Source: Akkermansia muciniphila (GTDB taxonomy: Bacteria; Verrucomicrobiota; Verrucomicrobiia; Verrucomicrobiales; DEV007). From it: a stretch of DNA of 64,000 nucleotides. Positions within the stretch are counted from its first letter, which is position 1. Every line of letters starts with the position of its first letter. The position numbers and the translations under genes are program-made. Shown here piece after piece: positions 1-64,000 of the stretch. The notes beneath the pieces were generated by a model. The model saw nothing but the letters and a program-made list of their open reading frames with translations. It did not search any database and was not told where the DNA came from. The stretch is from positions 1-64,000 of the forward strand of contig CAMCXS010000013.1 in NCBI GenBank assembly GCA_945883495.1, written 5' to 3'.

Positions 1-58
1 TCGCTCAAGACGCAGCGACGCGGAGGATGAGCGCTTCTCAGCGGAGCCGGGACGGGTA

Positions 59-190
59 TCGTGCTCGTGCTCAGCGAAGCGGTGCTCGGAATCGCAATCG
101 AATTCGCATTGTAGCGGATCTGGAAGACCGATGGTTTCGAGCACGAGCACGAGCCCTTAGGCCGAGCCCGAGCCCGAGCCCGAGCCCTCA
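59..190. repeat. Hexamer-type repeats with an inverted pair
   Basis: A perfect 14-bp inverted pair (TCGTGCTCGTGCTC at 59-72, its complement at 139-152) flanks a degenerate AATCGA-like stretch. It is followed by four tandem CGAGCC units at about 164-187. The same hexamer style (CCCCGT/TCCCGT) continues at 213-240 inside the 3' end of the neighbouring minus-strand gene. I see no gene in positions 1-187. Function unknown. Confidence 0.75.
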
Positions 191-1138
191 GGCCGAGAGC
201 GAAATCTCCCCAGTCCCCGTTCCCGTCCCCGGCGTTCCGGTCTTCTCGTCCCGGGCCACGCCGCCGCCTAGAGCCGTCAGCTCACTTCGCGTCTCATCCG
301 CCTGGGCACGGAGGCGTTCGGTTTCTTGGGCGAGACGGTTCAGGCTGCGCTGGGTCTTTTCTTCCAGACGTTCCAGCCGTTTGCGCTCGCGCTCGACGCG
401 CCGCTCTTCTTGGCGCTTGGAGGCAGCCTCGACGGCTTTAGCGGTCCGGGGTTTGCGGCGGGGTTGGAAACCGGCTTGAAGCAGGTCCGGGCTGGAGATG
501 GTTTGGCGGCTGGTGCAACAATACCAGTAACGCAATTGCGAGAGCGTCTCCGTGGCGGCTTTGAGCTTTGCGTTGCGTTTTTGGGCGGGCGAACCGGCGG
601 CGGGGCGGCGCGAGGCCGGGACGGAGCGATCGTAGATCTCCAGCGCCGCGTTGAGGTCCGTGACCAATTCAGGCGCATAGCGGAAGGCCGGGGCGATGTC
701 CTCGTGCTTGCGGCATCCGATCCGAGCCAGGGCCAGCACGCGGTCATCCGTCAAGCGGCCCAAGAGTCCGCCGGTCCAACCGTAAGAGGCGAACACCGCG
801 GCGCGTTCCACTTCGCCAATCACCGTGGTCCGGATCGCGCCGATTCCCTTGTAACCGTCCCGCACCAGTTGCTCCATCCGTTCCAATTGGGTGGCCACCA
901 GGGATGACTTCTCGGTGCGGTCCATCTCGCTGCTGCTCACCAAAGCATCGCTCTGCTCCAAGGCGGGAAGGTCGGCATCGAGTTGGTCGCGCAGCCAGTC
1001 CGGCAGCCGGCGCCGATCCTCGGCCGGAAGATTCCGGTCCAGATTCTGGATCAAGGTCAGATGAGCGGTGACAGTCAATGAGTCGGCCGTTGGCATGGCG
1101 AAGGAAGCTGACTTGATGTTGTGCTGAGTTTCCTTCAC
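188..1138 (-). CDS. Hypothetical coiled-coil protein
   Basis: 316 residues if started at the GTG at 1138; an ATG 14 codons in (1096) is an equally good start. I do not recognise a family. The N-terminal two thirds look globular and mostly helical (residues about 15-200, with conserved-looking segments such as YKGIGAIRTTVIGEVER). Residues about 225-295 are a highly charged Arg/Glu-rich stretch (ERRVERERKRLERLEEK) that should form a coiled coil. The last 16 residues are a Gly-Thr run (GTGTGTG) produced by hexamer repeats at the 3' end of the gene, which suggests that the original stop codon was lost into the repeat array. No signal peptide or membrane segment is visible. It stands alone, with repeat-rich DNA on both sides. 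Confidence 0.6.
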   Translation of the reverse strand: MKETQHNIKSASFAMPTADSLTVTAHLTLIQNLDRNLPAEDRRRLPDWLRDQLDADLPALEQSDALVSSSEMDRTEKSSLVATQLERMEQLVRDGYKGIGAIRTTVIGEVERAAVFASYGWTGGLLGRLTDDRVLALARIGCRKHEDIAPAFRYAPELVTDLNAALEIYDRSVPASRRPAAGSPAQKRNAKLKAATETLSQLRYWYCCTSRQTISSPDLLQAGFQPRRKPRTAKAVEAASKRQEERRVERERKRLERLEEKTQRSLNRLAQETERLRAQADETRSELTALGGGVARDEKTGTPGTGTGTGEISLSA

Positions 1139-1205
1139 CAGATCATGTCAGGGTGAAAGATCAACTAAAATTAGGTAAAAATGACTCGACTGGAGCTTTG
1201 TTCAG

Positions 1206-1742
1206 GTGTTCTCCTCAGGTTGTTCTCGCTTCCTGGGCAGGGCTGGTCGGAACGTTGCCTCGTTGGCCCAAGCGCAGGTTCACGAGTTTTCCTGGATTCC
1301 GCGGTCCAAACCTGTTGGCAACGCCACGGTTGCGGCGGAAACGATGGCCGCACGTGCCGGCAGTGCCCCGGTTGCAGCGGAAGCGGTGGCGACACATGCC
1401 GGCAACGCCACGGTTGCAGGGAATGTGGTGGCGACACGTGCCGGCAACGCCACGGTTGCAGGGGAAATGGTGGCGACACGCGCCGGCGACGCAAAGATTG
1501 CAGCGGAAACGGCGGCGACACGTGTCCGTCGCGCCAGGGTTGCGGAGTTGGCTCTGACGACGCAAGCGGACAGCCAGTTGGCTGCGGTTGAGGCACCAGG
1601 TTCACGTGACTCAGAGGACAATCCGCCGTCAGAATGTATGGAGGGGATTGTAATTGTGAAAAATACGCAAAGATGGCCGAGTGGAAATGCGTTTCCGGTG
1701 CAACGCGCGCAGGGTCCTTCGAAATCCTCCCTACTCACTTGA
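1206..1742 (+). other. Open frame over a 42-bp minisatellite, doubtful gene
   Basis: A 178-codon frame opens here and carries the 14-residue repeat encoded by the minisatellite (units such as AGNATVAGNVVATR). Because the repeat is 42 bp (14 codons), several frames on both strands stay open through it. There is no clear ribosome binding site and the sequence outside the repeats has no protein-like character that I recognise. It is listed so the region is not left blank; more likely non-coding. Confidence 0.15.
1314..1565. repeat. 42-bp tandem repeat (minisatellite), about 6 units
   Basis: The unit GCCGGCAACGCCACGG... recurs at 1314, 1356, 1398, 1440, 1482 and, degenerate, 1524: exact 42-bp spacing. 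Units 3 and 4 are nearly identical and the outer ones have diverged, a pattern typical of a decaying tandem array. Confidence 0.85.
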
Positions 1743-1793
1743 GGTGACGGGAGCCGACGCGTGACGCTTGAGCCGGCATTCCTTCACTTTCCC

Positions 1794-2003
1794 AGGCCCA
1801 ACGGGCCGGGATAGGGTAGCCCAGGGCAAAGCGAGGAACGAGCGACGCCCTGGCGTCGCCCCCCGTCCGGCCCGAGCCCTGTAAGGGCGAGACAACGGTT
1901 GTCCCGCACCCTCGGCGCGGATGTGTTCCGGACGCTTTCCCAGGGCGGCGGGCGCCTGCGGCTTCCTTCGCCCTGGGCTATCCTGTCCCGGCCCGTTGGG
2001 CCT
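1794..2003. repeat. Long inverted repeat, interspersed-repeat type
   Basis: A 38-bp left arm (1794-1831, beginning AGGCCCAACGGGCCGGGA) and right arm (1966-2003) are inverted copies that match at 35 of 38 positions. They enclose about 134 bp that is itself GC-rich with further CCAGGGC pieces. It would fold into a large hairpin. The ACGGGCC/CCAGGGC wording resembles intergenic repeats I associate with PVC-phylum genomes, but that is recollection, not a search. Confidence 0.75.
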
Positions 2004-2055
2004 GAATGCGCGCAAAAACTAGTGTGTAAGCCTACAAACGGGAATGCCTTGGCTT

Positions 2056-2202
2056 CGCGCAGAGGCGCAGAGCTCGCAGAGGACTGGGGTTTTTGACTGG
2101 CGGTACGCCTGTGCACCTTTGGTCACCTGGAAGGTGACAACAGGATTTCAACCAAAACCACTGTCCACTCTGATTCTCCGCGTCTCCGAGCCTCCGCGTG
2201 CG
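2056..2202. repeat. CGCAGAG-type inverted repeat pair
   Basis: A degenerate array GCGCAGAGGCGCAGAGCTCG at 2058-2077 is answered by the inverted wording CTCCGCGTCTCCGAGCCTCC at 2176-2195. The match is loose because each arm is internally periodic with a unit of about 8 bp. Non-coding. Confidence 0.55.
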
Positions 2203-2293
2203 ATGATTCCATTTCCGGATTTAGGCTAGGTGCTCCGCCCAGCCTAAAGCGATGAGTGGGACGGGCATCCTTGCCTGTTCTGCACAGGCGTAG

Positions 2294-2368
2294 CTTCGTG
2301 TTCCTTCGGGTCCTTCGTGGTCAACCCAACTGCTATTGGCACCACGAAGAGCGCGAAGAAACACGAAG
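2294..2368. repeat. ACCACGAAG-type inverted repeat
   Basis: Left arm 2294-2321 and right arm 2341-2368 (ACCACGAAGAGCGCGAAGAA...) are 28-bp inverted copies matching at 24 of 28 positions, with a 19-bp loop. It lies about 80 bp beyond the stop codon of the patatin gene and could act as a transcription barrier, but it has no T-tract. Confidence 0.7.
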
Positions 2369-2447
2369 GATGGAGGTCTATTGGTCCGCCCATACTTCAT
2401 TCAAGTGATGAGTCAGATTCCGAGGGGTTTTGGCTGGGCGGGCTACA

Positions 2448-3686
2448 CTAGAATACGTCCAAAGTCTCCGATGCGCGTTCGTTGGCCAAGTGGGCCCCGG
2501 CTTGGTAGCCCGCTTCGTAGAGCCAGGCCATGGTGTCTGGTTTCGCGTTGTCGATCTGCCGGAGCTTGGTTTGCAACCGCTCGTAGAGCCGATCCGAGTA
2601 TTTCTGCTTGGTTTCGATCTTGCTCCAGCTGGCCTTCACAACGGGCTCCAAGTCGAAGCGTTCCAGGCTTGCATCCAGGCGCCGGAACGTGAGCAGGGGA
2701 GGGTTCGCGACTCCCAGGCTTGGCATTGTCTCGATCTCTGCGTTGATGCGGAAGTTGAAACGTGGGTCGCGCCGAGGCGGGACGCTGAGCGTTTGCATGG
2801 TTTTGATCCCCAAGAGCTGGGTGTCGTGAATCATGCTGACCATGGCATCCTTGGCCTTTTCCAAGTTGCTCTTGTTCATGAAGGTCTTGGCATCGTGCCG
2901 CTCCCGGAACCACCCGCTCCCGACCGAAAGCATGAACAGATTGGAGGTGCCCGCATTCCAGTGGAACGGGTAATCCTTCTGGAGCACGAGGGTCAGCAGT
3001 TCCACACTTGGATTGTTGAGGCCCGCGACGCCGCCATCGACGAAGATTCCTTCCTCACCCTTGTCATCCTTCCCGCGTCCGACCACGAACTTGTGGGGAT
3101 CGAAAAAGTAGGGAGCGGCAGCGCTGGCGCGGATGACGTCGCGGAGCAGGAAGTCGCTGTTCTTGTCTTTGTCCCAAAACTCACCACCGGGGTGGTTGAA
3201 AAGAACCCAGGGACTCCCGGTGTCCATGCGTTTGGTGCAAATCGCTAGACCGGTGATTAGTGATGGGCTGTCCAGAGTGTGGTCCTCAAACTGGGTCCTC
3301 AGTTCGGCGTCGATCGCTGCCTTGTCGAACTTTGGTTTGAAAAAGCCTTGCCGGTCAGACTCTTTGAAAATCTTGGGGGCGAAGGTCAAGTAGCTCTGCC
3401 GGACTTGCTCGACGGTGTGCCCGAGCGCCAACGATGCGGCAATGATGGATCCCGTGGAGGTTCCGCCGATGAGGTCGAAGTAGTGCGCGAGGCGGAACGA
3501 GGTTGGATCTTCTGGGCGGAGCTGACTGGCCAGCAAATCTTCCACCCGTTGCAAGATGCCCAAGGTGATCAATCCCCGGACACCGCCTCCATCCAAGGCT
3601 AAGACGCGTTTGGGGCTGCCGGGCAGCAGGTGCTGGTCGCGGACTAAGGTGGCGGGCTTAAGAACGGCAGCAGGATCAAGTGCCAT
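2448..3686 (-). CDS. Patatin-like phospholipase
   Basis: 412 residues. The patatin Ser-Asp dyad is complete: oxyanion loop DGGGVRG (32-38), nucleophile motif GTSTGS with Ser77, and the DGG motif with Asp217. Family members hydrolyse acyl esters of phospholipids or related lipids. There is no signal peptide, so it is probably cytoplasmic or delivered by another route. The beginning (VLALDGGGVRGLITLGIL) resembles the bacterial patatins that include CBASS effectors, but no nucleotide-cyclase gene is nearby. It is divergent from the secreted metalloprotease (132 bp between starts), with an imperfect AAGTCA/TGACTT dyad at 3720-3749 in the shared promoter region. Confidence 0.9.
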   Translation of the reverse strand: MALDPAAVLKPATLVRDQHLLPGSPKRVLALDGGGVRGLITLGILQRVEDLLASQLRPEDPTSFRLAHYFDLIGGTSTGSIIAASLALGHTVEQVRQSYLTFAPKIFKESDRQGFFKPKFDKAAIDAELRTQFEDHTLDSPSLITGLAICTKRMDTGSPWVLFNHPGGEFWDKDKNSDFLLRDVIRASAAAPYFFDPHKFVVGRGKDDKGEEGIFVDGGVAGLNNPSVELLTLVLQKDYPFHWNAGTSNLFMLSVGSGWFRERHDAKTFMNKSNLEKAKDAMVSMIHDTQLLGIKTMQTLSVPPRRDPRFNFRINAEIETMPSLGVANPPLLTFRRLDASLERFDLEPVVKASWSKIETKQKYSDRLYERLQTKLRQIDNAKPDTMAWLYEAGYQAGAHLANERASETLDVF

Positions 3687-3818
3687 GGAGAAACCCCTAC
3701 GTGCTCCGATCGCCTGATCAAGTCACAATTTTGTCGCACAAATTGACTTCCCTGCCACCGCGCCACATTGCGCTTTACGACTGCAAGCGGTTGACTATGA
3801 TGCTGCGGAGCACTGACC

Positions 3819-4583
3819 ATGAACCGGGCCATATCCTGGGCGATTGCCATTATTCTCGGTGGTTTCACGCTGCCGCTTACGGGGGCCGCGGAGGAGGGCG
3901 ATTCCGCGGACGGGGAAATCTGTTTGGATTTCTGGATCGAGTCCGATACGCGGAATGGCGGGAGGTCGTTTTGGGAGGATCCGACGGATCTCAAGGTCCT
4001 CTTCCTGGATGGGGATCCGGCCCTGCGCGCACGCGTCATCCAACATGCGGAAACGTGGAAAAGCGTGGCCAACGTGGGTTTTGATTTCCGCGGATCGGAG
4101 CATCCGGACATCCGCGTTTCCTTCCGTCAGAAAGGAAGTTGGTCGTGCATCGGCACGGAGGCCCGGCGGATCGTGGATCCCGCGCGGCCGACGATGAACT
4201 TGCAGTTGACGCTGGCCACGCCGGAGGACGTTTTCCGGCGGACGGTTCTGCATGAGTTTGGGCATGCCTTGGGTCTAGTGCATGAGCACCAGATCCGCCC
4301 CGGGAATCCCATCCAATGGAACGAGCAAGCGGTGATCCGCGCGCATCGAGGGATTTGGAGCGAGGCGGAGGTGCGGCGGCAAATCCTGTCGCGTTACGAA
4401 ACAGGGACGTTCTTCAACCGGTCTCCCAAGCTCAAGGTGGCTCGCTTCGATGCTCAGTCTATTATGCTCTATCCGATCCGGAAGGAGTGGACGCGCAACG
4501 GATTTTCCGTGGCGTGGAACAACGATTTGTCCGTGGGGGACAAGGAGTTCCTCGCGGCGGTTTACGGTCCACCTCAGTCCTAG
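3819..4583 (+). CDS. Secreted astacin-like zinc metalloprotease
   Basis: 254 residues with an N-terminal signal peptide (about 1-24, cleavage after TGAAA-like region). The zinc motif HEFGHALGLVHEH (145-157) matches HExxHxxGxxHE of astzincins: His145, His149, His155 bind zinc, Glu146 is the catalytic base and Glu156 is the astacin-type family glutamate. A Met-turn SIMLYP (Met216) follows about 60 residues later, with the Tyr218 found in astacins. The protein therefore has a complete M12A-like catalytic core and should be an exported endopeptidase. It sits 12 bp upstream of the WD40-caspase gene, so the two are probably co-transcribed. Confidence 0.85.
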   Translation: MNRAISWAIAIILGGFTLPLTGAAEEGDSADGEICLDFWIESDTRNGGRSFWEDPTDLKVLFLDGDPALRARVIQHAETWKSVANVGFDFRGSEHPDIRVSFRQKGSWSCIGTEARRIVDPARPTMNLQLTLATPEDVFRRTVLHEFGHALGLVHEHQIRPGNPIQWNEQAVIRAHRGIWSEAEVRRQILSRYETGTFFNRSPKLKVARFDAQSIMLYPIRKEWTRNGFSVAWNNDLSVGDKEFLAAVYGPPQS

Positions 4584-4595
4584 CCAAGTCCGCGC

Positions 4596-7500
4596 ATGAA
4601 TCGACTTGGAGAATGGCTGCTGGTTTGGGGCGTCGCGCTGGTGGCGCTGGCCAAAGCGGAGCTGCCAGATACTCCCATGTTGCGCCTGGAGGGAGGAATG
4701 CATTCCGCCACCATTTGGCGCGCTTCGGCGGATGCGGCCGGCACCCTGCTGGCCACGGCATCGGACGACAAAACCGTGCGATTATGGAATTTGGCCACCG
4801 GCAATCCGGGGCACGTGTTGCGGCTGCCGAGTGATGATGGTTCCGTGGGCAAGGCCCTGGCGGTCGCGCTCTCGCCCGATGGCCGGGCGGTGGTGGTGGG
4901 CGGATTTACCGGCGGTACCCAGCAGGGGGAGCAGTTGCTCTACGTGTTCTCCGCGCGGCACGGTGGTCTGGTGGCGGCCATCGGGGAGCAGCCGACGGCG
5001 GTGAATCACCTGACGTTTTCCCCTGATGGCCGGTTTCTCGCGGCCTGTTATGCGCAACGGCGCGGGGTGCGGGTCTACCGGGTCGATTTGGACCAAGGGA
5101 GGATCGAGCTGAGCGGCGCGGACGCGAGTTATGGGGAAGGCGGTAGCTACTGGGCGGACTGGAGCGCGGCTCCGGCCGGTGACGAAGGCGGGTGGCGGTT
5201 GGCGACGACGAGTCTGGATGGGTTGGTCCGCATTTATCGGGTTGCGGAGGCAGACGGGGGATTGGGAAGAGGGAAGCTTGAGCCGGTGGCGAAGGCGTCC
5301 TTGCCTTCCGGCGGTCTCCCGTTTGCGTGTGCGTTCCGGCCCGGCGGGGAGTTGCTGGCTGTGGGAAATCTCAAAGCTCCCCGCGTCTCCGTTCTGCGAT
5401 CCAGCGATCTCACGTCTGCGTTTGAGCCGGATGGGGAGGGGATGGCGGAAGGAGACTTGAGCAAGGTGGCGTGGTCCCGGGATGGCGAGCGGCTCCTGGC
5501 GGCGGGCAGCTACCAGATCCAGAACCAGGAGAATCCAGTTTTGGTCTGGAACCTGGGCGGCCGGGGAAGCCGTTCCTCCTGGCCCGCCGGAAGGCAGACG
5601 GTGATGCAATTGCTGCCGCTCGAAGGGGGGCGGACCGTGGTGGCAACGGGGGACCCGCTTTGGCTGGTGCTCGATGCGGAGGGAAAACGCGTCCCGAGCC
5701 CGGATGGATACGGTTGGTTGGAGCGGCGCTCCGCCCAGGCTGATTTCTCCGGGGCGTTTCAAGGGAGATTCCACCTTTCCCGCGATGGGGCCAAGCTGGA
5801 GATCGGCACGGTGCAAGGAGGTTTGGAACCGGTGTGGTTGGACTTGCGGGATCTTTCTCCGCGCCCTGCCGGTGCGTCACCGGCCATGGGGTTGCTCCCG
5901 CCCAGTTTGGAGGCTCCGGGACTGCGGCTCAGTGTGGAGGGTGAAGGAGCCCGGCTCAATGGCCAGCTTCTCCCGCACGAGCCGAACGAGATTCCAAGGT
6001 CCGGAGCGGTGGCCGCCGATGGACGGTTTTGTGCCGTGGGCAGCAGTTTCTATCTCCGAGGCTACGACAAGGATCGTCGGCCGCTCTGGAAGGAACGGCG
6101 CATGCCCGGGGAGGTCTGGGCCGTCAACATCAGTGGCGATGGCCGATTCGTCGTCGCGGCGTGCAGCGATGGCACGCTGCGCTGGCACCGGATGACGGAC
6201 GGCGCGCCGCTACTCAGTTTCTATCTGCATTGGTCACGAAAAGCGGGGGAGATGGCCTGGATCTGCTGGTCGCCGGAGGGTTACTACCAATCTTCGAGCG
6301 GACTTGGGGAGGAATTGCTCGGCTGGCAAGTCAATCATGGCGCGAGCCAACCGCCGGATTTTTACAGTGCGAAGCAGCTCAAACGGGTTTTTGAGGACCG
6401 GCACGGGCTGGTGTTTCCGTTGGTCATCGATACCGGAGAGACGGCCTCGGAGGTTGTCGAAGCCCTGGTGACGGAAAAGAAGATGCAGCCCAGGCCTACG
6501 CTGGCCACGGCGCTGCGTGGGGTGCCGATCGTCGAGATGGACGGCGCCGAACGCCTCTCGGGGCAGATCGTTACGGAACCCTCGGTGCGCGTCACCGTGG
6601 TGGCCAAGCCATCGGAGCCTGGCGTGGCGGTCAACGGGTCGAGTCTGACGTTGCTCGTGCAAGGCCGGCCTTTGCCGCCGGATCTAGGGGGCGAGCCTTG
6701 GGAGGAGGCGGGAGGGATTTGGAAGCGCTCTTGGGACGTGCCACTTGCCCCGGGGCCCAACGAATTGGTCGCGGAAGCGCGAAGCGAAAACGACACCAAA
6801 GCCTTTCCGGCTCGGGTGACGGTGCGTTACCGGGGGAATCAAACGGAGCGCGGGGAGCTATGGATTTTAGGAATCGGCGTGGATACGTATGAGAACTCCA
6901 CGTATTCCCTTCCGCATTGCGTCGCGGATGTCCAAGGACTCACGGAAGCCATCCTGCGGGGGGCGCAGGGAGTGTTTCGCGGGCAACCCCACGTGCTCAC
7001 GCCGCTGCTGAACGATGCAGCCACCCCAAAGCAAATCTTGGCGGCGCTGGACGAACTGGTGCAGAAGACCAAGCCCGAGGATGCAGTGGCCCTGATTTAT
7101 GCTGGCCACGGCGCATTGCTCCGCTCCCACACCGAGGGGGTGGAGCCCGATTACTATTTCGTTCTGTCCCGGGTGTCCCAAATGACGGACTCCGGGGATT
7201 TGGCCCGCAACGGGCTCAATTTCGGGCAGATCGCCGAGGCGATGCGCCGGATCAAGGCGCAGCGGCAGGTGATTTTCCTCGACGCATGTCACTCGGGAGC
7301 GGCTGGATTGGATCTCCGGAGTTCGCCCCGGGAGATGGCGCTGCGGACCTTCCACGAAGGGACGGGAACGTGGCTCTTGGCTTCCAGCGGGGCGGAGGAG
7401 TCAGCCCGGGGGCACAAGTCTCTCGGTCACGGATTCTTCTCCTATGCGGTTGCGGAGGGGATTCGCGACGGGAAGGCGGCGGGTGGAGATCAGTTGATCA

Positions 7501-7634
7501 CGCTGGCGGAGCTGCGCGACTACGTGAGGGAACGGGTGAAGTGGCTCAGCTTGGAGCACCTCGGTGTGTCCCAGGCTCCACACTTTTTTGGTCCCACGAA
7601 CACAGATTTCGTCCTGGGCTGGGCGGGAGAATAG
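4596..7634 (+). CDS. Secreted WD40-repeat caspase-family protein
   Basis: 1012 residues. The N-terminus is a signal peptide (MNRLGEWLLVWGVALVALAKA). Residues about 30-590 hold WD40-like propeller repeats (for example TASDDKTVRLWNLATG, LSPDGRAVVVGG, FSPDGRFLAAC, VAACSDGTLRWHRM). Residues about 740-1000 form a caspase-like C14 domain with the His-Cys dyad His838 (IYAGHGA) and Cys898 (FLDACHSGA). Caspase/metacaspase peptidases cleave after acidic or basic residues; the propeller usually binds partners. Export of a caspase-WD40 protein argues for an extracellular or periplasmic role rather than internal cell death. The metalloprotease gene ends 12 bp upstream. Confidence 0.88.
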   Translation: MNRLGEWLLVWGVALVALAKAELPDTPMLRLEGGMHSATIWRASADAAGTLLATASDDKTVRLWNLATGNPGHVLRLPSDDGSVGKALAVALSPDGRAVVVGGFTGGTQQGEQLLYVFSARHGGLVAAIGEQPTAVNHLTFSPDGRFLAACYAQRRGVRVYRVDLDQGRIELSGADASYGEGGSYWADWSAAPAGDEGGWRLATTSLDGLVRIYRVAEADGGLGRGKLEPVAKASLPSGGLPFACAFRPGGELLAVGNLKAPRVSVLRSSDLTSAFEPDGEGMAEGDLSKVAWSRDGERLLAAGSYQIQNQENPVLVWNLGGRGSRSSWPAGRQTVMQLLPLEGGRTVVATGDPLWLVLDAEGKRVPSPDGYGWLERRSAQADFSGAFQGRFHLSRDGAKLEIGTVQGGLEPVWLDLRDLSPRPAGASPAMGLLPPSLEAPGLRLSVEGEGARLNGQLLPHEPNEIPRSGAVAADGRFCAVGSSFYLRGYDKDRRPLWKERRMPGEVWAVNISGDGRFVVAACSDGTLRWHRMTDGAPLLSFYLHWSRKAGEMAWICWSPEGYYQSSSGLGEELLGWQVNHGASQPPDFYSAKQLKRVFEDRHGLVFPLVIDTGETASEVVEALVTEKKMQPRPTLATALRGVPIVEMDGAERLSGQIVTEPSVRVTVVAKPSEPGVAVNGSSLTLLVQGRPLPPDLGGEPWEEAGGIWKRSWDVPLAPGPNELVAEARSENDTKAFPARVTVRYRGNQTERGELWILGIGVDTYENSTYSLPHCVADVQGLTEAILRGAQGVFRGQPHVLTPLLNDAATPKQILAALDELVQKTKPEDAVALIYAGHGALLRSHTEGVEPDYYFVLSRVSQMTDSGDLARNGLNFGQIAEAMRRIKAQRQVIFLDACHSGAAGLDLRSSPREMALRTFHEGTGTWLLASSGAEESARGHKSLGHGFFSYAVAEGIRDGKAAGGDQLITLAELRDYVRERVKWLSLEHLGVSQAPHFFGPTNTDFVLGWAGE

Positions 7635-7824
7635 GGCATCACGGGTAGTCCGGCCTGTGCAGGGAACCAAAGACCGCGTCAGGGAACGGGTCAGTCTTAG
7701 GCTTGTCTCAAAAATTTGCTTGCGCGCAAAGCAAGATTCGGCTCGAACTAACGTGTCTTTTTAAAAGAAGCCGAACGCATCGGATTGCGGCGGCTTCATT
7801 TTGAAAACAATTTCCTCGCACGAT

Positions 7825-9132
7825 ATGAAACGCGCCGCACTCGTCATCTCTCTTTCCTGCTGGGCTGTGGTTTGTCCCCTCCTGGCCCGTGAACCCTTTT
7901 CACTCAGTGGAAAAAGCGCAACCACCAGCGCCGCCGCCGCAGGTAGCAGCTTCCCGGACATTTTTGAGAGCGGGCTGCGAGCGGAGGGCGCCTTCCGCAC
8001 GCTGGATGGGCAGACGGCCCTCTACTCGCTGCGCTATGCGGACATCGAAAACGCGATGAGTTTCAGCATCAACGGCGCTGGGACCGAGGCAGAGTTCGTG
8101 ATTCCGATCACGGGCTTTAGCCGGACCTTCCAAGGGACCGATCGTGACGACTTGGAGGATCAGCTCGTTGACTTCCTGAAGAATGAAGGCGCGGATGTTT
8201 ATCGCGATTTCATGGAGGCCATCGACCAGATGTCGGCGGTGGCGGTTACCGATGGGAACCCATCGGCCGCAACGGCGACGATCGCCACCTCGGTGTTCAT
8301 GGAAAACGCGTTTGATGCAGGCAACGACGAGTGGGATCCGAAGAACGCGGGAGGCGAGAATGGAGCGAGGTTGATTGGGGCCTATCCAGAGTTCTCGGTG
8401 TTGTCCGCCGCCGGGTTTGACGGGACATCATGGGGGTATGAAGTCCCGCTGCCGCGGGGTCAGTTTGGCGAGAGCCGGGTGGGCTACAAGTTCTCCATGC
8501 CTCTGCGTTACCGGGACATCGAAGGGGCCAAGAGTGGCTCGGCGGGCCTGAGCATGTCGTTCCCCGTGCAAATCAAGAAGCCGGTTTACCAGGAAGAACG
8601 CATTGAGGACGGAGCAGGCGACCGGAAGATTTACCGGCCGCGCACCAATGGGCTGATTTGGCGGATGACGCCATCGGTTTCGGGCGTCGGGGCTGGATCG
8701 GCGGACTTTGCGGCCGGAAGCTTGCTGACGGCTGGAGCGCTCTCCAGTTCCGCGGAATACAAGTTTAGCGACAAGTTCCGGGCGACCTTGGGGAACCAAT
8801 TTACGATGATTGAAGGTGTCTCGGATCTTTCGGTCCAGGGGTATGACGTGGGCAGCGAGGTGAGCCAGCAGATGACCAAGACCGGCGTTCATCTGGCTTG
8901 GTCGCCTCGGGTGTCGCACACGTTGGCGGCTTACACGATTTTCAGTGCCTTCCTGCAGGACGCCGCCATCCCCGAGTTCTTCACCTTTGGCTTCGAGTAT
9001 TCGTATCTGCCAAGCGTGTTGAAAGAGGAAGGGCTCAACCCCGTCCTCACGCTGCGCGGCTACGCGGATGTCGCGGACGAAAAGGATTACGAGGCATACG
9101 GCATCCGGGTCGGAGCCGGTTTCGTGTTCTGA
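7825..9132 (+). CDS. Outer-membrane beta-barrel-like protein
   Basis: 435 residues from the ATG at 7825, which gives a standard signal peptide (MKRAALVISLSCWAVVCPLLA); a TTG at 7801 would add eight residues before it. The mature protein is rich in alternating aromatic/polar strands in its C-terminal half and ends in Val-Phe with a terminal Phe, the usual signature of BAM-inserted barrels (GIRVGAGFVF). I do not recognise a specific family. Residues about 60-160 may form a periplasmic domain. The 166 bp before it hold two hairpins (TTGCTT/AAGCAA near 7718-7735 and TTCGGCT/AGCCGAA near 7737-7777). A lipoprotein gene follows 21 bp downstream. Confidence 0.6.
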   Translation: MKRAALVISLSCWAVVCPLLAREPFSLSGKSATTSAAAAGSSFPDIFESGLRAEGAFRTLDGQTALYSLRYADIENAMSFSINGAGTEAEFVIPITGFSRTFQGTDRDDLEDQLVDFLKNEGADVYRDFMEAIDQMSAVAVTDGNPSAATATIATSVFMENAFDAGNDEWDPKNAGGENGARLIGAYPEFSVLSAAGFDGTSWGYEVPLPRGQFGESRVGYKFSMPLRYRDIEGAKSGSAGLSMSFPVQIKKPVYQEERIEDGAGDRKIYRPRTNGLIWRMTPSVSGVGAGSADFAAGSLLTAGALSSSAEYKFSDKFRATLGNQFTMIEGVSDLSVQGYDVGSEVSQQMTKTGVHLAWSPRVSHTLAAYTIFSAFLQDAAIPEFFTFGFEYSYLPSVLKEEGLNPVLTLRGYADVADEKDYEAYGIRVGAGFVF

Positions 9133-9153
9133 GTTTCCCCCGGAACCAAACCG

Positions 9154-9744
9154 ATGATTTCGATTCAAGGGTGGCAAGTTCACCGGGCGTTCCTGCGATG
9201 GGTGGCCCTGCTCTCCATCGTTTGCATGGTGGGGTGCTCCACGCCCTCCACTCCGCAACAGAAAGCGCTGCGGGCAGGGCTGATCTCCGGGGGCGCCGCC
9301 GCCGCCATCACGTTGGCGCTGGGCGGTGACGCTGGTCAGGCTGTGGCGATCGGCGTTGGGGTTGGCTCGCTCACCGGGGCGGTGGTTTATGTCCGCAACG
9401 AGATTGCGATCAGCCGTGAGAACGTGGACCGGGCGGAGTCGGAACTGGCGCGGCTGCGATCGGCGAATTCCGACCTTTCCCGAAAGCTGGAAGATGTGCG
9501 GGGGCAGCGGCTCGCGGCTTTCCAGGTGGGAAACTCCAAGAAAATCGTCGTGCTGGACACGCGGACGGGAAAAGCCGTGGAGCGGACCTTGAAAACATCC
9601 TCCGGAGCTTCCGTAAGCGCGCCGGTTGGGTTGGAGCTCTCCAGCATTCCAGCCGCCCCAGGCGAAGAAGCCAAGGTAGCCTATCGCACGGATGGGGCCG
9701 AAGCGGAGAACAGCTTTCCCGTGCTTTTCATGGGCAAGATCTGA
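9154..9744 (+). CDS. Putative lipoprotein with glycine-zipper and coiled coil
   Basis: 196 residues. The N-terminus has a hydrophobic segment ending in VCMVGCS, a plausible lipobox with Cys28 as the lipidated residue. Residues about 40-75 are glycine/alanine-rich (AGLISGGAAAAITLALGG, VGVGSLTGAVVY), a glycine-zipper type membrane segment. Residues about 85-118 are a coiled coil (ENVDRAESELARLRSANSDL). The rest is a small beta-rich tail. Likely anchored in the outer membrane and made with the barrel protein 21 bp upstream. The last 17 bp overlap the convergent OGT-like gene. Confidence 0.6.
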   Translation: MISIQGWQVHRAFLRWVALLSIVCMVGCSTPSTPQQKALRAGLISGGAAAAITLALGGDAGQAVAIGVGVGSLTGAVVYVRNEIAISRENVDRAESELARLRSANSDLSRKLEDVRGQRLAAFQVGNSKKIVVLDTRTGKAVERTLKTSSGASVSAPVGLELSSIPAAPGEEAKVAYRTDGAEAENSFPVLFMGKI

Positions 9745-11905
9745 GCGCCCATTCCTCCCAAATCTCGCGGAGTCCTCGCATCAGATGGCCGGCAAAGCGA
9801 GGGCCGTCACAAAGCGGTGAAGCCGCGACTTGCGCGCGCAGTCCGGACCGCAACGCCGCGAGCCGCGCCGGATCCTTGGCCCAGGTGACGGCGAGATCGG
9901 CATAGTCCTCGAAGTCGCGGGCGATGGTTCCAGCGAGACCGGCGTTGGCGATGTGCCCGAGGGCGTGACGGCCGGCGAACGTTTCCCCGGGGCAGGTAAT
10001 GACGGGGACGCCCATCCAGAGCGCTTCGCAAGTGGTCAGACCTCCACCGTAGGGGAAGGTGTCGAGGGCGAGATCGATTTCATTGTATTGGGCCAGCAAC
10101 TCGGCACGGGAACCACCGGGAAGCAATTGCAGCCGATCTCCCGAGACGCCGTGCGCCGCGAAGTCGTTGAGCAGCCGGTGCCGGACTGGAGGATCTGCTA
10201 AAGCGTAAAACTTGAGCAGGAGGCGAGAGCCAGGGACGCGCGTTAAGATTTGCGACCAAAGGGCCACCACCTGGGAATTGATCTTCACCAGGTTGTTGAA
10301 GCAGCCGAAGGTGATGAATCCATTGCGATCCGCGGGCAGGGGGCCGACTTCGGGAGCCTCGACTGGGGGATCGAAGCAAATGTAACCGTCCGGGAGCCGA
10401 AAGACTTTCTCGCGGTAATTTGCTTCGGTGCCTTCAAGGACTTGGTGGCGGTCCGCCACGAGGTAATCCATTTGTGGCAGACCGGTGGTGCCAACATATC
10501 CGATCCATGAAACTTGGATGGGCGCGGCGCGCGCGGCGAACACGGGGAGCCGGGGAGAGGTGTGGCCGTCCAGGTCGAAGAGGATGTCGACCTGGTCGCG
10601 GCGAATTTGTTCCGTGAGTTCAGGATTGGACAGGCCGCGCACGTCTCGCCACTCGGCGGCGGCGTTGCGGAACCGTTGATTCATCGCGTCGATAGTGGTT
10701 CGGTCGTTGTAGCAAATGATGGTGGCTTCTTCGGGAGCGAGGTGCTCGATGGTGCGGATCAGCAGAAACCCAACCGGGTGATGGCCCAGGTCCGCCGAGA
10801 GAAAGCCCAGGCGCAAGGGCCGGTTCCGATCGCGCGAGTTGAGCCAGGCGTGCGGAGTCTCCGCCGGGAGGTTTTGTCGTTGCCGCCATCGTTCGTGGGC
10901 CTCCGCGAGACTCGCGGTGGTGACCCCGGGGAGGTACTGCTCACAAAGCAGGGCGCGGTTTTGGAGCGGCAAATTGGTGGGTTCCAAGGAGGCGGCTTGA
11001 CGGTGGAAGGCAATCGCTTCTTCGGCCCGTCCTTGGCACATGAGGACTCCGCCGAGTTGACTGAGAACCAAGGCCGAAGCGGGGGAAATCGCTAAGGCAT
11101 CACGGAGCGTGGCTTCGGCATCGGCGTAGCGGTGCCGTTTGGAGAAGGTCGTGGCCAAGTTACCCATGGCCTTGAGATAGCGAGGATCCAGGGCGAGCGC
11201 TTCGCGGCAGAGGGCTTCCGCTCCTTCCCACTGGCATAGCTCGATGAATACAGAGGCGAGGTTGTGAATCACCTGGGCGGAGCGGGGGGCGCGCTCCCGG
11301 GCCTGCTGAAGACATTCGAGCGCTTCGGCGGGTCGACCCATGATGTTCAGGGCGGCCCCCAAATTCATGAGGGCACCCGCATCACCAGGGGCCAAGGCCA
11401 GCGCTTGCCGATGCGCCTCCGCTGCTTCCGTCATGCGGCCAAGTGCTTGCAATGCGGTGCCCAGATTGTTGGCGGCGCGGGCGTCGGAGGGGTTGAAGTC
11501 CAGGAGCTTCCGGTACGCATCCGCCGCCTCTTCGTAACGGCCTTGGCCTTGCAGGGCGTTGCCCAGGTTGTTCCAGGCCATCGGATGGCGTTGATCGAGC
11601 GACAGCGCTTTCCGTGCGGCTGCCTCCGCTTCCTGCGGGCGCTGTTGCTGCCACAAAATCACGCTGAGATTGTTGTGGGAATCGATGTGGCGGGGCGCAA
11701 TTTTGAGCAGTCGGCGGGTCAGGGCTTCCGCCGTGGCCAAGTCTCCACCGAAGTAGGCCGCCAAGCTCCACAAGCGCACGGCCTCGGGCTGGTTGGGGGC
11801 GTGCTTGAGGATCGTTTGGCATTCCGCCGCGACGTCGGCCAAGCGCCGGGCTTCGAGGTGCGCCGCGGCTGTTTCCAAAGCTCTTTGCAGTGCTTTTTTG
11901 GTCAT
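9728..11905 (-). CDS. TPR / O-GlcNAc transferase-like glycosyltransferase (GT41)
   Basis: 725 residues from the ATG at 11905. That ATG overlaps the TGA of the upstream glycosyltransferase in an ATGA arrangement, which is why I prefer it to the ATG at 11935. Residues about 1-320 are eight to nine 34-residue TPR units (such as AWNNLGNALQGQGRYEEAADAYRKLL split over two helices). The C-terminal half matches the GT41 catalytic region: LFDLDGHT, QVSWIGYVGTTGLP, DYLVADR, FGCFNNLVKI, LALDTFPYGGGLTTCEALWMGVPVIT, and AGRHALG. Bacterial relatives transfer sugars to protein Ser/Thr from nucleotide sugars; the acceptor here is unknown. It ends by overlapping the convergent lipoprotein gene by 17 bp. Confidence 0.88.
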   Translation of the reverse strand: MTKKALQRALETAAAHLEARRLADVAAECQTILKHAPNQPEAVRLWSLAAYFGGDLATAEALTRRLLKIAPRHIDSHNNLSVILWQQQRPQEAEAAARKALSLDQRHPMAWNNLGNALQGQGRYEEAADAYRKLLDFNPSDARAANNLGTALQALGRMTEAAEAHRQALALAPGDAGALMNLGAALNIMGRPAEALECLQQARERAPRSAQVIHNLASVFIELCQWEGAEALCREALALDPRYLKAMGNLATTFSKRHRYADAEATLRDALAISPASALVLSQLGGVLMCQGRAEEAIAFHRQAASLEPTNLPLQNRALLCEQYLPGVTTASLAEAHERWRQRQNLPAETPHAWLNSRDRNRPLRLGFLSADLGHHPVGFLLIRTIEHLAPEEATIICYNDRTTIDAMNQRFRNAAAEWRDVRGLSNPELTEQIRRDQVDILFDLDGHTSPRLPVFAARAAPIQVSWIGYVGTTGLPQMDYLVADRHQVLEGTEANYREKVFRLPDGYICFDPPVEAPEVGPLPADRNGFITFGCFNNLVKINSQVVALWSQILTRVPGSRLLLKFYALADPPVRHRLLNDFAAHGVSGDRLQLLPGGSRAELLAQYNEIDLALDTFPYGGGLTTCEALWMGVPVITCPGETFAGRHALGHIANAGLAGTIARDFEDYADLAVTWAKDPARLAALRSGLRAQVAASPLCDGPRFAGHLMRGLREIWEEWALRSCP

Positions 11906-13029
11906 GACTTCCAGCTTGGCAGGACGGATTCCCATTCGCGGGCGCGCGCGCTCCAGGTGCAGGAGGCGTTGATCTCCCGGACTTGCTCAAACTGAGCGGC
12001 GGCGAAGTTTGCGGGATCTTTTCGCCAAGTGGCCAAGACGGAGCGGAGCACTTGATAATACTGCGAGCCGAACGCTGTGGCGTCGTTGTTTTGCATCGGG
12101 GGAACCAGCGTGGCGCGGCCCAGGGTAGTTTCGGGAAGCGCGCCCAGATCCGTGGTGACGACGTGCGCGCCGGCGGCCATCGCTTCCATGACCGCGATAC
12201 AGCTCGTTTCGGCAAAGGTATTGGGATAGCTGAGGATGGTGGCGCCACGCAAGGCCACGGCCAAATCCCGCTGCGAAATGGAACCGAAATAACGCCCGCC
12301 GGGCACCGAGCGGCAGCGCTCATACAGTCCTGTGAATTGGTCGGACTCCTCCGGCACGTGATAGACTTTCATGCTGGAGTAGACCTGGAGTTCGGCGTCG
12401 GGAAACTCCTGGTGGAGTGGGCGGAACACGGCGGCGAGGACGTTCAAGCCGCGGAATGGGGTGCTGGTATAAGCCAGGACCGGGTGTGCCGGTTTGGCTT
12501 GGATCAAATCGGCTGGTGAGGTGAAGAGTTGCTCAAAGGTCGGAGCGATGGCGTTGCGGAGAATCGAGAGGCGATTCAGATCCAGCGGAAACTTCTCTAG
12601 ATAGCGGTCGCGTTGCCAAGCGGAGATGCAGACGACTCGATCCCAGGCGGCGCGCACTTCGGGTTGTTGCAAGCTGGCGACCGCCGGTTGGTCGTAGGAG
12701 TGTTGCGTCCACAGGACCAGCGAGGTGCAGGGAGGAAGGTATCGCCTCAGTTGCGGGCCGAGATCGGCGGGACCGTTGAGGACGATGACGGCGTCACGAG
12801 ATTGAGCGAGCAGATCCGCCGTCAATTCCCGTTCTGGGATGCAGCGCACGCCTTGGACCTCCCGGGCGTTCGGCACGTGATTGACCAGACTGACCTGATG
12901 ACCACGGCGGACGAGTTCCGCCGCGAGGTAGCAGAGAGCAGACTGCGAGCCCCCGAGCGGGCGCTCCGCTGGCGTGGAGACATCATAGTCCCAGGGAATT
13001 GGGTCGAAGAAGAGCAAGTCCATGCGCAC
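11902..13029 (-). CDS. Glycosyltransferase family 4
   Basis: 375 residues, a GT-B fold enzyme. The N-lobe includes GGSQSALCYLAAELVRRGHQVSLV, and the C-lobe includes the GT4 donor-site region SYPNTFAETSCIAVMEAMAAGAHVV with the E-x7-E type glutamates, followed by TTDLGALPETTLG. It would transfer a hexose from a nucleotide sugar. It starts 12 bp after the isomerase-like gene and is translationally coupled (ATGA) to the OGT-like enzyme, so these two glycosyltransferases probably act on the same target or glycan. MRMD gives two possible Met starts. Confidence 0.88.
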   Translation of the reverse strand: MRMDLLFFDPIPWDYDVSTPAERPLGGSQSALCYLAAELVRRGHQVSLVNHVPNAREVQGVRCIPERELTADLLAQSRDAVIVLNGPADLGPQLRRYLPPCTSLVLWTQHSYDQPAVASLQQPEVRAAWDRVVCISAWQRDRYLEKFPLDLNRLSILRNAIAPTFEQLFTSPADLIQAKPAHPVLAYTSTPFRGLNVLAAVFRPLHQEFPDAELQVYSSMKVYHVPEESDQFTGLYERCRSVPGGRYFGSISQRDLAVALRGATILSYPNTFAETSCIAVMEAMAAGAHVVTTDLGALPETTLGRATLVPPMQNNDATAFGSQYYQVLRSVLATWRKDPANFAAAQFEQVREINASCTWSARAREWESVLPSWKS

Positions 13030-13041
13030 GGCGGCGGCGGA

Positions 13042-13941
13042 TCAGACGTCGCACACCATCGCGGCGTGGCGCAGCGCGAGGACGTGATCCTCCCAGGTCG
13101 GGATGAATTCGTGCACCAAGTAGCCCGTATAGCCAGTGGCCAGGATCTCCTTGAGGATCGCTGGATAATTGATCTCCTGACGGTCGTCGAGTTCCTGGCG
13201 GCCTGGATTTCCCGCCGTGTGATAATGGCCGATGATATCTTTGTGCTGCCGGATGCGGCGGATGATATCGCCGTCCATAATCGAGACGTGGTAGATATCG
13301 AAGAGCAGTTTCATATGCTCCGGAGCACCCACGGCCTTGACGAGGTCCGCGCAAAAATCGATGTGATCTCCGAAGTATCCAGGGTGCCCTTTCATGGGGT
13401 GGGAACCGTCCCGGGAATTCAGATGTTCGAGGACCAAGGTGACGTTTTTCTCTTGGGCGAAGGGCATCACTTCTTGCCAGACGGCGATGCAGCTTTTCGC
13501 GGCCTCGTCTTCCTTCATCCCGTCGTATCGCATCCCAGTGAACGTAATGACGTTCCGGCAGTTCACGTCGTGAGCGGCTTGGATCGACTCGCGGAGCTTC
13601 TCGATGGTGCGCTCGCGGAATTGCGGATTGCAGGGGCCTTCGGCAAATCCGTGGCTGCTGACCAGGGAGATTTCAAGACCGAGTTCGCGGACCTGGGGAT
13701 AGAACTTGCGGTCGATTCCCTCCATGGCGACGAGGCCGATCTCCTGGCAGAGCCCGGCCAGAGCGAGGGTGTCCATCCGATCCTTAAAGGTCCATCCCAT
13801 GATTGACTGCTTGAAGCGGCCGTTGCGGATCTTGAAGTCCGCGGGCGTGGTGGAGGCGGGGGCCTGCGCGTTGGCGTGGGCGGGCATGGCCGCACCAAGC
13901 CCGAGGGCCAGGGAGGCGCCGAAGAGATCGCGTCGTTTCAT
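13042..13941 (-). CDS. Exported hydroxypyruvate isomerase-like sugar isomerase/epimerase
   Basis: 299 residues from the ATG at 13941. This start gives a Tat-type signal (MKRRDLFGASLALGLGAA with twin Arg), whereas the frame upstream has no such character. The mature part is an AP-endonuclease-2/xylose-isomerase-like TIM barrel: metal-ligand regions VLEHLNSRDG, LLFDIYHVSIMDGD, IGHYHTAGNPGRQELDD and YLVHEFIP fit the hydroxypyruvate isomerase family (Glu, Asp, His, Glu ligands). PVC bacteria have many exported members of unknown substrate, so the specific reaction is uncertain. The GT4 gene follows 12 bp downstream. Confidence 0.85.
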   Translation of the reverse strand: MKRRDLFGASLALGLGAAMPAHANAQAPASTTPADFKIRNGRFKQSIMGWTFKDRMDTLALAGLCQEIGLVAMEGIDRKFYPQVRELGLEISLVSSHGFAEGPCNPQFRERTIEKLRESIQAAHDVNCRNVITFTGMRYDGMKEDEAAKSCIAVWQEVMPFAQEKNVTLVLEHLNSRDGSHPMKGHPGYFGDHIDFCADLVKAVGAPEHMKLLFDIYHVSIMDGDIIRRIRQHKDIIGHYHTAGNPGRQELDDRQEINYPAILKEILATGYTGYLVHEFIPTWEDHVLALRHAAMVCDV

Positions 13942-14071
13942 CGGGGCCGAGTCTCGCGGACGAGGGAGGGTTTGCGCAAGGTGAAAGGACTTTCGCCCGT
14001 TCGTGGAGCAGAGTCGGCGATCCACGTTGTGCCGCTGGACGCGTGGACCGGAACGCGGCGGAGGTGAAGCA

Positions 14072-14332
14072 TCAATCAGACAACGCCTTGCCCGCCTTCT
14101 CACCGACGCGGATCATCTTTTCTTTGCCGGTTTCCAAGCTTTTGGAGACTGTTTCCTGGGTTTCGACACTGACGTAGGTGACGTAGCCGAGATAGCCGAG
14201 AAGGAGAATTGCCGCGACAACGACGAGTTGCAGGAGCTTGCGGAAGATGGCGAACAGCAAGACGCCGAGAAGAATGATGCCGCCCACCAGGTAGACGGGG
14301 TGAGAAGCAAGGAAAGAGGGGATTTGTTCCAT
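14072..14332 (-). CDS. Small membrane protein
   Basis: 86 residues. Two adjacent hydrophobic segments, about 12-30 (LVGGIILLGVLLFAIF) and 33-53 (LLQLVVVAAILLLGYLGYV), followed by a charged amphipathic tail rich in Lys/Glu (SLETGKEKMIRVGEKAGKAL). No recognised domain. It lies between the desaturase and the isomerase-like gene on the same strand, 130 bp ahead of the latter. Confidence 0.6.
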   Translation of the reverse strand: MEQIPSFLASHPVYLVGGIILLGVLLFAIFRKLLQLVVVAAILLLGYLGYVTYVSVETQETVSKSLETGKEKMIRVGEKAGKALSD

Positions 14333-14411
14333 GGCGGTTGGTTGGACGGATCGTCCCGCCGTCTACTCACTTTGGGTTTAGCGGAATTCTATCGGCTACC
14401 AGCTGGTCGAA

Positions 14412-15395
14412 TCAACCGTGTTGGCCTACGGGTACCATGGTTTGAGTGTCGACGTCCCAGAGCTTTAAACGCAGGCAGGCGGCGATGTCGCGGGGATGCA
14501 GGCTGGTGGTCTGCGGGTTCTGCAACTCCGAGATTGCCTGCATCACTTCGGGCAACCGGTAGAACGGGATGCGCGAGTTGAGGTGATGAATATGGTGATA
14601 CCCGATATTCGCCGTGAACCAGCCCATCACCTTGCCTGTAGACAGAAAGCTGGACGATTCCAAAGCCGCCCGCTCGTAGGTCCATCCATCCTTGCTTTGC
14701 AAATATACCCCGGGGAAGTTGTGCTGGGCATAAAAAAGATACGAGCCAAACGCGCAGGCAATGAAGGACGGAATCAACATGACGAGGAGAAGGCTGAGCG
14801 TTCCGCCGGTCGAGTAAATCCACAACGCGATCCCTGCGTGCAAAAGAAGTGCGGCGAGCGAGTCCAGATGCTTCAGCTTGTTCCGGGAATTCAGGAATGG
14901 ATGCAGGCACATTCCAAAGAGAAAGATAAAGACATAGCCAAACAGAATCGTTGCAGGGTGGCGCATGAACAGATAGCGCAGTTGAGCGGACCGGGAGCTG
15001 CGGGCATACTGTTCCGTGGTCATCACCGGGAATGAGCCGATCTCTGATCCCTTGAGGCGGGAATTGTGGTTGTGATGATGATTGTGCGAGCTGTTCCAAA
15101 TGCTGCTTGGACTCAACAAAAGAATGCCCGTGATTCGCATCAGCGCTTTCGCTAGCTTGGAATGGGGCAGAATCGCATGATGCTGGTGATCGTGATAAAG
15201 AACAAAGAGCCGCAACAGGAGGAGTCCGGCGAGAGCGCTGCTCGCCAGTCGTAAAGTCCAGTGAAAAGCGGCGCCAGCGCCAAAGAGTGCGGCCACCAAA
15301 GGCGCAATGGTGGACAAAATGCACCACCAACTCCGTGGCGAGCAATCAACCGCGTAAGGCTTGGTGGCCAGGATCAAAGCCTTGCCGGTTCTCAT
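14412..15395 (-). CDS. Fatty acid desaturase
   Basis: 327 residues, an integral membrane di-iron enzyme that introduces a double bond into acyl chains. The three histidine boxes are present: HDHQHH (68-73), HNHHHNH (104-110) and HHIHH (267-271), with an extra QHNFPG (224-229) typical of the family. Hydrophobic spans at about 27-66, 146-164, 181-217. An alternative reading frame of similar length on the same strand overlaps it but lacks the boxes. The ATG at 15395 lies at the expected distance before the first membrane segment. Confidence 0.88.
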   Translation of the reverse strand: MRTGKALILATKPYAVDCSPRSWWCILSTIAPLVAALFGAGAAFHWTLRLASSALAGLLLLRLFVLYHDHQHHAILPHSKLAKALMRITGILLLSPSSIWNSSHNHHHNHNSRLKGSEIGSFPVMTTEQYARSSRSAQLRYLFMRHPATILFGYVFIFLFGMCLHPFLNSRNKLKHLDSLAALLLHAGIALWIYSTGGTLSLLLVMLIPSFIACAFGSYLFYAQHNFPGVYLQSKDGWTYERAALESSSFLSTGKVMGWFTANIGYHHIHHLNSRIPFYRLPEVMQAISELQNPQTTSLHPRDIAACLRLKLWDVDTQTMVPVGQHG

Positions 15396-15715
15396 CGATT
15401 TTGCTTTCTCGCGCGGAAGAGTCCTCCCAATGCATCATTTGTCGAACTCCGGATGCAAATCATTTGAATTGCAGGCGGGGCCCAGGGAGACGATCCGAGA
15501 AGGCGACGTCCTCCGAACCAGAGGGAAGGAAGTCCAAGCAGAACCGGGGTTCACGCGAGGAACCGCCTTCGAAGCTGGTGGATCGGAGTGACTCCGGTTG
15601 GATTTCCCGGCTCATTACGCTCCCAAAGCTTCGTCCCCAGGGCGGGCTTTCAACTTTTGGAGCTGTGATTGAAGCTCTAGTTGCCGGTGTTCCGAGGCCG
15701 GGACTAGGATGGGAG
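15396..15715. other. Intergenic region, divergent promoters
   Basis: 320 bp between the divergent desaturase and cupin starts. A frame in phase with the cupin stays open across it, but it has no protein-like character. Apart from a small CGGA/TCCG hairpin near 15585-15597 I see nothing that I can name. Confidence 0.5.
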
Positions 15716-16069
15716 ATGACCGTCGTTCCCATTTCCACCCAAACTCCGTTCACCACCAAGGATGGTTCCACGATCCGGAGCATTCTGGACCGGACCAACG
15801 CCCCGGTCCAGAAGCAGAGCTTGGCCGAGGCTACGGTTCCCGCTGGAGGCGCTACCCAGCGGCATTATCACAAGATGAGCGAGGAGTTTTATTTCATCCT
15901 CGATGGTTTGGGCCAGATGGAGATCGATGGCGAAGAGCGAACAGTTATGCCGGGCGACGCGATCCTCATCCCATCGGGGAGTTGGCACCAAATCGTAGCC
16001 CAAGAGACCCTGCGAATGCTCTGCTGCTGCGCGCCACCTTACGCGCATGAGGATACTTTTTTTGAGTGA
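15716..16069 (+). CDS. Cupin domain protein
   Basis: 117 residues from the ATG at 15716, which has an AGG seven bases upstream. A single small cupin barrel: motif 1 HYHKMSEEFYFILDGLGQME (His, His, Glu, Glu-like metal ligands) and motif 2 PGDAILIPSGSWHQI with the terminal His. Such proteins bind a metal and either catalyse small-molecule isomerisation/oxidation or act as sensors; nothing here tells which. The frame extends far upstream but that part looks non-coding. The broken ArsR gene converges on it from the other side. Confidence 0.8.
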   Translation: MTVVPISTQTPFTTKDGSTIRSILDRTNAPVQKQSLAEATVPAGGATQRHYHKMSEEFYFILDGLGQMEIDGEERTVMPGDAILIPSGSWHQIVAQETLRMLCCCAPPYAHEDTFFE

Positions 16070-16093
16070 GGCCAACGGTCGTGGGCCGTCCAG

Positions 16094-16417
16094 TCATAAA
16101 TATAGTTTATTGAAGTCGAACTGACTGCAGCCCAAGTCGAGCATTTGGGTGTTCTCTTGGAGACAGGACGCGAATTCCGGTGCCAACTGGTAAAGGCGCG
16201 GCTGGGCCTGCTTCTCTTGGATGACCGGACCGGTCCGGCCCGGCTTCGGACAAGATGCGGAGGTGCTTCGAAACATTGTACGAGGATATGCCGATGGAAT
16301 CGGCCAACTCGTTGACGGTGGCGGGACCCTGGAGAAGCCTGCGCATGATCCGCAAACGGCTTTCCTCGCCGAGCGCGCCTTCATGGCGGCGATGCAGTCG
16401 AACGCGTTCACCATCAA
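16094..16417 (-). pseudogene. ArsR-type regulator split by two compensating frameshifts
   Basis: Read on the minus strand, one frame gives the start (MVNAFDCIAAMKA), the next gives the winged-helix core (LGEESRLRIMRRLLQGPATV, then ELADSIGISSYNVSKHLRIL) and the first frame gives the wing and end (EKQAQPRLYQLAPEF). The first switch is at a GCGCGC run near 16371-16376, the second in the CCGG-rich stretch near 16230-16245. Together they make one ordinary ArsR/SmtB HTH protein of about 107 residues. As assembled the gene cannot make an intact regulator: either a pseudogene or two sequencing/assembly errors in GC-rich runs. It diverges from the porin gene across a perfect dyad. Confidence 0.7.
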
Positions 16418-16482
16418 GACTTTGGCACGTATTCAGGTCGTGCTAAGCGCCGAATTTTTTTTGGGGGGGGATTTGCAAAAGA

Positions 16483-16514
16483 AACTGATATCCAACTACG
16501 CCATACTATCAGTT
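16483..16514. promoter_or_regulatory. 8-bp perfect dyad, candidate ArsR operator
   Basis: AACTGATA at 16483-16490 and TATCAGTT at 16507-16514 are perfect inverted halves separated by 16 bp, in the 130-bp gap between the ArsR-type gene and the porin. The AT-rich dyad stands out from its GC-rich surroundings. ArsR proteins bind such dyads near their own promoters; the assignment is inference from position. Confidence 0.45.
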
Positions 16515-16547
16515 GTTCTGAGTTTTGATTTCTTTTATTCTGGCGGC

Positions 16548-17885
16548 GTGTTTCATCGGCGAATTCTGTTTCACGTTCTCGCGCTTGTCCCAAGCTGGCT
16601 TGGCGCTGAGGTTTTCGCGGTCCCGACGCCGATTGAGACCCGGGCGGTGGCGGCGGACCGGGTGGCCTCCTTGCCAGATTACGCGAAGCAGCTACCTGTG
16701 AATTGGCTGGAAGCGGGAGTCGATCTGCGGAATCGATTTGAGCTGCGGGACCAGGACTACCGGACGGCGGATGTGATCAGCGATGAGGCGTTCTTCACGC
16801 GCTACCTCGCCTACGTGGGGGTCCGCGAAGTGCTCGATCCGTTCCGGCTTTCCCTGGAGCTTGAGGACTCCCGCCGATTTTTTAGCGAGCGTCCCGAGAA
16901 TCCGAATGAGATCAACCGGGGAGAAGTTCTGCAAGCGTACGGCGAACTTTACTTCGACGAGTGGAGATCGGAGCAGCCGGTCAGCGTGCGTGCAGGCCGG
17001 ATGACGTTTGATGCGGTGGATCGGCGATTGGTGACGCGCAATCGCTACCGGAATACGATCAATGCGTATGACGGCTTGCGCGTCCGGCTCGGCGAGGAGG
17101 AGAGTCCGTTTGAGCTAGACGCGTTCTCCTTGCGGCCGGTGGCGCGGGATGTCAGCCGCCTGGACCGATCGAGCAACGAATCTTGGCTGCACGCGGTGAC
17201 GGGATACTTCCGGGAATGGTCTCCGGTTTTGATCGTGGAACCGTATTGGATTTTGTCGGATCAGACGATCGTCCCTGAGCGGCATATTCACACGGTAGGG
17301 GTGCATGTCTTTGGGAGGTTGCCGGACAGCGGTTGGGATTACGATGGGAGCGTCGCGGCGCAGGGTGGACGTTCGGCTGGGCTGAGGCACCAGGCTTGGG
17401 CCGGGCATGCGGAGATGGGATACACCTGGGATCATCCTTGGAAGCCGAGATTGGCCGGTTGGATGAACTTTGCTTCAGGCGACGCGGACCCGGATGACGA
17501 ACGAACTGGACGATTCGATTCGCTCTACGGCGCCACGTTCTCGTTTTATGGATACACCGGCTACTTCAGCTGGCAGAACCTCATCGATCCATCCATCCGG
17601 TTCAGTTTCCAGCCGACGGATGCGCTGCGCGGGGAAATCATTCACCGAGCCTACTGGCTGGCGAGCCAACGCGATGCATGGGTGCGGACCGGCCGGGTGG
17701 ATCCGAGTGGAGGAAGCGGAAGCTATGTGGGGCAAGAGATTGATTTGCGGATCGCCTACCGGGTGAACAATTACCTGGATTTGGAGGCGGTGTCCGCGCA
17801 TTTCTTTCCGGGGGGATTCGCCGAGGAGACGGGAAGTGGGCCCGACAGTCATTTCGGCTACCTGCAGGCATCAATCCGCTTCTAG
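16548..17885 (+). CDS. Alginate-export-like outer-membrane porin
   Basis: About 445 residues if started at the GTG at 16548, which gives a signal peptide (FHRRILFHVLALVPSWLGAEVFA); the frame is open to 16221 but that part overlaps the ArsR gene on the other strand. The mature protein resembles the alginate_exp barrel family: PVNWLEAGVDLRNRFELRDQ, the FSLELEDSRRF strand, VRAGRMTFDAVDRRLV, a GDADPDDERTGRFD loop and a final strand ending in Arg-Phe (GYLQASIRF). Such proteins form outer-membrane channels for acidic polysaccharides or other anions. Probably controlled by the divergent ArsR-type gene. Confidence 0.75.
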   Translation: MFHRRILFHVLALVPSWLGAEVFAVPTPIETRAVAADRVASLPDYAKQLPVNWLEAGVDLRNRFELRDQDYRTADVISDEAFFTRYLAYVGVREVLDPFRLSLELEDSRRFFSERPENPNEINRGEVLQAYGELYFDEWRSEQPVSVRAGRMTFDAVDRRLVTRNRYRNTINAYDGLRVRLGEEESPFELDAFSLRPVARDVSRLDRSSNESWLHAVTGYFREWSPVLIVEPYWILSDQTIVPERHIHTVGVHVFGRLPDSGWDYDGSVAAQGGRSAGLRHQAWAGHAEMGYTWDHPWKPRLAGWMNFASGDADPDDERTGRFDSLYGATFSFYGYTGYFSWQNLIDPSIRFSFQPTDALRGEIIHRAYWLASQRDAWVRTGRVDPSGGSGSYVGQEIDLRIAYRVNNYLDLEAVSAHFFPGGFAEETGSGPDSHFGYLQASIRF

Positions 17886-17948
17886 GACGCGCAGGTTGGG
17901 CGGTTCCGGTCCCTTGACGCCCGCCTGCCCTGTGGTTACCCTCGTTTC

Positions 17949-18509
17949 ATGGAGTTGCTCGACGAACAACGCATCGTTCTCTTCGGCATTGATTGGAGCG
18001 GTTACCTCCAGATCGATGAGATCCTTGGGGACGAGCGCAGCGTCCGGCTGAAGTTCAGCGACGGCCAGCTTGAAATCATGTCTCCGTCCCGCCGCCACGA
18101 ACACATCAAAAGCAACATCGGCCGCATGATCGAACTGTATTGTCGCCGGGAGAAGATCTTCTTTCAAACCGAAGGTTCGGCGACGCTTCGACGCGAAGGC
18201 AGACGCGGCGGAGAACCGGACGAGTCCTACATCTTCACGAAGGGGAGCGAGGAGGCGGAACTGGTGATTGAAGCGGCCCTGAGCAGCGGAGGGATCGATA
18301 AGCTGGACTTTTACCGTCCTCTGGGCATCCCGGAGGTTTGGATTTGGGAAAGCGGTCAGCTGCGCGTCCACGTCCTCACTGGGGGTGAGTATCAACTGGC
18401 GAGCCAAAGCCAATTTCTTCCCGGCCTTGATCTGGCGCTGGTGGAACGCTTAGCGGACTCCGATTACACGTCCGAGGCCTTGGATGCCTTTGAGGCCGGA
18501 CTCAAATAA
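17949..18509 (+). CDS. Uma2-family (DUF820) putative PD-(D/E)xK nuclease
   Basis: 186 residues. The family pattern is clear: LKFSDGQLEIMSPSRRHEHI near residues 34-53, then EPDESYIF (about 94-101), ELVIEAALSS (about 109-118), KLDFYRPLGIPEVWIW (about 122-137). The restriction-endonuclease-like fold with Glu/Asp residues in these positions is established for the family, but the biological role is unknown; copies are numerous in cyanobacteria and PVC bacteria. It starts 63 bp after the porin and could share its transcript. Confidence 0.85.
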   Translation: MELLDEQRIVLFGIDWSGYLQIDEILGDERSVRLKFSDGQLEIMSPSRRHEHIKSNIGRMIELYCRREKIFFQTEGSATLRREGRRGGEPDESYIFTKGSEEAELVIEAALSSGGIDKLDFYRPLGIPEVWIWESGQLRVHVLTGGEYQLASQSQFLPGLDLALVERLADSDYTSEALDAFEAGLK

Positions 18510-18557
18510 AAGCGATCACGGTCGTTCTCCGCGGTATACGAAAAGCGTATCGTGTTG

Positions 18558-18584
18558 TTGACATAGGGTTTTCGCTGTGATACC
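18558..18584 (+). promoter_or_regulatory. Possible sigma-70 promoter
   Basis: A consensus -35 TTGACA (18558-18563) is followed by TGTGATACC (extended -10 TG, weak -10 GATACC at 18579-18584, 15-bp spacer). A second TTGACA occurs at 18597-18602. It precedes no convincing coding gene but does precede the hairpin-rich stretch that ends in a terminator. Confidence 0.3.
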
Positions 18585-18589
18585 CAAGC

Positions 18590-18861
18590 CGACACGTTGA
18601 CAAAAATGTCCTTGAGCCACTCGATAAGCAACCGCGCCGAGACCGGAAGATCCGGTTGGCAAGGATTGCCGTGCTCATTGTTCTTGGGCGACGTATGTCT
18701 CCATTCGATGCCGTCGAAAAAGGCAGCCGAAGTCGGCTTTTTCCGGGACGGACAGCTCCGTGCGGAAACCTACATTCCCGAGGGCCGGTTTACGTAAACG
18801 AAGAATCATTCCCTGCTTCCCGTCGCGTAAACCCTGCTCTCAACCCGAGGCAGGGTTTTTT
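18590..18861 (+). ncRNA. Candidate structured RNA, unknown class
   Basis: No convincing gene lies in the 519 bp between 18510 and 19028. The stretch after the TTGACA boxes folds into a string of hairpins: GACA/TGTC (18599-18610), ACCGG/CCGGT (18642-18656), GGCAA/TTGCC (18658-18670), AGCCG/CGGCT with T-run (18725-18742), ACGGA/TCCGT (18748-18761), the palindrome GTTTACGTAAAC (18788-18799) and a strong terminator. This is a promoter-hairpins-terminator layout of about 270 nt. I compared it from memory with tmRNA, RNase P, SRP RNA and 6S RNA and saw no decisive match; a diverged 6S RNA is not excluded. Confidence 0.3.
18829..18861 (+). terminator. Rho-independent terminator
   Basis: Nine-bp stem AAACCCTGC (18829-18837) / GCAGGGTTT (18850-18858), 12-nt loop, with a run of six T from 18856 to 18861. 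It would end the candidate RNA, or a long read-through transcript from the Uma2 gene. Confidence 0.75.
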
Positions 18862-19028
18862 GTTGTCTGCTCACCAATCTAAACCAATTCGCGATTTTGA
18901 CATAACTTTTTCTGCGCTGCACGAAAACTCGGAGCTGCTCTGTCGGCGGTGGCCCCAATCCTCGAAGCGGCGGACTCACGGTGGTGGGTCCGCCGCCCCT
19001 TGCCGTCGTGTTTTTATCACAAGAACCC

Positions 19029-19613
19029 ATGAGCGATATTTTACATAAGCTGGTGGTTTTGGTCCTGAATCGGAACTGGCAAGCCGTGAGTATCACAACT
19101 CCCGCCTCGGCGTTTTGCCAGATGTGTACCGGCGCCGCCACGGCTCTGCATATTTCCGGTGCGGAGGACATGGTGCCCATGAGTTGGCGCGATTGGTGTC
19201 AGCTCCGGATCCGGGAGGACGATGCGTCCATCGGGACTCCGAGCGGGCGGATTCGGGTGCCAACCGTGCTTCTGTTGGTGCGGTTCGACAAAGTGCCGAT
19301 GAAACGGGCGCGGTTCAGCGCACGGGCGCTCTGGGCGCGGGACAAGGGGCGGTGCCAATACACGGGGCGCCAGCTCGCCCCGGGGGAGGGGAACATCGAT
19401 CACGTTCTGCCGCGTTCCCGTGGTGGCGCGACCAGCTGGGAGAACTGTGTGCTTGCGGACAAGTCGGTGAACTCGCGCAAGGGAGCCCGGACGCCGGGGG
19501 AAGCCGGGCTTACACTGAGGTCTAGGCCACACGCGCCGCCGCTGTTGCCGGTGACGGTGCTGTTGCGCAACCGGGAGGAAATCGCTGACTGGGCGCTCTT
19601 CCTGGGCGAATAG
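19029..19613 (+). CDS. HNH endonuclease-like protein
   Basis: 194 residues from the ATG at 19029 (MSDILHKLVVLVLNRNWQAV), the family's normal start; an open stretch before it overlaps a GC-rich hairpin (GGCGGAC/GTCCGCC near 18970-18999). The HNH core is NIDHVLPRSRGGATSWENC (122-140) with Asp124-His125 and Asn139, then VNSRKG with Asn148. The zinc-binding cysteine pairs of classic HNH proteins are largely replaced (CQYTG, and DKSVN instead of CxxC); I recall a PVC subfamily with this look, so this may be normal for it. DNA target unknown; it stands alone. Confidence 0.82.
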   Translation: MSDILHKLVVLVLNRNWQAVSITTPASAFCQMCTGAATALHISGAEDMVPMSWRDWCQLRIREDDASIGTPSGRIRVPTVLLLVRFDKVPMKRARFSARALWARDKGRCQYTGRQLAPGEGNIDHVLPRSRGGATSWENCVLADKSVNSRKGARTPGEAGLTLRSRPHAPPLLPVTVLLRNREEIADWALFLGE

Positions 19614-19627
19614 CGATTTGGAGCGTC

Positions 19628-20215
19628 TCAGTAGCTCGCCGCGCGGATTTCGTTGGCGATCTGCTCGAGGCGCTCCAACTGCAGTTGGGGAATGCGTTCG
19701 ACGTCGAACGAGGTGCCGGAATAGAGGTCCACGTGGAAATTTCCCAAGGACTGGCCAGGCTTGCGATTCATGTAGGCATTGCCCACGTTGGGCCAGAGGT
19801 GGGCTTCCAACTCCAGTTTGCCAGATTTGTGGTGGGCGACGAGGAGGCGTGAGACGGTCAGAGCGATGGCGCTGAGGCCACCAAGGTGAATCGGACCTTT
19901 TTCCTGAACGGCGATGTAGAAGACCTGTTCGTGCTCGCCGAAAAGCTGTTGAATGCCACGAAAGACTTCGCCGACGATGACCTTGTCCTGGCCTTCATCG
20001 ACAAAATTGGAGATGCCTTCGTGAATTTCGAAGACGTCGCGGATCGGTTTCCAGGCGCCGAGATCTTCGTAGTAGATGAGATCGGAGGGGCGGATCACGT
20101 CTTCGTTGAGGAGACGTACGATCTGGTTTTGGCTGTAGGGCCCGATCGGTTCCTCCTCTCCTTGCCGGAGGATGGAGAAGATTTGGTACTCCGGCAATTC
20201 GGCGTCGTCGTCCAT
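19628..20215 (-). CDS. GYF_2-domain protein
   Basis: 195 residues. Residues about 10-60 are a GYF_2 domain (YQIFSILRQGEEEPIGPYSQ, then IVRLLNEDVIRPSDLIYYED with the WKPI end), a small module that binds proline-rich or other peptides. Residues about 78-165 look like a PH-like beta-rich domain (EQVFYIAVQEKGPIHLGGLS, LTVSRLLVAHHKSGK), with a short helix at the end (LERLEQIANEI). Cytoplasmic; no membrane segment. It follows the thioesterase gene by 100 bp on the same strand. Role unknown. Confidence 0.7.
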   Translation of the reverse strand: MDDDAELPEYQIFSILRQGEEEPIGPYSQNQIVRLLNEDVIRPSDLIYYEDLGAWKPIRDVFEIHEGISNFVDEGQDKVIVGEVFRGIQQLFGEHEQVFYIAVQEKGPIHLGGLSAIALTVSRLLVAHHKSGKLELEAHLWPNVGNAYMNRKPGQSLGNFHVDLYSGTSFDVERIPQLQLERLEQIANEIRAASY

Positions 20216-20315
20216 GGCAGTAGGAGTTTAAATGGGGTGCCCCAGTGATTACTTCGTGCATACACCGGTTCCGCGACGAAGCGCAAGCGGCATGTTTGGG
20301 AGGTGAGGCGATTTT

Positions 20316-20735
20316 TTAACGTCCAAGCGTGGGGTAGCGTTCCGTCCAGTCCTTGGGGAGGCGCATCGGCTTGCCTTCGGGCATCCGAACCAAGGCGAGT
20401 TGTTGGCGGCAAGAGATCAAAAGGGTGTTGCAGGAAGCTCGCCGGACCTCAAAGGACATCCAGAAGCGGATCCCCTCCAAGCCATCCAGAGCCCCGTGGA
20501 TGTCGAGCTCATCCCCTAGCACGGCCGGTTTGCGGTAATCAATCTCCGTGCGAACGACGACCGGGAATTCCTTGCGCTCGGCCATGTCCCGGAGCTGCAT
20601 GCCCATCCGGCTGGCGAGCTTGGTGCGTGCGGTCTCGATCATGCGCAGGTAGGCGATGTTGTGGACCACGCCGCCGCAATCTGTATCGAAGAACATGACT
20701 TCTTCCCGGGTCACAATGGTTGGCATCGCGGACAT
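20316..20735 (-). CDS. YbgC-type acyl-CoA thioesterase
   Basis: 139 residues from the ATG at 20735 (MSAMPT; a second ATG at 20726). Hot-dog fold with the 4-hydroxybenzoyl-CoA thioesterase signature: FFDTDCGGVVHNIAYLRMIE, in which the Asp of DTD is the catalytic acid, followed by RTEIDYRKPAVLGDELDIHG. It hydrolyses acyl-CoA esters; in many bacteria the family is linked to the Tol-Pal system or to phospholipid metabolism, but tol genes are not in this window. Divergent from the GT4 gene (106 bp). Confidence 0.85.
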   Translation of the reverse strand: MSAMPTIVTREEVMFFDTDCGGVVHNIAYLRMIETARTKLASRMGMQLRDMAERKEFPVVVRTEIDYRKPAVLGDELDIHGALDGLEGIRFWMSFEVRRASCNTLLISCRQQLALVRMPEGKPMRLPKDWTERYPTLGR

Positions 20736-20841
20736 GACGCGGACCCTGTCACAGCTCGGAGTCTCCTGCAAATCCGGGCCGTGCGTTCCGCCGATTGCCA
20801 GAAGCGCCGGTCGAGGGTAGCCTCGGCGCCACCGTTGTTGC

Positions 20842-22761
20842 ATGAACGCTGATCGACCGAGCCCTTCCGCCCCCCGGCGCATCGCTTATCTTTACTCCCG
20901 GTATCCGGTGGTCTCGCAGACGTTTTGCGATTCGGAGATGCTGGAATTGGAAGCGCGCGGGGTAGAATTGACGATTGCTTCGATCAATCCCCCTGGGGAC
21001 ACCTTCCGGCATGAACGGCAACGCGCCTTTCGCGCCGAGGTGCTTTATCCGCCGCCGCTAGGGGTTCTCAAGGCGTGGGAAGCCAACGCTCGGGCGTCGG
21101 GCCAGTGGCAAACTCGGCTCGGGGAAATGATTGAGCGGCACGACCGCGAGTACGGTCGCGAGACCAAGGCCGCCGTCCGAGCCCGCAACGCGCTCTACTT
21201 CGCCGAACGATTTCAGCGGGCGGGAATCCGTCAGGTCCACGTCCATTTTGCGAACCGGGCGACCCACACGGCGCTCTTTATCAAGCAAATCACGGGGATT
21301 CCGTTCAGTTTTACCGCGCACGCTCAGGATTTCATGGTCGATCTGGGCTGCGATGCCCTGTTGCGCGAAATGTGCCGGGAAGCGGCGTTCGTGGTGGCGG
21401 TGAGCGATTTTAGCCGGGAGTTGCTGGCGCGGACGTGCCCAGATTCCGCGGACAAGATCGTGCGGATCTACAATGGCATCCGGCTCGACGACTTTCCGGC
21501 GGCGCGCCATGAGCCGGGGCGCGAGAGGCCGTTTCGCCTCATTTCGGTGGGGCGATTGATTGAGTTCAAAGGCTTTCATCACCTTCTCGCGGCCTGCGGC
21601 CAACTGAAGCAGAGGGGCGTCCCGTTCCAGGTAACGCTGGTTGGCGAGGGGCCCCTGCGGGAACAGCTGGAGGCGCAACGCTCGGCCCTCGGGCTGACGG
21701 CGGCGGAATTTGAGTTCGCCGGCACCCGCACGCAAGAGGAGGTCAAATCGCGTTTGGCGCAGAGCGACGCCTTTGTCTTGCCCTGCATCGTCGATTCCAA
21801 GGGGGCTTCCGACATTTTACCAACAGTCATCATGGAGGCCATGGCGGCGCGTTTGCCGATCGTTTCCACCCGGTTGGTTGGTGTCCCGGAGATGGTGGAG
21901 CATGAACGCAACGGTCTGCTCGTGACGCCGGGGGACGAAACCGCCTTGGCGGACGCGCTGGCGACGCTTGCGGGTGACGCCACCCTGCGCCACGCGATGG
22001 GCGAGGAAGGGCATGCCATGTGCGCTGAACGTTTTGCCCGCGAGAAAACCGTCGGGGCGCTTCTTGCCAAATTCGAGGTGATTCCGGTGACGCCTCCCGC
22101 TTCGCCGAGGGCGCCGCGAGCGCTTTACGTCGTCGATACTTGGCCGGTGCAGGAGCATCACGCCTGGTTACAGGCGGAGCTGGACCATATGAGGCAGACG
22201 CACCCAGAGGTTCAATTTCTGGCCTGTTCCGTCCCATCGGCTCGGGCTGAGCCGGAGGGGCCGGTGGAGGCCATGGACTTCCTGCCTGACGCCATGGTCC
22301 TGGAAGCGGAGTGGCAGCAGGATCGGGCGGCGGCGAAACTGCTTACCGGCTTGCGGGCTCTGCTCGGCGAAGCCCTTTCCACGGAGCGGTTTTTCCTCGA
22401 GGCGCGGCGGGCGGTGCAGATCGCGGTGGTTCTGCGGAAGCGTGGGATTCGCCATGTGCATGCGGCTCGCTCGGACGCTGCGTTGGCTTGCTGGATGGCC
22501 TATCGGCTTGGCGCGGCGGATCGATTCACCTTTGCGGCGGAGGCCGAGCCCTTCCTGGAGCCAAAGGCGCTCGACGTGCTTGAGAAAGACGCCGCGTTTT
22601 GCAGCCGGACGGATGGTGGCGACTTGCTTTTCTTAGCGCCGCCGGCTCGACGGCACCTGGTGATCGGCCCCGCGAAGATTCGGACGGGCTACGAATCGCT
22701 CCCAGACCGGCAGGAAATCTTGCGCCGTTGGACGGATCGCCTTTTTTCCTCTGCCTCATGA
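20842..22761 (+). CDS. Glycosyltransferase family 4 with degenerate second N-lobe
   Basis: 639 residues. Residues about 12-205 form the N-lobe (IAYLYSRYPVVSQTFCDSEM, then VHVHFANRATHTALFIKQI), about 206-410 the GT4 C-lobe (LISVGRLIEFKGFHHLL, the donor site around GASDILPTVIMEAMAARLPI and NGLLVTPGD). Together they make a complete enzyme of the WcaL/colanic-acid type. Residues about 415-639 are extra and resemble the N-lobe again: RALYVVDTWPVQEHHAW mirrors IAYLYSRYPVVSQTF, and RKRGIRHVHAARSDAALACW mirrors RAGIRQVHVHFANRATHTAL. The stop overlaps the start of the next glycosyltransferase (ATGA), so the two are coupled. Confidence 0.85.
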   Translation: MNADRPSPSAPRRIAYLYSRYPVVSQTFCDSEMLELEARGVELTIASINPPGDTFRHERQRAFRAEVLYPPPLGVLKAWEANARASGQWQTRLGEMIERHDREYGRETKAAVRARNALYFAERFQRAGIRQVHVHFANRATHTALFIKQITGIPFSFTAHAQDFMVDLGCDALLREMCREAAFVVAVSDFSRELLARTCPDSADKIVRIYNGIRLDDFPAARHEPGRERPFRLISVGRLIEFKGFHHLLAACGQLKQRGVPFQVTLVGEGPLREQLEAQRSALGLTAAEFEFAGTRTQEEVKSRLAQSDAFVLPCIVDSKGASDILPTVIMEAMAARLPIVSTRLVGVPEMVEHERNGLLVTPGDETALADALATLAGDATLRHAMGEEGHAMCAERFAREKTVGALLAKFEVIPVTPPASPRAPRALYVVDTWPVQEHHAWLQAELDHMRQTHPEVQFLACSVPSARAEPEGPVEAMDFLPDAMVLEAEWQQDRAAAKLLTGLRALLGEALSTERFFLEARRAVQIAVVLRKRGIRHVHAARSDAALACWMAYRLGAADRFTFAAEAEPFLEPKALDVLEKDAAFCSRTDGGDLLFLAPPARRHLVIGPAKIRTGYESLPDRQEILRRWTDRLFSSAS

Positions 22762-23993
22762 GAGTCGCCGTCGTCATCCCCTGTTACAATCACGCCCGTT
22801 ACATCGGGGCGGCGATCGAGTCCGTCTTGGGCCAGACGCGGCCTCCGGATCGCTTTTTGGTGATCGATGACGGATCGCGCGATGAATCCGTCGAGGTGAT
22901 CCGGCGATACGCGGCGCGTGGGGTAGAGTGCGTGGCGCAAGCCAACCAGGGGGCGCACAACACGCTCAACCGGCTGATCTCGGAAACGGCCCGCGATTGC
23001 GACGTGATTGCGATCCTCAATTCTGACGATATATTCGAGCCCGCTCGTTTGGAACGGTTGCTCCCGGCGTTGGCGGGCGACTGCGACGTGGTCTCTTCCC
23101 GAGTGCGGATGATCGATACCGATGGCAGTGCGCTGGCGGAGGATGCACCCCGGGCCAAGTGGCTGCGGGCGGTGAATTCCCTGAGCGGGGCGCCGGAACT
23201 CGATCTCGCGGAATGGCTCGGGGTGGCGAACTTCGCGGTTTCGACGAGCAACATCGTGGCGCGCGCCGGATTCCTGCTGGCGAATCCGTTCCGGGCGTAT
23301 CGTTACATCCACGACTACTATCTTCTCGCGACGGCGGCGATTCGCGGGCGCTTGGGCTATGTCGATGAGCCGCTGTTGCTTTATCGGGCGCACGACGCGA
23401 ACACGATTCAGACCCAGCCGGCGCCGCTCATCCGGGAGATGCAGCGCATGCACTTGGAGCTTTACCGGCAGTTTGCAGGGGAGTTGCGGGCGGATGCGGC
23501 CTTGCGGAGCCGGCTTGCCGCGTTCGAGCGGGCCTCTTGGAACAGCATCTCTTCGTTTCATGGCGGAATTCACCAGATGCTCTTGGCGGAACTGATTGTC
23601 GGCGAAAGCGAGGCGCGGATCGCGGAATTGACCGCCGGATTGGAGCTTCCGGAGATGGAGCGATTCCCGAATGCGGAGATTTTGAGCGCTTTTGACGGTT
23701 CCGCGCCGCTCTTTGCGGCCTCGGCCACTGGGGAGCGCCTCGCGGAACTGCGCCGGAGCCGGACGGCGGCCAAAGAGGAAACGGCTGCCTGGAAAGAGAT
23801 GAACAGGTTGCGTCTCGCGCTCGGGAAATCTGGTTGGGTAGCGCTCGGGCGCTTGCTGGGGCAAGGGCGCGCCTGGAGCGGAAACGACGGAGGCTCGGCG
23901 ACAGAAAAGCTGGAGCGGCTCCGGGCGTCGATCGAGACTTGCCCTTGGCTCGGCTTCGGGGCGCGGCTTGGATTGTGGCGGAAGCTGGACTGA
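22758..23993 (+). CDS. Glycosyltransferase family 2
   Basis: 411 residues from the ATG at 22758, which overlaps the previous stop codon as ATGA. GT-A domain in the first 230 residues: VVIPCYNHARYIGAAIESVL, FLVIDDGSRDES (first Asp pair), AILNSDDIFEPARLE (the DxD-like SDD). The C-terminal 170 residues are helical and unassigned. It would add a sugar to a growing polysaccharide, together with the GT4 enzyme encoded directly upstream. Its TGA abuts the TGA of the convergent gene so that the two stops read TGATCA. Confidence 0.87.
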   Translation: MRVAVVIPCYNHARYIGAAIESVLGQTRPPDRFLVIDDGSRDESVEVIRRYAARGVECVAQANQGAHNTLNRLISETARDCDVIAILNSDDIFEPARLERLLPALAGDCDVVSSRVRMIDTDGSALAEDAPRAKWLRAVNSLSGAPELDLAEWLGVANFAVSTSNIVARAGFLLANPFRAYRYIHDYYLLATAAIRGRLGYVDEPLLLYRAHDANTIQTQPAPLIREMQRMHLELYRQFAGELRADAALRSRLAAFERASWNSISSFHGGIHQMLLAELIVGESEARIAELTAGLELPEMERFPNAEILSAFDGSAPLFAASATGERLAELRRSRTAAKEETAAWKEMNRLRLALGKSGWVALGRLLGQGRAWSGNDGGSATEKLERLRASIETCPWLGFGARLGLWRKLD

Positions 23994-24818
23994 TCAGCGC
24001 GCCGGGCCGAACGCAGCGTCGGACAGCCGGGCGGCCTGGGCGTGGAGTTTTTGGACGCTTTCGGCGGTGGGCGGGGCAGGCAGGTGGTTGAGGACTTGGA
24101 CCAGCTCACCTACTTGGCTTTGGAGGTCGCGGATGAAAGGCTGTTCCTGTACGCCCGGTTCCAGATATTGCAGGGAATCGAGGAAATATTCGGCCACCTC
24201 GACGCGGCGGAGGAGTTCGGCTCGCTGAACGGTGAACTCGGTTTTCACTTGGGCGCTGGCCAATTCGAAAGCGCGAATCCAGCCGCCAAGGCTGATGAGG
24301 TGAACGGCGCCGACGTCACGAAGCGCGACCATCTCGCCCTCGACTTCGCGTTGCGTGGAGGCGAGTTCCTTCTCAAGCGGCTCCCAAGCGCCCCTGGCGG
24401 CTTCTTCGAGGAGTGCTTTGGCGTGGCGGGTGACCCGGTCCCCGGTTCCAAGAGCGGCGCAATGGTTGTTGATGCGCTCGGCGATCCATTGCAGGTCATC
24501 GACCTCGCGGGAGTGGACGAGAAAAAAGCCCTCTGCGATGAGGCCGCCGAGGGATAGCGCGAGCGCGGAGCGGTCTACGGGAATCGAGCGGCCCCGGCGG
24601 GGAAGCAATTCATTACGGGACAGGGGTGCAAGATTCTTGACCATGGCGAAGACCTGCTGGATGGAGGGAGTGGTGACTTCGTTGAGACCAAATTCGGATC
24701 GAAAATGGGGGTCATCGAGCAATTCATCAGGGATCGGGTCGGCCAGGAGCAGACCTTGAACTCCAAAAAGGAAAGTCAAGACAACCATCAATCTACGGGG
24801 AGCGCAGGGCCGACACAT
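23994..24818 (-). CDS. Exported protein of unknown function
   Basis: About 274 residues from the ATG at 24818; the hydrophobic start (RRLMVVLTFLFGVQGLLLADP) is a signal peptide, and another ATG lies 10 codons in (24788). The mature part is helical: ALSLGGLIAEGFFLVHSREV, RINNHCAALGTGDRVTRHAK, then charged helices with coiled-coil tendency to the end. I do not recognise a domain. It diverges from the membrane glycosyltransferase (112 bp) and lies among envelope-polysaccharide genes, so a periplasmic role there is possible but unsupported. Confidence 0.6.
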   Translation of the reverse strand: MCRPCAPRRLMVVLTFLFGVQGLLLADPIPDELLDDPHFRSEFGLNEVTTPSIQQVFAMVKNLAPLSRNELLPRRGRSIPVDRSALALSLGGLIAEGFFLVHSREVDDLQWIAERINNHCAALGTGDRVTRHAKALLEEAARGAWEPLEKELASTQREVEGEMVALRDVGAVHLISLGGWIRAFELASAQVKTEFTVQRAELLRRVEVAEYFLDSLQYLEPGVQEQPFIRDLQSQVGELVQVLNHLPAPPTAESVQKLHAQAARLSDAAFGPAR

Positions 24819-24930
24819 GGCGGAAACGATAGCTGCGAAAGTTCCTATTTGCAGAATTTCTTGAACGAGAGTTAGATCGGCCGCCGGGAGCTGCGTGTTT
24901 TGCAGCACTGGAAGATTCGAAGGAGATTAC

Positions 24931-26490
24931 ATGACGTCGCTGCCGTGGTACCAAATCGCCTGGGTGGCAGCCCATGCCATTGTCTTGGCGGGGCTGGGCC
25001 TCTATGGCATGCACCGTTACAGCATCCTATTCCGTTTTCTCCTCCACCGGAACCGGGAACCGAAGCCGGTTGGCACCCTGGCGTCGCTGCCGTCGATCAC
25101 GGTTCAATTGCCGATTTTCAATGAGCGCTTCGTTGTCGATCGTCTGCTCGAAGCTGTTGCCGCGCTCGATTACCCGCGAAATCTGCTGGAGATTCAGGTT
25201 CTTGACGACTCCACGGACGACACCACCTGCCGGGCCGAGCGCAAGGTCGAGGAACTCCGGGGGCGCGGTCTGGACATTAAGTTGATTCATCGGATCGACC
25301 GCACGGGCTACAAGGCGGGAGCCTTGGAGAACGGCTTGGAAAGCGCCAAGGGGGAGTTGATCTATATTTTGGACGCGGATTTCTTGCCCTCGCCCGATGT
25401 GCTGAGGCGGATGATTCCGTTCTTTTCTGATCCTGGGATTGGCATGGTGCAGACCCGCTGGGGGCACCTGAACCGCGAAGAGTCTGCATTGACTCGGGTG
25501 CAGGCGATCCTTCTGGACGGCCACTTTCTGATGGAGCAAACAGCGCGGAGCCGCTCGGGTCGATTCTTTCATTTCAACGGGACCGCTGGTATCTGGCGCA
25601 AGGTTTGCATTCAAGAAGCTGGCGGGTGGGAGCCGGACACCCTGACGGAGGACCTTGATCTCAGTTTGCGGGCTCAGATGAAGGGCTGGAGGTTCATCTA
25701 TTTGAACGATGTGGTGACCCCGGCGGAACTGCCCGCGGACATGGATGGCTTCAAGGCTCAGCAGCACCGCTGGACGAAGGGTTCGGTGCAAAACGCCATC
25801 AAGTGGCTAATCCCGGTCTGGAAAGCCAAGCTCTCTTTGCCGATCAAGATTGAGGCTACCTTCCAGCTGACCTGCAATTTCGTTTATCTCCTCCTTGTCT
25901 CGCTTTTGGTGCTGATGATGCCCATCCCGGGGCTGACTCCAGATTTCAGTTGGGGCGCGGTCCCGAGCCTCGTCCTGTTCGTGGTTGGGACCTTGTCGGC
26001 CGTGGTTTTTTATTCAGTCACCGCGCTCAGCTTGTATCCTCGGGATTGGCACAGAAATCTGCTGCATCTTCCCCTCCTGCTCGCCTTGGGGATCGGCATG
26101 AGTTTGAACAACGCCCGTGGCGTAATGGAGGCGATCTCCGGGAAACGATCCTCCTTCGTGCGCACCCCGAAGGCAGGGGACATCGGCGCGAGGAAGAAAA
26201 ACTATAGCGCCGCGAAGTCCGCCACCATGTGGGGGGAGCTGCTTTTGGCCATCGTTTACAGCTGGATTACGTTCGATGCCGCATGGGATGGCGAGTGGAT
26301 GTCCGTACCTTTCCTTGCGTTATTTGCCATCGGGTTTTATTTTGTCTCTTGGCCATCCGTGCGTCGAAGACTGAGCCGCCCGGAGAGAGTCTCCTCTTCA
26401 CCGCCTCCTTCCTCGCATGACCTTCCTCAGAAGTCGGAATTTCCGGTTCCTGCCGTTGAGCTTGGCGCTGGCTCTGACGAGCTGCGCTAG
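24931..26490 (+). CDS. Membrane processive GT2, cellulose-synthase-like
   Basis: 519 residues from the ATG at 24931, which has an AAGGAG seven bases upstream. One membrane span at about 8-27, then a GT-A domain with all processive-synthase motifs: LDDSTDD (Asp92/93), LDADF (148-151), TEDLDL (239-244, catalytic Asp241) and QQHRW (277-281). Several membrane spans follow at about 300-400 and about 435-480. Such enzymes polymerise and export a beta-linked polysaccharide or lipid-linked sugar from the cytoplasmic side; product unknown. The last 74 bp overlap the transpeptidase gene. Confidence 0.88.
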   Translation: MTSLPWYQIAWVAAHAIVLAGLGLYGMHRYSILFRFLLHRNREPKPVGTLASLPSITVQLPIFNERFVVDRLLEAVAALDYPRNLLEIQVLDDSTDDTTCRAERKVEELRGRGLDIKLIHRIDRTGYKAGALENGLESAKGELIYILDADFLPSPDVLRRMIPFFSDPGIGMVQTRWGHLNREESALTRVQAILLDGHFLMEQTARSRSGRFFHFNGTAGIWRKVCIQEAGGWEPDTLTEDLDLSLRAQMKGWRFIYLNDVVTPAELPADMDGFKAQQHRWTKGSVQNAIKWLIPVWKAKLSLPIKIEATFQLTCNFVYLLLVSLLVLMMPIPGLTPDFSWGAVPSLVLFVVGTLSAVVFYSVTALSLYPRDWHRNLLHLPLLLALGIGMSLNNARGVMEAISGKRSSFVRTPKAGDIGARKKNYSAAKSATMWGELLLAIVYSWITFDAAWDGEWMSVPFLALFAIGFYFVSWPSVRRRLSRPERVSSSPPPSSHDLPQKSEFPVPAVELGAGSDELR

Positions 26491-27022
26491 TTTTATCCCC
26501 GACACCTCCAGCGTCCTTTACGTCGCGGTTCCTGATCAGAAAATGGAACTGCGCCAAAACGGAGTGCGGGTTGCAACCTACGAAATTTCGACCTCGAAGT
26601 TCGGGTTGGGGGATCAGCCGGGCAGCAATTGCACCCCGTTAGGAGAGCACGTTATCGCCCAGAAAATTGGCGGCGGGCAGCCTTCCGGGATGAAATTCAA
26701 GAGCCGTCGGCCCACGGGGGAGATCGTGCCTCCGAATGCTCCGGGCCGCGACCCGATCGTGTCGCGCATTCTCTGGCTTCGTGGGCTGGAGCCGTGCAAT
26801 GCAAACGCCTACCACCGTTACATTTACATTCACGGCACTCCGCAAGAGACCCTGATCGGCCAACCCAAAAGCTACGGGTGTATCCGGATGCGCTCCAGGG
26901 ATGTCATCGATCTGTACGATCGGGTTGGGAAAGGGGCAAAGGTGGTGATCCTCAACCAGCCGTTGGAGTCCTTGCCGGCGCCGGTTGGTCCAGAAGTGGC
27001 GGCGCACGGTCTCTCAATGTGA
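26417..27022 (+). CDS. L,D-transpeptidase (YkuD domain) lipoprotein
   Basis: 201 residues. Signal sequence with a lipobox-like LTSC (Cys23). YkuD domain from about residue 34 to 175 with the catalytic region YIYIHGTPQ (His139) and SYGCIRM (nucleophile Cys155, Arg157). The enzyme cross-links peptidoglycan stem peptides or attaches proteins to them in the periplasm. It starts inside the end of the glycosyltransferase gene (74-bp overlap), so the two are probably translated from one transcript. Confidence 0.88.
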   Translation: MTFLRSRNFRFLPLSLALALTSCASFIPDTSSVLYVAVPDQKMELRQNGVRVATYEISTSKFGLGDQPGSNCTPLGEHVIAQKIGGGQPSGMKFKSRRPTGEIVPPNAPGRDPIVSRILWLRGLEPCNANAYHRYIYIHGTPQETLIGQPKSYGCIRMRSRDVIDLYDRVGKGAKVVILNQPLESLPAPVGPEVAAHGLSM

Positions 27023-27038
27023 AATCCGTGATGAGGGC

Positions 27039-27066
27039 TTGACATCTTCAATCGCCCCCCTATTTT
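27039..27066 (+). promoter_or_regulatory. Sigma-70-type promoter of rpsT
   Basis: Perfect -35 TTGACA at 27039-27044, 16-bp spacer, -10 TATTTT at 27061-27066. The expected transcription start is near 27073, giving a short leader before the rpsT ATG at 27091. Confidence 0.75.
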
Positions 27067-27090
27067 GCCGCCCCACCGGTTTTTCTGCTC

Positions 27091-27354
27091 ATGCCCAATA
27101 TCAAGTCAGCTGCCAAGCGCGTTCGTCAAACCGAGGTCCGGACCATGCGCAACCGGGCCCTCAAGAGCCGCGTCAAAACCTTCCGCAAGAAGCTGGCGGC
27201 TGCTGTCGCCGATAAGCAAAAAGAAGCCGCAGAAGCGACCCTTCGCGAGCTTTTCGCCGCGGCGGACAAGGCTGCCAAGAAAAATGTGCTCCAGAAGAAC
27301 ACCGTCGCTCGCTACAAGAGCGCCGGAGCTCGTCTGTTGGCCACTCTTGGTTGA
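27091..27354 (+). CDS. rpsT: 30S ribosomal protein S20
   Basis: 87 residues, the normal size for S20. Start MPNIKSAAKRVRQ and the basic helical composition (RNRALKSRVKTFRKKL, AADKAAKKNVLQKNTVARYK) are diagnostic. It binds the 5' domain of 16S rRNA during small-subunit assembly. It has its own promoter just upstream and a terminator 80 bp downstream, so it is a single-gene unit. Confidence 0.97.
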   Translation: MPNIKSAAKRVRQTEVRTMRNRALKSRVKTFRKKLAAAVADKQKEAAEATLRELFAAADKAAKKNVLQKNTVARYKSAGARLLATLG

Positions 27355-27433
27355 GCCGAAACAGCCGGTTCGGGGCTGGATTGCTGTTCAAGCTGGCTTG
27401 GGCCAGCGTTTGGGTTGTTTAGTTTGTCTCTAT

Positions 27434-27469
27434 CAGGGCAGTTCCACTCCGTGGAATCTGCCCTGTTTT
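27434..27469 (+). terminator. Rho-independent terminator after rpsT
   Basis: Stem CAGGGCAG / CTGCCCTG with an inner CCAC/GTGG stem and TCC loop, followed by TTTTC. It lies 80 bp beyond the rpsT stop codon; the rest of the 27355-27578 gap shows nothing that I can name. Confidence 0.85.
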
Positions 27470-27578
27470 CTATCTTCTGCTTGCGCCCGAACGCGAAATC
27501 CCAAGTCTCTGGCTGGCCCCGTCGATGCATCTGCGGACAGGGCATTGACTTTCTCTGGCCAGGTTCCAGGGTGGCTGG

Positions 27579-28070
27579 ATGGCCAAAGTTCTCTTCGTCT
27601 GCACCGGTAACGTCTGCCGGAGCCCCATGGCCGAGGGACTCTACCGGGCGCTGACCAAGGGTGATCCCGAAGTTCAAGTCGGCTCGGCGGGTATCAGTGC
27701 GGTCGATGGATTGACGCCCAGTGAGTATTCCGTCCTCGTGATGAGAAAATCGGGAATCGACATCTCGCGGCAGCGGAGCCGCCAATTGACGCCGAGGATG
27801 GTTTCGGAGGCCACGCATATCTTCGTGATGACCTCGGGTCACAAGATGGCGGTGGAGTCGATGTACCCTGCCGCCGCCGAGAAGACCTTCCTCCTCCTGG
27901 AGCCTGCGGCGGGCGATGACGCGGTCCGCGATGCGCCTTGGTCTCTCGATGTCCCGGATCCGATCGGCCATGGAATCGAGGTGTATGAGGGCACCATGCA
28001 GTTGATCCGGGCCGCGATGCCCAGTCTCATTGAGTTTGTCCGGGAAACCGACGCGAAAACTGAGCATTGA
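27579..28070 (+). CDS. Low-molecular-weight protein-tyrosine/arginine phosphatase
   Basis: 163 residues. The P-loop VCTGNVCRSP has the nucleophile Cys8 and Arg14 of CX5R, and the general acid lies in DVPDPIG near residue 130. Family members remove phosphate from protein tyrosine or, in the YwlE branch, arginine; the family is also related to arsenate reductase. The position directly before RpiB-GlyA repeats the Bacillus order ywlE-rpiB-glyA, which favours a YwlE-like identity. Confidence 0.88.
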   Translation: MAKVLFVCTGNVCRSPMAEGLYRALTKGDPEVQVGSAGISAVDGLTPSEYSVLVMRKSGIDISRQRSRQLTPRMVSEATHIFVMTSGHKMAVESMYPAAAEKTFLLLEPAAGDDAVRDAPWSLDVPDPIGHGIEVYEGTMQLIRAAMPSLIEFVRETDAKTEH

Positions 28071-28137
28071 CGGGACCACGCGTCGCCGCCATGCGTAGGA
28101 TCTGATTGCACCCCGCACCCCGGACAGGACACTTCGC

Positions 28138-29808
28138 ATGACCGAACAGCCCCAAATCACCATCGGCGCCGATCACGGTGGCGTCGAACTCAAGGATCAA
28201 CTCGTTGCTTGGCTCAAGGCCACCGGCCATCTGGTCAAGGACGTGGGCACGCACGGCAAAGAATCGGTCGATTACCCCGACTTTGCCCAAGACGTGGCTG
28301 ACGCCGTAGCGGGGCATCCAGAGCATCGGGGCATACTGGTTTGCACGTCTGGTATCGGCGTGTGCATCACCGCGAACAAAGTTTCTGGCATCCGCGCCGC
28401 TGTGGTCCACACCGCCAAGCAAGCGGAGATGACCCGTCGCCACAACAACGCCAACGTCGTCTGCCTGAGCGGTTCCGAAACCTCGTTCGAAACCGCCAAG
28501 GAGATCGTCGAGACCTTCATCAAAACGGATTTTGAAGGCGGTCGCCACGAACGCCGCGTTCATAAAATGGAAGGCAAGCCATTGGCGGAGGTCGATCCCG
28601 AAATCTTCGCCGCCATCCGCGCCGAGCGCCGCCGCCAAGCCGACGGCATTGAACTGATCGCTTCCGAGAACTTCGCCAGCGCCGCCGTCATGGAGGCCCA
28701 AGGCTCGTGCCTCACCAACAAATACGCCGAGGGCTACCCCGGCAAGCGCTGGTATGGCGGTTGCGAGAACGTCGATGAAGCCGAGCGGCTCGCCATCGCT
28801 CGCGCGAAGCAGCTTTTCGGCGCGAGATACGCCAACGTGCAGCCACACTCTGGCTCTCAGGCCAATGCCGCCGTCTACTTCGCGACCATCGGGCTGGGCG
28901 ACCGCATCCTTACCATGGATTTGTCCCACGGCGGCCACCTCACCCACGGGCATCCGGCGAACTTCTCCGGTAAGTTTTACGAGGTGAAGCATTACGGTGT
29001 CTCCGCGGAAACTGGCCGGATCGACTACGACCTGCTCGAAGCATCCGCCAAGGAGTTCCAGCCCAAAATGATCACCGCTGGGGCGTCCGCCTATTCCCGG
29101 ATCATCGATTTTCCCCGGATGCGCCAAATCGCGGATTCCGTGGGGGCACTCCTTTTCGTTGATATGGCGCACATCGCGGGCCTGGTCGCCGCTGGGGTCC
29201 ATCCGAGCCCGATGGATCATGCACATGTCGTCACCACCACGACGCACAAGAGCCTGCGGGGGCCGCGCGGAGGTCTGATCCTCACGAACGACGAGGAAAT
29301 GGCCAAGAAACTCGATTCCCTGGTCTTCCCGGGGATCCAGGGCGGGCCGCTCATGCACGTCATCGCGGCCAAGGCGGTCTGTTTTCACGAAGCCCTTCAG
29401 CCGGGGTTCAAGGACTACCAGCAGCAAATCGTGAAGAACTGCCAAGCCTTGGCGAGCCGGATGGTCGGCCACGGCTACAAGCTTCTCTCCGGTGGCACTG
29501 ACAACCACTTGTTCCTGGTCGATCTACGCCCCAACGGTCTCAACGGCAAGACCGCCCAAGAAACGCTCGATGAAGCCGGGATCACGGTGAACAAGAACTC
29601 GATTCCGTTCGATACCGAAAACCCGTTCCGCGGAGGCGGCATCCGCATCGGCACCCCAGCGGTCACTACCCGGGGGATGACGGAAACGGAGATGGAAATC
29701 ATCGGGGATTGGATTCACGAAGCCTTGGCGCATCGCGACGACAAGGCTCGGCTGCATGAGATCCGCGAGCGGGTGGCCAAGCTGAACCGGAACTTCCCCT
29801 TGCCGTAA
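28138..29808 (+). CDS. Fused ribose-5-phosphate isomerase B / serine hydroxymethyltransferase
   Basis: 556 residues in one uninterrupted frame. Residues 1-143 are RpiB: GADHGG near the start, CTSGIG with catalytic Cys69, the [12 protein letters not shown] region, and the family's C-terminal [11 protein letters not shown]. Residues about 144-556 are [24 protein letters not shown], and the PLP lysine Lys371 in [14 protein letters not shown]. RpiB interconverts ribose- and ribulose-5-phosphate; SHMT makes glycine and methylene-THF from serine. The join has no linker: the RpiB end runs straight into [12 protein letters not shown], the normal SHMT start. Met144 has no ribosome binding site, so I expect one fused protein. 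Confidence 0.92.
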
Positions 29809-29914
29809 CGCCGTGATGGACTGCCGACGGATGGTCACTTGAGTGTTGGTGACATAACCCTCACGCGTTGAGAATAGTTTGCTTGACTGGGAAAGTTTCC
29901 GCTGCGACTAACGG

Positions 29915-32900
29915 TTGTTGATCTCGCGGGGACAAGCTAAGTGGCGTCGAGTCGCGGTTTGCGGCATCGGTCTAGCTATTGTCCTTGGGTCGCTCGGTCA
30001 TTTTGGCTGGATCCGGGTGGCGGATAACCGGGCTTCCGTGGACCGGGGACCTGAGGGAGCTCAGCCGATAGCCGTCGACACTCCGGATGGCAGGGTAGGG
30101 CAGGAATTCGATGAGAGCCGCTCATTGCAAGATTCACCGCCCCCAGCCGACGTTGACGGTTCCGTGGTGGCTGGCGACCCGGTAGCGAAATCGGATGTAG
30201 GGCAGAGTTTGCCGGGCCAGAGCGGCGTCACCGTTATTGGGCCGCGGCCAGGGGATTCGCATGGATCGCTGCCGGTGATGGAAGAGTCGGAATTCCGGGG
30301 AGGAACTGACTCCGCTCCGGTGCTCACGAGAGTGCGGCTGCTGAGAGATGACGGCTTCAAGCACCCCCTGCTCCGGGTGGAAGACGACTGGCGGGAAGAC
30401 GGAGGGAAGTTGAGTTTAATCCGGCAACGTGCGGTTACGGCTGACCGGGTGGTGTTGATGCCGGCCCAGGACGCGGAACCGGCCAAATTGCGGGCCGCCA
30501 TCGAAAAGGCAGGGTTCAAGGTGGAGCGGATCATGCCAGCCTCCAAGCTCTGGATCGTTCATCTGGGAGGGCGTATCAAACTGGATTCAGTGCCGCGTGC
30601 GCTGTCAATCATCCGGCGGATGTCCCCACTGGTTGCCTGGGTTGAGCCTGCCGGGCTGAGCCGGGCGGCCTTGGCTCCGGATGACCCGAAATTCAGTTCA
30701 CTCTGGGGCCTGAGAAACCTGGGGCAAGACGGGGGAGCCGCTGACGCCGATACGGACGCCGAGGAGGCCTGGGATTTGCACACCGGGAGCAAGGCGGTCC
30801 GCGTGGCGGTGATCGATACGGGAATCGACGCCAATCATCCCGACCTGATCAACAACCTGTGGATCAATCCGGGAGAGATTCCTGGAGACCGCCGGGACAA
30901 TGACGGCAACGGGTATGTCGACGACGTGAATGGCTGGGATTTCGTCGCGGAGGACAGCGATCCGAATGATGAAAACGGCCACGGGACGCATTGCGCAGGA
31001 ACGATCGGCGCGGTTGGCAACAACGGCGTCGGTATCGCCGGGGTCTGTTGGAGGGTGTCCCTGGTCTCGCTTCGGGTACTGGATGAACGGGGGTTCGGAT
31101 GGGATCCGGATATTGCGGAGGCCATTGCCTACGCCTCCGCTCAAGGCGTTGAGATTGCTTCGAACTCTTTTGGCTCACGGTTCGAATCGCTTGCGATGAA
31201 ATCAGCCTTGGCAGAGGCAGCCAGACGCGACGTGCTGATGGTGGCAGCGGCCGGGAATGAGAGTTCCGACACGGATGTCTACCCCGTTTTCCCGGCGAAT
31301 TCTCCGCTGCCAAACGTCATTAGTGTCGGGGCATCGACTCGGAGGGACGCTCTGGCGAGTTTTTCCAATTTTGGAAAGGCTACGGTCGATTTGGCCGCTC
31401 CTGGATTGCAGGTTTTCAGCACATTGCCCCGAGGGGCCTACGGCGATCTGAGCGGAACCTCCATGGCTGCTCCCCACGTGGCGGGGGCGGCCGCCCTGCT
31501 CAAGTCGTTCCGGCCGTCTCTCCGAGCGTCAGAGTTGCGCCAGATCCTTTTGCAGTCCGTCGATGCCGCCCCCGCTTTTCAGGGAAAGACGGTTTCGGGT
31601 GGTCGGCTGAATATCCGGAAAGCGATGGAGCAGGCCGATGGGCTGATCTTTAGTGGCGATGAATGGCTGGCCTCGGGAGGAATTGGAGGGCCGTTTGCTC
31701 CCGCGACATCCACGATGGTGCTGAACAACCGGAGCGCCTCAAGCGTAGAGTGGACGGTGACCAAAACGGCATCCTGGATTTCGCTGAGCAGTGCAGGCGG
31801 GAGGCTGGCGCCGGGAGAAACGCAAGAGATACGCGCGAGCCTCAATACGGCTACCGGGTTCCTGGAAGCGGGGACGCACCGGGACGTGATCGTGGTCCGC
31901 GGCGCCGGACGCGAGTTCGCGGTGCCAGTTTCGTTGGCGATCGGCTCACGCGATTTGTTTACCGAGCTTTTCGATTCCGCGGGGAAGGACCAGAGCTCGG
32001 ATCTGTCAAACCAGAGCTTTCTGTTCACCCCAGACCGGTCCCGGGATTTCTACTCGGTCACCCGCATTCCGGTGACCACGTTTCCGGTGAATCCGTCCAC
32101 CGGCAAGAGCGTTGACCTCTCCAGTCAGTCCTGGATTCCGATTCTGCTTCCGAGAGCCTCGCGGGTCAGTCTTTACGGGCTCCGTTTCCCCTACCTGATC
32201 GTTCGGGACGAGGGTTATATCACGTTTTCGCTAACCGAAGGCGTTTTCATGGACCCGCTGGACGCTCACTTCGACGCGCCACGAGTGTCCGGATTGGCCT
32301 CATGGAGGCTCGGAGCATCCACCGCGAGTTATGTTGTCCTCAAGGATCGAGTCGCGGTGACTTGGCTGAAGCGGCAGGCTGGCTCGCCGCCACCCCTCAG
32401 CGGCGTTCAGGTGGAAATGTTCTTCGATGGCCGGATCCGGATCAGCCACGTCAATGTCTCCAACTCCGGAGTGGTTGGCCTCTCGGCCGGTGGCGGGCAG
32501 CCCCGAAACTTTACGGCGAGCGATTTCAGCAGGTATCCGGAAGCTGGGATTCAAATGGCCTTGCCCGTGGAACTACAGGAAGGAGCGGGGCCCCAGCAAG
32601 GGAGCGTCCGAATCCCTGCTGCATCGTCCCGGGCCACGAAGGTGAGTTTGACTTCCAGCCTTTCCGCGGAGGTGCAGGTCCCGGCGACGGTGACCATCCC
32701 TGCGGGGAAGACAGAAGCTTCGTTTGCGCTTCAGGTGCTCGACGACACGTTTTTGGACGGGTCGCAGCCCGTCACGGTGACAGGCGCCAGCCCTCCGCTC
32801 GCGCTGGGCAGTGGCATCGTAACGGTCCACGACAACGAAACCGCGGCGTTGAGCCTGGCGGAGGTCGCGGTCTTGCGGGAAGGATCGAGCGTGCAGGGCG

Positions 32901-35900
32901 AAGTGTCAGTGAGTGCGCCACCGGAACGCGCGGTGGCGGTGACCCTCTCGTCGGATGCGCCGCAGACGGCGAGCGTTCCGGCCAGCGTGACCATCCCGGC
33001 TGGAGAGACGCGCGCTGCTTTCTCCATCGTGAGCCCCGACGATGACCGGTTTGAGGGCGTTGAGCAGGCGCGCATCACGGCCCGGGTCAAGGGGTGGAGC
33101 GAGGCGGAGACGACAGTGGCCGTGGAAGATAACGAAGCCTTCTCAATGGCTTTGTCGCTGCCCTCTGAGGTGAATGAGAGTTCCGGACGGCACGAAGGCA
33201 CCGTAACCATTTCCGGCCGCTTTCCGGTCAGCACCGTCATTTCTTTGCAATCCAGTTCTCCAGGGCGGCTGCGCGTCCCTGAGAGCGTGGAGATCGTCGG
33301 TGGGACCCGGTCTGCCACTTTTGAGTTTGAGGTCCTGGACAATACATTGCGGGAGCCGGACCATTTGGCCACGGTCATTGCGAGGGTCGATGGCAGCGAC
33401 GCCGTCAGCGCGGATTTGCGGATTGTGGATGATGAACCGCTCCGGTTCGTCATTGATGCGCAACCGCAAACCCGGACAGCCGGTCAGCCGTTTGACGTGG
33501 TCATCCGGGCAGTGGACGAGCACGGTGCGCTGGTCAGCCGGTATGGCGGGCAGGTGACGATCTCGGGGAACGGCGGTGCCACCCTGGTGGATACCTGGTC
33601 CATGAGTGCCTTCTCCAACGGAGTCGCCACGGCTCGGGTGGTCGTCCCCGTTCCCCAATCGGCCTTGGTCCTCACGGTGAGCGATGGAGGAGCGCAGCAG
33701 GGAGCGAGCAACCAGTTTACCGTCAGCGTGAACACAAATCCGCTGACATTTCGGTATGTTGACCACGATGAAAGCGCTCTCGACAACGTCAGCTTCTGGT
33801 TCCTTCCCAGCGGCAAGCCAGAGTTTTATGCTGTCCGCCGGGTGGCTGCGGAATCCCTGCCGGTGGATTCGTTCGGAGGCGTTGCCATGGAAAGGAACGA
33901 ACGGGTCCGGATCGGAACCGTGCCCTATTATGGAGTTGCTTACGACGAAATCACGCTTGGGGATGGCGGGATCGGATTGCGCCGGTCTGGGGAAGAAGTG
34001 CCTTCTCAAATTCCTTGGATTCACGTGGGCGATCTCTCCACCTGGAATGAGAAGGTAAGCTACAAGCAGTTGGATGACCGGATTGCGATCACTTGGTCCA
34101 CCCCGCAGGGAAACGGAATCGTTTCGCCGGTCCAATTGGAGCTTTTCATTGACGGCAGAATTCGCGTGACCCACGTGAAGTTAGCTGGCCTTGGACGCCT
34201 GCTGATTTTCCTAGACAGGGGAGGTGATGGGGTTCGGGAGTCGGCGCTCTTTTGGTTGGCCCAGTCGCAGATCCTGATCTTGGACCTTCCTGCGGTCAAG
34301 CGAGAGGGCGAGGGCGAGTTCATAGGGAAAATCCGTCTGGAGCCCGCGCCGGAGCAGGATTTGTGGGTGAAGCTGGCATCCGGCAATTCAGACGCAATCA
34401 GTGTCCCGGAGGCGCTACGGGTACCGGCGGGACTTGGGAGCGTCGAGTTTCCCGTGAACGTCATCGACGACACCGCTCTGGATGGTGATCAGTCCAGTTG
34501 GGTGACGGTCGCGGCTCCTGGTTTTGGCAGCGATGCCAGGGAGGTCGTGGTGCGGGACAATGAAGCGGCGTTGTTGACGCTTGAGCTTCCGGCGCAGATC
34601 CGGGAGAACCAGGGCGAGTTTTGGGGGACGGTTCGCACGAGTCAACCACCTACGGCGCCCCTGCCAGTGGAATTGAGGGAACTGCCCGACAGCTTGCTTT
34701 TTTCCGCTCCGCGCCAGGTCATCATTCCAGCTGGGCAGACCTCGGTGACCTTCCCCTGCTCCAGCCATTTTGACAGAACGATCACGGGTGAACAAACGAT
34801 CGAGGTCAAAGCGCGCATCACCGGGTGGGAGGAGGCGACCGCTCTGGTCCGCGTCGAGGATATCACAAGCCGGACGTTCCAGTGGGGAACACCCGCGATT
34901 GTGGAAGGGAAATCCGGGGTTTGCTACCTCAGCGTGGGCTCTTTTGACAAAGTGGGCTATCCGCTTGAGGTAACGCTGACCGCGAGTGATCCGGCTCAGA
35001 TCCAAATCCCGGAGACGGTGGTGATACCTGCCGGAGCGGGAAGTGTCGCGGTTCCCGTTCGCGCTTTGGACAATTGGCGCACGGAAGGAAGCCGCTCTGT
35101 CGAGATCACCGCCAATGCACCGGGGTTTCCGTCCGCCACAGGCCAGTTGCGGATTCTTGATGACGATGTGCATCGATTGGCGATTTCCACCATCCCTTCG
35201 CCGCAAACAGGAAGAACGGCGTTTCGGGTCGTGATCACGGCCATGAACGCCAGCAACGAAACTCTTCCGTCGTATTTCGGCAATGTCAGCCTGAGCGCGA
35301 CAGCAGGAGGAGTACCTGTGATGGTTTCCCCGTCCGTGGTGGCAATCCATCCCTATGGCGGTGGAGTCTGGGGCGGTGAGATCACTTTGAGTCCGAGCGC
35401 TCCTGCAAAAGATGTGGTGCTGACGGCGCAGGGCCAAGGCAGGGAAACGGGAAGCAGCAACCCCTTTGAGCTGGTGAGCGGGGCACTGCGGCGTTTCGAG
35501 ATCAGCGTCCCACCAGGCGTGCGGTCGCCGTTCGAACCGATTCCTGTGACGGTGCGGGCGTTGGATGCCTTGGGCAACCTTGTGACCGGGCATGAAGGTG
35601 ACATCACCTTCCTGGGCACGTCTTATCTCAACCGCCCGCGAGTGCTCCTCAGCGAAGTTGGAACGGTTTTTGAGTCGCTAGGCGGGGGGCTTCCGCAAGA
35701 GCTGGCCTTCATCGAGTTGATCAATGCAGGACGCGCTCCAGAGAATCTTCAGGGGTGGACAATTTACCTCTACTCCGGCGCTTCTTATCCGGGATTCCGT
35801 GCCAAACATGTGTTCAATGCATCCGCACCGGTCGCGGCGGGAGGTGTCTGGACTGTTTGGTCCGCTGGCCGACCGCGCGAGTTTGGAGATTCGAATAGCA

Positions 35901-38900
35901 CCCTCAGCTCAAGCAACCTGAAACTCGATGTATTCAGCCCCGGTGCGGTGGCGCTCTACGATTCCGCTGGAAAACTCGTCGATGTGCTACGGGTGAATGA
36001 CAGTTCCGCCGCGATTACGGTTCCCTCCACGATTCCGCCAGAGCAATGGAGTGGGGCCGGAGCTCCCCGATCCGGACCAGGAGGTTCATTTCAACGTGTG
36101 GGCAGCGACGACCAAGACAGCGCGGCCGACTGGACCTTTGGCACAACCACCGAGGGCCGCCGTGCAAACGGTCTCACGCTGCCGTTCAACTCTGCCGCAG
36201 AGATTGCCGTAGACGGACCGGCAACGTTTTCCCAGGGTGTATGGGAGGGGACGGTGGCGGTCCTCCACGAAGCAGATGGTTTCTGGTTCAGGACGGGATC
36301 AGCAACATCGGCCGTGATTCAAATGCAGCGGTCCATCGGGCTTTTCGCTCCAGAAAAAGTGCAGGAAGGCGGTCCGGAGGTGGTAGGTAGCGTCCGCGTT
36401 TGGACTCCTTATCAGGTGGATCAGGAAGTGACCTTTTCCTCCTCTGTTGGGGCGGCGCCAGCTAAGGTCACCATCCCCGCAGGTCAGATGTCCGCGGAGT
36501 TCCGGTTCTCTGTCCCTGGCGATGGCAGATACACCGGTGACCGGGTGGCGACGCTTTCCGCAGCCCTCACCGAGCCGGATGGGAACATTCTGCGCGGGAC
36601 GGATACAGTGACTGTCGTGGAAGAGGACCAACTCACGCTGGCGGGGGCGGGGAATCTGCTCTACTGGGACAACAGTTTCAGCAGTCGTCCCCGGGTGATT
36701 CCGATGGGAGCGATGGAGGGACGGCAAATTGACGCGGTTGCCGTTGGAGCCGGGCACTTTCTCGCTTTGGACTCTGAGGGGATGGTCTACGGCTGGGGCC
36801 AAAATGCGCTTGGCCAGATCGGAGACGGAGGTCAGGAAGACCGCGCCGAGCCCGTCCGAGTTGGGGAATTTGGGACGATCGAGGGCCAACGTGTCGTGGC
36901 GATCGCCGCCGGAGACCGCCACAGTTTGGCTCTGACTGCCCGTGGGGAGGTCTTCGCCTGGGGGGCCAACGATTCCGGTCAGCTTGGGGTCGCTTCCGGA
37001 GGTCCGTCGGACGGAAGGGCATCGCCGCTACCGGTGGCGATTGCCGGTAAACCCATCGTCGCGATCTCAGCGGGCGGTGCCCACAGCTTGGCCGTGGACA
37101 TTGAGGGCACCGTTTATGCCTGGGGAGCCAACGATTCCGGTCAGTTGGGTGACGGAACCACGACTTCCCGTCCTGAGCCACGTGCGATAACTGGCGGAGC
37201 CCTGGCCGGTAGAGTGGTAACCGCGATCAGCGCCGGAGCCCGCCATAGCGTGGCGCTGAGCGATTCCGGATCGGTTGTTTCCTGGGGTGAAAATCAAGAC
37301 CGCCAACTGGGAGACGGCACCGCATCGGACCGCTTGGAGCCCATCCAAGCCACAGACATTGTTGGGGATATCGTCGCCATCGCGGCCGGCGGAAATCTCA
37401 CCGGAGTGCTACACAAAGGCCTCCAAGCCATTACCGAGCTGACTGCTCAGGGCCCGAGGCAGTATCCTTTCATTTCTGCTCCCGTCTTCGACATTGAAGT
37501 GGCGGAACAGACGCGGACCTGCTGGCGGAGTGCGGAGGATAGGGTCGGTCTGAGTGCTCCGGGATATCCCGGCACATCCATCCCTGGGCTCGCTCCTGGG
37601 CTGGACATTGCCGCCTGGGATGCTGGACAAGCGGGCGTCATCGTCGCCACGGGAGCACCACCACCCCGCCCCCGCCTTCTCGTAACGGCCGGGTCCGACG
37701 GCCTTCAGCCCTCGTATTACAGCGATCAAGAACTGCCATCTCGAAACGTCCCGGTTTCGTTGAAGCTGCAGAATTGGGGGGATGCTCCGGTGGTGGGCAT
37801 CAACGCGACCTTGGAGGGGCCCCAGGCCAGCAGCTTCGTGCTCTCGGACCTGCCCAAGCGGGAGCTGGCTCCCGGTGAATCAATGACGTTGCAAGTCTCG
37901 CTGGCGCTCAAGCCGATCGACACCCGGAACGCGGTGCTTCGCATCGTCAGCGATAGCAGCCCGCAGCCGTTCGTGATGCCGCTGGTGGGCACGGAGGCAG
38001 TGATCGCACCCGAGATCACGAGGAACCCGCAAACTCTCCTGGTCCGTTTGGGAGACCCCGCCAGCTTCAACGTGACCGCCACGGGGAGCGTTCCCACGGC
38101 GGCTGAATGGCGGCGGGGCCAGACCATCGTTTCCACGACGGATGACTTGCAAGGGTTGACGATTCCCTCCGCGGGTCTGGCCGACGGTGGTGATTACGTG
38201 GTGGAGCTCTCCAATCCGGCCGGCACGGCGACTTCGGAACCGGTCGCCTTGCAGGTGGTGGACTCTCAGGTGCAGCAAATTTCCGCATTTGAGGGAAGCA
38301 CCGTCACCTTAACCCAAAACGTCGCCGGACCTCGCGGGGGGATCGAGTTCGTCTGGGATTTTGGGAACCTTCGATTGAGAAACGGGTTGAGCGTCAAGGG
38401 CGCGGATACCGCCAGTCTCCGGTTGGGACCGCTCCAGCCCGGGAATTCGGGCACGTACGTGTGCTCGGTTTCGAGGCCAGGAAGCCAGATCCCTGGTGGG
38501 GCCATTGCTCTCACCGTCGTGCCGCGTCCCGTGGTGTCGGGGATGGGCCCATTTCAGTGGCGAACCGGGGCATGGGTTGACATGACCGTTCAAGCCTCAA
38601 ATGCGCCCACCAGCTTCTCGGCGACACGCTTGCCCAAGGGGCTGACCTTGAATCGGGCTTCTGGCCGGATCACTGGGCGGCCCGAGGTCCCCGTCGCCGC
38701 TGGATCGTTCTCGGTGACGGCCACCAACGCTGCTGGGGCAAGCCGGGCGGAACTGGTGGACTACAGCGTTCTTTCCTTGCCAAGTGCGTCCGTCGGATCG
38801 TTCACCGGTTTGGTGGACCGATCCACTGCTCTCAGCATGCCGGGTGGACAGACTTCCCAGGGGCACGGTGGCTTTTTGTCGAACGTTGTCCTCACCGAAG

Positions 38901-39955
38901 CAGGGGCCTATTCCGGTAGTCTACTTCTGGAAGGAAAACGGTACGCTTTTCGTGGCCGGGTCGAGCTGGCCCCGGGCGGTCACCTGGAAGCTCGCGCGTT
39001 GATTGCGCGGGGCGCCAAAGTTCGCGACCTGACGGTGATGTTCCGGGTGGATCCAGAACGAGGCGAATTGACGGGGACGGTGAGCGACGGCTTGCCGGGA
39101 GGAAGTGTCGCCTTCCGGGGAGTGCGCAACCCGTGGCTCCAGGCTTCCGCCGCTCCCCTGACTCTTGACGGAATCTACACGGCGTCGTTGCAGTGGCCAG
39201 AGCCGAATCGTTCGGCCGCGGGTGATACCGGTATTCCGCAGGGGACGGGCTGGTTGAGCTTCAAGGTAGCGGCAAATGGATCGATCACGTGGACGGCAAG
39301 GTTGGCCGACAACAGCCTGGTCTCTGGCGCGAGTTCGCTCGGGGCGAACGGAGAAATTCCCATCCACAGGATTCTCTACCGTCTGAATCCGCTCACGGCG
39401 GGATCGCTCCAAGGTTGGCTACAGATCGACCCCTCCGCTTCTGAAAGCTCCGTTGCTTCCCCAAATCCGCAGCCTAGCCTCACTGGCACCCTGGATTGGT
39501 TCAAGAAACCGGCGCCGCAGGGACGGCAAGCAGTGGAAAGTTTTGCCGCCGGTTTTCCGGTTCATCCATTGGAGACGGACGGAGGCCGCTATCAGCCGCC
39601 ACCAGTGGGAACGCCGGTGCTCGGCTTGACGGCTGGAGCCGTGGACAATGCCCGCCTAGTCTTCGCCGAATCCGGCAATACGCCCAATCGGGAGCAGCTG
39701 CTTCGCATTGACGGAAAGAATCAGGTGTTTCTTCCGGGCACGGTGACGAACAACCCGACGGGAGTGAAGCTGGAGTTGGTGCCGGCGAAGGGCAGTTTCT
39801 TCGGGTCCTACAAAGCTCCTGCCACGGGCAAGCTGATCCGCTTTTCTGGAGTGCTGCTGCCCAAGGCCGGGAAAGGTGTCGCCCCGTTGCAGGTGAATCG
39901 CTTCTCCTCCGGGCAGGTCACCCTTGAGCCACTGCCGGTCGCTGAGGCCCCATGA
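29915..39955 (+). CDS. Giant secreted subtilase with Calx-beta, lamin-tail and RCC1 segments
   Basis: 3346 residues from a TTG (29915), next to another TTG; the hydrophobic start (VAVCGIGLAIVLGSLG) acts as a signal/anchor. Residues about 250-580 are an S8 peptidase with a full triad: Asp301 (VAVIDTGID), His356 (NGHGTHCAG), Ser516 (LSGTSMAAPHVAG). Then come Calx-beta-type repeats (about 890-2230, with VTIPAGKTEASF and VHDNE/VEDNE ends), a lamin-tail-like domain (about 1909-2070, ELINAGRAPENLQGWTI), six or so RCC1 repeats (about 2240-2500, GWGQNALGQIGDG, AWGANDSGQLG), Ig-like segments (about 2690-2960) and a C-terminal beta-rich region. A large surface or extracellular protease; alone in its unit. 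Confidence 0.88.
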   Translation: MLISRGQAKWRRVAVCGIGLAIVLGSLGHFGWIRVADNRASVDRGPEGAQPIAVDTPDGRVGQEFDESRSLQDSPPPADVDGSVVAGDPVAKSDVGQSLPGQSGVTVIGPRPGDSHGSLPVMEESEFRGGTDSAPVLTRVRLLRDDGFKHPLLRVEDDWREDGGKLSLIRQRAVTADRVVLMPAQDAEPAKLRAAIEKAGFKVERIMPASKLWIVHLGGRIKLDSVPRALSIIRRMSPLVAWVEPAGLSRAALAPDDPKFSSLWGLRNLGQDGGAADADTDAEEAWDLHTGSKAVRVAVIDTGIDANHPDLINNLWINPGEIPGDRRDNDGNGYVDDVNGWDFVAEDSDPNDENGHGTHCAGTIGAVGNNGVGIAGVCWRVSLVSLRVLDERGFGWDPDIAEAIAYASAQGVEIASNSFGSRFESLAMKSALAEAARRDVLMVAAAGNESSDTDVYPVFPANSPLPNVISVGASTRRDALASFSNFGKATVDLAAPGLQVFSTLPRGAYGDLSGTSMAAPHVAGAAALLKSFRPSLRASELRQILLQSVDAAPAFQGKTVSGGRLNIRKAMEQADGLIFSGDEWLASGGIGGPFAPATSTMVLNNRSASSVEWTVTKTASWISLSSAGGRLAPGETQEIRASLNTATGFLEAGTHRDVIVVRGAGREFAVPVSLAIGSRDLFTELFDSAGKDQSSDLSNQSFLFTPDRSRDFYSVTRIPVTTFPVNPSTGKSVDLSSQSWIPILLPRASRVSLYGLRFPYLIVRDEGYITFSLTEGVFMDPLDAHFDAPRVSGLASWRLGASTASYVVLKDRVAVTWLKRQAGSPPPLSGVQVEMFFDGRIRISHVNVSNSGVVGLSAGGGQPRNFTASDFSRYPEAGIQMALPVELQEGAGPQQGSVRIPAASSRATKVSLTSSLSAEVQVPATVTIPAGKTEASFALQVLDDTFLDGSQPVTVTGASPPLALGSGIVTVHDNETAALSLAEVAVLREGSSVQGEVSVSAPPERAVAVTLSSDAPQTASVPASVTIPAGETRAAFSIVSPDDDRFEGVEQARITARVKGWSEAETTVAVEDNEAFSMALSLPSEVNESSGRHEGTVTISGRFPVSTVISLQSSSPGRLRVPESVEIVGGTRSATFEFEVLDNTLREPDHLATVIARVDGSDAVSADLRIVDDEPLRFVIDAQPQTRTAGQPFDVVIRAVDEHGALVSRYGGQVTISGNGGATLVDTWSMSAFSNGVATARVVVPVPQSALVLTVSDGGAQQGASNQFTVSVNTNPLTFRYVDHDESALDNVSFWFLPSGKPEFYAVRRVAAESLPVDSFGGVAMERNERVRIGTVPYYGVAYDEITLGDGGIGLRRSGEEVPSQIPWIHVGDLSTWNEKVSYKQLDDRIAITWSTPQGNGIVSPVQLELFIDGRIRVTHVKLAGLGRLLIFLDRGGDGVRESALFWLAQSQILILDLPAVKREGEGEFIGKIRLEPAPEQDLWVKLASGNSDAISVPEALRVPAGLGSVEFPVNVIDDTALDGDQSSWVTVAAPGFGSDAREVVVRDNEAALLTLELPAQIRENQGEFWGTVRTSQPPTAPLPVELRELPDSLLFSAPRQVIIPAGQTSVTFPCSSHFDRTITGEQTIEVKARITGWEEATALVRVEDITSRTFQWGTPAIVEGKSGVCYLSVGSFDKVGYPLEVTLTASDPAQIQIPETVVIPAGAGSVAVPVRALDNWRTEGSRSVEITANAPGFPSATGQLRILDDDVHRLAISTIPSPQTGRTAFRVVITAMNASNETLPSYFGNVSLSATAGGVPVMVSPSVVAIHPYGGGVWGGEITLSPSAPAKDVVLTAQGQGRETGSSNPFELVSGALRRFEISVPPGVRSPFEPIPVTVRALDALGNLVTGHEGDITFLGTSYLNRPRVLLSEVGTVFESLGGGLPQELAFIELINAGRAPENLQGWTIYLYSGASYPGFRAKHVFNASAPVAAGGVWTVWSAGRPREFGDSNSTLSSSNLKLDVFSPGAVALYDSAGKLVDVLRVNDSSAAITVPSTIPPEQWSGAGAPRSGPGGSFQRVGSDDQDSAADWTFGTTTEGRRANGLTLPFNSAAEIAVDGPATFSQGVWEGTVAVLHEADGFWFRTGSATSAVIQMQRSIGLFAPEKVQEGGPEVVGSVRVWTPYQVDQEVTFSSSVGAAPAKVTIPAGQMSAEFRFSVPGDGRYTGDRVATLSAALTEPDGNILRGTDTVTVVEEDQLTLAGAGNLLYWDNSFSSRPRVIPMGAMEGRQIDAVAVGAGHFLALDSEGMVYGWGQNALGQIGDGGQEDRAEPVRVGEFGTIEGQRVVAIAAGDRHSLALTARGEVFAWGANDSGQLGVASGGPSDGRASPLPVAIAGKPIVAISAGGAHSLAVDIEGTVYAWGANDSGQLGDGTTTSRPEPRAITGGALAGRVVTAISAGARHSVALSDSGSVVSWGENQDRQLGDGTASDRLEPIQATDIVGDIVAIAAGGNLTGVLHKGLQAITELTAQGPRQYPFISAPVFDIEVAEQTRTCWRSAEDRVGLSAPGYPGTSIPGLAPGLDIAAWDAGQAGVIVATGAPPPRPRLLVTAGSDGLQPSYYSDQELPSRNVPVSLKLQNWGDAPVVGINATLEGPQASSFVLSDLPKRELAPGESMTLQVSLALKPIDTRNAVLRIVSDSSPQPFVMPLVGTEAVIAPEITRNPQTLLVRLGDPASFNVTATGSVPTAAEWRRGQTIVSTTDDLQGLTIPSAGLADGGDYVVELSNPAGTATSEPVALQVVDSQVQQISAFEGSTVTLTQNVAGPRGGIEFVWDFGNLRLRNGLSVKGADTASLRLGPLQPGNSGTYVCSVSRPGSQIPGGAIALTVVPRPVVSGMGPFQWRTGAWVDMTVQASNAPTSFSATRLPKGLTLNRASGRITGRPEVPVAAGSFSVTATNAAGASRAELVDYSVLSLPSASVGSFTGLVDRSTALSMPGGQTSQGHGGFLSNVVLTEAGAYSGSLLLEGKRYAFRGRVELAPGGHLEARALIARGAKVRDLTVMFRVDPERGELTGTVSDGLPGGSVAFRGVRNPWLQASAAPLTLDGIYTASLQWPEPNRSAAGDTGIPQGTGWLSFKVAANGSITWTARLADNSLVSGASSLGANGEIPIHRILYRLNPLTAGSLQGWLQIDPSASESSVASPNPQPSLTGTLDWFKKPAPQGRQAVESFAAGFPVHPLETDGGRYQPPPVGTPVLGLTAGAVDNARLVFAESGNTPNREQLLRIDGKNQVFLPGTVTNNPTGVKLELVPAKGSFFGSYKAPATGKLIRFSGVLLPKAGKGVAPLQVNRFSSGQVTLEPLPVAEAP

Positions 39956-39990
39956 CGGGGCGCTTGTCGCTGAGGCCCCATGACGGGGCG
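39938..39990. terminator. Duplicated 25-bp hairpin element between convergent genes
   Basis: The sequence GTCGCTGAGGCCCCATGACG... (25 bp) occurs at 39938-39962 and again at 39966-39990. Each copy contains the hairpin GGCCCC-ATGAC-GGGGC-like stem (CCCC/GGGG). The stop codon of the giant subtilase lies inside the first copy. Placed between convergent genes it could end transcription from both sides, though it lacks a T-run. Confidence 0.5.
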
Positions 39991-40010
39991 GCAATTTGGA
40001 GTGTGGAAGC

Positions 40011-41426
40011 TCACCCAACGATCTGGTGCATCACGTGTCCGTGGACGTCCGTCAGGCGCATGTCGCGGCCGCTGAAGCGGAAGGTGCTCTTCGTGTGCTC
40101 GATCCCCAAGAGGTGCAACATCGTGGCGTGGAGGTCGTGGATTTCAAAGCGATCCTCGACCGTTTTGTAGCCGAAGTCGTCCGTCCGGCCCACGGAGACG
40201 CCGGGCTTCACCCCGCCTCCCGCCATCCAGATCGTGAAGGCGAATTGGTTATGATCCCGTCCATCGCTCCCTTGGGCGAATGGCGTCCGGCCGAATTCAC
40301 CGGCCCAGACGACCAGAGTCGTTTCCAAGAGGCCGAGCCGCTTCAAATCCGTGAGCAAGCCGGCGATCGGTTGGTCCACGGTCATGCAGTTCTTGTTGTG
40401 CCCATCGACGAGTTTGCCGTGCTGATCCCAGCGATCGCCATTGCCGTTGGGGCAGGTCAATTCGACAAAGCGAACACCGCGCTCCACCAAGCGCCGCGCC
40501 AAGAGACATTGCAGGCCGAACGTCTTGGTATTCGCATAACTTGCGTTCAGGCCATAGAGATTCTTTACGGCATCGCTCTCGCCGCGCAGGTCCATCAGCT
40601 CCGGCACGGCGGCCTGCATCCGGTAAGCGGTTTCGTAATTCTGGATCGCGGCGTCGATTTCCCGTTCGTAACCCGTTTCCGCCAAGGTCGCGCTGTCGAG
40701 ATCGCGCAAGACGTCGAGCTTGTTCCGCTGCAACGCGGCCGATGGCTCCGAGGGGTGGATGTTGGCGATCGGCTGCTCGTTGGGAAGGAAGATCGACCCT
40801 TGATACGTCGCGGGGAGAAAGCCGGAACCAAAGCAGTCGAGGCCGCCGGGCGGAATCAACCCGCCGTTGAGGACGACGAAGCCCGGGAGATTGTCATTCT
40901 CCGAGCCCAATCCATACCCAGTCCAGGCGCCCATGCTGGGCCGTCCTTGCAAGCCGCTGCCAGTATGCAGGAAATAGTTCGCCGACGTATGTTCGGGGAA
41001 CTTGGAGGTCATCGACTTCACGATGGCCAATTCATCCGCGACGGCCGCGAGGTGCGGAAAGAGGGAGCTGATCCAATGGCCAGCCTGTCCGTGTTGCTTG
41101 AACTCCCACTGATGCTTGAGGATCTTTCCGACGTTGTCGAATTGCGTGGGAGCCAAGGCGCCGATGACTTGGCGAGGATCTTGTCCGTGATATTTCTCCA
41201 GGGCCGGCTTGTAATCGAAGGTATCCACCTGCGAAGGTCCGCCATCCATATAGAGAAAGATCACATTGCGCGCCCGGGCCGGAAAATGCGGGGCAATGGG
41301 GCCGGCTGCCGCTTGCTGCAACGCGCTGAACGCCACGCCGCCGAAACCGAGCGCGCAATGGCGCAGCATCTCACGTCGTGACGTCGCCGGAGCGGAGAAT
41401 CGTTGGCAGTGATGGGAAGCTTTCAT
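40011..41426 (-). CDS. DUF1501 family exported protein
   Basis: 471 residues. A Tat-type start (TSRREMLRHCALGFGGVAF) precedes an alkaline-phosphatase/sulfatase-like domain: NVIFLYMDGGPSQVDTFDYK near 53-72, TKSMTSKFPEHTS-type region, TLVVWAGEFGRTPF, and GRDHNQFAFTIWMAGGGVKPG. DUF1501 proteins occur in many copies in Planctomycetes and Verrucomicrobia next to DUF1549/DUF1553 proteins, exactly as here (81 bp downstream of one on the same strand). Their enzymatic activity is not established; hydrolysis of sulfate or phosphate esters is a guess from the fold. Confidence 0.88.
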   Translation of the reverse strand: MKASHHCQRFSAPATSRREMLRHCALGFGGVAFSALQQAAAGPIAPHFPARARNVIFLYMDGGPSQVDTFDYKPALEKYHGQDPRQVIGALAPTQFDNVGKILKHQWEFKQHGQAGHWISSLFPHLAAVADELAIVKSMTSKFPEHTSANYFLHTGSGLQGRPSMGAWTGYGLGSENDNLPGFVVLNGGLIPPGGLDCFGSGFLPATYQGSIFLPNEQPIANIHPSEPSAALQRNKLDVLRDLDSATLAETGYEREIDAAIQNYETAYRMQAAVPELMDLRGESDAVKNLYGLNASYANTKTFGLQCLLARRLVERGVRFVELTCPNGNGDRWDQHGKLVDGHNKNCMTVDQPIAGLLTDLKRLGLLETTLVVWAGEFGRTPFAQGSDGRDHNQFAFTIWMAGGGVKPGVSVGRTDDFGYKTVEDRFEIHDLHATMLHLLGIEHTKSTFRFSGRDMRLTDVHGHVMHQIVG

Positions 41427-41507
41427 GGAGCAAGTGTAGCGGAACGGCTTCCCGTTCCGAGGATGGAGAATGCGGAAGCGCTTCCTCTACGAAGGGAACT
41501 CATTATC

Positions 41508-44500
41508 TTACCGAACATAGAGGAAGTCCTTGGTGTTAAACAACACATGCGCGATGTCGGTCCACGCGCGCTTGGCGTCACCTTGATATCCGGCGGCTTG
41601 CGCTTGCCAGAATGCTTCCAAACGAGCCACTTCGGACGCTTGCGGGGCGTTGCCGGTGGCGCGTTCCATCATCGCGGCAATTCGCTCGTTCGGTGCCAGC
41701 GCGGGCGATGACGTTTCGTGCGTCGCCCAGTAGTCGGCTTGTTCCAACACAAACGGATCATTGAGCAACGCAAGCGCCTGGGCGGGAACATTCGAGGTGC
41801 CGCGCCGGCCTTTGGGGCCAAACGGATTCGGCATGTCAAACGTCAGCAACATCGGGTTCAAGAAGTTGCGATAAATCGACAGATACACGCTCCGCCGGCC
41901 TGCGCCATCGAGCGGACCGCTGGGCCGGGCGCCGCGGCCCGTCATGAAGGCGTTGCGATACGTGGGGATCGAAGGTCCAAACGGAGTGGAATCGAGTCGT
42001 CCGGAAACGGCAAGGATGGAGTCGCGGATCTCCTCGGCGGTCATGCGTTTCACCGGGGCGCGATGCAGCAAGAGATTGGCGGGATCGACATTCGCGATGA
42101 ATTTCGGGTCGAGCTCCGGATGCGCGGTGGAGGCTTGTGCATAGGTGGAGGAGAGGACGATTTGGCGGATCGAGCGCTTCACGGACCAGCCGTTCGACAT
42201 AAAATCATGGGCTAGCCAATCGAGCAGTTCCGGGTGGCTTGGTTTCTCGCCGAGCACGCCGAAGTCATCGACATTGGCGACGATCCCGCGTCCGAAGAGA
42301 TGATGCCAGAGACGGTTCACCATGACGCGGGCGGTGAGGGGATTGCTGGTGGCGGTGATCTGGTTGGCCAAATCGAGACGCGTGCCTTGCGGCGCTCCGA
42401 AAGCTTCGAGGTAGCGATTGGGCACTTCGGCGCCGCGGTTCAGATGATTGCCACGAATGGAGACGAAGGCGTGTTCTGGCGTTCCTTGGGTCATCGTGGT
42501 GGCGAACTGAGCGGCGGGAAGTTTCGCCGCGAGGGCCGCGCCTTGGGCTACCAGGGCGCGGAACGCTTTGGCCTGTGCCGCGGGAACCAACTCTCGGCTG
42601 AACATCCAATCGAGAATCTCGGCATCGCTGCGATCCCTGACCGCTTCTTGCCACAGAGCATCGAGTCGCTGCGCCAGATCCGTTGCTTCAGCCGGAGCTT
42701 CGCCTTCAGCCAGCAAGTGATCGAGCAGCGCGGGAAACTCCTTGGGCGGCCGTGGGCCCTTGGAGAACCGGATCTCGTCGATGGCGGCGTGACCGTTTCC
42801 GTTGTCGGCGAACTCTAGATACGAGTTCATCCCGACATATTTGTCGAGATTTCCATCCAGGCTGATCCAGCGGAAGCCGTCTTCCGTGCTGGCCTCGTCC
42901 TTGGAGCGGATGGTGCCGCCGAACAGGAGTCTGCTGTAGATCGCCATGTGGTAGTTCGCGGTGACGACCCGGGTCATGATATTCTCCGAACGGATCCGGA
43001 TGTGAATTTGCGGCGTGGGCGTAGGAAACGTAGGGGAACGCAACGTGCCCACATGATTGGCGCCGAAAAGACCGCTCGACGCCATGCCGGGGGCGCTCAC
43101 GGGATGCGCGCTCAAGAAGCTCGCTCCGGCGCGATCGCCAGTGGCTTGCCACGCTTGTCCCGTGGTGGTCCAACCAGTGGGCAAGGACGATCCAGAGAAA
43201 GCCTCGAAGAGTTCCGTTTCCTCGCGAAACCGCTGCAATGCCTGCCGAGTCTGCCGGGCTTCGTGCGCCAGACCCGGAAGTGCTTCTGGCTGACGCACGA
43301 TGGTGCTCCAGAAACCGGCGGAAGTTTGCGGCGCGTTGGGTGCCGCGGCGAGCAGGCGGCACCAGGCGGTGAGTTGGGCCGCGTCGAGCGCGCGTTCTGA
43401 AGCGATCTTTGTCAAAACGGTGGCATCGGGCATGGCTTGCGGGGCGCTCGCGGCGAGTTGTGCCCGGACGAGTTCATGCGCGGCCAGGAAGGCTTTGCCT
43501 GGCGCTCCGTCCGCGGTCAGCGCGAGCGATGCCGGTGCCTGGTTCCGCAATTCCCGTTGTGTCGCCGCTGTTTGTTCCCGCTGCCGACCGGGATCGACCA
43601 CGGATTCCGTGCGGCAGCTGCCCCGGAGATACCCAGTCAGTGCGTAATAATCCGCGGTGGAAATGGCGTCGAACTTGTGATCGTGACAGCGAGCGCAGGC
43701 GATCGTCAGGCCTTGGAAGGCTTTGCTGAAGACATCGATCTGATTGTTCATCCGCTCGGCTTCGTCTAGCCGGACATCCGTAGGAGCGTGCACCGCTTCG
43801 TGAAAATACCAGAACCCAGTGGCCAGGACGGATTCGTTGGTTTGATCCGCCGGATGGCGGCGCGGCTCCGGCAGCAGATCCCCGGCGATGTGTTCGCGGA
43901 CGAGGGCGTCGTAGGGAAGATCCAAGTTGCAGGCGCGGATCAGGTAATCCCGGTAACGCCAAGCATTGGGAATCTCGTAGTCGAACTCATGGCCGCAGGT
44001 TTCCGCGTAGCGCACCAAATCCATCCAATGCCGCGCCCACTTCTCGCCAAATCGTGGTGAGGCGAGCAGTTCATCCACCACTTTGGCGGCATCGAACTTG
44101 GGTCCATCGACCCCATGTCGCTCCAGATCCGCTGGGGAAGGGGGGAGACCGGTCAGATCCAGATACAAACGGCGCGTCAACGTCCGCGGATCGGCTGGCG
44201 GCGCGGGGCGGAGAGCGGCGGATTCGAGACGTTGCAGAACAAACGCATCGATCGGTGAGCGTGGCCAATCCGCGTGGCGCACGGCGGGCGGGTTGGGGCG
44301 GGAGACCGGTTCCCAGCACCAGTGTTCCGCTTTGCGTTTGGCGACGTCAAACGCCTTCACCGTCGCTCCGGCGCTCTCCACTTTTGGCCGCGGATCGGGC
44401 GCGCCCATGTGAATCCATTGCTCCAACAAGGAGATTTGCTCCGGAGCTAACGCCTTTTTCGGCGGCATCGGCTCCACCCGTTCTCCCGAGCGGCGGATGG

Positions 44501-44768
44501 CGGAGATAAGTAGACTTTTGGCGGCATCGCCTGGGACGATCGCAGGACCGGAATCGCCCCCGGTCTCCCAACCCCACTTCGAATCAAGGAGCAGCCCGCC
44601 CTTTTGTTTGCCGGCGGCAACGGAATGGCAGTCGAGACATTCCTCGGCGAGGAGCGGCCGGATCTTGTTTTCAAAGAATTCGAGGTGGTCCGTCGGCAAG
44701 TCCGCCGCAAGGGCCACGCCTTGGGCGAGGAGGGGGATGGCGATGAGGACTCGCGCAAGGGGATTCAT
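41508..44768 (-). CDS. DUF1549/DUF1553 cytochrome c-like protein (PSCyt/PSD1)
   Basis: 1086 residues with a signal peptide (MNPLARVLIAIPLLAQGVALAAD). A cytochrome-c-type domain comes first: heme motif CLDCH (Cys44, Cys47, His48) and distal MPPKK Met. Then DUF1549 (about 160-365, SPIDAFVLQRLE, KFGEKWARHWMDL-like RFGEKWARHWMDLVRYAE, CARCHDHKFD, a second CxxCH). An insert at about 510-690 looks like a carbohydrate-binding-type beta sandwich (LFEAFSGSSLPTGW, NGHAAIDEIRFSKG). DUF1553 closes the protein (ARVMVNRLWHHLFGRGIV, RRSVYLSIYRNFLNPMLLTF, ALALLNDPFV). Upstream member of the DUF1501 pair. Function unproven; thought to act in degrading complex polysaccharides. Confidence 0.9.
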   Translation of the reverse strand: MNPLARVLIAIPLLAQGVALAADLPTDHLEFFENKIRPLLAEECLDCHSVAAGKQKGGLLLDSKWGWETGGDSGPAIVPGDAAKSLLISAIRRSGERVEPMPPKKALAPEQISLLEQWIHMGAPDPRPKVESAGATVKAFDVAKRKAEHWCWEPVSRPNPPAVRHADWPRSPIDAFVLQRLESAALRPAPPADPRTLTRRLYLDLTGLPPSPADLERHGVDGPKFDAAKVVDELLASPRFGEKWARHWMDLVRYAETCGHEFDYEIPNAWRYRDYLIRACNLDLPYDALVREHIAGDLLPEPRRHPADQTNESVLATGFWYFHEAVHAPTDVRLDEAERMNNQIDVFSKAFQGLTIACARCHDHKFDAISTADYYALTGYLRGSCRTESVVDPGRQREQTAATQRELRNQAPASLALTADGAPGKAFLAAHELVRAQLAASAPQAMPDATVLTKIASERALDAAQLTAWCRLLAAAPNAPQTSAGFWSTIVRQPEALPGLAHEARQTRQALQRFREETELFEAFSGSSLPTGWTTTGQAWQATGDRAGASFLSAHPVSAPGMASSGLFGANHVGTLRSPTFPTPTPQIHIRIRSENIMTRVVTANYHMAIYSRLLFGGTIRSKDEASTEDGFRWISLDGNLDKYVGMNSYLEFADNGNGHAAIDEIRFSKGPRPPKEFPALLDHLLAEGEAPAEATDLAQRLDALWQEAVRDRSDAEILDWMFSRELVPAAQAKAFRALVAQGAALAAKLPAAQFATTMTQGTPEHAFVSIRGNHLNRGAEVPNRYLEAFGAPQGTRLDLANQITATSNPLTARVMVNRLWHHLFGRGIVANVDDFGVLGEKPSHPELLDWLAHDFMSNGWSVKRSIRQIVLSSTYAQASTAHPELDPKFIANVDPANLLLHRAPVKRMTAEEIRDSILAVSGRLDSTPFGPSIPTYRNAFMTGRGARPSGPLDGAGRRSVYLSIYRNFLNPMLLTFDMPNPFGPKGRRGTSNVPAQALALLNDPFVLEQADYWATHETSSPALAPNERIAAMMERATGNAPQASEVARLEAFWQAQAAGYQGDAKRAWTDIAHVLFNTKDFLYVR

Positions 44769-44808
44769 TCCCCTCCATCATGCCGTGATTGATGTCGCCT
44801 GGCTACGT

Positions 44809-44847
44809 GCGAATTCGCGCAAAGTGATACGATCTTTGCAAATTCGC
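44809..44847. promoter_or_regulatory. Interrupted palindrome between divergent genes
   Basis: GCGAATT-CGC-GCAAAG (44809-44824) faces CTTTGC-AA-ATTCGC (44834-44847) across a 9-bp centre. It lies 41 bp upstream of the start of the DUF1549/1553 gene, where a repressor or activator site would be expected. A GC-rich hairpin (CCCTCGC/GCGAGGG, 44954-44978) lies further toward the MFS gene. Confidence 0.4.
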
Positions 44848-45015
44848 GGAGAAAAGCGGTGGCGGATCGCAAAACCTGGCGCCGCTGTCGCGCAATTGAT
44901 CGCTTTCCATCGCGCTCGGCGGAGCGGGATGATGCCAACCCGCTCCCGTCAACCCTCGCGCCGCCTGCGAGCGAGGGCTTGCCATCCATCCCGTGAGTTC
45001 TGTAGTCTCCCGGGG

Positions 45016-46275
45016 ATGTCCACCCTGACCCAGAACGCGCCCGCTCCATCCTCTGCCGGTTCTCCTGCCACCGCCCATCGCGGATGGGTCGTCACCTTTG
45101 CCGGGCTCGGGATCAATTTGGCGCTTGGCGTTCTCTATGCTTGGAGCCTGTTTAAGGATGCGATTTCCAAAGAGTTTGGCTGGAAAGGCGCTCAGCTCAA
45201 TGACCCTTACGCCCTGTGCTGCTTGGTCTTCGCAGGCGCCATGATCTTGGCGGGCCGATGCCAGGACAAGCTGGGGCCTCGGGTCACGGCTTCGATCGGC
45301 GGTCTGCTCATCGGAAGCGGCTTGATCCTCATTTCCACCACCAGCAGCTACGGGCTCTGGCTGCTCGGCTTCGGGGTGCTCGGCGGCTTGGGGATGGGGT
45401 TCGGCTATTCTTCCGCCACTCCGCCCGCGCTGAAATGGTTTCCCCCGGCCAAGACTGGGTTGATTGCGGGCCTCGTCGTCGCCGGATTTGGATTGGCACC
45501 GGTCTATCTCGCGCCACTTTCGCAATATCTGGTGACGAATTACCAACTGCAGAAATCGATGCTCATTCTCGGGGGCGCCTTCTTGGTGATCATCGTCGGC
45601 CTGGCTCAACTCCTTCAGAACCCGCCCGCTGGTTACGTGGCGGATGCCCGGTCCGCGGGCGGTTCCAAACCCGCCGGGGCCGGAATGGGGCCGGGCGAGA
45701 TCGTTCGCACTGGGAACTTCTGGATCCTTTGGCTGATTTACTTCGCGGGGGCCGGGGCCGGATTGATGGTGATTGGCAGCATCAGCGGCATGGCCAAGAC
45801 CACCATGAAAGAAGCGGCGTTCATCGCCGTCGCCGTGATGGCCATCGGCAATGCCGGAGGGCGGATCGGCGCGGGCCTGCTTTCGGACAAAATCGGCCGC
45901 CGCTGGACGCTGCTGTTCGTGCTGCTTTTCCAAGCCATCCTCATGCTCGTGGCCATTCCGGTGACCAAATCCACAGAGGGCGCCCAATACATTATCGTTC
46001 TCGTGGCCACGCTGATCGGGCTCAACTATGGGGCGAATCTGTCCCTATTTCCCTCCTTCGCCAAAGACCTCTGGGGGCTCAAAAACTTCGGGCTGAATTA
46101 CGGTCTCCTCTTCACTGCCTGGGGCGCCGGAAGTCTCCTCAGTCCGGTGGCGCAACGTCTGAAAGCGAGCAGCGGAAGCTTTGATTCCTCCTTTCAGGTC
46201 GCGGCCGCGTTGCTGGTGGTTGGAGGGCTGCTGACGTTCCTGATCCAGTCGAAGAGCGTCAGAGCGGCGGAGTGA
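45016..46275 (+). CDS. OFA-type MFS transporter (oxalate/formate antiporter-like)
   Basis: 419 residues from the ATG at 45016 (CGGGG just upstream). Twelve membrane spans of the major facilitator fold. The beginning RGWVVTFAGLGINLALGVLYAWSLF split over the first span, the loop GRCQDKLGPR after span two, the GGLGMGFGYSSATPPALKWFP segment and the second-half LLSDKIGRR loop are typical of the OFA (oxalate:formate) subfamily. Substrate is probably a small monocarboxylate or dicarboxylate, but this cannot be settled from the sequence. Confidence 0.85.
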   Translation: MSTLTQNAPAPSSAGSPATAHRGWVVTFAGLGINLALGVLYAWSLFKDAISKEFGWKGAQLNDPYALCCLVFAGAMILAGRCQDKLGPRVTASIGGLLIGSGLILISTTSSYGLWLLGFGVLGGLGMGFGYSSATPPALKWFPPAKTGLIAGLVVAGFGLAPVYLAPLSQYLVTNYQLQKSMLILGGAFLVIIVGLAQLLQNPPAGYVADARSAGGSKPAGAGMGPGEIVRTGNFWILWLIYFAGAGAGLMVIGSISGMAKTTMKEAAFIAVAVMAIGNAGGRIGAGLLSDKIGRRWTLLFVLLFQAILMLVAIPVTKSTEGAQYIIVLVATLIGLNYGANLSLFPSFAKDLWGLKNFGLNYGLLFTAWGAGSLLSPVAQRLKASSGSFDSSFQVAAALLVVGGLLTFLIQSKSVRAAE

Positions 46276-46335
46276 GCTCGCTATGCGTTTGGCGCGCCAT
46301 GGGGTGAAGGATGGTTGGCTGAGCTTGGTGACGTC

Positions 46336-46406
46336 GTTGACGGCGTTGACGGCGTTGACGGCGTTGACGGCACTCCGCCAATCCGCCAATCCGCCAATCC
46401 GCCAAC
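46336..46406. repeat. Two adjoining microsatellites (9-bp and 8-bp units)
   Basis: Four perfect GTTGACGGC units (46336-46371), with a degenerate fifth before them, run into four CCGCCAAT units (46375-46406, the last ending CAAC). Both lie in the 330-bp gap between the MFS gene and the giant repeat gene. Confidence 0.9.
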
Positions 46407-46605
46407 TCAGCAGAGGTTGATCTTTAAGTTATCTTAATATTCTACGAATTGTTTCTTAGCAGGTTAACGTTTCCCTAAAAAAACCCTTGCTTTTTAGGTC
46501 CGGTTTTGAGATTCGGTCGAAGTTGAGAAAAGCCCCCAAGCTTTGAGACCTCTGTCAGGAACGGTGGTCTCTGGGCGGTCGTGGGCTGTATTTGAAGCCC
46601 GCGCT
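46407..46605 (+). promoter_or_regulatory. AT-rich leader with stacked hairpins before the giant gene
   Basis: The first 90 bp are clearly more AT-rich than their surroundings and hold TTAAG/CTTAA (46424-46437). Further hairpins are CCTAAAAA/TTTTTAGG (46474-46498, perfect 8 bp), GAGACC/GGTCTC (46545-46571) and GGGCT/AGCCC (46583-46600), the last ending five bases before the ATG at 46606. No good Shine-Dalgarno is visible. I could not pick a -35/-10 pair with confidence. Such a leader could control translation of the very long gene. Confidence 0.45.
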
Positions 46606-49600
46606 ATGAAATATCGTGCCCCACTTCCGCATCTGCCCCTTGCCCTGAAGCAGACCGTAGCGGCTGTTTTGATTCCGTTGCTGGTGTTGACCGGAAGCCC
46701 CGTTAGTCTCCAAGCGGCGGATTACTATTGGGATCAGGATGGTGACTCTTCCGGAAACGCCCTTAGCGGAACCAACCTCGGTGGGGCTGGCACCTGGGAT
46801 CTGTCCGCATCGGCGTGGTGGGACGGGCTTTCGACCAATCTGGCTTGGCCCAATCTCTCCGACACCGCGATCTTCACCGGAACCGCGGGCACGGTGACCT
46901 TGGGGGAAAACATCACGGCCGGTGGCTTGCGCTTCAACGTCAACGGCTACACCATCGCCCCGAGCACGACGCAAACGCTCACGTTGGCTCCGGCCGCGGG
47001 TTTTGTTTCTCCGGTCATCGCGGTCAACAATACCGGCTTTGGCACCAACGGCGCGACGATTAGCGCCATCCTTGCGGGGACGTCTGGCTTCACCAAGACG
47101 GGGAACGGCACGCTGCGGCTCACGGGCGCCAACACCTTTTCCGGAGATGTTGCGATCAAGGGCGGCAGCATCGTCATCACCAACCCGAATCAACTCGGCA
47201 CGGGGACCACGGCGATTTCCGTGACGGGCGTTGGCCAAACTGGCAACCCGGGCTTTTCCGGAGGCTCTCTCGTCCTTCAGGGCACCGGGACTTCCGCGTT
47301 CGCTGCCGGACTTACGATTGATCGCGAGATCAGCGGTTCTGGCCGTGGCGCCGGTGCCATCAACCAGACCGGTTCCCTCATCAGCATCGGCTACAACACC
47401 TTGGCCGGGGGGCTCACCAATGGCTCCGCGAGTGATTCCCGCGTGTGGGCTTCCCATGGCGCGACCACTGTCACGGGCAACGTGAGCTTGGGATCTGGCA
47501 GCATCGCTGGCTTCCAAGGTAATGGGAACTGGATCATCTCCGGCCGGGTCACTGGCACGGATACAGCCAATGACCGGTTCTTCAAGGCAGGGAACACCGT
47601 TGGGAATGTCCTGTGGCTGCAGAATGCGAACAACAGCTACATGGGATCGCTTCGCATTGAATCCGGCAACGTCCGCGTTCAATCCAACGGCGCTCTCGGT
47701 ATTGGCACCATGGCCCGTTCGTTGGACCTGGAGAACTCCACCGTGGAGTTTCGGACGGATCTCCCGGGCAGCTTCTCCACCCGGAACGTTATGGTCCGGG
47801 CGGATCGCACTGGAGTCCTGTTTCTTGATCACGACATCACTGGGCCTTTGGGGGTCGGCTCTTCTTTGATCAATCAGACCATCACTTTCGGAAACTTCTC
47901 TCGTGCCTCCGGGGGCACGAACTCGACATTCAGCTTCAGCGGGCGCAATGGCTACGGCTTTTCTGCTACGGGAGCGAGTGGTTTGATCGGCGGGGAGAAT
48001 GCCACGCAGGACTTGAGTAACTTCATTTTCACCAACAATAGCAACGGGCTCGGCACTCTCATCGGCAACGCCTGGAACACGAATCAGACCACCCCCCGGA
48101 CGTTCACGGTCGGCGGCAATGCGGAAACGGTGCTCACCGGTAACGTGCTCGCCACCGGAGCCACTCACCATCTCACCAAGTCTGGCACGGGCACTTTCAC
48201 CTACAACGGCACCGCTGGCACTTTTACCGGCAGCACCACCGTGACCGGGACCTTGGCCATCTCTAGCATGAGCGCCCTCAACAGTAGCACGGGCATCGGA
48301 GCGATCCAGTTGAGCAACGGTGCTCTCGACTATCGTGGCATCGGGGATACCTCGAACAGGCTCCTTAATCTTTCTGGGACCACCACCGCCGGGATCATCC
48401 TGGCCAATCAGTCGAGTGGATCCGAGCTGGTCTTCAGCGGGAAGCCCGTGGCGGCTGGTGGCGCTGGGAATAAGCTTTTCTACTTGGGCGGCGATAGCGC
48501 TCCGTCGATCGTCAATGAGATCGGTGGCGTGATCTCGATCAACGGTGGCACCACTGGCTTGTCCAAGGTTGGCAGCAACACTTGGCTCTATTCCCCAGCC
48601 GCTTCCACCTACCTCGGCGGCACCACCCAGACGACCGGGGGTAGTGCCAGCGGCACCAGCACAAATATCATCACTCTGTCCGCGACCAATCCTTCCATCG
48701 TCGTGGGCCAGTCGGTCAGCGGCACGAACGTGCCCGCCGGTTCCGTGGTCATCGGGGTGAACGGCACCACGTTGACCATCAGCAATAATATTGGCACGAC
48801 GGCCATTGCGGCGGGCACCACGCTTACGTTTGGTGGCACCTCGAACTTCACCGGCAACGTCACCGTCAGTGGCGGGACTCTGCAAGTCCGCCCCACCGCA
48901 GCTGCGGGGAATGGCTCGGATGTCATCAACAACTCCAGCCAAGTCATTTTCAACTCTGACGCCCTGCGCGGCAATCAGTGGGCGGGTGGGACCTTCGAAT
49001 ATCTAGGCTCTTCGACGGCGGGAGCCCTCACCGAAACCGTGGGGCTGCTCGCTCCCTCCGCCGGGGCCGGGGTCGTGAAGACCACCGCAAACGGCGGCAG
49101 CCCTATTCTGAGTTTCTCCGGATATACCACGCGTGGCGCTGGTGCCGTGGTGAACTTCCAGCAAGGGACGGGGACAGGCATCCGGTTCTCCGCTGTGCCG
49201 ACTGCGGTTTCGAACGGATTGGTGAGCGGTGCCTTCATCACGGATCCCTCTACCGGCGCCATCGACTTCGTAGCTACCCCAGCGACGAACACGAATCTTG
49301 CCGCATTGGGAGCCGCCACCGCCTTCCCCACCTCCATCGGTGCCGCCACCGGGAATTACCTTCTGAGCGCCGACACCACCACATCTGCCGCAGTTGCTGC
49401 AAACTCGGTTCGGATCACTGGGGGCGCATACCTCACTCTGGGCACGGGTAACCTTACCCTTACCTCGGCGAGTGCCAGTGCCCTGGGCGGGATTCTCCAC
49501 GACAACGCGGGAGGCGCCTCCGTAATCAGTGGGCAAACCATCACCACTTCCGCCTCCAACCAGGAAGTGCTCATCCTCACCGGCGGCACGGGCGGCGCCA

Positions 49601-52600
49601 GCAACACGCTGTCGATCAATTCCATCTTGGGCAACGGCAGCGGGGGGGTCACTAAGGGCGGCAGCGGCACCCTGATCTTGGGCGGCGCGAATACCTACAC
49701 CGGCACCTTGACCATCAATGAAGGGACTGTCCAGCTCGCCGGCTCCGGCACCCTCGGGGCTGCCAATGCCGGGCTGATGATGCGGCAGGGGACGACCCTC
49801 GACCTCAACGGGATCAGTGTGGGAAGCGTATCGGCCAATGGCCTCAACGCATTTAACGGCGCTGGCACCATTACGAACAGTGCAGCCAGTGGCACCGCCA
49901 CTCTCCGTGTGGGCAACAATAACTCGGCTGGCCTTTTCAGCGGCGTGATTCAGGACGGCGCCAACGCTAAGATTCAATTCGCCAAGGCCGGCAGCGGCAC
50001 CGTTTCCCTCACGGGGGCCAACACCTTCTCCGGACCAGTCACTGTGACGGCGGGAACCCTCGCGGTCACCAGTTTGACGAATATCGGGGAGGCCAGTGGC
50101 ATTGGTAAAGGTGATTCCACCAGCGCGGCTACCAACGCGGCCAGCTTGGTGTTCAATGGCGGCACGTTGCAGTACACAGGATCGAATGCGTCCATCTACC
50201 AGACCACCCAGACGCCCTCGGTGAGCATTGACCGCCTGTTCACCCTGGCGGGTAATGGCACCATCCAATCTTCCGGTCAGTACGGGAATAGCATCCTGGC
50301 GGCTGGTAGTGCCAACAACGCTACCCTGATCTGGAACAACACGGCGGACGTCTCCTTCAGCGGCACGGGCACCCGCACCTTGACTTTGGGCGGAAACTCG
50401 ACTGGCGACAACGAGATGCGTATCCGCCTGCGCGACAATCCCAACGCCGGGGAAGCCCTTTCCTTGACCAAGGCGGACGCCGGTCTTTGGATCCTGAATC
50501 CAGCGACTTCCAACACCTACACCGGCACTACCACCGTCTCGGCCGGCTCGCTGCGGGTGGCTAGTTCGGTGGCTGCCGTGCAGGGCCTCTCGACTTCAAG
50601 TCCGCTCGTTCTCAACGGCGGTGTGTTGGAGACCTCCGGCACCTTCTCGCGCACCCTCGGTGCTCCCGTTGCGGGCACTGGAACCACCGTTCAGCTCCCC
50701 GCTGGGACCTCCGGCTTCGCCGCCGCCACTCCTGACCGCCTTGTCGTTACGATCGGCGGAGGCGGGCTCACGTGGGGCAGCACGAACTTCAGTCCATCGG
50801 CGCTAGTCCTTGGCTCCGCCACGGCCCTTGGCGAAACCGAGATCACCAACGACATCAATCTTGGCAGCTCCGCGCGCACCGTCACGGTGAATGCCAACGC
50901 CAACACCGCCACTATGGTCACTGCGGGCATCCTCTCCGGCGTCATTAGTGGAAGCACGGGCGGCGCCCTGACCAAAAACGGCACCGGGGTCCTCATGTTC
51001 GGCAATGCAAACACCTATATTGGGAATACCACGGTGAATGACGGAACTCTGGTGATTACATCGTTTGGCAATTCTAGTGGTACGATCTCGAGCTCTCTGG
51101 GCGCCAGCGGCGGTTCGCTCATCGTCAACCAGAACGCCACCTCCAGTCCTATTCTGTACGTTGGGCCCGGCGAGACCTCATCCCGGCCGCTCGTCTTCCA
51201 AACGGCCCTCTCCGCCAGCCGGACCCACCGTATCGATGCCTCGGGCAGCGGTCCTCTTGTTCTTACCAATGTCACCAATAGCAACACGGGGGCCTTCACC
51301 ATGACGCTGGAGCTTCGCGGATCCAACGTGGACAATAACATGATCACGTCGACCCTGGCAGACAATGGCACCAGCCTTCTGGGGGTTAGCAAAGCGGACG
51401 GCGGGGTCTGGATCCTCAATCCATCTTCAAGCAACACGTTTACAGGTCCAATCAACGCCAACGGCGGCTTGCTGGGCCTCACCACGGCTGGCATTGGCTC
51501 TGCCTCTGCAATCGGCTTCAGCAACGGCGGCATCTTCGCTTATGGCTCCGCGCTGAGCACATCGAAGCCGATCAGCCACGCCAATAACTCAACCGCCGTT
51601 ATCGCCGGTCAGAACAACATCACGCTTGGTGGCACTTGGACTATCGCGTCTGGGGACAACGACCAAACGATCAGCAATAACCTGGAAAACGGGGCTGTGC
51701 TGACCGTGAATGGGAATTTCGTCAACAGCAAGACCAACAACCGCGTGGTCAACGTTCGCGGCTTTGGTTCTACCGTTTGGAACGGCGTGATCCCCAATGC
51801 TTCCAACGGGACCAACACCACCGCCTGGAACATCGCCATCGCCAACGACGCCACCTTCACCTTCGGCGGTTCTTCCGCGAACACCTACACCGGTGCCACG
51901 ACCCTGGCTCAAGGGACGTTGATCCTCAACAAGACGCTTGGCGTGGCCCAAATCGGCACTGGAACCAGTCAGTTCAACTTCGCGGGTGGTGTCCTGCGTT
52001 CCGATGCTGGGGCTCTGACGGGAGCCAACGCTCTCAACAACACCGTCTTCCTTACTGGTGACCCAGCGGTGATCAGTGGCACCAACAGCATCCAAATGGC
52101 CGGGGTGCTTACCAACAGCGCGGGCAATCGGCTCCTGGTGAACAATCTTTCGGGCGGTGGAAATCTCACTCTCTCCGGGAATGTTAGCCTCTCCAACGAC
52201 AACACGGGCCGCACCCTCACGGTTCTCGGGTCCGGGAGCACCACCATTTCTGGCATCGTCCAGAACGGAGGGACGGCCGCGGGAGGTCTCACCTACTCCG
52301 GTAACGGCACCCTCAACCTGGGCGCCGCGAATACCGCCACCGGAACCCTTACGGCGAATCGTGGCACGGTCTCGTTGGGCGGCTCGGGAAGCTGGGCCGG
52401 CGGCATTGCCTTCAATCCTACAGGAACCGTGACGCTCGATTACAGTGGGGGGAACGTCAACCGCTTGGCCGACGCCGGTGCCGTGACTGGCAACGGGGGC
52501 ACGTTGAATTTCATTGGGAATTCCAGCGGGACAAGTGAGACGACTGGAACACTTACCCTCAACACAGCGATGTCCAGCATCGCGATGACTGGAAGCGGCC

Positions 52601-55600
52601 CGAACGTTCTCACGTTCGGTTCGCTCGCGACACCAAACTCGGGATCGTCGCTGGACCTGAGTTCAATCCCCTCGCTTGGATCGACGAACAAAGTGATCTT
52701 TACGGCAGCTCCCACGCTCACCAACAGCATCAACACTCGAATCTTTGTAAACGGTGGGGCGGATTTCGCTACGCACACCGCCAATGGGGTGGAAGCCTTT
52801 ACAGGATACAATAACTCGAATGACCTCAACACGGCGCTCTCCACGGACACGATGAATTTGACGGGATCGGCAGCGACCACCGCAAATCGGACGGTCAACG
52901 CCATCAAGTTGAACGGCACGGGGATTGCCGTGACCGGGGCCGCTTTGAACCGGCTGACTTTGGGAGCTGCCGGGATCCTTAACACGGGCGGCGATAACTC
53001 GATTGGAGTTAACGAAGTGGCCTTTGGTGCGACCACAGGATTCGTCCAAGTCGCATCCGGCACGACACTCACTCTGAACGGCAATATCACCGGTTCGAAC
53101 GGCTGGGCCAAAGTGTTGCCAGGTTCGCTAGCATTTGGAGCTGGAGGGCGTAGCTTCGTTACCGGACTCTCCCACAACGTCCTTGACGGAACCGTCACTC
53201 TCAACGGCGGCGCGGACACCTTCTTCCCGAACCAGCTTGTTGTCGTCAATACCCCTGGGGTCATCGACCTCAATGGCGGCGGACAATATGCCGGAACGCT
53301 GTCCAGCAGTGGCACCCTGCCTTCCGCAGGTGGCACCATCACCAGCACCGGCGGTGTCTTGGTCACCAATAAATCCGCTAGCACCAGCTTTGCGGGAACC
53401 CTTGCGGGCTCCCTCAACTTCGGGAGTGCCGGGGGAAGCACCCTGACCCTCGCCAGCCCACAAACATATACCGGTACGACACTCCTCATGGGCGGCACCA
53501 CCACCTTGGAGAATGACGCCACCCTGCTCAACACCTCCGAGATCAACATCAATGGAGGGTCCACGTTGTTCCTCAGCAACAACACCGGCCTCCAAACCCA
53601 GAACAACAACCGCATTGGCGACGCCATTGCGCTGAACCTCCGTGGAGGCACCGTGAGCGTCACAGGACGCATCAGCACGGCCGCGACGGAGACCTTCGGC
53701 GCGGTGAGCTCTCTTCAGGGAGCCAACACCCTCACCGCCACGACGGGGGGCGGAACGATTACTTCGGTGGATCTCAACTTCGCCAGTCTCACTCGATCTG
53801 CGGGAACTACCGTCAACTTCACGGGAACAAACATCGGTCAGCAGGGTAACAACGCGCGGATCGTCTTCGACACCGCCCCGTCCGTCCTGGGTAGTGGGGT
53901 GTTGGGCGCCTGGGCGATCGCCAACTCGACCGACTACGCAGCCTACAACGCCGGCCTCGGCGTCGGGATCGTTGGCCAAGGGGGATTCACTGGGTACGAT
54001 GGCTCCTTCGGCAGCGGCAACATCACCCTTCTCACGGCTACGTCCGCTACGACGACAAACCTCACCGCGCCGGTCACCACGTCCGCGTTGCTGCGCTTTG
54101 CGGGTGGCTTTAGCAACGACCTGACGTTCGCTGATGCTGGGAACATTTTGAACTTGGAGTTGGGCGGTATCCTCCGGAGCGACAACAACAACAGCACCAC
54201 CATCGGCACCACCTCAGTACCAGGGATCATCACCAGTGGCACCTCGGAACTCGTGGTTTATAACGCCCAGGGGACCACGACGATCAACTCCCAGGTCACC
54301 GGCGCCACTGGCTTGGTGAAGAGCGGGGCGGGCACCCTGGCGCTCAGCAACCTCTCGAACAACTACAGTCTCGGAACGATCGTCTCTCAAGGTACCTTGA
54401 GTCTCACGGGCGGTGCGACCGCTAACGGCACCACCAACGTCGTGATCCCGGCCGGTGGCCTCACCCTCACCAACAGCACCGTGACCATGGCCACGAACGC
54501 GGGCCAGATTCACAATACGAATGCCGTCACCCTGAACGGAGCGTCCACCTTGACGTTGGTGGGCGCGAATACGCTCGATAGCCTCACGTTCAACAACAAC
54601 GGCGGCACCGCCGCCCCGACCGTCACCAGCGGTGGGCTCCTGACCCTTAGCAACGCAACGCCGATCACGGTTTCCTCCAGCAACCCTGCCTTCGTTGCGA
54701 CGATCGCCGGCTCGATTGACATCGGCTCTGGCGCCAAGACGATCAACACCCCCTCGATTCAGGTGGGCGGAGTGACTGTCACCAACTTGGTGCCTACCCT
54801 GTCCATCTCCGCGGCCATTCTGAGCCCGGGCGCATCCATGAACAAGACAGGCGACGGTTTGTTGCAACTTGGCGGAGCCAGCACGTTCTCTGGATTCACT
54901 CTCAGCAATGGTGGGGTGGTGCTTGCCGGAAACAGCAGCCCTACGAGCAGTCCTGGAGCCGGGAGCCTTGCCAGTGGTCCGTTGGGAATTGGCTCCGTGA
55001 GTGTGGCTTCTGGCACCACCATCCTTGCGAGTGCCAGCAACACCATCGCCAACCCCATCACTTTCGCGGGCACTCCTACGTTTGACAGCACCGCGAATAC
55101 GGCCTGGACCTTGACATTCAATGGACCGATCAGCGGCCTGAGCTCAACCCCCACCGTCCAGGTCACCAATCCAGGTCTCACCGTCAACTTGGCCGGCAAC
55201 ATCCCCGGTCCGTTCTCCAGCATCACCAAGACCGGGCTGGGCGCGCTCATTTTCAACGCGACCAACTACACCGGGAATTTCAATGCCGCTGCCCTCGGCA
55301 ATGCCGCCGCCGTTACCCTGCTTCATGATGGAGACACCACCAGTTCGGTGCAGACCCTGAGCGTCGGCGATGTCGTCTTTGATGCGGGCATTGTCCCGAG
55401 CATCACCGTCAACCGCGGGGGCACCACCTTGGCGGCCAACAAGATCATCGCCCCGGCATCGATCTCCAATCTGGGGCTTGGTATCACGGTGACCAATAGC
55501 AGTGGATACGGCTTGCAAGTCTCGGAAGCTGTGACGCTGACGGGGACCTCTATCGGCGTCGGAACCGCCACCGGCTCAAATGTGACCCAGGGGCTCTACC

Positions 55601-58600
55601 TCTCGGGCGTTCTCAGCGGCACCGGATTCGCCAAAACCGGTGCCGGCGCGGTTGTTCTCGGCAATGCGAGCAATAGCTTTACCGGCAACATCAACATCAA
55701 CCAAGGGGTGGTTTCTGCCGTCGGCAATGCCCAACTGGGGAATGCGGCAAACATCATCCAACTCAATCCCACCACCGGCACATCGACGTTCCGGGCGACT
55801 GGCACCTACACTCTCGCCAATCCGCTTCAGCTCTCCAACACGGCCAACACCCGCGCCATTGAGGTGACCGGAGGCAATGCCTTGACCCTCAACACGGCTT
55901 TCGACCTGAACGCTGGCGCCGGAAATACCGCCGGTTTGACCAAGGCTGACAACGGCACCCTGCTGCTTTCCGCCGACAACAGCGCCGCCTGGGCCGGCGC
56001 TCTCACCATCAGCCAAGGGGCGGTCGAAGTCGGCCACAACGGTGCCCTCGGAACCACCGCCGGAAATACCGTAGTCAGCGCCAGCGGGGCTGCTCTGCGT
56101 CTCCCTGCCGGCTTCTCCGTGGCGGACCCCCTTAGTCTGAGCGGCACGGGCATTCTGACGGGCGGTGCCCTTCAGGGAACTGGATCAGGAACATCGACCG
56201 CATCGGGTGCCATCACTTTGGCAGGGGCAGCCGCCATCGGCGCGGATGCCGGGAATACCTTGAATCTCACCGGTGGCATTTCCGGTGCCCAGGCGTTGAC
56301 CTTCGCCGGGGCGGGGAACATCAATCTCACCGGCTCCGCGCTCGGAGCGGTTAGCTCAGTGACCAAGATCGGATCCGGCACGACTACCCTTGGGGTCGCC
56401 AGCAGCGGTTTCGTCGGCGCACTGAACGTCAACCGTGGCACGTTTGTCCTCGGCTCCGCAGGGGTTGGCTCCGTGGGTGCCACCGGCTTGATCACGGTCA
56501 ACCAAAGCGGCACCCTGACGGTGAATAACACCACTGGGCCGGTCACCCGCTGGACCAATCGCGGGGTCACGTTGGCTGGCGGCACGCTGAACTACAACAC
56601 CAGCAGCGCCTCTCCATTCGTCGATGCCAATACCAGTGCCCTGACCTTGAATTCCGGGGCCAACGTCATCAACATGACCAATGGTGGTGGCTCTACCACC
56701 GAGATGCGGTTTGCCTCCCTCGCGTTCGGCGCGGGTGCCTCGGGCAACTTGATTGGGCTCTCTCCCTCTAGTAACCTCATCCGCTTCACCACCACTCCGG
56801 CCTTGACTCCGGCAACGACGGGCATCTTCCCGCGTCTGACGGTCAATGGCAGTGAGTTCGCCACCTACAACGGCACCGGGATCACCGGCAGCGGCATCGT
56901 TCCCTTCACCGCCTACGCGGCGGCGACAAACGTGCTTAGCGCGGGTCCCACTCAAACGTATCTGGCGACGGCGGCGAAGTCGAATTCACTGACCGGAAAC
57001 CAGACCCTGAACGCCCTCACCTTGGAGAGCGGTCCGCTGGTTGGCAATGTGCCGAATGTGGGCGGGCTCGGCGGCCTTAATCCCACCACCCTTACGCTCA
57101 CCAGCGGAGCTATCCTCGTCCGTGGCAGCGGTGTCGGCACGACTTCCGCCCTTTCCGTTCCGATTGTGGCTCTGGGCGCGACCGAAGGCGTGATCCACGT
57201 CGCTTCCGGCCAAGCCCTCAACGTCACCAGCGCTTTCAGCGGCACTGGCGGAATGACCAAGGCGCTTCCGGGCACCCTCAATCTAAACCAGCAACAGTAT
57301 GTCACGGGGACCACGACCGTGAACAACGGCACGCTGAAGCTCCAATCCGGAGCCACCAACACCTTGTTCTTCAACAATAACCTCACGGTCAACACGGGCG
57401 GCGTTGTGGACTTAATGAACGGGAGCCAGTTCATCGCCAACCTCGCCAGCCAAGGCGCAGGGGCTGGGGCCGATGTTGGGGGCGGCATCATCACCAACAG
57501 CGGTGCGCAGGCAACCTTGGTGACAAACGCGAACTCAAGCTTCGGGGGCTCGATTCAAGGAACCATCTTCCTCAACAAGACGGGAACCAGCACGCTTACG
57601 CTGACCAACCCTCAAACCTATTCTGGCGCCACTCTGATCAGCGGCGGTACTGTCACACTTAACGACTCAGGGGCCTTGAGCAACACGTCTGGAATCGATA
57701 TCAACTTCGGCGGCCTCGCCCTGACTAACACAGGTTTGGTGGACAGCGGAGACCGTGTCCCCAGCGTGCCCATCTCTCTGCGCGGCGGCATCATCACTCT
57801 CAACGGTCGGACCCAGACCAACTCCAGCGAAACCCTGGGCGCCTTGACGCTCGTCGATGGCCACAGCCAGATCGTCAACGCCAACGGTGGCACGGGCATC
57901 AACTCCTCGACCCTCACCTTCGGCTCACTGACTCGCTCCGGTTCATCGGCCACCGTTCGCTTCGCCAGCAATAACACTACAGTGGGAACGATTGGCAGCA
58001 ATGCCCGCACCTTCTTCACCACCGCGCCAACTTTGACCAACAACATCATTGGACCCTGGGCCATTATCGACCGGGAGTTTGCCAGCTATGATTCGAATTA
58101 CGGGGTGGGCGCCCTGAACCAGACCGGCTTCCCGGGTTACTCCGCCCTGGGCTTGAATACCGGGGCGACGGCCTCCGACAATGTGCGTTTCACCGCTACC
58201 GGGACCACCACGTTGGCGGGCAATACGTCCGTCAATACGCTCACATTCGGTCAACAGGCCTCAGCCACCACCCTGAATCTCGGCGGGAATACCCTCACCA
58301 TCGCTGGCGGCGGTCTGCTCTTTGGACAAGCAACGGACAACGTCAACTTCGGCATCACCAACGGGAACCTGACTGGTCCATCCGGCGGAGGGGATCTCTT
58401 CATCCACCACGGGAACTACTCGGGCACCAACCGGACCGCCTCAATCGATGCCGCGATTGTCGATAACGGCGGCGCGATTCGGGTCATCAAGAGCTCGGGT
58501 GACACGGGCGCGAGCGTGATGACGCTGAACGGAACGAACACCTACACGGGCGGAACCGTGATCAACATGGGCACGTTGGTCCTGGGGGCGACCTCCACCC

Positions 58601-61600
58601 TCGGCTCGGGTGGGATCACCGTGAATCAGGGCACCCTCACGCAGACCGCTGGGGCGATCATTCCTTCCCAGCTGCTCACCCTGGGCGGCGGTTCCACCGT
58701 GACTCTGGCTGGCAACAACTCCCTAAGCGGAATTACCGTGAACAACTTGGGCGGCGCCGCTCCAACGTTGACCCCCACCGGCACCTTGACCCTGACCGGC
58801 GGAATCACCGCGACGACCTCCAATGCTGGAGCCGTCGCCACCATCGGCACGGGGACACTTGATCTCAATGGCGCGAGTGCCTATTCCATCAGCGTCGGTC
58901 AGACCCTCGTCAACGGTATTGACGTGGCTCCGTGGCAAGCGGGTCTCATCATCAACTCCGTCATCACCAACGGAGGCATCAGCAAGTCTGGCGACGGCAT
59001 TCTTCAATTGGGCGGAGCCAGCACCTTCTCCGGCGGCGTGGAGATCAGCAGCGGAGGGTTGATCATCGCCGCGGACACAAACTCCACGGTCCTTGGGGAC
59101 CCGGTTGTCACCGGCCCGGTCGGGACGGGAACGCTTACGGTCGGAGCCAACACCACGGTGCTCGCCGGCGGCGCGGCGCGGACGATCACAAACAACGTTG
59201 TCTTCTCCGGCGACACCGTCTTCAACGGCATCAATAACCTGACCTTCAACGGCGTCACGACCTTGCCTTCGGTTTGGAACGCGACGGTGACCGCTCCACA
59301 AATGACCGTGACGATTGGGGATGCCAGTGGGTCACTCTCCACTGATGAAATCAACAAGTCCGGGCTCGGAATCCTCTCCGTCGGCAGTTACAACGGCACA
59401 ATCAATGCCACGGGCGGCCTCCTCTTCAGCGCGGACGGAAACACACTGGGCACCCAGGAAAGCCTTGTTCTCGGATCCAATATCAACATCACCGGCGACA
59501 CCGCAGTCACCGTGAATCGCTCCGGCGGTGCGCCGAATGCCCGCAACAAGGTCCTCCAACAAAATACGTTGACCAATGGTGGAAGTATCATGTCCGTCTC
59601 CAATCAAAGCGGGTATGGACTGGAGTTCACTGGAACCACAACTCTCAACGGAGCCTCCCACTTTGCTGTCGGAACCGCCACGGCCTCCAACGTGGTACCG
59701 GGCCTCATCCTGAGCGGCGTGGTCTCTGATGCGGGTGGATATGATCTCACCAAGTCAGGCCCAGGCACCTTGGTTTTGGGCAATTCCGGCAACACCTTTG
59801 GGGGCTCAGGCAAAGTGATTGACATTCTCGGGGGGATTGTGGCCGCCGGTTCGGACGGTGCATTAGGCGATTCCGGCAACCAGATTCGTCTCAATGCCGA
59901 TGCCACCACGGGCGCAGGCTTCCGGGCCACGGGGTCGTTTGCCACGGATCGCACGTTCGTGCTCAATCAGCCCAATAATGCCATTGAGGTGAGCGCCGGT
60001 TACATGTTGGAACTCGACCAGCCTTTCTCCGTGACCACCGCCACCAATGCGTTGAACAAGAACGACAATGGCGTGGTCGCGATTGATGCGGACAACACGG
60101 GCTGGACGGGAGCCGTCAACATCAACGCGGGAGCCGTCCGCGCCAAACAAGCCAACGCACTTGGCTCGGGCACGGTGACCATCGCCGCCCCTGCCTCCGG
60201 CGCGGCGTTGCAGTTGGAGAACGCCTCCCTGAGCAATCCCATCGCAATCACGGTGTCCGCGGACAGCGTGACAGCGGGCGGGATGAACAACGGCGGCGCG
60301 ATTCAAAGTGTGGCTGGCTCCAACTCCGTGAACGGCGCGATCACGGTCACTGGAGCGCCGGGAGCCGATAACGTGTCGAGGAACGTCACCTTGGGCGCGG
60401 ATTCCGGCGCGTCCCTGAACATCGCCGGTGGAGTGACGGTGAACCACGCGTCTGGCGGGACCGGACGCTCGATGACACTCTTCTTGGCGGGCGCGGGCAA
60501 CGGGACCCTCTCTTCCTCCGTGACCAACTTGGCGGGCTCTCCGGGCACGTTCACCGTGAACAAGATCGGGTCTGGGACCTGGAGCATCAACACCTCGAAC
60601 GCAGTGCCCGCGGCGGCTGTCGCCGTCAGTGGAGGGGCATTGAACATTTCCGGCACGGGGAACACACTTTCCACGGCTTCCACGACCGCCGTGACGGTAA
60701 ATGCCAACGGCACGCTGAACATCACGGACAGCGGAACCGCTGCGGCCCGCCTCGGTGGTCGTCCGGTGACGCTGCAAGGCGGGACTGTCAACTACACCGG
60801 GAACAGCGCTGGCTCCTCGGAAACCTTGGGCGCGCTCACCTTCAACCGCATGGGAGGCGTCTTCTCCAGCACGCAGACCAGCGGCGGAAATGTGGCGCTC
60901 ACCTTTGCCAGCTTGACGTTCGGCACCGATGGATCGGCGAACTTCCAAGGCACGAACCTTGGGACCGCCAGCAACCGGATTCTCTTCACCACTGCACCGA
61001 CGCTTGTCCCAGCATCCACGGGAATTCTCGCCCGCGCTACGGTGAACGGGGCGGATTTTGCCACCTATGGGGCCACCAATGGAATCGCGGCGTTCACCGC
61101 TTACCAAAATAGCAACAATCCGAACACCGCCGCCGCCACGGACACGATGAACCTGACGGCCAATGCCGCGTTGACCGCCAACCGCACCTTGAACGCCGTG
61201 AAGATCAATGGTTCTTCCGCAGTGACCCTCGGCGGAGCAGCCTTTAATCAGCTCACCCTTACCTCAGGCGGGGTCCTCGCCACGGGCGCGGCCACTCACG
61301 TGATCAACGTGCCAGTGATCGCCAACGCCGCCGTGCAGAGCGTCTACCATGTGGATTCTGGTTCCAGCCTGAGCCTGCAAAGCACCCTGACTGGAACCGC
61401 CGGTCTGGTGAAGGACGGCGCTGGCACCTTGATCGTTTCCTCTCCCGCTTCGATCACCGGGCTTTCCGGGGTGAATGGAAACACCCTCACGGGGAACACG
61501 GTTATCGCCCGCGGCACGGTCCAGCTCAACGGTGGCCGCAACACCTTGACTCCGGGGAACTTCATCGTCATGGGCGGTCCTGGTGCCACGCTCGATCTGA

Positions 61601-64000
61601 ATGGGAACTCGCAGCAAATTTCTGGCTTCATGACGGACACCACCGCTCCAGGTTCTGGCGGTATCGTCACCAACACCTCGGGCACGACGGCCCAACTGAT
61701 CATAAACCAGGATAACGCCGGACGGACCTTTGCGGGTTCGCTGACCGGGCTCCTGAACTTTGTGCGCTCCGGGCAGAACACGCTGACGCTGCCATCCGCC
61801 AGCAGCTTCACCGGCACCACATCGATCATTGGCGGCACCACGACCCTCGCGAGCGATGGCGCCTTCACCGGCACTTCCTCCATCGACATCAACTACGCCA
61901 CCCTCACCCTCGATAACAACGCCGGGTTCAACGGCCTCGCTGACCGCATCAACGACTCGGCGGCGGTCACCATGCGCGGCGGCACCCTGATCTTCCAGGG
62001 CCGTGCCCAGACAGCCTCCACGGAAACCATCGGCGCTGTGATTCTGCAAGAGGGACAATCCGCCATCAGCTCGGTCGTCGGGGGGACCGGAGTGAACTCC
62101 GCCGACCTCACGCTTACCAGCCTCACTCGGGTGACCGGCGGAGGGACCGTGAACTTTACTGCGGCTACCGGCGGCCAGATTGGAAGCAGCTCGCGCATCC
62201 TCATTCCGACCATCAATGGCAACTCGACGGCTACTCTTGGCGGAGGTTTGAGCAACGGGATCATCGGGGGTTGGGCGACGATCGGGACCACCGACTTCGC
62301 GACCTATGTTCCTGGTCTCGGCATTGCGGCCATGGGGTCGTCCGGCGCGTTGCCCTACTCGAACGCCAACTCGAACGCCACCACGCTGAATACCGCGACC
62401 AGCACGGATAACATCAGCATCAACGCCGCCGTCGGCACGATTCCCGTAACCAACGACACGACGATCAACAGCCTGCGCATGGGGAATGTCGCCTCAAACA
62501 CCGTCGCGATCGCAGCGGGCAAGACGCTGACATTGACCAGTGGAGGTCTGCTCTTCTTCAGCAGCGCTACCCAGACGATCGGTAGCGCGGTGAATCAGGG
62601 CAACTTGACCACGACGGGACCGGAATTGTTCGTTTATGCCCAGGGCACCGGTCCACAGGTGATCAACAGCGTCATTTCGGGATCAGGGGTTGCCCTTGTG
62701 AAGACCGGCGGCAATGCCCTCACTCTGAACGGCACGAATACCTACGACGGCGGCACCACGGTGCAACAAGGCACCCTCACCATCGGCACCACCGGCAACA
62801 TTCCGCTGGCCTCTAATCCGGCGAACGGCCTGACGATCAATGGCGGCACCGTGACTCTGAGCGCTGCGGGATCGATCGATTCAGGCAACATCGTCACGAT
62901 TAACGATGGAGGGACTCTGAACCTTTACGGAAACAACACCCTGGCTGGCTTGGTCTTTAACAACACCGGCGGCACGACGACGCCCTCGGCGAATAGCTTC
63001 GTTGCCCCGACCGCCACGGTAACGGGTGGTTCCAACGGCGTGCTCACCATCGGTTCCTCAGGCATCACAGCGACCTCAATGAACGTCGCCACCACCAGTC
63101 AGGTGGGTGGTAGGGTCGACTTTGGCAGCTCGTCGAACACGATCAATGTGGCTCCGATCACGGTCAACGGGATCAATGCGGCCCCGCTCCAAGCCACCCT
63201 TGCCTTGCAAGGCGTTGTAGGATCCGCCGGTGGCATCACCAAGTCTGGCAACGGCGTGCTTCAATTCAACGCTCCAACCGTTTACACCGGCCCAACCACC
63301 GTTTCCGCAGGTGGCATTCGCGCCGGTGTGGCCAATGCCGGGTCGCGGTTCTCCGCGCTTACGCTCAATTCCGGGACCTATCTGAACCTTGCTGGCGTCA
63401 ATTCGCTGTGGGGATCGCTAGCCGGGTCCGGCTCCGTCCTCAACAGCAGTGCGACCAACGCCACCCTGATTGTCGGCTTTGACAATACGGACAGCTCGTT
63501 CGGCGGTCAGTTGGTGCGATTCAACGACGCGGCGCTCAATGGCACAGCGCTCCAAAAGATCGGCACCGGCACGCAGTCGATGACGTCCGCGCAAAACTTC
63601 GCCACCGGCACCACCGGGACGGTGACCGTGAGCGGCGGTGTGCTCCGGTATGTGGATGATGGCAAGGCGTTCCCCGGCGTCACCGGAGCTGGCGGGACCT
63701 TTACGGTTCAACCCAATGCCACCTTGGCGCTTGATAACTCTGGAACCGCCAACGTGAACAATCGTTTGGGCGCAAACGCCAATGGCACGCTGAACTTGGG
63801 CGGCAAGCTGACGGTCAACGGCTCCTCCACGGCTTCCACGCCCACGACGGAGGCGATCACCACCGTCGCCGTCACGAATGGCTCCGGCCGGATCGAACTG
63901 ACGCCAAACGCGGCCAACCCATTGACCTTGGCCATCACGACGCTGAGCGGGCAGAACAGCAACGGTTCGGCGGTGTTCGCCGGGATCACCGGTGCCGCCT
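46606..64000 (+). CDS. Giant autotransporter-associated beta-strand-repeat protein (3' end outside)
   Basis: The frame starts at the ATG at 46606 with a signal peptide (LKQTVAAVLIPLLVLTGSPV then SLQAAD) and I found no stop to the window edge: at least 5798 codons. The protein is a long series of Gly/Thr/Asn-rich beta-helix repeats of the PATR type, for example GTLRLTGANTFSGDVAIKGG (near 47112), GTLILGGANTYTGTLTINEG (near 49668), GVLQFNAPTVYTGPTTVSAG (near 63256). Longer modules with FTTAPTLTN...GWA...FA.Y wording recur. This is a secreted, surface or outer-membrane passenger protein, probably an adhesin or sheath. The C-terminal anchor (autotransporter barrel or sorting signal) lies beyond the window. 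Confidence 0.9.
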   Translation, partial: MKYRAPLPHLPLALKQTVAAVLIPLLVLTGSPVSLQAADYYWDQDGDSSGNALSGTNLGGAGTWDLSASAWWDGLSTNLAWPNLSDTAIFTGTAGTVTLGENITAGGLRFNVNGYTIAPSTTQTLTLAPAAGFVSPVIAVNNTGFGTNGATISAILAGTSGFTKTGNGTLRLTGANTFSGDVAIKGGSIVITNPNQLGTGTTAISVTGVGQTGNPGFSGGSLVLQGTGTSAFAAGLTIDREISGSGRGAGAINQTGSLISIGYNTLAGGLTNGSASDSRVWASHGATTVTGNVSLGSGSIAGFQGNGNWIISGRVTGTDTANDRFFKAGNTVGNVLWLQNANNSYMGSLRIESGNVRVQSNGALGIGTMARSLDLENSTVEFRTDLPGSFSTRNVMVRADRTGVLFLDHDITGPLGVGSSLINQTITFGNFSRASGGTNSTFSFSGRNGYGFSATGASGLIGGENATQDLSNFIFTNNSNGLGTLIGNAWNTNQTTPRTFTVGGNAETVLTGNVLATGATHHLTKSGTGTFTYNGTAGTFTGSTTVTGTLAISSMSALNSSTGIGAIQLSNGALDYRGIGDTSNRLLNLSGTTTAGIILANQSSGSELVFSGKPVAAGGAGNKLFYLGGDSAPSIVNEIGGVISINGGTTGLSKVGSNTWLYSPAASTYLGGTTQTTGGSASGTSTNIITLSATNPSIVVGQSVSGTNVPAGSVVIGVNGTTLTISNNIGTTAIAAGTTLTFGGTSNFTGNVTVSGGTLQVRPTAAAGNGSDVINNSSQVIFNSDALRGNQWAGGTFEYLGSSTAGALTETVGLLAPSAGAGVVKTTANGGSPILSFSGYTTRGAGAVVNFQQGTGTGIRFSAVPTAVSNGLVSGAFITDPSTGAIDFVATPATNTNLAALGAATAFPTSIGAATGNYLLSADTTTSAAVAANSVRITGGAYLTLGTGNLTLTSASASALGGILHDNAGGASVISGQTITTSASNQEVLILTGGTGGASNTLSINSILGNGSGGVTKGGSGTLILGGANTYTGTLTINEGTVQLAGSGTLGAANAGLMMRQGTTLDLNGISVGSVSANGLNAFNGAGTITNSAASGTATLRVGNNNSAGLFSGVIQDGANAKIQFAKAGSGTVSLTGANTFSGPVTVTAGTLAVTSLTNIGEASGIGKGDSTSAATNAASLVFNGGTLQYTGSNASIYQTTQTPSVSIDRLFTLAGNGTIQSSGQYGNSILAAGSANNATLIWNNTADVSFSGTGTRTLTLGGNSTGDNEMRIRLRDNPNAGEALSLTKADAGLWILNPATSNTYTGTTTVSAGSLRVASSVAAVQGLSTSSPLVLNGGVLETSGTFSRTLGAPVAGTGTTVQLPAGTSGFAAATPDRLVVTIGGGGLTWGSTNFSPSALVLGSATALGETEITNDINLGSSARTVTVNANANTATMVTAGILSGVISGSTGGALTKNGTGVLMFGNANTYIGNTTVNDGTLVITSFGNSSGTISSSLGASGGSLIVNQNATSSPILYVGPGETSSRPLVFQTALSASRTHRIDASGSGPLVLTNVTNSNTGAFTMTLELRGSNVDNNMITSTLADNGTSLLGVSKADGGVWILNPSSSNTFTGPINANGGLLGLTTAGIGSASAIGFSNGGIFAYGSALSTSKPISHANNSTAVIAGQNNITLGGTWTIASGDNDQTISNNLENGAVLTVNGNFVNSKTNNRVVNVRGFGSTVWNGVIPNASNGTNTTAWNIAIANDATFTFGGSSANTYTGATTLAQGTLILNKTLGVAQIGTGTSQFNFAGGVLRSDAGALTGANALNNTVFLTGDPAVISGTNSIQMAGVLTNSAGNRLLVNNLSGGGNLTLSGNVSLSNDNTGRTLTVLGSGSTTISGIVQNGGTAAGGLTYSGNGTLNLGAANTATGTLTANRGTVSLGGSGSWAGGIAFNPTGTVTLDYSGGNVNRLADAGAVTGNGGTLNFIGNSSGTSETTGTLTLNTAMSSIAMTGSGPNVLTFGSLATPNSGSSLDLSSIPSLGSTNKVIFTAAPTLTNSINTRIFVNGGADFATHTANGVEAFTGYNNSNDLNTALSTDTMNLTGSAATTANRTVNAIKLNGTGIAVTGAALNRLTLGAAGILNTGGDNSIGVNEVAFGATTGFVQVASGTTLTLNGNITGSNGWAKVLPGSLAFGAGGRSFVTGLSHNVLDGTVTLNGGADTFFPNQLVVVNTPGVIDLNGGGQYAGTLSSSGTLPSAGGTITSTGGVLVTNKSASTSFAGTLAGSLNFGSAGGSTLTLASPQTYTGTTLLMGGTTTLENDATLLNTSEININGGSTLFLSNNTGLQTQNNNRIGDAIALNLRGGTVSVTGRISTAATETFGAVSSLQGANTLTATTGGGTITSVDLNFASLTRSAGTTVNFTGTNIGQQGNNARIVFDTAPSVLGSGVLGAWAIANSTDYAAYNAGLGVGIVGQGGFTGYDGSFGSGNITLLTATSATTTNLTAPVTTSALLRFAGGFSNDLTFADAGNILNLELGGILRSDNNNSTTIGTTSVPGIITSGTSELVVYNAQGTTTINSQVTGATGLVKSGAGTLALSNLSNNYSLGTIVSQGTLSLTGGATANGTTNVVIPAGGLTLTNSTVTMATNAGQIHNTNAVTLNGASTLTLVGANTLDSLTFNNNGGTAAPTVTSGGLLTLSNATPITVSSSNPAFVATIAGSIDIGSGAKTINTPSIQVGGVTVTNLVPTLSISAAILSPGASMNKTGDGLLQLGGASTFSGFTLSNGGVVLAGNSSPTSSPGAGSLASGPLGIGSVSVASGTTILASASNTIANPITFAGTPTFDSTANTAWTLTFNGPISGLSSTPTVQVTNPGLTVNLAGNIPGPFSSITKTGLGALIFNATNYTGNFNAAALGNAAAVTLLHDGDTTSSVQTLSVGDVVFDAGIVPSITVNRGGTTLAANKIIAPASISNLGLGITVTNSSGYGLQVSEAVTLTGTSIGVGTATGSNVTQGLYLSGVLSGTGFAKTGAGAVVLGNASNSFTGNININQGVVSAVGNAQLGNAANIIQLNPTTGTSTFRATGTYTLANPLQLSNTANTRAIEVTGGNALTLNTAFDLNAGAGNTAGLTKADNGTLLLSADNSAAWAGALTISQGAVEVGHNGALGTTAGNTVVSASGAALRLPAGFSVADPLSLSGTGILTGGALQGTGSGTSTASGAITLAGAAAIGADAGNTLNLTGGISGAQALTFAGAGNINLTGSALGAVSSVTKIGSGTTTLGVASSGFVGALNVNRGTFVLGSAGVGSVGATGLITVNQSGTLTVNNTTGPVTRWTNRGVTLAGGTLNYNTSSASPFVDANTSALTLNSGANVINMTNGGGSTTEMRFASLAFGAGASGNLIGLSPSSNLIRFTTTPALTPATTGIFPRLTVNGSEFATYNGTGITGSGIVPFTAYAAATNVLSAGPTQTYLATAAKSNSLTGNQTLNALTLESGPLVGNVPNVGGLGGLNPTTLTLTSGAILVRGSGVGTTSALSVPIVALGATEGVIHVASGQALNVTSAFSGTGGMTKALPGTLNLNQQQYVTGTTTVNNGTLKLQSGATNTLFFNNNLTVNTGGVVDLMNGSQFIANLASQGAGAGADVGGGIITNSGAQATLVTNANSSFGGSIQGTIFLNKTGTSTLTLTNPQTYSGATLISGGTVTLNDSGALSNTSGIDINFGGLALTNTGLVDSGDRVPSVPISLRGGIITLNGRTQTNSSETLGALTLVDGHSQIVNANGGTGINSSTLTFGSLTRSGSSATVRFASNNTTVGTIGSNARTFFTTAPTLTNNIIGPWAIIDREFASYDSNYGVGALNQTGFPGYSALGLNTGATASDNVRFTATGTTTLAGNTSVNTLTFGQQASATTLNLGGNTLTIAGGGLLFGQATDNVNFGITNGNLTGPSGGGDLFIHHGNYSGTNRTASIDAAIVDNGGAIRVIKSSGDTGASVMTLNGTNTYTGGTVINMGTLVLGATSTLGSGGITVNQGTLTQTAGAIIPSQLLTLGGGSTVTLAGNNSLSGITVNNLGGAAPTLTPTGTLTLTGGITATTSNAGAVATIGTGTLDLNGASAYSISVGQTLVNGIDVAPWQAGLIINSVITNGGISKSGDGILQLGGASTFSGGVEISSGGLIIAADTNSTVLGDPVVTGPVGTGTLTVGANTTVLAGGAARTITNNVVFSGDTVFNGINNLTFNGVTTLPSVWNATVTAPQMTVTIGDASGSLSTDEINKSGLGILSVGSYNGTINATGGLLFSADGNTLGTQESLVLGSNINITGDTAVTVNRSGGAPNARNKVLQQNTLTNGGSIMSVSNQSGYGLEFTGTTTLNGASHFAVGTATASNVVPGLILSGVVSDAGGYDLTKSGPGTLVLGNSGNTFGGSGKVIDILGGIVAAGSDGALGDSGNQIRLNADATTGAGFRATGSFATDRTFVLNQPNNAIEVSAGYMLELDQPFSVTTATNALNKNDNGVVAIDADNTGWTGAVNINAGAVRAKQANALGSGTVTIAAPASGAALQLENASLSNPIAITVSADSVTAGGMNNGGAIQSVAGSNSVNGAITVTGAPGADNVSRNVTLGADSGASLNIAGGVTVNHASGGTGRSMTLFLAGAGNGTLSSSVTNLAGSPGTFTVNKIGSGTWSINTSNAVPAAAVAVSGGALNISGTGNTLSTASTTAVTVNANGTLNITDSGTAAARLGGRPVTLQGGTVNYTGNSAGSSETLGALTFNRMGGVFSSTQTSGGNVALTFASLTFGTDGSANFQGTNLGTASNRILFTTAPTLVPASTGILARATVNGADFATYGATNGIAAFTAYQNSNNPNTAAATDTMNLTANAALTANRTLNAVKINGSSAVTLGGAAFNQLTLTSGGVLATGAATHVINVPVIANAAVQSVYHVDSGSSLSLQSTLTGTAGLVKDGAGTLIVSSPASITGLSGVNGNTLTGNTVIARGTVQLNGGRNTLTPGNFIVMGGPGATLDLNGNSQQISGFMTDTTAPGSGGIVTNTSGTTAQLIINQDNAGRTFAGSLTGLLNFVRSGQNTLTLPSASSFTGTTSIIGGTTTLASDGAFTGTSSIDINYATLTLDNNAGFNGLADRINDSAAVTMRGGTLIFQGRAQTASTETIGAVILQEGQSAISSVVGGTGVNSADLTLTSLTRVTGGGTVNFTAATGGQIGSSSRILIPTINGNSTATLGGGLSNGIIGGWATIGTTDFATYVPGLGIAAMGSSGALPYSNANSNATTLNTATSTDNISINAAVGTIPVTNDTTINSLRMGNVASNTVAIAAGKTLTLTSGGLLFFSSATQTIGSAVNQGNLTTTGPELFVYAQGTGPQVINSVISGSGVALVKTGGNALTLNGTNTYDGGTTVQQGTLTIGTTGNIPLASNPANGLTINGGTVTLSAAGSIDSGNIVTINDGGTLNLYGNNTLAGLVFNNTGGTTTPSANSFVAPTATVTGGSNGVLTIGSSGITATSMNVATTSQVGGRVDFGSSSNTINVAPITVNGINAAPLQATLALQGVVGSAGGITKSGNGVLQFNAPTVYTGPTTVSAGGIRAGVANAGSRFSALTLNSGTYLNLAGVNSLWGSLAGSGSVLNSSATNATLIVGFDNTDSSFGGQLVRFNDAALNGTALQKIGTGTQSMTSAQNFATGTTGTVTVSGGVLRYVDDGKAFPGVTGAGGTFTVQPNATLALDNSGTANVNNRLGANANGTLNLGGKLTVNGSSTASTPTTEAITTVAVTNGSGRIELTPNAANPLTLAITTLSGQNSNGSAVFAGITGAA
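52435..63400 (+). repeat. Higher-order repeat of about 4.15 kb inside the giant gene
   Basis: Equivalent protein segments recur at a spacing of about 4.1-4.25 kb: the AFTGYNNSND/AFTAYQNSNN segment (near 52790, 56890, 61085), the GRISTAATETFGA/GRTQTNSSETLGA/GRAQTASTETIGA segment (near 53665, 57805, 61998) and the NKTGDGLLQLGGAST/SKSGDGILQLGGAST/TKSGNGVLQF segment (near 54840, 58980, 63240). Divergence is high but the order is kept, so three super-units appear to stand in tandem. Confidence 0.6.

Follow-up and report, generated by a model that had tools for sequence, protein, structure and literature searches.

The stretch of DNA analysed here (the window, 64,000 nucleotides) ends inside a very long open reading frame, and it raises the question of how a bacterial gene of this size was assembled from repeated blocks, how old those blocks are, and what the encoded protein might do. 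The frame is open from position 46,543 to the end of the window, with the first ATG that suits a secreted protein at 46,606, and the sequence-only reading had described it as a gene of more than 17.4 kb without its 3′ end. This description holds: contig C13 extends 11,880 bases past the window and the frame stops at C13:69534, giving a gene of 22.9 kb (C13:46606-69534, forward strand) and a protein of 7,642 aa when the frame is read past the window end. At this length it lies above the 5-kb giant-gene threshold quoted in PMC5177795.

Block architecture of the giant gene

Judged by eye from the translation, the N-terminus of the giant protein is hydrophobic and resembles a signal peptide (MKYRAPLPHLPLALKQTVAAVLIPLLVLTGSPVSLQA). 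Short repeats score over the curated cut-offs along its length, both for PATR (PF12951; 107.2 and 71.5 bits in the two window pieces and 59.8 bits in aa 6705-7642, cut-off 27) and for TIGR02601 (120.8 and 96.3 bits in the window pieces, cut-off 19.85). PATR was the only Pfam family in the pieces scanned (aa 1-5797 and aa 6705-7642), and no catalytic domain was found in them.

As whole-protein BLAST of the giant protein against itself returned only the full-length self match, 400-residue windows were used instead. These gave 55 separate matches, the strongest series lying at offsets of 1,371-1,405 residues (best pieces 170, 159, 157, 149 and 129 bits, 37-39% identity) and 2,765-2,787 residues (best piece 194 bits, 43% identity); two residue-shuffled versions of the protein gave zero self-matches at E ≤ 1e-3. 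The super-unit repeat previously proposed at an offset near 1,380 residues is thereby confirmed, and a unit profile places its copies at aa 1891-3275, 3248-4646 and 4647-5930 (~52.28-56.43, 56.35-60.54 and 60.54-64.4 kb), within ~0.3 kb of the boundaries first read near 52.4-56.5, 56.5-60.8 and 60.8-64 kb. The repeat has two parts, a core (~975 aa) and a linker (~400 aa). An eight-core model, with four cores each from this gene and a paralogue on contig C7 of the same genome, placed a fourth core whole, where the first profile (built from units 1-3) had caught it only from model position 228. The block order is core1-link1-core2-link2-core3-core4, with the following features on C13:

46606..64000 (+): giant gene, part within the window; open frame, PATR and TIGR02601 over cut-offs in both window pieces
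48805..50394 (+): core0, a faint partial core (aa 734-1263; model positions 7-536); core model, 59 bits
52285..55188 (+): core1 (aa 1894-2861); core model, 1,046 bits
55228..56352 (+): linker1 (aa 2875-3249); linker model, 595 bits, and linker tree
56353..59316 (+): core2 (aa 3250-4237); core model, 1,092 bits, and predicted structure
59356..60543 (+): linker2 (aa 4251-4646); linker model, 685 bits, and predicted structure
60550 to about 63525-63546 (+): core3, without a linker after it (aa 4649-5640); core model, 1,092 bits
63547-66708 (+): core4 (aa 5648-6701), of which 63547..64000 lies inside the window; core model, 880-902 bits

Only blocks 1 and 2 show the ~1,380-aa period; core4 begins ~1,000 aa after core3 does. 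The idea that the whole 1,380-residue block is the repeating unit is accordingly right for blocks 1 and 2, in which core and linker recur together, but not for copies 3 and 4, which are cores without a linker. The fourth unit that was to be looked for beyond the window does exist, but it starts inside it (C13:63547), ~1,000 aa after core3 rather than 1,380. A diverged tail on unit 3 was considered and dropped, as unit 3 has no linker and the next element is core4. A faint core0-like match occurs at the equivalent place in three of the four orthologues from family f4 (G029, G033 and G052, with G037C1 unlisted).

Relatives and the age of the duplications

Among 57 genomes of the order, the source genome included, 23 have a match to the core model at E ≤ 1e-10. 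The closest parallels are four proteins of family f4, G029 (7,512 aa), G033 (8,017 aa), G037 (7,942 aa) and G052 (8,110 aa), which repeat the order and spacing of the giant protein and end in PEP-CTERM-like tails. A scan of named genomes yielded 22 loci, eight of which (L053-L060) carry core-linker-core-linker in the same order within the fetched DNA, L053 and L055 being repeats of G052 and G033, respectively. In a larger draw of the order the linker model matched 36 of 386 genomes at E ≤ 1e-40, and by our reading of the match table two full linkers ~4.1-4.3 kb apart in one frame occur in eight of the 386 (G000, G029, G033, G037, G052, G302, G373 and G379). In a phylum-wide sample, 27 of 240 genomes had some linker match at E ≤ 1e-15, mostly partial, and on the same kind of table reading only the source genome had two full linkers spaced as on C13. 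The distribution of the giant gene is patchy.

Chthoniobacter flavus Ellin428 has two copies: in one (L056, ctg69) the frame from 440 is 4,655 residues long and terminates where linker2 begins, reflecting either a draft error or a broken gene, and the second (L058, ctg65) stays open as far as the DNA was fetched.

Genomes may hold several members of the wider family, with four frames in G037 and two in the source genome, where the C13 gene is accompanied by the paralogue on C7. A still longer open frame lies on contig C8:

C7:51262-86292 (-): C7 paralogue, an 11,677-residue frame (loci L014-L015); core and linker models
C8:30191-85978 (-): 18,596-residue open frame (loci L010-L013)

Near the N-terminus of the C7 paralogue a single linker precedes four cores, and the tail of this protein is PEP-CTERM like that of C13 (TIGR02595, 22.9 bits). 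An 11,601-residue frame, G045:C24, shares its layout, and a linker-like stretch at G156:C2:43657-44556 (minus strand) lies within a 17,232-residue open frame in a 2.3-Mb genome (8 contigs) from the same class. The C8 frame matches itself with 43-69% identity at offsets of ~5,160-5,260, 6,290-6,400 and 11,520-11,640 residues, as if it comprised three tandem blocks of 5-6 thousand residues, super-units far larger than those of the C13 gene; within its first 3,000 residues, TIGR02601 repeats occur together with an N-terminal match to LEPR-XLL.

In a tree of 41 cores, positions 1 to 4 each form one group (SH-aLRT 100, 100, 99 and 99), and the four position groups appear again in a tree of 81 cores. 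Linkers 1 and 2 likewise each form one clade (bootstrap/SH-aLRT 99/97 and 100/99). Cores at the same position in different genomes share on average 54.4% identity (40 pairs, 43.8-66.8), and cores within one protein only 33.8% (30 pairs, 28.0-40.6), which is the reverse of the relation expected of a tandem repeat homogenised by concerted evolution. By these sequence comparisons, cores and linkers have diverged by position without sign of homogenisation. Since the clades of core positions 1-4 and linkers 1-2 extend across genomes, the copies predate the spread of the gene into these lineages: either they arose before the lineages separated, or the gene was transferred whole once they were in place. 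A sister relation between positions 1 and 2 (support 100 in the 41-core tree) was lost in the larger tree, and we therefore make no claim on the order of duplication.

Recent growth in the source lineage by tandem duplication of a 1,380-residue block, which the tandem layout, the offsets near 1,380 and the varying number of blocks in the wider family (one core-plus-linker block fewer in L061, more in L062 and L070) might suggest, is already contradicted by the separate position clades and by the identities given above, and we regard it as hardly credible. Growth by block duplication followed by divergence, as originally envisaged, can thus be retained for blocks 1 and 2 but not as a recent event, because the position clades span genomes.

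Segment histories and host relationships

Full-length identity is similar for all pairs of five such proteins (49.5-56.9%), but the nearest partner of each changes from one stretch to the next. At aa 3151-3300, G000 shares 70% identity with G052 and only 38-41% with the other three, while in the same interval G033 matches G037 at 75% and G052 at 34%; at aa 1651-1800 the relation is inverted, with G033-G052 at 73% and G033-G037 at 40%. We divided a nine-protein alignment of 6,052 columns into 20 segments of 300 residues and compared splits with ultrafast bootstrap values of at least 95. Well-supported trees conflicted in 84 of the 190 segment pairs. A column-shuffled control gave 0/190 conflicts, but it also carried fewer supported splits (0.5 against 1.6 per segment) and is consequently a weak control of low power; one simulation on the single best tree gave 0/190 conflicts with 2.9 supported splits per segment. 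For rpoB, cut into four segments, none of the six pairs conflicted, and the rpoB group uniting the four f4 genomes and L060 was supported in three of four rpoB segments and in none of the 20 giant-gene segments. The conflicting segments span nearly the whole gene and involve hosts as distant as 53% in rpoB. Such conflicting segment histories among species require recombination, whether across lineages or among paralogues handed on afterwards.

The similarity of the giant genes does not follow that of their hosts, as giant-gene and rpoB similarity are uncorrelated (Spearman 0.09, 36 pairs; 725 of 2,000 permutations as high). The source genome and a genome of the same genus (G011) share 97% identity in rpoB and 47% in the giant gene over 2,039 comparable positions, although the G011 copy is truncated by a contig end and has extra N-terminal sequence, and may for these reasons be a paralogue. 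At the other extreme, the copy on a 1.11-Mb contig of a metagenome-assembled genome (MAG) named Pirellula (L057) is as close to that of the source genome as are Verrucomicrobiaceae copies, with 54-56% identity where rpoB has 53%. This gene is complete, with a 7,330-residue frame and a VPEP...RRRKKRR tail. The tetranucleotide composition of its contig correlates with that of the MAG's rpoB contig (r 0.93-0.98 among all pieces, against 0.75-0.80 with the source genome). PF07596, which we take to be a family marking Planctomycetes, has six matches in this MAG, one of them on the L057 contig, and none in the four other genomes searched. We judge a crossing of the gene between phyla likelier than a misleading MAG name. 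The 21.9-kb contig of L059 and other small MAG contigs bear only weakly on the question of host. Host phylogeny can evidently be a poor predictor of such genes, with 47% identity where rpoB has 97% (for a same-genus copy that is incomplete and may be paralogous) and 56% where rpoB has 53%.

The mosaic could instead have arisen among paralogues within each genome, by gene conversion followed by loss or inheritance, with no exchange between species. The presence of several family members per genome fits this view, as does the placement of core1 of the G037 paralogue T3 within the position-1 clade. Against it, the Pirellula-named MAG has a complete gene in the same order that is as similar to that of the source genome as the f4 copies are, and L054 and L057, whose hosts bear different names, have segments in common with identities reaching 89% over 150 residues. 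We consider an origin confined to paralogues unlikely, yet deserving real weight. It is improbable that the gene has a single history, with faulty alignment or uneven rates producing the conflict: strongly diverged repeats of biased composition do align poorly, and several alignment rows deviate in letter make-up, but the flips in identity are abrupt and large, as in the drop of G033-G037 from 75% to 40%, and the one-tree simulation produced no conflict.

Our tentative proposal, advanced at somewhat less than even confidence, is that the gene is one member of a common pool of recombining alleles for giant surface fibres in the Verrucomicrobiota and at least one lineage of Planctomycetota, in which selection fixes the order of blocks and segments are exchanged between species, orders and phyla. 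If so, the pool would be a system of surface diversification that trades stretches of a giant beta-solenoid as its units, each strain presenting a new combination.

Fold, C-terminal signal and possible function

AlphaFold2 models of core2 (19 sequences; mean pLDDT 88.6, pTM 0.89) and linker2 (11 sequences; mean pLDDT 83.0, pTM 0.87) are both all-beta. In VIA-align comparisons TibA (Z 13.0, rmsd 4.4, 268 aligned), EspP (12.8, 5.1, 324), pertactin (12.4, 4.9, 294) and the self-associating protein 4kh3 (12.1, 4.2, 260) tie as the nearest neighbours of core2, and a region of the S-layer protein RsaA also appears (Z 8.1 and 7.6). The nearest to linker2 are a metagenomic beta-helix (Z 14.3, rmsd 4.3, 273 aligned) and UpaB (13.6, 6.5, 307), and one of its many beta-helix alignments is with the SRRP solenoid of L. 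reuteri (5nxk, Z 10.4). Foldseek returned nothing for core2 at E ≤ 0.001, PHROGs had no matches for core2 or linker2, and a PDB sequence search aligned short stretches only, the best being IcsA (4.9e-9 over 72 profile positions). The arrangement of strands, together with the structural neighbours, leads us to read both core and linker as predicted beta-solenoids. AlphaFold2 is reported to over-predict solenoids for perfect repeats (PMC11795689); the repeats of the giant protein are diverse, unlike perfect repeats.

At the C-terminus, where an anchor was to be looked for, the protein ends in a PEP-CTERM signal, a hydrophobic stretch followed by a basic tail. The C13 tail scores 22.9 bits with TIGR02595 (cut-off 16), and all six tails tested pass this model (22.9-29.6 bits). 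With the Pfam model PF07589 (cut-off 20.7) it fails, at 9.9 and 12.3 bits; among the six tails only that of G037 passes (24.9), two f4 tails coming nearest to it at 19.9 and 19.5. Because it exceeds the cut-off of TIGR02595, the NCBIfam model of the same signal, we file the tail as PEP-CTERM with this Pfam reservation. An exosortase scores over the cut-off in 13 of 15 genomes, G063 having none and the source genome only a fragment:

C44:73-288 (-): exosortase-like fragment (L019) at a contig end, model positions 3-65 of 254; 24.2 bits against a cut-off of 25.7

This is probably the exosortase gene of the source genome, cut by the assembly.

Taken with the histories above, these features lead us to infer, with slightly better than even confidence, that the product is an exosortase-processed giant adhesin or matrix fibre, an old fixed architecture diversified by segment-wise recombination. 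The protein would be exported by its putative Sec signal and fold into a very long beta-solenoid rod. Processing by an exosortase at the PEP-CTERM end would leave the rod held on, or freed from, the outer surface, where it may work as an adhesin or as a component of matrix or flocs. The fixed frame would keep the fibre's length and function constant and reshuffling would alter the surface it exposes, as might be expected under pressure from phage, grazers or rivals, or for kin recognition. The suggested role in adhesion or flocculation has a parallel in PepA, a PEP-CTERM protein reported to act in floc formation (PMC9850573), and the adhesin-like label given to the protein by the sequence-only reading is plausible.

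A different role, as a structural component of the envelope (a sheath or an S-layer-like coat) or as a contact weapon, seems to us rather unlikely, although giant proteins of the PVC group have been read as cell-wall-degrading weapons (PMC12057145) and RsaA is among the structural neighbours of core2. The pieces scanned with Pfam contain PATR alone and no catalytic domain, and the structures nearest to core2 come from adhesin and protease passengers. A classical type V autotransporter passenger, as the PATR and TIGR02601 repeats and the passenger-like fold might suggest, is very improbable, as Pfam detected no beta-barrel family in aa 6705-7642 (E ≤ 1) or aa 1-5797 (E ≤ 0.001) and the end of the protein matches PEP-CTERM.

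The adhesin or matrix-fibre reading can be set beside several known systems. PATR proteins (PF12951/TIGR02601) share the short repeat, but those models span 30-32 positions, whereas here the repeats are nested in a conserved ~975-aa core and ~400-aa linker in fixed order. With the PEP-CTERM/exosortase substrates described by Haft et al. 2006 (PMC1569441), where the signal was first noticed in Verrucomicrobium spinosum, the giant protein shares an N-terminal signal-like stretch, a C-terminal PEP motif, a hydrophobic segment and a basic cluster; it differs in its 7,642 residues and in the contig-end fragment that represents exosortase in its own genome. PepA (PMC9850573) is likewise a PEP-CTERM surface product, and the tails examined here match the NCBI PepA model weakly, below threshold, although at 261 positions that model is about thirty times shorter than the giant protein. 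The giant genes of Planctomycetes described in PMC5177795, quoting Reva and Tummler 2008, are also longer than 5 kb, probably encode surface proteins and come from the same superphylum; the text available to us gives their numbers and sizes, whereas the C13 gene is compared here on block architecture, orthology and recombination.

The nearest published case that we have seen is the Giant1-5 set of Apilactobacillus kunkeei (PMC12863079), very large surface proteins with beta-solenoid domains for which domain exchange between two genera and recombination tracts have been reported. There, a single N-terminal solenoid domain, followed by an alpha-helical rod, is exchanged, whereas the C13 gene has several solenoid blocks in fixed order and conflict along nearly its whole length. 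The Giant1-5 solenoid is related to serine-rich-repeat-protein adhesins; the modelled parts of the C13 protein (core2 and linker2) are all-beta. Within the open-licence literature available to us we found no published description of a mosaic giant gene of fixed order, and what differs here from Giant1-5 is the multi-block solenoid, the order fixed in distant hosts and the breadth of conflict along the gene. Giant surface genes are usually deemed strain-specific, repetitive and hard to compare. A 23-kb gene with position-by-position counterparts in other families makes such evolution readable, from duplications through kept order to mosaic exchange, and offers a natural recombinant series with which to probe recognition by the exposed face of a beta-solenoid fibre.

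Elsewhere in the window, positions 16221-26490 (forward strand) encode an alginate-export family protein and two glycosyltransferases, perhaps an exopolysaccharide locus, which would fit the tie between PEP-CTERM and exopolysaccharide described in PMC1569441. Two genes upstream of the giant gene and on the same strand side, a 3,346-residue frame (29915-39952, forward strand) combines subtilase, lamin-tail, RCC1 and immunoglobulin-like domains. At 28138-29805 (forward strand), an RpiB/LacAB isomerase domain (residues 7-144) and a whole serine hydroxymethyltransferase (residues 149-526) share one frame of 556 residues.
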